Source: Rhodospirillaceae bacterium (GTDB lineage Bacteria; Pseudomonadota; Gammaproteobacteria; Steroidobacterales; Rariloculaceae). Taken from it: a stretch of DNA of 32,564 nucleotides. The notes beneath the pieces are model-generated. The model had not been told where the DNA came from, ran no database searches, and was given only the letters and a program-made list of their open reading frames with translations. The stretch covers positions 1 through 32,564 of the forward strand of contig JAHEEM010000012.1 of assembly GCA_024640695.1 (NCBI GenBank). Direction: 5' to 3'. The position numbers were made by a program, and so were the translations under genes. Below are positions 1 to 32,564 of this stretch, one piece after another (the first letter of the stretch is position 1; every line of letters starts with the position of its first letter).

Positions 1-2
1 TG

Positions 3-827
3 CTCACGGGAGTGATTTATCCCGTGCAGGGCTACTGGAAATGGGGCGGTGGTTTTCTCGATGCCAACGGGTTCCTGGATTTCGCAGGCTCGGGTGTCGT
101 GCACATGTGTGGGGCATCGGCGGCTTTGGCCGGTGTGTTCCTGCTCGGAGCGCGTAAGGGAAAATACGGTCCGAGCGGAGAGGTCAGGGCAATTCCCGGC
201 GCGAACTTGCCATTGTCAGCCCTGGGAACACTCATATTGTGGCTTGGGTGGTTCGGATTCAACGGCGGATCTGAGTTGATGATCTCCAACGTCGAAGAGG
301 CGAACGCCGTGTCCCTCGTGATCGTCAATACGAACATGGCCGCCGCCGGCGGTCTCGTAGTGGCGCTACTCGTGTCTCAGGCATGGTTTGGCAAGGCCGA
401 TTTGACGATGGCTTTGAATGGCGCCCTGGCGGGGCTGGTTGCGATTACGGCGGAGCCTCTGACGCCGACTCCGGTGATGGCGACCATCATCGGCGGTATC
501 GGTGGCCTCCTCGTGGTCCCCTCGATCGTAACACTCGATCGTGTGTTCAAGATCGACGACCCTGTCGGAGCAATTTCGGTGCATGGTGTCGTCGGAATCT
601 GGGGCCTGTTGGCGGTTTGTCTGACCAATCCGGACTCGTCGCTCGGCGCTCAGCTAATGGGTATCGGCACGATCTTTGTCTGGGTGTTCGCGACGAGCTT
701 TGTCGTGTGGCTGATTATCAAGATGATCATGGGTATCCGCGTATCCGAACAAGAGGAGTACGAAGGCGTGGATATCGGCGAATGCGGCCTCGAGGCTTAC
801 CCCGAGTTCGCAGTCAAAACAGATTAA
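3..827 (+). CDS. amt: Ammonium transporter (Amt family), C-terminal part, truncated by window start
   Basis: Frame is open from the window edge (LTGVIYPVQGYWKWGGG...). Amt-like motifs: GSGVVHMCGASAALAGVFLLGARKGKY, LGWFGFNGGSE, NTNMAAAGG, GAISVHGVVGIWG. Confidence 0.95.
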   Translation, partial: LTGVIYPVQGYWKWGGGFLDANGFLDFAGSGVVHMCGASAALAGVFLLGARKGKYGPSGEVRAIPGANLPLSALGTLILWLGWFGFNGGSELMISNVEEANAVSLVIVNTNMAAAGGLVVALLVSQAWFGKADLTMALNGALAGLVAITAEPLTPTPVMATIIGGIGGLLVVPSIVTLDRVFKIDDPVGAISVHGVVGIWGLLAVCLTNPDSSLGAQLMGIGTIFVWVFATSFVVWLIIKMIMGIRVSEQEEYEGVDIGECGLEAYPEFAVKTD

Positions 828-852
828 TTCTCCCTCCCCCTAAACAGGGACT

Positions 853-888
853 GGGCCGCGTGCTGGACAGCGCGCGGCCCTTTTTTTT
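853..888 (+). terminator. Rho-independent terminator downstream of amt
   Basis: GGGCCGCG-tgctggacagc-CGCGGCCC stem followed by TTTTTTTT. Confidence 0.9.
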
Positions 889-994
889 GTACCCTGTGGC
901 CTCAGAAGGGCTTACTGCTCTGTGTCCGTCCGGTCACTCGCAGCCACCCGTCTTTCGGCATCGATTCCAGCCTGGGTGTGATTTGCGGGCTGGT

Positions 995-1756
995 CTAAAG
1001 CCGCAGCCCGCCGTCGATCTCTAGAATTCTTCCGTTCATATAATCGTTCTCGAGCAGATACAGGCAGGCGTGTGCAATCTCTTCCGGCGTGCACAGGCGG
1101 CCCGCCGGGATGCCCGCTGCCATCCGCTCGAGCATCTCCGGTTTCATGCTCGCGACCATCTCAGTTTTCACGAAACCCGGTGCGATCGCATTGACGCGGA
1201 TGCCGTGTCGAGCCAGTTCCTTTGCCCAAACTGTCGTCAGTGCGGCGACCCCGGCCTTCGCCGCGGAGTAGTTGCTCTGGCCGAAGTTGCCGGCGCGCGA
1301 GATGCTCGACATATTGACGATAGCGCCGCCGCGGCCGCCGCGGATCATGTGCGTTGCAGCTGCTCGGCCGCACAGAAAGACCCCGGTCAGGTTCACGTCG
1401 ATGACCGCTTGCCAATCATCGAGACTGAGTCTTCCCAAGACTTCACCGTCCTTGACCTTGACGAGCAGTCCGTCGCGCAGAATCCCGGCATTGTTGATCA
1501 GGCCGTCGATGCCGCCGAGATCATCGGCGACGGTCGCAAACACGGTTTCGACGGCGGCTTCGTCGGAGACATTCGCGGCATAGCAGCGCGCTGTCGCGCC
1601 GAGGCTGACGCAATCTTTTAGAGTCCCGGCCATGGCGTCTTCGTCCAGATCTATTAACGCCAGCCGGGTGTGACGTGCCGCAAGGCCGCGCGCGATTGCT
1701 GCGCCAAGACCTCGAGCCGCGCCCGTGATTGCTATGGTCATCTCATTGACGGTCAT
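995..1756 (-). CDS. Short-chain dehydrogenase/reductase, FabG-like (3-oxoacyl-ACP reductase/acetoacetyl-CoA reductase type)
   Basis: Rossmann motif TGAARGLGAAIARGL, NNAG, and S...YSAAK catalytic signature (NMSSISRAGNFGQSNYSAAKAG). Start set at MTVNEMTIAITG rather than the longer ORF start. Confidence 0.9.
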   Translation of the reverse strand: MTVNEMTIAITGAARGLGAAIARGLAARHTRLALIDLDEDAMAGTLKDCVSLGATARCYAANVSDEAAVETVFATVADDLGGIDGLINNAGILRDGLLVKVKDGEVLGRLSLDDWQAVIDVNLTGVFLCGRAAATHMIRGGRGGAIVNMSSISRAGNFGQSNYSAAKAGVAALTTVWAKELARHGIRVNAIAPGFVKTEMVASMKPEMLERMAAGIPAGRLCTPEEIAHACLYLLENDYMNGRILEIDGGLRL

Positions 1757-1952
1757 CGTTCGGCTCCTTGATGGGCGAGTGGCCGGGGGGCGTGTCAGTT
1801 CGATCGATGCGCCGCGGCAGGCGCGTAAGAGCGATGTTAACCGCGGCACTAGAATCGTGTCACCGGAGGAATCCGGGTGGATTGGCGCCGCGGCGCGCTG
1901 CTGATGTATGCTCCTCCGCCCGAGCCCAGGCCGTGACCCCGTCCCCCGACTC

Positions 1953-2348
1953 ATGAGCGTATCGCGTTATCTCGACCGGATCGCTATTTCTCTATCGGCG
2001 ATCTGCATCGTGCACTGTCTGGCCCTGCCGCTCATTGTCGCCGTTCTTCCAATTGCGGCATTGGGATTCGGTGGGGAGTCGCATTTTCACGCCATCATGC
2101 TTTGGCTCGTTGTGCCCGTCAGCATTTTTGGCCTGATCATGGGTTATCGTGTGCACAACCGCGCCGGGATTGTCGCGCTTGGAATAGCCGGCATGATCGT
2201 TATCTCCATCGCCGCCATCGTCGGCCACGGGCAGTGGCCCGTCTCGGCGGAGATTCTCGTGAGCGTCGTCGGCAGCTTACTGCTCGCCGGCGCGCACTGG
2301 ACGAACTTCGTCGTCGTTCGGAAGGTTCACGTGCACCACCACTGCTGA
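1953..2348 (+). CDS. MerC-domain-like small membrane protein
   Basis: About 131 aa, several TM stretches, N-terminal ISLSAICIVHCLALPLIVAVLP signature and C-terminal HVHHHC. ATG at 1953. Confidence 0.75.
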   Translation: MSVSRYLDRIAISLSAICIVHCLALPLIVAVLPIAALGFGGESHFHAIMLWLVVPVSIFGLIMGYRVHNRAGIVALGIAGMIVISIAAIVGHGQWPVSAEILVSVVGSLLLAGAHWTNFVVVRKVHVHHHC

Positions 2349-2492
2349 GCCGGACTTGCCGTCGCTGCATGGCGCTTCGGCCTAACGCTCTCGAATAAGC
2401 GCCTTCGCTTTGCGAGCCTGAAATGACAGAGGGCGAGGCCACTCGCGCGGCCCCGCCCTCTGCGGTTTAGCTCGGATTACTGCTGGGCTGGC

Positions 2493-3365
2493 TCAGTTCT
2501 GCTCCGCAGCTTCCAGCTGCGCGCGTGCATCGGCGATGAGCTCATCCATTAGACGGACGATCTCACCGGGCCGGACCCAGGGGTGCGGCTCGCCTGGTTT
2601 GCGGTTCTCGAGCAGCCGGGCGCGCTGAAACAGATCAGGTGCTCCGTAGGGCGTAATATCGTAGTGATTGACGATTTGCACGTCGATCTCTTTGCCTGCC
2701 ATAGCCTTGATACGCTCGCTGTCAGCGATGAATTCCCGGATCGTCGCCGGGTCGTCGGAGCGCAATGCCGTGCCGCCATGGAAGTAGGCATTGTGTCGGA
2801 CGCCGTTGTCGTAGACGGGAAGGCGCATTGAGGTTGTGCCGGGCGTGTGCCCGGGGGTGATCTCGAAATCGATCGTCAGATCGCCAAGCGTCAGGCTGTC
2901 GCCCTCCTTGATGACGATGTCCCTGGGCGGCGAATATTCCCCGAGGTCTTTTTCGATGAGCTTCCAGTCCTCCTCGGCGGCGCCCCACTGCACATTGAGA
3001 ATATCGTTGAGGGCAGGCGCGCCCATGAAGTGGTCGCGGTGGCCTTGCAGAATCAAGACATACTTGATGTCACGCGGCCGTAGGCCGACTTTACGGATAT
3101 TGTTGAGCAAATATTCGGTGTAGCCGGGCAAATCCCACATCGTGTCGATGAGAATGTGGCCTTCGCTTGTCGTGATGACGTAGCTGGCGACCTCGCCTTG
3201 GCCGACGAAATATAGGTTGTCGAAGACCTTGAACGGCTCGCGGGCCATAGTGGATAAGTCATTGCGGGCATTCACTCGGCTCGGCGCCAGCTGAGCGCTT
3301 GCGTCGCTCAGCCATAACGCCAGGCCGAGGCTCGCAACAATAGATAACATTCCCTGTGTGCGCAT
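2493..3365 (-). CDS. Secreted metallo-beta-lactamase-fold hydrolase, subclass B3-like
   Basis: Signal-peptide-like N-terminus; QGHRDHFMGAPAL, GHTPGTTS and VNHYD metal-binding motifs typical of B3-like MBL proteins. Confidence 0.85.
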   Translation of the reverse strand: MRTQGMLSIVASLGLALWLSDASAQLAPSRVNARNDLSTMAREPFKVFDNLYFVGQGEVASYVITTSEGHILIDTMWDLPGYTEYLLNNIRKVGLRPRDIKYVLILQGHRDHFMGAPALNDILNVQWGAAEEDWKLIEKDLGEYSPPRDIVIKEGDSLTLGDLTIDFEITPGHTPGTTSMRLPVYDNGVRHNAYFHGGTALRSDDPATIREFIADSERIKAMAGKEIDVQIVNHYDITPYGAPDLFQRARLLENRKPGEPHPWVRPGEIVRLMDELIADARAQLEAAEQN

Positions 3366-3387
3366 AGTTCTACTTCTCTGTTGAGGT

Positions 3388-4059
3388 TTATCGAGTCTGT
3401 GGAATCAACTGGCCGTTCTCGTCCCACTCGTAGCGGATTCTGCGGCCCTCTTCGTCGATGAAGCGCAGGCCTTGTTGAAATATGCCTTGAGGTGGAGTGC
3501 CGCGAGGCACGGTGGCTTCAACTATGAAGAGATTATCCTGGTGCAGATAGATCGCGGCAAACGTTCGGGATCCGTCGGAGTTGGTGATCTGCAGCTGATG
3601 TCCGGGCACGCGGTCGATGTGGTGCCAGGCATCGTAGGTTACCTCGCCGCCCCGCTGGCGAAGCCGGGTGGCCGCGTAGGCGACGGATGCAATCTTGTCG
3701 ATACGCCAGTATTGAGAGCTGGCGGGGTCATCGGCCTCGGTCCAATTTGTGCGCGCCTGATGGATCGCCTTCGAGTCGCTGTAGTCGATCACGGTCACGG
3801 AGTAATGCCGCCTGCCGGCATCGAGCGAGTAAACCCGTCCCGGATATACGGCTCCGTATTCGGAGTCCCAGGTAATCGCGCGGACCGCAGGGATGCCGGG
3901 AAACAGCGTCGCGAAGCGGTCGTCGCTGCTGACATACTCGGTCCATTCCTGCGCCAAAGCCACCATGCTCGACGCTGTGATTGCGAGCAGTAAGGCCACG
4001 CCACTCGCGCGAACTCGGGCCGGGCCTCGGAGCGAGGACGCAGACCCGGCTAGTCCCAT
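3388..4059 (-). CDS. Hypothetical secreted protein
   Basis: Signal-peptide-like N-terminus (VALLLAITASSMVALAQ); uninterrupted ORF between co-oriented neighbours with short spacing or overlap. Confidence 0.7.
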   Translation of the reverse strand: MGLAGSASSLRGPARVRASGVALLLAITASSMVALAQEWTEYVSSDDRFATLFPGIPAVRAITWDSEYGAVYPGRVYSLDAGRRHYSVTVIDYSDSKAIHQARTNWTEADDPASSQYWRIDKIASVAYAATRLRQRGGEVTYDAWHHIDRVPGHQLQITNSDGSRTFAAIYLHQDNLFIVEATVPRGTPPQGIFQQGLRFIDEEGRRIRYEWDENGQLIPQTR

Positions 4060-4427
4060 TCCTTCTCCTCACCCCCGGGGGGGGTTACGAAACCGAGCAG
4101 GCAGCCGTTCGAGCCATCGCGCAGCTGGTGGCAACGGACCGTGATCGTATCGCCCGCCTGAACGCTGTCGGGGCTCCAGCCGCGACGCTCGAGGCCGCCC
4201 GGTGCGCCGCCTTCGAGCGCCCACACGCTCGGCTCGCCGTCCGCGCCCTGCACCTCCAGATAGATCCAAGTATGCGGGTTGATCCAAAGCACTTCGCTCA
4301 CCTTGCCTTCGAGCAGGGTGTAGTTGTTGACGTCGTAATTGCCGTGCGAGTGGTGCGCCCACGCCGGCAGACCGACGCTGGTCACGGCGCTCAACACGAG
4401 CCAGCGGAGTTGTCTGAGTGGAGTCAT
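4050..4427 (-). CDS. DUF6152-like secreted protein
   Basis: Signal peptide ending AWAHHSHGNYD, then LEGKVSEVLWINPHTWIYLEV. Same pattern as the ORF at 22715-23119. ATG at 4427 has AGGTGA upstream. Confidence 0.75.
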   Translation of the reverse strand: MTPLRQLRWLVLSAVTSVGLPAWAHHSHGNYDVNNYTLLEGKVSEVLWINPHTWIYLEVQGADGEPSVWALEGGAPGGLERRGWSPDSVQAGDTITVRCHQLRDGSNGCLLGFVTPPGGEEKEWD

Positions 4428-4515
4428 CAGATCACCTGGGAGCGACAAGTCGAATGCGAGCGATTCTAGCACCTTGCGGGAGACGCGCATATTCCGCCGG
4501 CGGCTGGTGAAAATC

Positions 4516-4543
4516 TATATAAGTAATTGATACTACTATACAA
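4516..4543 (-). promoter_or_regulatory. Candidate sigma70-like promoter for the DUF6152/MBL gene group
   Basis: On the minus strand TTGTAT-16 nt-TATATA inside a conspicuously AT-rich stretch upstream of the first gene. Match is imperfect. Confidence 0.35.
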
Positions 4544-4632
4544 ATATGCAGAATACCTGAGCTCCCTGCATTTAGGTATCCGCTTAGCGGCAGGCCGGCG
4601 GTCGCGGCTGCTCTGCGCAGCTGGCGCGCACG

Positions 4633-6141
4633 CTAGCTTGTCATTGCGACGATGCGTCCCTTCTCGATGCGCATCTCGCGATTGAACTGCGCGCCGTTGA
4701 CGGTCAGATGCGTCGCGCAAATCAGCTGGCTGCCGCGCGCAATGATCTGATTGAGCTCGCTCGTCACCAGTTCCAGGTTGCCTGGGTCGAGGCCCTCCCA
4801 GGGCTCGTCTAAAAGCAGGATCTTCGGTGCGTGCACCACGGCGCGCGCGATCAGAACTCTGCGAAACTGACCGTAGGAGAGTGCTTTGACGTTTCGGTCT
4901 GCGAGTTCGGCCAGTTCGAATTGCTCAAGCAGCTCCTCGACTAGGCGATCCTCCTCGGGCTTTAGGCGCCGGGTCTGGCCGATGCTCGAGTCGAATCCCG
5001 AGGCAATGCACTGGCGTACGTTCGTTGGATACCAATAGCCTGCCTGGAGCTCCGGCGAAACCCAGGCGACTTGCCGGCGCAGCGACCAGACGTTGCCGGG
5101 ATTGTTGATGCCCGGGAAGCGGATCGCGCCGCCTTTCGCCGGCCGCAGCTGACCGTGGAGCAGGCGCAGGAACGTGCTCTTGCCGGCGCCATTAGGGCCT
5201 GTGAGCTGCCAATGCTCACCCTCGTAGAGTGTCCAGTTGATGTCGGCAAGCGCGCGCCGATGATCGAGCCACACGTTGGTGTGCTCGATCTCGATGATGG
5301 GTCGGCCGGCGATATCGCGTTGCGGGCGCGGACCGTTACCCGCCGCCGGCGACTCGCCGCTGGCGGCTGCCGCGACCGGTAGGATCGACGCCTTGGCTGC
5401 GGCCGGAACGGGCCCGCTGTCGATGACGTGGCCGTCCTTGAGGCGCAGCATGCGATTTAGCGACCGCGGCAGGTTCGACGCCTCATGGTAGGAGCAGATG
5501 ACGGTCGTGCGCTCGCTGATCTGGTCGATCGTTTCATTGAGCGCCTGGCGCGATGCCGCGTCCAGGCCGGCAACCGGCTCATCGAGGATCAATACGCTGG
5601 GTTTGAAGGCGAGGCCGCGCGCGATCAGCACGCGCCGCTGCTCCCCGCGAGACAGCTCGAGGAACGGGCGGTCGGCAAGGTGTAGGAGCTTGAGCTGGCG
5701 CAGCAGGCCGCGCGCGCGTATGCGGTCGGGGGCGTCGGGCAGTCGCCGCGGGACATCCGTTCGGGCGAGTCCGGATAGCACCACATCAGCCGCGTCGAAG
5801 TTCCAGCCAAGCCGTGTGTAACGGTCCTGCAGCTCGTGGCCGACGAGCGTGATCTTGCCGAGCGCCTGAATTGCATCCGTTTGCAGCTCGCCGCCGAAGT
5901 CATAGCGGCGCGTGCCACCGCCGGGGGCCGGCCACAACATTCCGGCCAAGAGGCGCAGAAAGCTCGTCTTGCCACTGCCGTTCGCGCCGATCACGGCCCA
6001 GTGCTCGCCAGGGTTCAGCGCCCAATTCAGATCGTGCAGGACGGTGCGGCCCGCGAGCGCCACGTCGACGTCGCGCAGGATGATCATGGGTCGGTCAGCA
6101 AACGCTGTCGGGGCAGCGGTGCCCCCAGGCAAGTCAGTCAT
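4633..6141 (-). CDS. modF: Tandem-NBD ABC ATPase, ModF-like
   Basis: Two complete NBDs: Walker A GANGSGKTS and GPNGAGKST; signature LSRGEQRRVLIARGL and LSYGQFRRVLIARAV; Walker B LILDEP and LLLDEP. About 500 aa, no TM domain. Start could also be at 6087. Confidence 0.75.
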   Translation of the reverse strand: MTDLPGGTAAPTAFADRPMIILRDVDVALAGRTVLHDLNWALNPGEHWAVIGANGSGKTSFLRLLAGMLWPAPGGGTRRYDFGGELQTDAIQALGKITLVGHELQDRYTRLGWNFDAADVVLSGLARTDVPRRLPDAPDRIRARGLLRQLKLLHLADRPFLELSRGEQRRVLIARGLAFKPSVLILDEPVAGLDAASRQALNETIDQISERTTVICSYHEASNLPRSLNRMLRLKDGHVIDSGPVPAAAKASILPVAAAASGESPAAGNGPRPQRDIAGRPIIEIEHTNVWLDHRRALADINWTLYEGEHWQLTGPNGAGKSTFLRLLHGQLRPAKGGAIRFPGINNPGNVWSLRRQVAWVSPELQAGYWYPTNVRQCIASGFDSSIGQTRRLKPEEDRLVEELLEQFELAELADRNVKALSYGQFRRVLIARAVVHAPKILLLDEPWEGLDPGNLELVTSELNQIIARGSQLICATHLTVNGAQFNREMRIEKGRIVAMTS

Positions 6142-6485
6142 CGCCCGTATTATACGGATGCGCGCGAGTTCGGGGTCGAACTGCGATCAGCGGCAACAAG
6201 CCCAGCCTGACCCCGGCGTACCGAAGTTCGATGCGCTGGTAGCCAAGCTCCACGCTGATACCGGGCGGCCCGGGTCGGGCCGGCACGGGGCGAGGGTATC
6301 GGATGCCATAAGAGATGGTTTCTTGAGGGTTTTTATCAACTGAAAATACGACGCGTTATTAACTTTGTTAATCTACGTTAAACACTGCGGTTAAACCGTT
6401 TCTAACTTCCGCCGCGGAAGCCTTCCAGCTAAAGTTCGCGGCGCGAAGAGTTCATAGATGCTCTAAATTGCGCACGGAGACCGCC

Positions 6486-8549
6486 TTGAAAACGAATACG
6501 TCTCATCTGCACGTCGGCTCGCTACTTTTGGGCCTATTGTCGTTCGCCGACACGCGTGCACAATCGGTGGAGAACGTTACACGCCCACCGCTACCCCCGA
6601 TGGAGGAGATCATCGTATGGGGTCGCGCGCTGCAGCTGCTCGGCATGGCCGAATCGGCCTCACAGGGTATCGTCGGCTATGCGGATTTCTCGACTCGCCC
6701 CTTGATGCGCGTCGGCGAACTCGTCGAGGTAGTGCCTGGGATGATCGCAACTCAGCACAGCGGCTCCGGCAAGGCCAATCAGTATTTCCTTCGCGGCATG
6801 AATCTGGATCACGGCTCGGATTTTTCCGCACGCTTCGATGGTGTGCCGATCAACAACCGAACGCATGCCCATGCTCAAGGGTATCTAGACCTCAACTTCA
6901 TCATCCCCGAGGTCGTCGAGCGCGTGGAGTATCGCAAGGGGCCATACTATGCCGACATTGGCGATTTCTCCGCCGCCGGGGCCAGTTTCTTCAAGACCTA
7001 CGATCGATTGGAGCGCGGTTTTGCAGAGCTTGCGCTGGGAACGATGAACGACGTGAGGGTCGTCGCCGGGGATTCGCGTGATTTCGGCGAGGGCTCGCTG
7101 ATCTACGCCGGAGAGATGGTGACGCGCGACGGGCCCTGGGAGCTTGCGGAGGATCTCGAGAAGCTCAACGGCATGGTCAAATACACGGGCCGCATCGGCG
7201 GCGTGGATGCACAAATATCGGGGATGGCCTACAGCGCCGACTGGAACTCGACGGACCAGATTCCATTGCGTGCGCTGGAGCAGGGCTTGTCACGCTTCGG
7301 CTTCATCGATCCCTATCTCGGCGGATCGTCGAACCGATACACGCTGAGCAGCACCTTGCTCTTCGGCTCGACCGAGGTGGTTGCTTACGCCACGCGCTAT
7401 GAGATGAATCTGCGGTCGAATCCGACCTATTTCTTGAACGACCCCATCAACGGCGATGAGATCGAGCAGGAAGATCGACGCATGATCTACGGGGTCACGA
7501 TGGACTGGGAAGGTGAGGATCTCGGTCGCGACGTGCTCGTGACTCCACGCTTCGGTGGGGAGCTGCGTCTGGATGACGCCGATGAGATCAATCTTTTCCG
7601 TACGGCAGCGCGGCAGCGTATCGGCAGCGTTCGCGAGGACTCGGCCGAGGTGCTGAGTCTCAGCCTCTATGCCGATGCAGAGGTGTACTGGAACGACCGT
7701 CTGCGCACGACTTTCGGTCTTCGCGGCGATTTCTTCGACTTCGACGTGACGGCCCTGAATCCTGCGAATTCGGGCTCCGGCTCGGACTCTCTGATCCAGC
7801 CGAAGTTTGGCGTGGTGTACTCGCTCGCCGATGGCATGGAGCTCTACGGCAGTGTCGGTAAGGGTTTTCATACGAATGACGCGCGCGGCGTGACGATCAC
7901 GGCTGATCCTGTGACCGGCGATCCCGTGCAGCCGGTCGATGCCATTGTCGAGGCGGTCGGCTCGGAGATCGGTTTTCGCTCGGAGGCGTGGGAGGATGTC
8001 AAGTTCACAGCCGCGATGTTCTGGCTCGATTTGGATTCGGAGTTGTTATTCGTCGGCGATGCGGGCACCTCGGAGCCTAGCGACGCGACCGAGCGGCGCG
8101 GCATCGAGATCAGCACGTTCTGGCAGCCTCGCGACAGCCTCGTGTTCGATTTGACCGCTGCGAAGACGCGTGGGCGTTACAAAGGTCTGCCGGCCGGGCA
8201 GGACCGTATCCCCGACGCGCACGAGCTCGTCGTTGGTGCCGGCGTCTCATGGATCTCGCCGCGCGGCATCACCGCGAGCCTGCGCCTGCGCCACTTCGCG
8301 GAGGCGCCGCTAATCGAAGATAACTCGATCAGCAAGGATTCCTCGACGCTCGTCAATTTGGGCGTTTCCTATGAGTTCGGCAACTTCGAGATTGGTCTGG
8401 ACGTGCTGAATCTATTCGATGCGAAGGATGACGACATTGCCTATTTTTTCGAATCGCAGCTGCCCGGCGAGGCCTCAGCGGTCGAGGACATCCACTTTCA
8501 CCCCGTGGAGTCGCGCGCCTTCAAGGCGATATTCCGCTGGCGGCTATAG
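6486..8549 (+). CDS. TonB-dependent outer membrane receptor
   Basis: Plug-domain motifs (GELVEVVPGMIATQHSGSGKANQYFLRGMNLDHGSDFSARFDGVPIN; VERVEYRKGPYYADIGDFSAAGA), long beta-barrel, C-terminal aromatic end (FKAIFRWRL). Start is a TTG at 6486 or 6468. Confidence 0.9.
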   Translation: MKTNTSHLHVGSLLLGLLSFADTRAQSVENVTRPPLPPMEEIIVWGRALQLLGMAESASQGIVGYADFSTRPLMRVGELVEVVPGMIATQHSGSGKANQYFLRGMNLDHGSDFSARFDGVPINNRTHAHAQGYLDLNFIIPEVVERVEYRKGPYYADIGDFSAAGASFFKTYDRLERGFAELALGTMNDVRVVAGDSRDFGEGSLIYAGEMVTRDGPWELAEDLEKLNGMVKYTGRIGGVDAQISGMAYSADWNSTDQIPLRALEQGLSRFGFIDPYLGGSSNRYTLSSTLLFGSTEVVAYATRYEMNLRSNPTYFLNDPINGDEIEQEDRRMIYGVTMDWEGEDLGRDVLVTPRFGGELRLDDADEINLFRTAARQRIGSVREDSAEVLSLSLYADAEVYWNDRLRTTFGLRGDFFDFDVTALNPANSGSGSDSLIQPKFGVVYSLADGMELYGSVGKGFHTNDARGVTITADPVTGDPVQPVDAIVEAVGSEIGFRSEAWEDVKFTAAMFWLDLDSELLFVGDAGTSEPSDATERRGIEISTFWQPRDSLVFDLTAAKTRGRYKGLPAGQDRIPDAHELVVGAGVSWISPRGITASLRLRHFAEAPLIEDNSISKDSSTLVNLGVSYEFGNFEIGLDVLNLFDAKDDDIAYFFESQLPGEASAVEDIHFHPVESRAFKAIFRWRL

Positions 8550-8636
8550 GTACCAGCTAGCCGGGCCCAGCCGCTAAATCGAGTTGCTACCTAGAGCAGC
8601 TACGAGGAGCTGCCTGCGCCGAGCAGGATCCTCCGG

Positions 8637-9410
8637 CTAGCGCAGCCGCGACCACGGCAACAGGTAGCTGCGGCCGCTGGCGGTGCCGCGGACGGCCGTA
8701 ACGCGGTAGACGCGCTCAAGATTATCCTCGGTCAGCACCTCGGTCGGCGTGCCGTTGGCGATGACCTGGCCGTCATGCAACAGCACCACACGATCCATGT
8801 AGCGCATCGCAAGTGTCAGATCGTGAAGCACGGCAAGTACACCGGTGCCGCGATGCGCCGTGTCGCGCAGGATCTCCATGACGTGCAGTTGATGATAGGG
8901 ATCCAGGCCGGTAACGGGCTCGTCGGCGAGCAGCAGCGGCGCTTCCACGGCCAGGGCTCGAGCGAGCAGCACGCGCGTGCGCTCGCCACCGGAGAGCACC
9001 GTGGCAGCTCGATCAGCCAGAGCAGCTGCGTCGACCGAGTTCATCGCGCGATCGACCGCATCGAGGCAGGCCTTGCTCGGTGGGGCAAAACCGCGTGTGT
9101 AAGGGTAGCGTCCAAGCATGACCACATCCCGTGAGGGCAGCGGCCACTCGATGTGGCGGTCCTGGGGCAGGTAGGCCAGCGTGCGTGCGCGCATTCGCAT
9201 GCTATAAGTACTAATCAAGGTGCTGTCCAGCATCACACGGCCGCTCGTAAAGGGCTGGGCGCCGATGATCGTGCGCAGCAGCGTCGACTTGCCGGCACCG
9301 TTTGGGCCGATAAGCCCGACCAACTCACCGGGCGCGAGCGTGAGGTTCACGTGATCGAGCAGCAAGCGCTTCGGTGCGCGCACGACGATGTCATCTACGG
9401 TCAGCTTCAT
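8637..9410 (-). CDS. btuD: ABC transporter ATP-binding protein, cobalamin/iron-chelate type
   Basis: GPNGAGKSTLLRTIIG, LSGGERTRVLLARALAVEAPLLLADEPVTGLDP; FecE/BtuD-like. Downstream of a cobalamin riboswitch. Confidence 0.88.
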   Translation of the reverse strand: MKLTVDDIVVRAPKRLLLDHVNLTLAPGELVGLIGPNGAGKSTLLRTIIGAQPFTSGRVMLDSTLISTYSMRMRARTLAYLPQDRHIEWPLPSRDVVMLGRYPYTRGFAPPSKACLDAVDRAMNSVDAAALADRAATVLSGGERTRVLLARALAVEAPLLLADEPVTGLDPYHQLHVMEILRDTAHRGTGVLAVLHDLTLAMRYMDRVVLLHDGQVIANGTPTEVLTEDNLERVYRVTAVRGTASGRSYLLPWSRLR

Positions 9411-9423
9411 CGATGTCCCGCGA

Positions 9424-10422
9424 TCATGCGTCGTAAGCGGTACGGCTGCGGACGACGAGATAGAAGAAGAATGGCACGCCTATCAATGCTGTGACGACGC
9501 CGAGATGAAGTTCGCTTTGTGTTGCGACGACCCTTACGAGCACGTCGGCGCTCAGCAACAGTGATGCCCCGCCGAGCGCACTCGCCGGCAGCAGTTTGCT
9601 CGGCTGAAATCCGACCAGCGGGCGGAGCAAATGCGGCACGACGAGGCCAACGAAGCCGATCACGCCGCTGACCGCAGTCGCTGCGCCCACGCAGCATGCG
9701 GCTCCGATCGTGACGAGCAGTCGCAGCCGGCCCATGTTTACACCGAGGCTGACCGCCGTCTCCGTCCCAAGGCTCAGTGCGTCCAGGGGTCGGGCGGTCA
9801 TGGCGAGCAATATCCATCCCACGGCCATGAACGGGGTGATGAGCCAGAAATGGCTCATGCTGCGATCCGTGATGGAACCGAGCAGCCAGAACACGATCTC
9901 CAGGGATGCGAACGGATTCGGTGAAATCGATAGTGCGAGCGAGGTCAGTGCCCCGCAGAGGCTCGAGATGGCGACGCCGGCGAGAATCAGCGTCAATGTG
10001 CCGCCGCCTGTTGTCAGTGGCTGCAGTATCAGCACAGCGATCAGCGAGCCAGAGATCGCAAGCAGTGGCAGTGCCACTGGGAACTGCAGCGCGAGACCCG
10101 AGTAGATGGCGATGACCGCGCCGAGCGCAGAGGCGCTCGAGATGCCGATCACGCCAGGCTCCGCGAGCGGGTTGCGCAGATAGCCTTGCAGGCATGCGCC
10201 AGCAAGCGCGAGACTCGCGCCAATGACGGTGCCGAGTAAAGCGCGGGGCAGCCGCAACTCCCAGAAGATCAGTGACAGCGTGTCGGCGTTCTCGTCGTGC
10301 AGGAGACCCCGCAGCTCGGCGAAGCTGAGGCCGGACGGGCCGACGGCCAGCGAGGCCGCGAATGACAGAAACGTGAGTCCGGCTAAAAGGAGCAGCAGCC
10401 GCGAATAAGCGATGTCGCGCAT
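9424..10422 (-). CDS. btuC: FecCD-family permease, BtuC-like
   Basis: LPRALLGTVIGASLALAGACLQGYLRNPLAEPGVIGISSASALGAV and GVIGFVGLVVPHLLRPLVG motifs. Confidence 0.92.
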   Translation of the reverse strand: MRDIAYSRLLLLLAGLTFLSFAASLAVGPSGLSFAELRGLLHDENADTLSLIFWELRLPRALLGTVIGASLALAGACLQGYLRNPLAEPGVIGISSASALGAVIAIYSGLALQFPVALPLLAISGSLIAVLILQPLTTGGGTLTLILAGVAISSLCGALTSLALSISPNPFASLEIVFWLLGSITDRSMSHFWLITPFMAVGWILLAMTARPLDALSLGTETAVSLGVNMGRLRLLVTIGAACCVGAATAVSGVIGFVGLVVPHLLRPLVGFQPSKLLPASALGGASLLLSADVLVRVVATQSELHLGVVTALIGVPFFFYLVVRSRTAYDA

Positions 10423-11330
10423 CAGGCTCCGTTCTCGGTGCCGCGGACGAGCGCATCGCGGGCGTTGCGCAGCTGTTCGAGCGCGTCGAGGCTATGCAGC
10501 GTCCCGCAGAGCCAAGCGCTATCGGGAATCTCCAGCGCCTTCGCCTCGCGCATCACGGCCCGCACGACGGGGTGACGGCGCTGCTCAGACGCGAGCGCAG
10601 GCGGGTCATCCCAGGGATAACCGAGATCGATCAGGGCCGGGCGCAGCAACAGCAGCGCCTCGAGGCTGATGCGGGTCGATTGCGTGAATCCGAGTCGATC
10701 GCCGGGCGTCGATAAACCCGCGCGGTGAACGATGTCGGCGAGTAATCCCGTCTGGCCGGTGGTCCAGCCGTTCGCATCGTAGTTGACGAACAGCGGCCGT
10801 TGATGCTTGTCATCGACGCTCAGTCGATCGAGCCGCCGGTCGAACTCGTCGATGAGCTGCGACGCTCGCTCATCGGTGCCGAGCGCGGCGCCTAGCGTAC
10901 GTAGATTATCCTCGATCTCCTCCAACGTGTCCGCCATCGGCAGTTCGAGCACCGCGTAGCCGAGCCGCCTGAGCAGGCTTACTGTCGGCCGAAATCCGAA
11001 GGGTCCCGTGACGACGAGATCGGGTGTCAGCGCGATGATCTCCTCGGCGATGCCGTGGTTGAGGTGGATACCTTCGACCTGTGAAGCAATGCTCGAGGTA
11101 CGCGCATCCGCAGCGATGTATGACAACGAGGCGATACGCTGGCGCGGCGCGAGGCTCATCACGAGCTGGTCCGTACAGACGTTGATGGATGCGATGCGCT
11201 GCGGGAATCGCTCGCTGGCTGGCGCAGACAACGGCAGCAGCAGGGCGGCTGCTAGGGCCCAGCGCCGGGCGCGACGAAGCGGCGCCCGGCGGGTCGGAGC
11301 GCCCTGCGTCGGCAGCTTTGTATTGTTCAC
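10422..11330 (-). CDS. btuF: Periplasmic substrate-binding protein, BtuF-like
   Basis: Signal peptide; RIASINVCTDQLVMSLAPRQRIASLSY and EIIALTPDLVVTGPFG motifs; start overlaps the permease gene boundary; GTG start with AGGTG upstream. Confidence 0.88.
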   Translation of the reverse strand: MNNTKLPTQGAPTRRAPLRRARRWALAAALLLPLSAPASERFPQRIASINVCTDQLVMSLAPRQRIASLSYIAADARTSSIASQVEGIHLNHGIAEEIIALTPDLVVTGPFGFRPTVSLLRRLGYAVLELPMADTLEEIEDNLRTLGAALGTDERASQLIDEFDRRLDRLSVDDKHQRPLFVNYDANGWTTGQTGLLADIVHRAGLSTPGDRLGFTQSTRISLEALLLLRPALIDLGYPWDDPPALASEQRRHPVVRAVMREAKALEIPDSAWLCGTLHSLDALEQLRNARDALVRGTENGA

Positions 11331-11483
11331 GGCAACACCTCGAGTTCATCGCACGTAGGCGGTTGCCGGTTGGTTGATAGCTGCTTCCGGGCAGCTTACG
11401 CGTCGCACACCGACTGACCGCGTCGGTGTCGCCACTGCGGTTCGACCGCTCCGCTGGGTTGACCCGCCCCCGGATGGACGACT

Positions 11484-11665
11484 TGACGGCAGGTCTCCTG
11501 GCTTGCGGCTCGCTGCTCTACCACTCGCCTTCCCAGGCTCGCGCCCAGTGGCAGATAGTGAATGGTGAGCTAGCCGCTTACAGTTGCGGGCACAGCCACG
11601 GCCTCAGGCAGCTCTGCCTTCACCGTGTTCCCTTTCAAACCCCAAAGGGGTACCGTCACCGTTGA
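11484..11665 (-). ncRNA. Cobalamin (adenosylcobalamin-type) riboswitch upstream of btuFCD
   Basis: Minus strand shows in order GGTGA...GGGAACACGGTGAA, GCTGTGCCCGCAACTGTAAGCGG, TGCCACTGGG, and GAGCCGCAAGCCAGGAGACCTGCCGTC, the conserved core of cobalamin riboswitches. Confidence 0.95.
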
Positions 11666-11828
11666 CTATAGTCCTGGCTGAGGGGGGCGGCAAGCCAAGA
11701 TGCCGGCGCAGTTTGCCGCGTGTCGCAGACGGCCACTCTAATAACGAGGGTAGCGTCGCATGGTTTGCGTCTAATGTTCAGCTGATTGACAGACTCAGCG
11801 CAACATCAGATCAACTGAAGGTGCCTTA

Positions 11829-12926
11829 ATGCGCCTCCTGAGGTGTTACGGTGTGCGCTCGAGTGCGCGTCGTCAATCCGCTCATTCGGTTACGGACCAG
11901 CAACTTGTGCGGAGACTCGAGATAGAAGCCGATACTTTGGAAGAAGTTCTGCCGACAGCCCGCGATGTCGAGGCCGCAGCCGCGCGAATCTCTGACTGGC
12001 TAATCACGACACCCGTGCTCGAGAGCGAAGTTCTGAATCAGCGTGCGGGCTGTCGTGTCCTCGTCAAGGCCGAATCTCTGCAGCACAGCGGCAGCTTCAA
12101 GATTCGCGGTGCATTGAACCGCTTGCTGAGCTTGAGTCACGATGAGCGCCGGGCCGGCGTCGTGGCGTATTCGTCTGGCAACCATGCACAGGGGGTCGCG
12201 CTGGCGGCCAAGTGGCTCGGCGTGCGGGCCACGATCGTCATGCCTAAAGACGCACCGCAAATCAAATTATCCAACACGCGTGCGTTCGGCGCCGAAGTCG
12301 TGCTGTACGACCGTTACCGCGACGATCGCGAACGGATTGCGGCTGACATTGCCCAGCAACAGGGGGCGGCGCTGGTGCCGGCTTTCGATCATCCCGAGAT
12401 CATCGCCGGGCAGGGCACGGTTGGTCTGGAGCTTGCGCAGTTCGCACGCCGGCGCCGGCTGCCTCTCGACTGCCTGTTCGTGCCGTGCGGTGGTGGTGGC
12501 CTGGTCTCGGGCGTTGGGCTCAGCATCAAGGCCGCATACCCCGACTGCCGTATCTGCGCTGTAGAGCCAGAGGCGTATAATGACACCGCTATATCCCTTG
12601 CTGCCGGCAGCCGACAGATCATCGCCGGATATCCACAAACAATCTGCGACGCACTCATGACACCGACGCCAGGGGCAATTACGTTTGCGCTCAACCGAAC
12701 GCTGCTCGCCACGGCACTGGCCGTGACCGATGCCCAGGCCATACACGCGATGGCGTTTGCGGCCCGGCATCTCAAAGTCGTGCTCGAGCCCTCCGGTGCG
12801 GTCGGCCTCGCGGCCGCGCTTGCAGGCGCGGCCGCGGACTGTGATTGTGTTGGCGTAATACTCAGCGGCGCGAACGTCGACCTCGACCGTTATATTGCGG
12901 TCCTGAACGACTACCCGGATCCATAG
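11829..12926 (+). CDS. PLP-dependent threonine/serine dehydratase family protein
   Basis: Fold-type II PLP motif SGSFKIRGALNRL, SSGNHAQGVALAA, PCGGGGLVSGVG, LSGANVD. Confidence 0.92.
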   Translation: MRLLRCYGVRSSARRQSAHSVTDQQLVRRLEIEADTLEEVLPTARDVEAAAARISDWLITTPVLESEVLNQRAGCRVLVKAESLQHSGSFKIRGALNRLLSLSHDERRAGVVAYSSGNHAQGVALAAKWLGVRATIVMPKDAPQIKLSNTRAFGAEVVLYDRYRDDRERIAADIAQQQGAALVPAFDHPEIIAGQGTVGLELAQFARRRRLPLDCLFVPCGGGGLVSGVGLSIKAAYPDCRICAVEPEAYNDTAISLAAGSRQIIAGYPQTICDALMTPTPGAITFALNRTLLATALAVTDAQAIHAMAFAARHLKVVLEPSGAVGLAAALAGAAADCDCVGVILSGANVDLDRYIAVLNDYPDP

Positions 12927-12944
12927 AGAGGGACTGCGCTCGCT

Positions 12945-15900
12945 ATGACCCATCGCGATCTCAAAGGAGCTAGCAGCCAGAATCGTACCGACGGTGAGCC
13001 GGTGCTAATTTCAGGTCAGCAGGCGCTCGTGCAGTTGCTGTTGCTGCAGAGCCAGCGCGACCGCCTCGCCGGTCTGAACACTGCCGGCTTCGTCTCAGGC
13101 TACCGGGGCTCGCCTCTGGGTGGGCTGGACCTCGAGCTATGGCGGGCTGCTAGCGAACTCGAGGCGGCGCAGGTTCGATTCGAGCCCGGCCTCAATGAGG
13201 AGCTCGCGGCTACCTCGGTTTGGGGTGCGCAGCAGGCCAATCTATTCTCCGATGCGCGCTTCGATGGTGTCTTCGCTCTCTGGTACGGAAAAGGGCCGGG
13301 AGTCGATCGGTCTGGGGATGCGATCAAGCACGGTAACGCGGCTGGCACATCTCGCTACGGAGGTGTGCTCGTTGTTGCCGGCGACGACCATGCATGTAGA
13401 TCCTCGACTCTGCCGCAGCAGAGTGAGTTCATGTTCATGGATGCGATGATGCCGGTGCTGAACCCGGGCAGCGTTGCTGAGCTCATCGAATTCGGCCTGC
13501 AGGGCTATGCGCTGTCGCGATACAGTGGTTGCTGGGTCGGATTCATCGTCACTCAAGAGACTGCCGATGCAGCTCAAACAGTCACGCTCGGGCAGTCAAT
13601 GATCGAGCCAGTCGAGCCGGACTTCGCCCTGCCTGCCGACGGTCTGAATATTCGTTGGCCGGATCCGCCGCTTGCGCAGGAGCATCGTCTGCACATGCAC
13701 AAGCTCCAAGCAGCAACAGCGTTTGCACGCGCAAACCGGCTCGACCGCGTCATTTGGAACTCGCCGCGAGCGCGCATCGGCTTGGTGGCTGTCGGCAAGT
13801 CATACGGCGACCTCATGCAGGCTCTGAGTATGCTCGGAGTGGATGCCGAGCGTGCTGCCGTTCTCGGGATCAGCCTATACAAAGTAGGCATGAGCTGGCC
13901 GCTCGAGCCGGAGGGCATCGCCAATTTTTCGTCGGGGCTGGAGGAGATCATCGTCGTCGAGGAAAAACGCGGCGTGGTCGAGATGCAGATTAAGGAGCAG
14001 CTCTACGACAGGCGCACCGGCGCCTCGCCCATCGTCATCGGCAAGCAAGACGAGCGCGGTGCACCGCTGTTACCGAGTACCGGCGAGCTCACGGCGGGTC
14101 TCGTGGCATGCGCGCTGGCACAGCGGCTCGCACGGATCCATCAGAGCGGCGAGCTCGCGCATCGCATAGCCAAGCTCGTGGATGTCTCGCCTGCACGGCT
14201 GACGACTGGGCTGGGCGGCGGACGCCTGCCGCACTTCTGCTCTGGCTGCCCGCACAACACGTCGACGCGGGTTCCCGAAGGCAGTCGCGCCGCGGCCGGT
14301 ATCGGCTGTCATTTCATGGCGCTGTGGATGGACCGGTCGACCGCGACGTACACCCAGATGGGCGGAGAGGGGGCCACGTGGATCGGGCAAGCGCCGTTCG
14401 TTAGCACCGAGCACATGTTTCAGAACCTCGGTGACGGTACCTACACCCATTCAGGGCTGCTCGCTATACGCGCGGCCGTGGCGGCTGGTGTCAACATCAC
14501 ATTTAAGATCCTCTACAACGATGCCGTGGCGATGACTGGCGGGCAGCCTGTCGAGGGCGGTTTCAGCCCGGCACAAATCGCTCGGCAGCTCGTCGCGGAA
14601 GGCGTTGGGCGTGTGGTTATTGTCAGTGAACACCCGGGCAAGTATGCCGGCGACGCAGGGGTTCCGCCCGCCGTCAATGTCTTCGGCAGAGACGAGTTGG
14701 ATCGCGTGCAGATTCAACTGCGCGGGCACAAGGGCGTATCGGCACTGATCTACGATCAGGCCTGTGCGGCCGAGACGCGGCGCAAGCGCAAGCGCGGCCT
14801 CGCGCCGACGCCGGAGCGGCGCGTGGTTATCAATGATCTCGTTTGTGAGGGATGCGGAGATTGCAACGCACAGTCCAACTGCCTGTCGGTGCTGCCGCTC
14901 GAGACGGAGCTGGGCCGCAAGCGGACGATCGATCAATCAGCTTGTAATCGGGATTACAGCTGTCTAAAAGGCTTCTGCCCGAGCTTTGTTACCCTGCGCG
15001 GTGCCGCGCCGCGGCGCCGTGAGCTGAAGCTGCCGGCAGATTTGCCCATGCCTGCCACGGCGTCACGCACAGGCGCATTCAATATCGTTATCGCCGGTGT
15101 CGGCGGAACTGGCGTGGTGACCTCAGGCCGGGTTCTGGCGCTTGCCGCGCATCTCGAAGGCAAGTCGGTTGTCGGGCTCGCGCAGACCGGGCTCGCGCAG
15201 AAATTTGGTGCCGTCCTTTCCCACGTCCGCATCGCAGACAGCGCCGCTGAGCTTTGCGGCGGTCCGCGTGTAGCCGAAGGACAAACCGATCTGCTGCTCG
15301 CGAGTGACCTCATGGTAGCGGCGGCGCAGTCCGCGCTGACACTGCTGGCGCCCGATCGCTCGGCCATCGTCGTCGATTCTCATCACGGGCTGCCGCCGGC
15401 GTTCATACACGAGCGCGATCTCGAGTTTCCCGCGCGGGCACTGCTTGCAGCCCTGGAGGAGCGCGGGCGCAGCGATAGCTTCACGGTGTTCGACGCCACT
15501 CGCTACGCAACGGAGCTGCTCGGTGACGCGATGCTGGCCAATGTAGTGATTCTCGGTGCGGCTTTGCAGCTCGGGCTCCTTCCCGTTTCCGAAGCTGCGA
15601 TCGATCGCGCGTTCGAGCAGTTCGGCAGCGCGGCGGAAAAGAACAGGCGCGCGCTGACGCTCGGGCGCTATGCCGCACACGACCCCGCCGGGCTTGAGTC
15701 GATGTGCGGGTCGCGCCGCCCGGCGCCGCAGCCGTTAGACGATGTCGATGCCCTCATCGAACACCGCAAGGCGTTCTTGACCGATTATCAGGACGCAGCG
15801 TACGCGGACCGATACGCCGCGCTGGTCGAGCGTATTCGGGCGAAGGAAACGAGTGTCGCCCCAGGGAGTACGGCCTTGATGGCGGCGGTCGCGCGGGAGT

Positions 15901-16430
15901 ACTTTCGGCTGCTCGCTTATAAAGATGAGTACGAAGTCGCGCGGCTGTTCACTCAGTCGGGCTTCATCGAGCAGCTGCAAGCGGACTACGAGGGCCCGAT
16001 GCGGTTGTCCTTGCATCTCGCGCCGCCGCTGCTCAGCCGTATCGATCCGACCTCGGGCCGCCCGCGCAAGCTCGAGTTCGGCCCATGGATCTTCGTCGTG
16101 CTGCGTCTGCTCGCGCGGCTGCGCCGTCTTCGCGGCGGTCCGTTCGATTTCTTCGGCTATGGTCGGGAGCGGCGGATGGAGCGGCAACTACTGCGCGACT
16201 ATGAGGCGCTGCTGACGCAGCTGGGCGATGAGCTCGACGCCACGCGGCTGCCTCTGGCGGTGGCGCTCGCCGAGCTGCCAAAGGAAATCCGCGGATTCGG
16301 GCCGGTCAAGGCTGCGGCAGTGGCACGGGCCGCGTCGGAAAAAGCGGAGCTGCTGGCCGAGTGGCAAGCAGCTGGAGCTGCGAGAACGACCGATCGGGCC
16401 GCCGTGCCGGCACAGCAGCGCTCAGCTTAG
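12945..16430 (+). CDS. Fused indolepyruvate (2-oxoacid) ferredoxin oxidoreductase family protein
   Basis: 1161 aa; GFVSGYRGSPLGGLD N-terminus, TPP region (HFCSGCPHNTST, YNDAVAMTGGQP), Cys-rich cluster motif CEGCGDCNAQSNC, and gamma domain GVGGTGVVTSGRVLA. Confidence 0.93.
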   Translation: MTHRDLKGASSQNRTDGEPVLISGQQALVQLLLLQSQRDRLAGLNTAGFVSGYRGSPLGGLDLELWRAASELEAAQVRFEPGLNEELAATSVWGAQQANLFSDARFDGVFALWYGKGPGVDRSGDAIKHGNAAGTSRYGGVLVVAGDDHACRSSTLPQQSEFMFMDAMMPVLNPGSVAELIEFGLQGYALSRYSGCWVGFIVTQETADAAQTVTLGQSMIEPVEPDFALPADGLNIRWPDPPLAQEHRLHMHKLQAATAFARANRLDRVIWNSPRARIGLVAVGKSYGDLMQALSMLGVDAERAAVLGISLYKVGMSWPLEPEGIANFSSGLEEIIVVEEKRGVVEMQIKEQLYDRRTGASPIVIGKQDERGAPLLPSTGELTAGLVACALAQRLARIHQSGELAHRIAKLVDVSPARLTTGLGGGRLPHFCSGCPHNTSTRVPEGSRAAAGIGCHFMALWMDRSTATYTQMGGEGATWIGQAPFVSTEHMFQNLGDGTYTHSGLLAIRAAVAAGVNITFKILYNDAVAMTGGQPVEGGFSPAQIARQLVAEGVGRVVIVSEHPGKYAGDAGVPPAVNVFGRDELDRVQIQLRGHKGVSALIYDQACAAETRRKRKRGLAPTPERRVVINDLVCEGCGDCNAQSNCLSVLPLETELGRKRTIDQSACNRDYSCLKGFCPSFVTLRGAAPRRRELKLPADLPMPATASRTGAFNIVIAGVGGTGVVTSGRVLALAAHLEGKSVVGLAQTGLAQKFGAVLSHVRIADSAAELCGGPRVAEGQTDLLLASDLMVAAAQSALTLLAPDRSAIVVDSHHGLPPAFIHERDLEFPARALLAALEERGRSDSFTVFDATRYATELLGDAMLANVVILGAALQLGLLPVSEAAIDRAFEQFGSAAEKNRRALTLGRYAAHDPAGLESMCGSRRPAPQPLDDVDALIEHRKAFLTDYQDAAYADRYAALVERIRAKETSVAPGSTALMAAVAREYFRLLAYKDEYEVARLFTQSGFIEQLQADYEGPMRLSLHLAPPLLSRIDPTSGRPRKLEFGPWIFVVLRLLARLRRLRGGPFDFFGYGRERRMERQLLRDYEALLTQLGDELDATRLPLAVALAELPKEIRGFGPVKAAAVARAASEKAELLAEWQAAGAARTTDRAAVPAQQRSA

Positions 16431-16771
16431 CGCGGGCCGCGAATTTCCTCGGCGGTGGCGCAGCGGATACAGCGGTCGGCAAACGGTTGGGCCTTGAGGC
16501 GCGCCAGAGGAATCTCCTCGTTGCAGGTGACACACACACCGTAGGTTCCGTTCTTGATCTGCTCCAAAGCGCGCGCGACGCTGCTCAGCTCCATTTGAGC
16601 CTCGTTGCCAAGCGCATCGACTACCTCCGCGTTCTCGAGCTCTTGCGCCTGTTCCTGAGAGTCGGCGCTTCGTCCACCGGTCAAGTTCTCTTTGATGCGT
16701 TCGAGGCGACTCGCCAGCTCCGCGCGCCTGATGACGAGCTGTTCGTAAATTTCCGCGAATTCGTTGTTCAT
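16427..16771 (-). CDS. TraR/DksA-family C4 zinc finger protein
   Basis: Coiled-coil N-terminus and CVTCNEEIPLARLKAQPFADRCIRC zinc finger. ATG at 16771. Confidence 0.88.
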   Translation of the reverse strand: MNNEFAEIYEQLVIRRAELASRLERIKENLTGGRSADSQEQAQELENAEVVDALGNEAQMELSSVARALEQIKNGTYGVCVTCNEEIPLARLKAQPFADRCIRCATAEEIRGPR

Positions 16772-17020
16772 GCCGATACCTAATTCTTTATGAGATGACG
16801 GATGGCAACCGCGCTGCTCGGACGCATGGCCGAGCGCAGATGAAATTCTCAAGCGTGGCTTAGCTCGGAGCATAGCCTGTATTTCCCAGCCGCCCAAGTG
16901 CAGCGTGCTGGTTCGTGGGTCTAAGCGAGCAGCGGCGGAAGGTTACGCCGGTTCGCCATGCGGCCTCTTGGCGAGAGGGTAGTGTCTGTCCGCAGCTCGG
17001 ACCGCGACGGTCAGTGTTGC

Positions 17021-17854
17021 CTAGCTGTCTTCGCCGCTCAGGGCACGGAAACGCGACATGTGGTGCGCGGCGAGTGCGCTCTCTCCGCGCCATTCGTACA
17101 GTCGTGCGAGATTGTAATGTGCATCGGGCAGTGTCGGGTCCGAGCTCACGGCACGTTGATAGTTGTCGATGGCGTCGTCGATTGTGCCCTGGTCCTCGAG
17201 AACGACGCCTAGGTTGAATGCTGCGATTGCGTGATCCGGATGCAGCTCGAGCGCCTCGCGATAGAGTGCCTCTGCGGCTCCGTAATCTCGCGTGGCATGC
17301 AGGATTCGGCCGAGATTGATGCTAGCGCTCACGTGGCCGGGGTCTATAGCCAGCGCTCGTCGGTAGGCATTTGCGGCTTCACCTTGCAGCTCGGCCCGAT
17401 CGAGTTTCAGGCCACGCTCGAACCAATAATCGGCCGTATCCGTGGTAACCAGCTTCACATCCATTCGGGCGCTGGCGATCGTTGCTGCGGAGGGATCGAA
17501 TTCCCTGACGGTGAAGTTGAACAGCGTCTGACCGGTCTCTGGATCCCAGCTCGTGTTGTTGTCCTGCACGAGCACGCGATTGTTAGCGGCGACGACTCGG
17601 ACCGAGCTCAGCGGCCTGCTCGGAGGCAGGTGGGCGCGCACTGCTCGCAGTGCCCGCCACATCCGTCGCACACCAAGATTCTGCTGCTCGAGAACTTTGG
17701 TCGAGCGCAGCAGCACCAGATCCTGGAACGAGAATCGAAAATGGCCTTGGGGGTTTTTCAGCGGGGAAACGAACCCGGCCCGTGCTGCTGCACGTACGCG
17801 TTGTTGAGAATCGCCGATTAGATCGGCAACTTCCCGGGTGGAATAGGCCCGCAT
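17021..17854 (-). CDS. MerR-like HTH domain fused to TPR repeats
   Basis: N-terminal YSTREVADLIGDSQQRVRAAARAGFVSP...GHFRFSFQDLVLLR (MerR-like winged HTH), then TPR units (AANAYRRALAIDPGHVSASINLGRILHATRDYGAAEALYREALELHPDHAIAAFNLGVVLEDQG...). Confidence 0.82.
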   Translation of the reverse strand: MRAYSTREVADLIGDSQQRVRAAARAGFVSPLKNPQGHFRFSFQDLVLLRSTKVLEQQNLGVRRMWRALRAVRAHLPPSRPLSSVRVVAANNRVLVQDNNTSWDPETGQTLFNFTVREFDPSAATIASARMDVKLVTTDTADYWFERGLKLDRAELQGEAANAYRRALAIDPGHVSASINLGRILHATRDYGAAEALYREALELHPDHAIAAFNLGVVLEDQGTIDDAIDNYQRAVSSDPTLPDAHYNLARLYEWRGESALAAHHMSRFRALSGEDS

Positions 17855-17972
17855 GGAACACGATTATCGAGTAGCGAGCTTGGTAAATCCAGCTTTATTG
17901 CTCGTGCTTTTGAACACTTCCATGGGCTATCGGTCACCCGAATCGACGTGTTATCGAGCAGTGATCGGGCTA

Positions 17973-17989
17973 GTTCATCTTCAGTTCAG
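17973..17989 (+). promoter_or_regulatory. Candidate response-regulator-type direct repeat (GTTCA-N6-GTTCA)
   Basis: GTTCATCTTCAGTTCAG: two half-sites 11 bp apart, upstream of the small secreted protein gene. Confidence 0.35.
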
Positions 17990-18034
17990 CCCCGCGGCAG
18001 TAACCTGAGATCGAACAGTCGAAGGAGAATTACG

Positions 18035-18382
18035 ATGTTGCGAAATATCCTGATTACTGGCACGGCGATCTGTCTGTCGATAGGCAGCGGCCTGGCGCGG
18101 GCGGATCATGACAGGGAGCTGCGCTATGTCGTCGGCGGTGCAATCCTCGGCGCAGCGCTCGGTGAGCTGGCTTACGCAAGTGATCGCCGCGGTTACGTGA
18201 CCGTCGACTACGGGCATGGTGACGGATACGGCTATGGGCCTCGCTACGGCTACCGACCGGGCATCGTCTATCCGCCGCCGAGATTCTTCGCTCGCTACGG
18301 CCAGCATCGGTCTTGGGGCCGTGACTTCCGACGTGGACACCCGCATTGGCCGGGTCGTCACGACAGGCGTCACCACCGCTAA
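18035..18382 (+). CDS. Small secreted Gly/Tyr/Arg/His-rich protein
   Basis: Signal peptide MLRNILITGTAICLSIGSGLARA, glycine-rich hydrophobic segment (VVGGAILGAALGELA), low-complexity GYG/R/H tail. GAAGGAG ribosome-binding site. Confidence 0.75.
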   Translation: MLRNILITGTAICLSIGSGLARADHDRELRYVVGGAILGAALGELAYASDRRGYVTVDYGHGDGYGYGPRYGYRPGIVYPPPRFFARYGQHRSWGRDFRRGHPHWPGRHDRRHHR

Positions 18383-18408
18383 GATGGAGCTCAACTCGCC
18401 GCCATCGG

Positions 18409-18439
18409 GGCCGCCTGCTTGCATCAGGCGGCCGCTTTT
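18409..18439 (+). terminator. Rho-independent terminator
   Basis: GGCCGCCTG-cttgcat-CAGGCGGCC perfect 9-bp stem, followed by gcTTTTC. Confidence 0.85.
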
Positions 18440-18592
18440 CTAAGTACATCCGATTGCCACAGTCGCCCGTCCGCTGCCGCGACGGCCTCAGCTAACTGTA
18501 TTCCTGTGTATCGGACGATTGCCTCCCCGTCGGGCTGGTTAGCCGCCGGCCGTTGCGCTTATAGTCCGCGGGTGTTTATAGGGGAGGTGACC

Positions 18593-20227
18593 ATGCGCGG
18601 AAGAATGATGGCGCTGCCGTTGACGATCAACGAGATCATGCATTATGCGGCTCGCCACCACGGCGAGGTGGAAGTCGTTTCGGTCACCGGCGACGAAGGG
18701 CTGCATCGAACGACTTACGCGCAGGTATTTGAGCGGTCGGCCCGGTTGGCTGAGGTGCTCACTGGTCTCGGTCTTCAGCGTGGCGACCGCGTTGCAACTC
18801 TGGCGTGGAATGACCACCGCCATCTTGAGCTTTATTACGGAGTGTCCTGCGCAGGCTTTGTACTGCACACGGTCAACCCGCGGCTGTTCGCAGAGCATCT
18901 CGTCTACATCATGAATCATGCCGAGGATCGCGTGCTTTGCTTTGACCCGATTTTCATGCCGCTGGTGGAGGCTTTGGCGGACAAGCTGCCGACAATCGAG
19001 CACTACGTCGTGCTGTGCGGTGCCGCAAGCATACCGGCTAACAAGCTGCCCGGACTGGTCTGCTACGAGACGCTCCTGGATAACGCCTCGGCAGATTACT
19101 CTTGGCCGACGCTCGACGAGTCCTCGGCGAGCGCGCTTTGCTATACGTCGGGTACTACCGGCAATCCCAAGGGAGTGCTCTACAGTCATCGATCTACCGT
19201 GCTGCACGCTTACGGCAGCGTAATGCCAGATACGATGGGCTTGTCGAAGCGAGATACCGTCCTCCCGGTTGTGCCGATGTTTCATGCGAATGCCTGGGGC
19301 ATGCCCTACGCGTGCCCAATTGCCGGTGCCAAGCTCGTGATGCCTGGGCCGAAGATGGCCGACGGGGAGACCCTGCACAGTCTGATCGAGAGCGAAGGCG
19401 TGACAGCCGCGCTGGGTGTGCCGACAGTTTGGCTCGCATTGCTCGCTTATCTCCGAGACTCCGGCAAGACTGTGCCGAGCCTCGAACGGACTGTCGTCGG
19501 TGGGGCCGCGTGCCCGCTCAGCATCATGCGCGAGTTCGAAGACAAGCACGGCGTGACGACCCGCCATGCCTGGGGAATGACCGAGACGAGTCCTCTCGGC
19601 ACCGTCAACACGCTGCTGCAATCGATGGACAATCTTTCCGACCGCGAGCGCGATGAAATCCGCGTCAAGCAGGGGCGCGTGCCTTTCGGCGTCGACTTGA
19701 AAATCGTCAATGATGTTGGCGAGGAACAGCCATGGGATGGTGAGTCCTTCGGCGATCTCAAAGTGCGTGGCTACTGGGTCTGTGACGGTTATTTCAAGCA
19801 GGATGACAGCGTTGCGTCGCTCGACGCGGGCGGCTGGTTTTCCACCGGGGATGTCGCGACGATCGACACGGCCGGATTCATGAAGATTACGGATCGGACC
19901 AAGGATGTGATCAAGTCGGGTGGTGAGTGGATCAGCTCGATTGAGCTCGAGAATCTTGCCATGGGTCATCCGGATGTCGCTGAGGCGGCCGTGATCGGCG
20001 TCGAGCACCCGAAATGGACCGAGCGGCCGCTGCTGGTCGTCGTCCCGCGTGAGGCGCGAGCAATCGCCAAGCGCGAGCTGCTGGACTGGTTCAAGGGCAA
20101 GGTCGCGGATTGGTGGATACCCAACGACGTCGTGTTCGTCGAAAGTATTCCGCATACCGCAACTGGCAAGGTCTCTAAGCTAAGTTTGCGCGAGCAGCTC
20201 AAGGACTATCGCCTGCCTCCCGGGTGA
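18593..20227 (+). CDS. Acyl-CoA synthetase (AMP-dependent, FadD-like)
   Basis: [15 protein letters not shown]-binding motif, [37 protein letters not shown], and [11 protein letters not shown] at 18593 preceded by GGGGAGGTGA. Confidence 0.95.
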
Positions 20228-20327
20228 TCCGCACAGTGCGACGGAAGGAATGCGATGGCGCGGCCCCGACGATGGTGGGCAACTCTGGACTTGCGTGTTT
20301 CTTGAGGCTTACCCGACGGGTGCCTCG

Positions 20328-20996
20328 TCAGTACACCGTGGGTTCGCATGCGAACGGCAAGAGCTCCCAATCGGGCGCGAACACGAACTCATAGTCCGAA
20401 GAGAACGGCACGCGGAAATACTCGGGGTCTGTAATCGTGAGCGCGACGCTTAGATAGCGGCCGCCGTTACGGTTCTCGACGGCATAGACCTCACGCAAGG
20501 TCATCGCTGCGCTCTTCGGTGTTCCGTTCCGGTCGACTTCGCCCGCGGTCAGGTGCGTAGTCTCGATAACGAGCCTGGCGTCCTCCCAGCGGCCGATCGC
20601 ATGGCCGTTCGGCGTATGCGCGGCGTTCTGCGGCAGCGGTGCTCCGTTCATTTGGACTGTTCGCACGACGTCCATCGTCTCGTAGCGGATCGTGAGCGTG
20701 CTGTTCTCGAAGTCGAAGGTCATCGGACTGACCGGCATGAAGCCGCGAGGCATGCCGGGTGGCTCGCAGCGTAACGCCGGGTCCTGATCGAGACGAAAAC
20801 TCTCGAGGCGCTCGCGGCCCGCCGCAGTCAATGGGTAGTCGACGACGCGGGTGCCCGGCGGGGTCGATGATCTCCAGACCCCGCTCTCGAGTGTCGCGAT
20901 CGTCTCGGGACTGGCCGAGACCCTCCCCGGGCCGAGCAAGGCGATGCTCGAGGCCAGAGCCGAGATCAAGCCCGGCAGAGATCTAGCGTTCAACAC
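20328..20996 (-). CDS. Hypothetical secreted protein with IGRWE-type motif
   Basis: Signal-peptide-like N-terminus; NGHAIGRWEDARLVIETTHL resembles GRWEGDTLVVDS in the divergent ORF at 21163-22710. GTG start. Confidence 0.7.
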   Translation of the reverse strand: MLNARSLPGLISALASSIALLGPGRVSASPETIATLESGVWRSSTPPGTRVVDYPLTAAGRERLESFRLDQDPALRCEPPGMPRGFMPVSPMTFDFENSTLTIRYETMDVVRTVQMNGAPLPQNAAHTPNGHAIGRWEDARLVIETTHLTAGEVDRNGTPKSAAMTLREVYAVENRNGGRYLSVALTITDPEYFRVPFSSDYEFVFAPDWELLPFACEPTVY

Positions 20997-21162
20997 CCGC
21001 TCTCCTGGAGCGCAGCTCGCATCGGCTGCTATAGTGGTGATCCTACCCGCACCTGCGCCGCCGATGCTACTTGCTGCCGCAGCGGTCGCAGTCGCGCCGC
21101 AGTCGTTCTTGAATCCATCGGCGTTTTGCGGTCGAATCCGGGGTGCAGAATTAGGGGGGCGT

Positions 21163-22710
21163 GTGCGGTTACAGGTATTGATGGTGTTGGCGGTCTTCGT
21201 GGGCTCTGCGTCCGCGCAGACACTCCCGCGTGCAGCCGACGGGCGCCCTGATCTGCAGGGTATCTGGCGGGTTGTCGAACGTGCCGGCTACGACCTCGAG
21301 GACCACGCAGCGCGGCACGATATGCCGGCTGGCCGCAGCGTCGTCGACGGCGGCCTGATTCCTTATCAGTCATGGGCGGCAGAGCAGCAGCGCGCCAACT
21401 TTTCAAATCGTGCGACGGTCGATCCACTCAGGAGCTGCTATCTGCCGGGTGTCCCGCGCGTCATGGCGCTGGACTTTCCGTTCCACATTTTTCAGACCAA
21501 CGAGCATATCGCGATCACGTTCGAGTGGCAGCAGGTCTACCGGCTCATCTACACGGACGGCGAGCCGTCGCTTTACGGTGGGGTCGAATCCTGGATGGGC
21601 AGCTCGCGCGGTCAATGGGAGGGCGACGTGCTCGTCGTCGAGGTCACCGATCAGAACGAGCGGACTTGGCTCGATGCGGCCGGGAATTTTCATAGTAATG
21701 CGATGCGCGTGACCGAGCGCTACCAAATGCGCGATGCCGACACAATCGACTACGAGGCGACGATCGAAGATCCCGGTGTGTTCTCGCGCCCGTGGACAAT
21801 GCGTCTTCAGTTTCGGCGCCAGACGCACATGGACCGGATTCTCGAGTACCAGTGCCAGGCCGAGAAAGAAGAGGCCAGCGGCGCTTTCGAACGCGATGCG
21901 CGTACCTGGTATCCGGCACCTATTCCTGAAGCTAACGAACCCTTCGATTTCGAGGCGGGCGCTGAGGTTCCGTTGCCTGAGGTGCCAGCCGACATTCCAC
22001 GGCATGCGGACGGCACGCCCGACATCAGCGGTTATTACATGGCTGATGCAGGCGGTGCGAATTACGGCCTCGAGGAGCACCCCGGCGACGAACTGACGCC
22101 GCCGAGCCGCGGCCAGGTTATAGATCCGACGGATCGGACCTTGCCATATCAGGCCTGGGCGAGAGCGGAGCGTATCGATCGCGTGCTGCCGCACCGCGGT
22201 TACGACGACCCCACAGCGCATTGCTTCGTTGCCGGCGTGCCGCGGTCGCATTATGTGCCCGCACCGTTCTTTATTCTGCAGCCGCCGGGCTACGTCGTCG
22301 TGTTGCACGAGCGTATGTCATGGCGCCAAATCCGTCTGGATGACGGCGAGCATCTGCCCGAGCACCTGCGCTTGTGGCAGGGTGATTCGATCGGGCGCTG
22401 GGAGGGAGATACCCTTGTCGTGGATTCGCGTAATTTCAACGGCAAGGCCTGGCTCAACGAGGTCGGCGACGTCGTTAGCCACGCTCAGACAGTCGTCGAG
22501 ACCTTTACGCCAGGGAGCCCGACGCAGCTGATTTACCGTGCGACCGTCACGGACCCAATCGCGTATACCCGCCCATGGACGATCGAGATGCCGTTTAACC
22601 GTCAAGCCGAGGAGCTGCTCGAGGTCGCGTGTCTTGAAGACAATAATGACCTCGAGCACTTGAAGGACGTTCGCGATGCGTACCGCACGGGCCAGAGTTC
22701 AGGAGAGTAA
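21163..22710 (+). CDS. Uncharacterised secreted protein with two tandem homologous domains
   Basis: Signal peptide (MVLAVFVGSASAQ). Two repeats each with GxPDxxGxY/W...PYQxWA...GVPR...GxWEGDxLVVxxxxxxxxxWLxxxG...DPxxxxRPWT. GTG at 21163 with a G-rich RBS; ATG at 21181 also possible. Confidence 0.8.
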   Translation: MRLQVLMVLAVFVGSASAQTLPRAADGRPDLQGIWRVVERAGYDLEDHAARHDMPAGRSVVDGGLIPYQSWAAEQQRANFSNRATVDPLRSCYLPGVPRVMALDFPFHIFQTNEHIAITFEWQQVYRLIYTDGEPSLYGGVESWMGSSRGQWEGDVLVVEVTDQNERTWLDAAGNFHSNAMRVTERYQMRDADTIDYEATIEDPGVFSRPWTMRLQFRRQTHMDRILEYQCQAEKEEASGAFERDARTWYPAPIPEANEPFDFEAGAEVPLPEVPADIPRHADGTPDISGYYMADAGGANYGLEEHPGDELTPPSRGQVIDPTDRTLPYQAWARAERIDRVLPHRGYDDPTAHCFVAGVPRSHYVPAPFFILQPPGYVVVLHERMSWRQIRLDDGEHLPEHLRLWQGDSIGRWEGDTLVVDSRNFNGKAWLNEVGDVVSHAQTVVETFTPGSPTQLIYRATVTDPIAYTRPWTIEMPFNRQAEELLEVACLEDNNDLEHLKDVRDAYRTGQSSGE

Positions 22711-22714
22711 CGCC

Positions 22715-23119
22715 ATGCGATCATCACTAGCCGTAAGTCTCGCGATTGCGGGATCCATTTGGGCCATTGCCGCAGTCAATGCGTACGCGCACCATTCGTT
22801 TGCTGCGCAGTTCGACAGAGATCGACCGGTCGAGCTCATGGGTACCGTCACCGAGATGAAGTGGTCCAACCCGCACGCGTGGATCTACATCGATGTCGTA
22901 GACGCCGACGGCAAAGTTGTCAATTGGGCGTTGGAGACGCGGGCGGCCAATAACTTGATCCGGCTAGGATGGCGTCGAGAGGACTTGCCGGTCGGCTCGA
23001 AACTCGAGGTCGACGGCTGGCAAGCACGCAACGGCACCCCGACTGCGAGCATCAAGACAGTCATCTTCGCTGACGGCCGCAGCCTCTTCGTTGGTTCGCC
23101 CGAGCAGTCCGCGCAGTAG
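22715..23119 (+). CDS. DUF6152-like secreted protein
   Basis: Signal peptide ending AYAHHSFAAQFD, then ELMGTVTEMKWSNPHAWIYIDV. Starts 4 nt after the previous stop with AGGAGAG. Confidence 0.8.
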   Translation: MRSSLAVSLAIAGSIWAIAAVNAYAHHSFAAQFDRDRPVELMGTVTEMKWSNPHAWIYIDVVDADGKVVNWALETRAANNLIRLGWRREDLPVGSKLEVDGWQARNGTPTASIKTVIFADGRSLFVGSPEQSAQ

Positions 23120-23254
23120 TGGCCGCGCGGCCTGGTAGAAGCCTCTGCTCAGCGGGGTTCTCGTAAACCGATGTTCTCGATCATCGAGCTGGCGTCAGTG
23201 CGCAGACACCGAGCGAGTCGGGAGTGCTTTCGGCTCAGGTGCGGGTGTATCGTT

Positions 23255-23314
23255 GCGCTGATGCGCTGATGCGCTGATGCGCTGATGCGCTGATGCGCTT
23301 ATGCGCTGATGCGC
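23255..23314. repeat. Tandem 8-bp repeat (GCGCTGAT)n, about 7.5 copies, one variant unit (GCGCTTAT)
   Basis: Direct reading of the sequence. Confidence 0.98.
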
Positions 23315-23360
23315 GGCGACGGCGCGCTGTCGAGCGGAGGGCTCCGGCCGCCTGATCTGG

Positions 23361-24269
23361 TCAGCTGGCGCGCCCATAGATGTAGTCGACAACCCAACTT
23401 AGACCCGCTGCCTCGGGGCCCAGCGCGCTCGCGATGGCGACGATCTCTTCGTAGAGGCTCTGGGCCCGTTGGCGCGCAGCATCTACTCCGAGCACCGATG
23501 GATACGTCGACTTCTGATTGTCTCGATCTGAAGTCGCGCTTTTGCCGAGGGTTGCGGTGTCCTGGTCGATCTCGAGCAAATCATCCCGAATCTGAAACAG
23601 TAAGCCCAGATCAGTCGCGAGCCGATCCAACCGGCTTGAGACACCCGCGGCGGGCTTAGCGAGCTCTACCGGCATCATGACGGCCGCGCGGATGAGTTCG
23701 CCTGTTTTGCGGCGATGGACATCTTCGAGCTGTGCCTCGGTGAGCGGCTTGCCTTCGGCCTGCAAGTCCAGCATCTGGCCGCCGACCATTCCGGCGGGAC
23801 CGGCCGCGCGTGCCAGCCATGTGACGATATTGAGGCGCGCTTCGGGAGCGGCGGTGAGCGAGTCGTCGCAGCACAGAATCTCGAACGCTAGCGCCTGTAA
23901 TCCGTCGCCGGCAAGTATTGCCGTGGCCTCGTCGAACGCTCGGTGCGTGGTTGGTCTGCCGCGGCGGAGATCGTCGTTGTCCATCGCCGGAAGATCGTCG
24001 TGCACCAAAGAATACGCGTGAACGAGCTCGACCGCTGCAGCGATCGCGTCGAGCCCCTCCAACCCGACACCGAAAACCTCGCCTGTCGCGTAGGTCAGCA
24101 GTGGGCGGACGCGCTTACCGGGGCCCAGCACGGAGTACTCGATTGCTTCAACGAGGCGCGGCGGAATTCGCTTATCCGCACTCAAAGCTGTCTCGAGCCT
24201 TTTAACCACGCGCTCACGGTAGTGCTCAGCGCGCGTCGCGAATGTCGGCGGTGTCCCACGTGCTATCAT
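23361..24269 (-). CDS. ispA: Short-chain trans-prenyl diphosphate synthase (farnesyl/geranylgeranyl diphosphate synthase, IspA-like)
   Basis: GPGKRVRPLL, HAYSLVHDDLPAMDNDDLRRGRPTTH first Asp-rich motif, FQIRDDLLEID second Asp-rich motif. Confidence 0.95.
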   Translation of the reverse strand: MIARGTPPTFATRAEHYRERVVKRLETALSADKRIPPRLVEAIEYSVLGPGKRVRPLLTYATGEVFGVGLEGLDAIAAAVELVHAYSLVHDDLPAMDNDDLRRGRPTTHRAFDEATAILAGDGLQALAFEILCCDDSLTAAPEARLNIVTWLARAAGPAGMVGGQMLDLQAEGKPLTEAQLEDVHRRKTGELIRAAVMMPVELAKPAAGVSSRLDRLATDLGLLFQIRDDLLEIDQDTATLGKSATSDRDNQKSTYPSVLGVDAARQRAQSLYEEIVAIASALGPEAAGLSWVVDYIYGRAS

Positions 24270-24296
24270 GGCGGCCCATCCTAACACCGATATTGC

Positions 24297-25421
24297 GTGC
24301 ATCGCCTGCGCATCGTGAACTCCGATTCGAGCCGATCACTCGGCGCCCCGCTAGCAGATCTGAGCTTCCAGGCCGCGATACTCCCCGGGGTTTCGCGGAC
24401 GTTCGCGCTGACAATACCGGTGCTGCCTGAAGATCTCGCCAAAGTCGTCGCAAATGCGTATCTGCTGTGCCGCCTGGCGGACACGATTGAAGACGACATC
24501 GGTATCGAAGACATCGCCAAGACGGCCTTCCACGATCGGCTCGTTGCGGTCGTTCGCGGCGAAACCGACGCCGAGGGCTTTGCACAGGCACTTTTGCCGT
24601 TGCTGTCGGAGAGGACGCTTGCGGCGGAGCGGGAGCTCGTTAGTAATGCTGCCAAGGTGATTCGAGTGACGCATTCGTTCTCCGCGAATGATCAGCAAGC
24701 CATCATCAACTGTCTCAGTCGGATGTGCGCCGGAATGCCCGAGTTCCAGCGACATCGGAATCTCGGCGGGCTTACGGACCTCAGCGATCTGTCCGCGTAT
24801 TGTTACGTGGTTGCCGGCGTTGTCGGTGAGATGCTGACGGAGCTTTTCTGTGAGCACAGTCCGACGATCGCCGGCAACCGTCAAGAGCTGATGCGTTTGG
24901 CGCCGTCCTTCGGACAGGGATTGCAGATGACCAATATTCTCAAAGACGTTTGGGAGGATCGGCGAGCTGATACCTGCTGGTTACCCCGCTGTGTGTTTGG
25001 AAAAGGCTTCGATCTAACACGGCTTGACGAGCTCTATGTCACTGCGGAATACCGCCACGGTATCGAGGAGCTTACGGGGATCGCGCATCATCATCTGCGC
25101 GATGCGCTCGAGTATGCGCTGCATCTCCCGGCCTCAGAGACTGGGATGCGCCGGTTTTGCTTGTGGGCCATCGGCTTCGCCGTGCTGACGCTGCGTAAGG
25201 TGCAGAAGTACTGCGATTTCAGGCACGGCGAGAGAGTGAAGATCTCCAGGCGCAGCGTTCGCGCGGCCGTCGTCACGGTGAACTTGTCGTCTCGCAGCAA
25301 CTGGGCCTTGCGCTCTCTGTTCGATCTCGCCGCCACTGGCTTGCCGCTTGTGGCCGGTGAATCCTTTAATGGCTCCAACTACAAGCTTATCCGCCGGCAG
25401 CCGAATGCGGACCGGACCTGA
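24297..25421 (+). CDS. Squalene synthase-like (squalene/phytoene synthase family)
   Basis: SRTFALTIPVLP...AYLLCRLADTIEDD first Asp motif; GQGLQMTNILKDVWEDRRADTCWLP second Asp motif. GTG at 24297 or 24315. Confidence 0.9.
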   Translation: MHRLRIVNSDSSRSLGAPLADLSFQAAILPGVSRTFALTIPVLPEDLAKVVANAYLLCRLADTIEDDIGIEDIAKTAFHDRLVAVVRGETDAEGFAQALLPLLSERTLAAERELVSNAAKVIRVTHSFSANDQQAIINCLSRMCAGMPEFQRHRNLGGLTDLSDLSAYCYVVAGVVGEMLTELFCEHSPTIAGNRQELMRLAPSFGQGLQMTNILKDVWEDRRADTCWLPRCVFGKGFDLTRLDELYVTAEYRHGIEELTGIAHHHLRDALEYALHLPASETGMRRFCLWAIGFAVLTLRKVQKYCDFRHGERVKISRRSVRAAVVTVNLSSRSNWALRSLFDLAATGLPLVAGESFNGSNYKLIRRQPNADRT

Positions 25422-25468
25422 TCACGATCCGGTTGCAGCCGAGCACGACGTAGGACTCAGGTAAGAGC

Positions 25469-26448
25469 ATGCAGTCGAGTGCGCGCGCACATGCAAACAT
25501 CGCTCTGGTCAAGTACTGGGGGAAATCCGACCCCGTCCTGAACGTGCCTGCGGTAGGGTCGCTATCGGTGACGCTCGACAAGCTATGGTCGGACACGCAG
25601 GTCGAGTTCTCTCCAGCGTTGCGCCACGATTCCTTGGTGCTCGACGGCAAACAGGATGCGGCGCAGCTCGCACGCGTGTCAGGCTGCCTGGATCTTCTGC
25701 GGGAGCGCGCCGGCACGCATGATCGCGCCGCCGTTGTGAGTCGTAACAACTTTCCGACCGGCGCTGGCTTGGCTTCCTCGGCCTCCGGATTCGCGGCGCT
25801 CGTGTGCGCGGCGGCGCGGGCTTTAGAGCTTGAGCTCTCACCGACCGAACTCAGCATACTGGCGCGGCGGGGCTCGGGTTCAGCAGCACGCTCTATCTTT
25901 GGCGGTTACGTTGAGATGCACGCCGGGGCGGCGGCGGATGGAAGCGACAGTTACGCAGAGGCCGTGCTGCAGGCGGCGGATTGGCCCCTGACCGTTGTCA
26001 TCGCCGTAACGACGCGGGAGCCCAAGGCCACGGCTCGACCCAAGGGATGCAAGCCACGGCCGCGACGTCGCCGTACTACCCGGCATGGATCGAGTCGAGC
26101 ACTTTGGATCTCGGTACGGCCAGGCAGGCTATTTGCGGTCGAGACTTTCCGCGGCTGGCCGAGGTCGCCGAGCACAGCTGTCTCAAGCTGCATGCGCTGG
26201 CGATGTCGAGCCGCCCCGGATTGATCTACTGGAACCCCGCCACGGTTGCGTGCATCGACGCGGTCCGCAAGCTGCAGCGTGACGGTATGCCGGTCTTCTT
26301 TACCATCGATGCGGGCCCGCAGCTTAAGGCGCTGTGTCTTCCGGAAGCTACTGACGATGTGGTCGATGCGCTCCGCGCGCTTCCCGGCGTGCTGGACTTG
26401 ATCGTGACGGGTCTCGGACCTGGCGTCGAGCCAGCTCAGGCCTCGTGA
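25469..26448 (+). pseudogene. mvaD: Diphosphomevalonate decarboxylase with an apparent frameshift near 26026-26032 (real lesion or sequencing error)
   Basis: 5' ORF: SSARAHANIALVKYWGK, NNFPTGAGLASSASGFAAL, GSGSAARSIFGGYVEM, ending ...REPKA. 3' ORF continues in the -1 frame: HGSTQGMQATAATSPYYPAW...FTIDAGPQLKAL. Together they give one full-length MDD. Confidence 0.9.
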
Positions 26449-27431
26449 AGGTCTTCGCCCGCGCGCCCGGCAAGCTCATCGTGCTGGGCGAGTACGCGGT
26501 GCTTGCCGGCGGTCCGGCACTCGTGATGGCCGTTGATCGGCACTGCAGCGCCGTGATCCAGGCGAGCACTGACTCGGCGTGCCACTTGCGAACCCGAATA
26601 GATACGGATACGCAGACGAGCTTTGTAGCCGGGCAACCCAGTGGAGTCGGTCTTGTGGATCTTGTGACCGGCCGGTCACGGAGCCCGCTGCCCGAACCCT
26701 GGACGGCAACTCTGGACAGCCGTGCGCTATTCGGTCGCAATGGCAAGCTCGGGCTTGGCTCGAGCGCCGCGGCGCTGACGGCCTGGGCGGGCGCATGGGC
26801 GGCCTATATGGGGGCTCACAAGCCCGATGTTACCGAGCTCATTGCCGTGCACCGTGAGTGGCAGGGTGGCGCCGGCAGTGGGCTCGACGTCGCGGCCAGC
26901 CGGCTCGGCGGCGTGTTGTGTTATCGGCTCGGTGAGGACGGTAGCCCCGATATCATTTCAGTCAGATTGCCGGACAGTGTAGGATTCGTCGGTGTTTGCA
27001 CGGGTCAAGCCGCTTCGACAGGCGGTTTGGTCCGGCGTTTCCAAGCCTGGCGGGAGAACAATCCGATCGCGGCGCATGCTCAAGTCGACCGCATGCGGCA
27101 GATTGCCGAGAGCGGTGTCGATGCTGCTCGGATGAACGCCGCGACTGATTTTATTTCTGCCGTCGCCAGTTATTCAGCGGCGCTGGACGCCTTGGGCCGA
27201 GCCGTCGGTGCCGATATCGTGACGACCGAGCATCGTTCGATTGCGGCGGTAGCCGAGCGCTTCGGCGTGACCTACAAGGTCAGTGGCGCAGGCGGCGGCG
27301 ACGTCGGTGTCGCGCTCGCCGCCGATACTGAGGCGCTCGACGCGTTCGCGGCGGCTGTGCCGACCGAGCACGAGGTGCTGCGCCTGGGCATCGACGGGGC
27401 CGGGATGGTGACCGAGATACGCTCAGTGTGA
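26445..27431 (+). CDS. Phosphomevalonate kinase (GHMP family)
   Basis: FARAPGKLIVLGEYAVLAGGPALVMAVD, LGLGSSAAALTAWAGA, KVSGAGGGDVGVAL. GTG start overlaps the MDD stop (GTGA). Confidence 0.9.
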   Translation: MKVFARAPGKLIVLGEYAVLAGGPALVMAVDRHCSAVIQASTDSACHLRTRIDTDTQTSFVAGQPSGVGLVDLVTGRSRSPLPEPWTATLDSRALFGRNGKLGLGSSAAALTAWAGAWAAYMGAHKPDVTELIAVHREWQGGAGSGLDVAASRLGGVLCYRLGEDGSPDIISVRLPDSVGFVGVCTGQAASTGGLVRRFQAWRENNPIAAHAQVDRMRQIAESGVDAARMNAATDFISAVASYSAALDALGRAVGADIVTTEHRSIAAVAERFGVTYKVSGAGGGDVGVALAADTEALDAFAAAVPTEHEVLRLGIDGAGMVTEIRSV

Positions 27432-29704
27432 GTAAGGAACGTATGCGCATACCGGAGTTCTACAAGCTTAGCGTCAAAGAGCGTGTCAAAGCCGTAGCCG
27501 ATAGAGATCTGCTCGGCCCCGAGGAGCTCGAGGCGCTCGCCACTGGTGCGCACACGCTCGACCTCGAATCGGCCGACAAGATGATCGAGAACGTCGTCGG
27601 CGTCATGGGTCTGCCCCTCGGCCTCGGAATGAATCTGTGCGTTAACGGCAAGCGGTACATCGTTCCGATGGCAGTAGAAGAGCCGTCCGTGGTCGCGGCG
27701 CTGAGCTCGGCCTCAAAACTGGTGGGCGAGCATGGAGGATTCCAAGCCACGGCAACGGATCCGGTGCTCATAGGCCAGATTCAGATTGTCGACCTGTTGG
27801 ATATCGAGCGCGCCAAGCGTGCCATCAGGGAACAGACGCAGGACATCCTGAATCTTGCTAACAGCTTCCACCCCAATATGGTGGCGCGAGGAGGCGGCGC
27901 AAAGGACATCGAGCTATTCGTGCATCAGTTGCCCTCCAGCGGCAAGCCGATGCTCGTTGCGCATCTGCTCGTGGATACGCGCAATGCCATGGGCGCCAAT
28001 CTCGTCAACGGGATGTGCGAAGGCGTCGCGCCACTGATCGAGACAATCACGGGCGGTCAGGTGTTCCTGCGCATCCTGTCGAACCTCACGGATCGCGCGC
28101 TCGTCCGAGCAAGCTGCAAGATACCCATCGAAGCCCTTGCTGGGCGCGGTTACACCGGAGAGCAGGCCCGTGACGGTATTATCCTTGCTGCCGATTTCGC
28201 CGCCGTCGATGCTTACCGCGCGGCGACGCATAACAAGGGTGTCATGAACGGCATCGATCCAATTGCAATCGCGACCGGTAACGACTGGCGCGCGCTCGAG
28301 GCCGGCGCGCACGCGTTCGCCGCACGCGGCGGCCGCTACACTTCCCTGACCACCTGGGCGGCTGACGAGGCCGGCAATCTCTGCGGTAGCCTAGAGATGC
28401 CGATCAAGGTCGGTATCGTCGGCGCTCAGCAGGAGTCCAATCCGACTGTCGCGCTCAATCTGAAGCTGCTGGGCGTGGCAAGCGCGACCGAATTGGCGAA
28501 GGTCATGGGTGCTGCGGGACTCGCGCAGAACTTTGCCGCGATCAAGGCGCTCGCGACCGAGGGTATTCAGAAGGGGCATATGACCTTGCACGCGCGCAGC
28601 GTTGTCACGGCAGCCGGAGCCCCAGAGGACATCTTCGACGAGGTGCTCGATCGCCTGGTTCAGAGCGGTGAAATCAAGATCTGGAGAGCGCGTGAGATCC
28701 TCGACGAGATCACCGGTCGTGCCAGCGAGGCAGCGGCTGGCGGCTCCGCGCGGGACTTAGATTTGGCGGGCATGGGTGTCGGCTACGGTAAAGTGGTGAT
28801 TCTTGGTGAGCACGCGGTCGTCTACGGCCGTCACGCGATTGCGGCGCCGATTCCGCTCGCAATTCGTGCGCGCATCGAGGACTGCGATAATGGAATTCAC
28901 ATCATGATCCCGCGCTGGGGCGTCGAGTATCAGCTCGCCGAGCATCCGAGCGAGCGGCGGTCTTTCGAGCGTGCGGCCGGAGCCATACTCGATCAGCTCG
29001 GTCTGAGCGGGCGCAGCATGCGGATCGAGGTCTTTCCAGAAGTGCCGCGGGGAATGGGGCTCGGCGGTTCCGCAGCGATGGCAGTCGCCATTGTGCGAGC
29101 CCTCGATGCGCACTTCTCGCTGCGGCTCGACGACGAGCAGGTCAACCGTCTGGCCTTCGAATCGGAGAAGCTTGCCCACGGCAACCCAAGCGGGCTCGAT
29201 AATTTGATTGCGTGTTACGGTCGGCCGCTTGTCTACAGGCCGGGAACACCGCCCCTTGTCGAGGAGCTCAACATTGTCGATCCGATTCCGATCGTGATCG
29301 GGATGACAGGTAAAGAAGGTCTCACGGCCAGCACGGTAGCGCGTGTCGGAGAGGCCTGGCGGCAGGATCCGAAGCTCTATGAGCGAATCTTCGACCAGAT
29401 CGATGGCCTCGTGCTGCGTGGCGTGCAAGCGATACAGGATCGAGACCTGATGACGCTCGGCGAGCTGATGAACATTTGTCACGGTATGCTCAATGCGCTG
29501 CAGGTGTCCACGCCCGAGCTGGAGCGGCTCGTCTCGATTGCACGTGACAATGGGGCGCTCGGTGCCAAGCTTACGGGCGGCGGCGGCGGCGGCTCGATCA
29601 TCGCGCTGTGCGACGCCGACACGGCGCCAGTCGTCGCTGCGATTCGCGCGGCCGGCTACCAGGCTTTCCCTGTGATGCTCGGCGGAGCGGCTGATGACGC
29701 GTAG
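27428..29704 (+). CDS. Fused class II HMG-CoA reductase (N-terminal) and mevalonate kinase (C-terminal)
   Basis: HMGR: ENVVGVMGLPLGLGMNLCVNGKRYIVPMAVEEPSVVAA, NAMGANLVN, HNKGVMNGIDPIAIATGNDWRA, GHMTLHARS. MK: GKVVILGEHAVVYGRHAIAAPIP, PRGMGLGGSAAMAVAIVRALD, GNPSGLDN, GAKLTGGGGGGSIIAL. One uninterrupted 758-aa ORF. Confidence 0.95.
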   Translation: MSKERMRIPEFYKLSVKERVKAVADRDLLGPEELEALATGAHTLDLESADKMIENVVGVMGLPLGLGMNLCVNGKRYIVPMAVEEPSVVAALSSASKLVGEHGGFQATATDPVLIGQIQIVDLLDIERAKRAIREQTQDILNLANSFHPNMVARGGGAKDIELFVHQLPSSGKPMLVAHLLVDTRNAMGANLVNGMCEGVAPLIETITGGQVFLRILSNLTDRALVRASCKIPIEALAGRGYTGEQARDGIILAADFAAVDAYRAATHNKGVMNGIDPIAIATGNDWRALEAGAHAFAARGGRYTSLTTWAADEAGNLCGSLEMPIKVGIVGAQQESNPTVALNLKLLGVASATELAKVMGAAGLAQNFAAIKALATEGIQKGHMTLHARSVVTAAGAPEDIFDEVLDRLVQSGEIKIWRAREILDEITGRASEAAAGGSARDLDLAGMGVGYGKVVILGEHAVVYGRHAIAAPIPLAIRARIEDCDNGIHIMIPRWGVEYQLAEHPSERRSFERAAGAILDQLGLSGRSMRIEVFPEVPRGMGLGGSAAMAVAIVRALDAHFSLRLDDEQVNRLAFESEKLAHGNPSGLDNLIACYGRPLVYRPGTPPLVEELNIVDPIPIVIGMTGKEGLTASTVARVGEAWRQDPKLYERIFDQIDGLVLRGVQAIQDRDLMTLGELMNICHGMLNALQVSTPELERLVSIARDNGALGAKLTGGGGGGSIIALCDADTAPVVAAIRAAGYQAFPVMLGGAADDA

Positions 29705-30278
29705 AGAAATAGTATCCAGCGCTGCCGAAGCGTTGTTGCTCGTTGACGAGCAAGATCGCGAGATCGGTGTCGAGAGCAAGCAAGCGTGCCATGCCGGGGG
29801 CGGCCTACTGCACCGCGCGTTTTCGATATTCCTCTTCAACAGCCAGGATGAGCTGCTGCTGCAAAAGCGCAGCGCTCAGAAGCCCCTGTGGCCGAGCTAC
29901 TGGTCGAATACCTGCTGCTCGCATCCCCGGGCTGGAGAAACGATGGAGCAGGCTGTCGCGCGTCGCCTGGCTGAAGAGCTCGGTATCCAGTGCACGCTAC
30001 GCTTTCTTTATAAGTTCAAGTATCACGCTGCGTATGGGTCGCTCGGCTCCGAGCGGGAGTACTGCTGGGTCTACGTTGGGCACTACGACGGCCATCCCCG
30101 TGTAAACCTAAACGAGATTGCCGACTGGCGCTACGTCGATGTCTCCAGTTTCGACGCGGAGCTTGCCGCGGCGCCGGAGCGGTTCACACCATGGCTCAAG
30201 CTCGAGTGGGCGGAGATCAAGCAAGCGCATCTGCCTCAGATTCTCGGCTCAGCAGGTTCCCAGCAGTTAGTGAACTAG
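29694..30278 (+). CDS. idi: Isopentenyl-diphosphate delta-isomerase, type I (Nudix)
   Basis: LLHRAFSIFLFNSQDELLLQKRS, SYWSNTCCSHPRAGET, RRLAEELGI, EREYCWVYVG. Start overlaps the upstream stop by 11 nt. Confidence 0.95.
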   Translation: MTRREIVSSAAEALLLVDEQDREIGVESKQACHAGGGLLHRAFSIFLFNSQDELLLQKRSAQKPLWPSYWSNTCCSHPRAGETMEQAVARRLAEELGIQCTLRFLYKFKYHAAYGSLGSEREYCWVYVGHYDGHPRVNLNEIADWRYVDVSSFDAELAAAPERFTPWLKLEWAEIKQAHLPQILGSAGSQQLVN

Positions 30279-30426
30279 GCGTGCCACCGGGCTCTCATAG
30301 AAGCGCGGGCACGGCCTTGCGCCCGGTGCAGCTCTGCGTTCCACTCGGGTCCGGCTCTGCCCTATCTGACTGCCTCCGCGCAGCTCGGGAGAAACAGATC
30401 AGCTCCCAAGCGTCCCGCTCCAGGAC

Positions 30427-30454
30427 AAAAAAAAGGCGGTCCTCGCGGACCGCC
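30427..30454 (-). terminator. Rho-independent terminator of the cold shock gene (minus strand)
   Basis: Minus strand GGCGGTCC-GCGA-GGACCGCC followed by TTTTTTTT. Confidence 0.9.
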
Positions 30455-30504
30455 TCTTCATAGACTAACGACGAGCGGCCCCGGTTGGGCGGCCACTCGG
30501 ATAG

Positions 30505-30708
30505 TTATTCTGCCTTTAAGTTTCCGGCAGCGGGTTTACCACGCTCGGTCAGGACGTCGAAGCTGACGCGTTGACCCTCGCGGAGAGTGTCCATGCCGGC
30601 CGCTTGCACGGCGCTGATGTGGACGAATACGTCCTTGTCGCCGCCTTCGGGTTGAATAAAGCCAAAGCCTTTAGCGGTGTTGAAGAACTTAACGGTTCCA
30701 GTAGCCAT
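30505..30708 (-). CDS. CspA-family cold shock protein
   Basis: MATGTVKFFNTAKGFGFIQPEGGDKDVFVHISAVQ...EGQRVSFDVLTERGKPAAGNLKAE, 67 aa. Confidence 0.97.
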   Translation of the reverse strand: MATGTVKFFNTAKGFGFIQPEGGDKDVFVHISAVQAAGMDTLREGQRVSFDVLTERGKPAAGNLKAE

Positions 30709-30945
30709 AGTAGATATTCCAAATAGTTTGCCGCGCGCAAATCGGGCGCGGATTCGAACAACCTGATCGTAGTGGGTGACTCGAGTCTCTGGCCCGAGGA
30801 CCGGGCGGGTAGATAGAAGGCAAGCCAAAACGTAGATCGCCGTGGGATAGTGAGGTACCGATCTATAAAATGCAAGGGCTCGCCGCGAATCGCCGCGACC
30901 TGAGTCCGGCGCCGGGCGCGCCAATTACTGGGCGAGCGCCAGGCT

Positions 30946-32409
30946 CTAGTTCAGGAAGCGATAGTATTCGATGCCTTCGTCATTGATGCCCGGGCTTTGG
31001 CTCGTACCGACCGACTCGATCACAAAGCCGTCGTGCGGGGCGCTCAGGCCTGCGGCCTGCCCACTATCGTGCAGATTCTCATACTGCTTGCGGCTTAGCG
31101 TCTGCTGGGGCTGCAGCGCCGCTCTGAAGCCGATCCGCGAGGCCGCATCGCGCCAGCTGGCCGCGACGCTCATCGGTATTGCCTCTGCGGCATCGCCGCT
31201 GCCGTAACCGACCGCCAGCACGGGCTTGCCCGTGAGATCGACGCTGCTCTCGAAGGCCTCCTCGAGGCCCGCCGCAATCCAGGCGGGCAGTGCGGCGCAA
31301 TAGACGTTGCCGATGTCCTTCATGAGCTCGGCGCCGAGCGACATCTTCTCGGTGACTAGGGTCTTGAAGCCGTGGCTGACTCGGAAGTCCTTCACGAGCT
31401 GGATGCTCAACGGGTACACGTCTGCGTCGATGTCGCGTGCACGGACGAGATCCAGGATGTCCGGCGTCGAGTGCATCTCTTGCACGACAGCTGCCGGATC
31501 CAGATTCGCTGCGCGGCAGTGAATTGCAAGCTCCTGGCGTCCCGCCGGCCCATTCTTTGCGAGGCCGACCAGGTAGCTCAGCGCAAACGACGTGAGCGGC
31601 ATACGATGATAAGGCCGATGCATGAACGCGGCGGCTAGGCTGTGATAGTAGTCCGCCGGTTGCTGGTCCATCCGACGCAGCATGTCCTCGAGCGCGTGCA
31701 GCGTCTCGTCCAGATAGCAGGTCGTCGAGTACTTGCCGTTGAATACTGGCAGGTCCTGAAAATGGCAGTTGAGCTTGCCACGGATGAGATTGCGCATGAC
31801 GGGCTTGCGGAAATCGACGGCGCGATAGGCCGAGGCGGTGCCGATGTGCCGGAGCTCGATGTCTAATAGTTTTGGGTTGTGCTCGAGCAACATGGCGACG
31901 GCGCCGGCGCCCTGAGTAGGTTCGCCTGTGCTGCCGCGTGCATACTCGGCGATATCGGCGCTGACGACGATCGCGCAGCGTGATTCCGCTTCAAGCGCGA
32001 GGTATCTGAGGCCCTGCTTGAGCGCGTAGATGCCGCCCAAGCAGGCGTGCTTGATCTCCGGAACCTCGCACTGGCGGCTGATCTCGGGCAGGCCTCGCGC
32101 ACGCAGCCCGTCGTCGAGCATACCTTTGATGATGATCGCGCCGGCGGAGTTGTCGGTGCTCGACTCGGTGCCGAGCCCGAGAAATCCGATCCGGGTCGGG
32201 TCGACATCGTACTGCTCGATGAGGCGCATCACAGCGTTGGCAGCCATCGTGTAGACGCTTTGGTCGGGCCCCCGCATCCGGAAGCTGCGTCCGATCACGG
32301 CGCTGGTCTTGTCCCACTGGGCCCCGGTCCATTCACACCAAGCTTCCAGATCCACCCGGTACGGCGGCAAATAGACGCCAAAGCCACTGATGCCGACTCT
32401 ATCGCGCAT
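30946..32409 (-). CDS. Hydroxymethylglutaryl-CoA synthase
   Basis: GISGFGVYLPPYRV, GTESSTDNSAGA (catalytic Glu region), EIKHACLGGIYALKQGL (catalytic Cys), AAFMHRPYHRMPLTS (catalytic His). About 487 aa. Confidence 0.93.
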   Translation of the reverse strand: MRDRVGISGFGVYLPPYRVDLEAWCEWTGAQWDKTSAVIGRSFRMRGPDQSVYTMAANAVMRLIEQYDVDPTRIGFLGLGTESSTDNSAGAIIIKGMLDDGLRARGLPEISRQCEVPEIKHACLGGIYALKQGLRYLALEAESRCAIVVSADIAEYARGSTGEPTQGAGAVAMLLEHNPKLLDIELRHIGTASAYRAVDFRKPVMRNLIRGKLNCHFQDLPVFNGKYSTTCYLDETLHALEDMLRRMDQQPADYYHSLAAAFMHRPYHRMPLTSFALSYLVGLAKNGPAGRQELAIHCRAANLDPAAVVQEMHSTPDILDLVRARDIDADVYPLSIQLVKDFRVSHGFKTLVTEKMSLGAELMKDIGNVYCAALPAWIAAGLEEAFESSVDLTGKPVLAVGYGSGDAAEAIPMSVAASWRDAASRIGFRAALQPQQTLSRKQYENLHDSGQAAGLSAPHDGFVIESVGTSQSPGINDEGIEYYRFLN

Positions 32410-32564
32410 AATCGATTATCTGACTCGAGCCCTTCTCCGGGTCTGGGCCGGGGTGAGCGGGTTTCGTTCGTGGGTGAAGATGCGGGATTATAGTGTCAAT
32501 CGGCTCGATTCGCCTATCGACACGATTCCAAAGGCAGTCTTGATCTTCGGCAGCGAGTCATAAT

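Follow-up and report, generated by a model that had tools for sequence, protein, structure and literature searches.

HMG-CoA reductase and mevalonate kinase joined in one reading frame: a conserved and widespread bacterial gene fusion

HMG-CoA reductase (HMGR) is a classic control point of isoprenoid synthesis. In a stretch of 32,564 nt (hereafter the window, meaning the whole stretch of DNA that was analysed), a preliminary description proposed that this enzyme and mevalonate kinase (MK) share a single frame of 758 codons, which raises the question of whether such a gene is genuine, how it might have arisen and what it might do in the cell. The frame is laid out as follows:

27428-28705, + strand: residues 1-426, the class II HMG-CoA reductase domain; its C-terminal flap (about 381-426) bears catalytic H384 (PF00368, E 2.5e-103)
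about 28706-28783, + strand: linker of 26 residues (427-452), Ala/Gly-rich and variable in length and sequence, placed by conservation and AlphaFold
28784-29701, + strand: mevalonate kinase (GHMP kinase) domain, residues 453-758, followed by the stop codon at 29702-29704 (TIGR00549)

When read out, the frame runs without internal stops from a GTG at 27428 to a TAG at 29702-29704. This GTG shares bases with the TGA that ends the upstream phosphomevalonate kinase (PMK) gene (GTGA); an alternative start, ATG 27443, lies five codons downstream and is preceded by AAGGA, in which case the protein may comprise 753 rather than 758 residues. Pfam assigns HMG-CoA_red to residues 16-389 (E 2.5e-103), GHMP_kinases_N to 514-597 and GHMP_kinases_C to 667-739, and the NCBIfam models TIGR00532 and TIGR00549 each score over their equivalog cut-offs. 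Both domains are complete, with E of about 1e-118 and 1e-71, and their junction recurs in more than 60 further genomes, far beyond chance. The observation that this gene encodes HMGR and MK in one polypeptide is confirmed. Pfam found no thiolase domain within the frame, thiolases being encoded on other contigs of the same genome, and the architecture accordingly differs from that of the MvaE protein, as had been stated at the outset.

The reductase half reaches 396.5 bits with TIGR00532 (cut-off 259.95) and covers positions 21-395 of the 395 in this profile; the class I model TIGR00533 gives 50 bits on the fusion, against a cut-off of 442. Alignment with the HMGR of Pseudomonas mevalonii (PmHMGR, 1qax) extends from end to end, with E85, K270, D286 and H384 corresponding to E83, K267, D283 and H381. 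The catalytic role of this Glu/Lys/Asp/His set is established, and all four residues are invariant across 36 aligned fusions. Foldseek matches this half to PmHMGR bound to mevalonate, CoA and NAD (TM 0.92-0.93 by target length). H148 stands where PmHMGR has D146; as the aspartate favours NADH, the histidine hints at the use of NADPH, which is offered as a guess. The half ends in the flap (about 381-426), which we take from the Pm structure to be the small mobile C-terminal domain of class II HMGRs that bears the catalytic His, and the kinase is therefore joined to a mobile piece of the reductase. Five HMGR positions, L114, K327, N338, F403 and W419, separate the fused from the unfused rows sampled. 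Two of them, F403 and W419, lie in the flap adjoining the linker, and W419 is present in 61 of 63 fused rows, where the 40 unfused rows most commonly have D, E, A or G. Judged by sequence comparison, these positions may be clade markers or docking contacts.

The kinase half scores 239.4 bits with TIGR00549 (cut-off 163.05). Its top PDB match is the MK of Leishmania major (2hfs, E 5e-42), and Foldseek likewise matches it to mevalonate kinases. The GHMP motifs GKVVILGEHAVVYG, GLGGSAA, HGNPSGLDN and KLTGGGGGGS are present, and K455, E461, S548, E580 and D591 are invariant among the 36 aligned fusions. Between the two halves, conservation drops sharply: the mean majority residue is 0.23 in the linker vs 0.71 in the HMGR core and 0.62 in MK, and the spacing from I425 to G454 ranges from 18 to 45 residues across the 36 fusion members. 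AlphaFold predicts two confident domains (mean pLDDT 85.7, pTM 0.60) with pLDDT below 50 at residues 432-445, and the interdomain arrangement is uncertain at this pTM. A flexible linker together with a modest pTM argues for tethering rather than a fixed tunnel. On these points the preliminary description has stood up well: the uninterrupted frame at 27428-29704 passes both equivalog cut-offs, the full class II HMGR motif set is borne out by TIGR00532 and by the alignment with 1qax, the complete GHMP mevalonate kinase by TIGR00549, the motifs and the catalytic Lys and Asp, and the short Ala/Gly-rich linker sought near nt 28720-28780 is placed at residues 427-452.

An order-level search covered 97 genomes, comprising that of the window and those of the same genus, family and order, 84 of which gave any match. 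The fusion was found in 65 of the 97, the window's genome included, and in 64 of these 65 the alignment crosses the junction in one frame; single-contig assemblies (G048, G076, G080 and G085) are among those in which it is open. The exception is a draft genome (G016, locus L033) with a frame change close to the invariant Lys, in the strand that opens the MK domain. Because it lies inside the MK domain and not in the linker, this change is read as an error or a broken gene, and a natural split into HMGR and MK was rejected. Internal stops had been suggested for G028, G041, G036, G063 and G070, and none lies within the fusion once the frames are read out. A class-wide draw of 184 genomes yielded an HMGR-type match in 17, fused in six (again including the window's genome). 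A scan of 85,462 species genomes identified further fused proteins beyond the order, in metagenome-assembled genomes (MAGs) named Nevskia, Woeseiaceae, Salinisphaera, Ca. Azophilus, Calditrichaceae, Acidobacteriota, Planctomycetota and Nakamurella, names which are not always reliable for MAGs, and in named strains of Cryobacterium aureum, C. levicorallinum and C. psychrotolerans (Actinomycetota). MAG TMED78 falls within or adjoins the family of the window: its HMGR domain (L076) and that of G008 (L019), a member of this family, are identical. The database search proposed in the preliminary description thus places the fusion in Gammaproteobacteria, Calditrichota, Acidobacteriota, a Planctomycetota MAG and Cryobacterium, and the stop or frameshift between the domains that it named as a refuting result is countered by the open junction in independent genomes. 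The HMGR-MK fusion is real, conserved, widespread and old.

The genomic context of the fusion in the window is the cluster MvaD-PMK-[HMGR-MK]-Idi-HMGS, flanked by prenyl-chain genes:

23361-24302, - strand: farnesyl diphosphate (FPP) synthase-type polyprenyl synthetase (NF045485 329 bits, cut-off 275)
24297-25421, + strand: squalene/phytoene synthase family (PF00494 E 2e-52; no NCBIfam equivalog above cut-off)
25469-26448, + strand: diphosphomevalonate decarboxylase (MvaD), two overlapping frames (PF22700 and PF18376; TIGR01240 185 and 93 bits)
26445-27431, + strand: phosphomevalonate kinase-like GHMP kinase (PMK; TIGR01220 81 bits, below cut-off 166)
29694-30278, + strand: isopentenyl-diphosphate isomerase type 1 (Idi, Nudix; NF002995 172 bits and TIGR02150 156 bits, both above cut-off)
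30946-32409, - strand: HMG-CoA synthase-like (HMGS), divergent (PF01154/PF08540 above cut-off)

Most loci preserve the order MvaD-PMK-[HMGR-MK]-Idi, and many have HMGS close by; in the window the fusion and the following Idi share 11 nt. The HMG-CoA synthase-like protein scores 174 bits with the prokaryotic equivalog TIGR01835, against a cut-off of 360. The PMK-like kinase is far less conserved than the fusion, with about 42-57% identity in close relatives vs 73-84%. The MvaD gene of the window seems to have lost one base in a run of G near 26032-26033, where relatives (e.g., L041, L033) have one intact frame; this is either a sequencing error or a recent mutation, and because of it the pathway is complete in this exact genome only in the former case. 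Elsewhere in the window, 12945-16430 (+) encodes a 1161-aa indolepyruvate/pyruvate ferredoxin oxidoreductase-like protein (TPP_enzyme_C, POR, DUF6537), and 20328-20996 (-) and 20851-22710 (+) encode proteins of 222 and 619 aa without a Pfam match. The larger of the two shows internal repeats by eye and has motifs in common with the smaller, e.g., WEDARLVIETT / WEGDTLVVDSRNF.

The alternative route to isoprenoids is the MEP pathway, of which DXR is the committed enzyme. No match to DXR (PF02670) was obtained in any of the 65 fusion genomes of the order, including that of the window (86.8% complete), while 29 of the 30 other genomes searched in the order carry it and one has neither fusion nor DXR. 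Within the order, the fusion cluster and DXR are mutually exclusive (65 vs 29 genomes, overlap 0). Since DXR is absent, mevalonate is likely the only source of IPP, and the sole IPP supply very probably includes the fusion; a second HMGR or MK gave no match in the window's genome at E 1e-3. A link to sterol or hopanoid precursors, as initially envisaged, found no support in the genus: squalene-hopene/oxidosqualene cyclase found no match in the window's genome or in both other genomes of the genus (all three drafts), although a match is present in 11 of 22 genomes of the family. Given the absence of DXR, it is more plausible that the fusion serves all isoprenoids rather than sterols or hopanoids specifically.

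The origin of the fusion was addressed with quickly built trees and SH-aLRT support values. In an HMGR-domain tree of 103 rows, a single branch (SH-aLRT 100) separates all 63 fused rows from the 40 unfused ones, which come from Chloroflexota, Myxococcota, Bacillota and others, and the same split was recovered after addition of 11 unfused and four fused gammaproteobacterial HMGRs (SH-aLRT 99). The fusions are also one-sided in the MK-domain tree, where support is weak (66, and 28 with more outgroups), so that the case for one origin comes from the HMGR half. Among the fusions, HMGR distances track MK distances (Mantel r 0.87; best of 999 permutations 0.29), which is what two halves that travelled together should show. 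In both trees Cryobacterium groups with the Salinisphaera MAG and Calditrichota with Acidobacteriota, which points to horizontal transfer. Touching or overlapping HMGR and MK genes, adjacent and in the same order, exist in Myxococcus, Virgibacillus, Oceanobacillus and Lentibacillus, and in such pairs the loss of a stop codon would create the fusion; they likely represent the pre-fusion state. No return to separate genes was seen among the sampled members of the fused HMGR clade. On the evidence of the HMGR trees it is likely that the two genes fused once and that the fusion then spread by descent and by horizontal transfer.

In one family (f8), the fusion has been extended further. In both sampled genomes of this family (G041 and G028), the PMK frame enters HMGR-MK without a stop:

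L022 (G041) 6665-10066, + strand: PMK-HMGR-MK part, triple fusion in frame
L021 (G028) 7558-11799, - strand: PMK-HMGR-MK part, triple fusion in frame

The 1133-aa triple fusion matches TIGR01220 over residues 5-368 (157 bits, just under the cut-off of 166), followed by TIGR00532 and TIGR00549, and the two proteins share 96% identity along their length. At the counterpart of this junction in the window, the PMK stop overlaps the HMGR start. From its domain content, the triple fusion would encode three consecutive steps, from HMG-CoA to mevalonate-5-diphosphate. Larger fusions considered from long upstream frames in L014, L075, L037 and L070 were rejected, as PMK lies in another frame there, and the true triple fusions are confined to L021 and L022 among the loci examined. 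At L025 (from 10404 onward; family f6, which groups with the Woeseiaceae MAGs), Idi lies in the MK frame a few codons past the stop, so that this locus is one stop away from a further fusion, MK to Idi.

According to the model proposed here, the N-terminal class II HMGR would convert HMG-CoA to mevalonate and the C-terminal kinase, flexibly tethered to the HMGR flap, would convert mevalonate to mevalonate-5-phosphate. The gene would have arisen once, when neighbouring HMGR and MK genes lost the stop codon that kept them apart, and would then have spread by descent and horizontal transfer among lineages that make isoprenoids by the mevalonate rather than the MEP pathway; one family would also have incorporated the upstream PMK gene, taking HMG-CoA to mevalonate-5-diphosphate in one polypeptide. 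A bifunctional HMGR-MK of mevalonate biosynthesis, with most likely one origin, spread by descent and transfer and the joining of PMK in one family, is regarded as the correct reading with considerable confidence. From the sequences we infer that both activities would run in the biosynthetic direction, with a fixed 1:1 stoichiometry as the main effect.

Several other readings were weighed against this model. The genome of the window is a draft of 356 contigs and its neighbouring MvaD does show a frameshift, so a sequencing or assembly error that removed the stop between two genes might be suspected; with the junction open in 64 genomes of the order, single-contig assemblies among them, and in several phyla including the named Cryobacterium strains, this reading is already refuted by independent genomes and retains practically no probability. 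It is only marginally easier to believe that the HMGR half is degradative and acts in mevalonate catabolism as in P. mevalonii. The best family model, TIGR00532, carries the name "degradative" and the nearest solved structures are PmHMGR and the Delftia HMGR, but the reductase is joined to a kinase that consumes mevalonate, its neighbours are PMK, MvaD, Idi, HMGS and FPP synthase, mevalonate is likely the only IPP source where DXR is absent, and H148 replaces the Asp that is linked to NADH preference. A gene that is fused while two enzymes are present in the cell, because proteases cut the linker or translation also starts internally at MK, is improbable, albeit less so than a degradative role. 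The linker is predicted by AlphaFold to be disordered and in the window ATG 28772 (M449) stands immediately ahead of the MK domain; however, M449 is unconserved, being Phe in L041 and Leu in L019, and overlapping separate genes would suffice for such an outcome, yet no sampled member of the fused clade has reverted.

True channelling, in which mevalonate would be kept from the bulk and the passage possibly gated by the flap, is a claim that could be added to the bifunctional model rather than one that competes with it. The steps are consecutive, the kinase is attached to the catalytic flap and the fusion-specific W419 and F403 lie in that flap; against this, the variable and predicted disordered linker speaks against a fixed tunnel, and W419 and F403 may be mere clade markers. 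Channelling is rated as unlikely, though clearly above the readings just discussed. Equally speculative is the wider notion of a modular megaenzyme of single origin in which a kinase on a moving flap would couple both steps mechanically or kinetically and which one lineage would have extended to PMK-HMGR-MK.

The enzymes and the pathway are known, and it is the HMGR-MK arrangement that is apparently undescribed. No description of it was found in full-text searches of papers that are largely outside subscription journals, in agreement with the initial remark that no characterised HMGR-MK fusion is known. It is likewise absent from the passages on fused, fusion or bifunctional proteins in three surveys (PMC13001223, PMC13412983, PMC11052028), and no NCBIfam model for the fused protein surfaced in searches of the window or the triple fusion. 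Automatic annotation assigns the halves to two different single-function families, and one of the two activities can thereby go unnoticed. The candidate benefits of the fusion are 1:1 supply, proximity or channelling, and it is a case from nature in which to ask whether linking consecutive enzymes is of advantage. Together with the triple fusion, it provides ready-made parts for mevalonate-pathway engineering, and it can serve as a rare genomic marker of mevalonate-pathway transfer among Gammaproteobacteria, Calditrichota, Acidobacteriota and Cryobacterium.

Among known systems, a common bacterial fusion of two isoprenoid-pathway enzymes is IspDF of the MEP pathway, according to the relevant passages of one survey (PMC13001223); it differs from HMGR-MK in belonging to the other pathway and in joining non-consecutive steps. 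The HMGR-MK pairs of Myxococcus, Virgibacillus, Oceanobacillus and Lentibacillus are separate frames, with MKs 31-37% identical to that of the window. The MKs of Leishmania (2hfs), Staphylococcus aureus (2x7i) and Methanosarcina (6mde) have the same complete GHMP motifs at about 30-32% identity; unlike the fusion, each of these solved relatives has one enzyme per chain, in a length of about 290-430 residues. Similarly, in structural alignments P. mevalonii MvaA (1qax) and the Delftia (6dio) and Burkholderia (6p7k) enzymes share the whole reductase, its catalytic residues and the flap at about 46-50% identity, but their chains end after the flap, where the fusion continues with linker and kinase. 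Another natural bacterial fusion that joins HMGR to an enzyme of its pathway is MvaE of Enterococcus and Listeria. In MvaE, an acetoacetyl-CoA thiolase, two steps upstream, sits N-terminal to HMGR, whereas the partner in the present fusion is the next downstream enzyme and is C-terminal, which makes HMGR-MK a separate fusion and not a member of the MvaE type.
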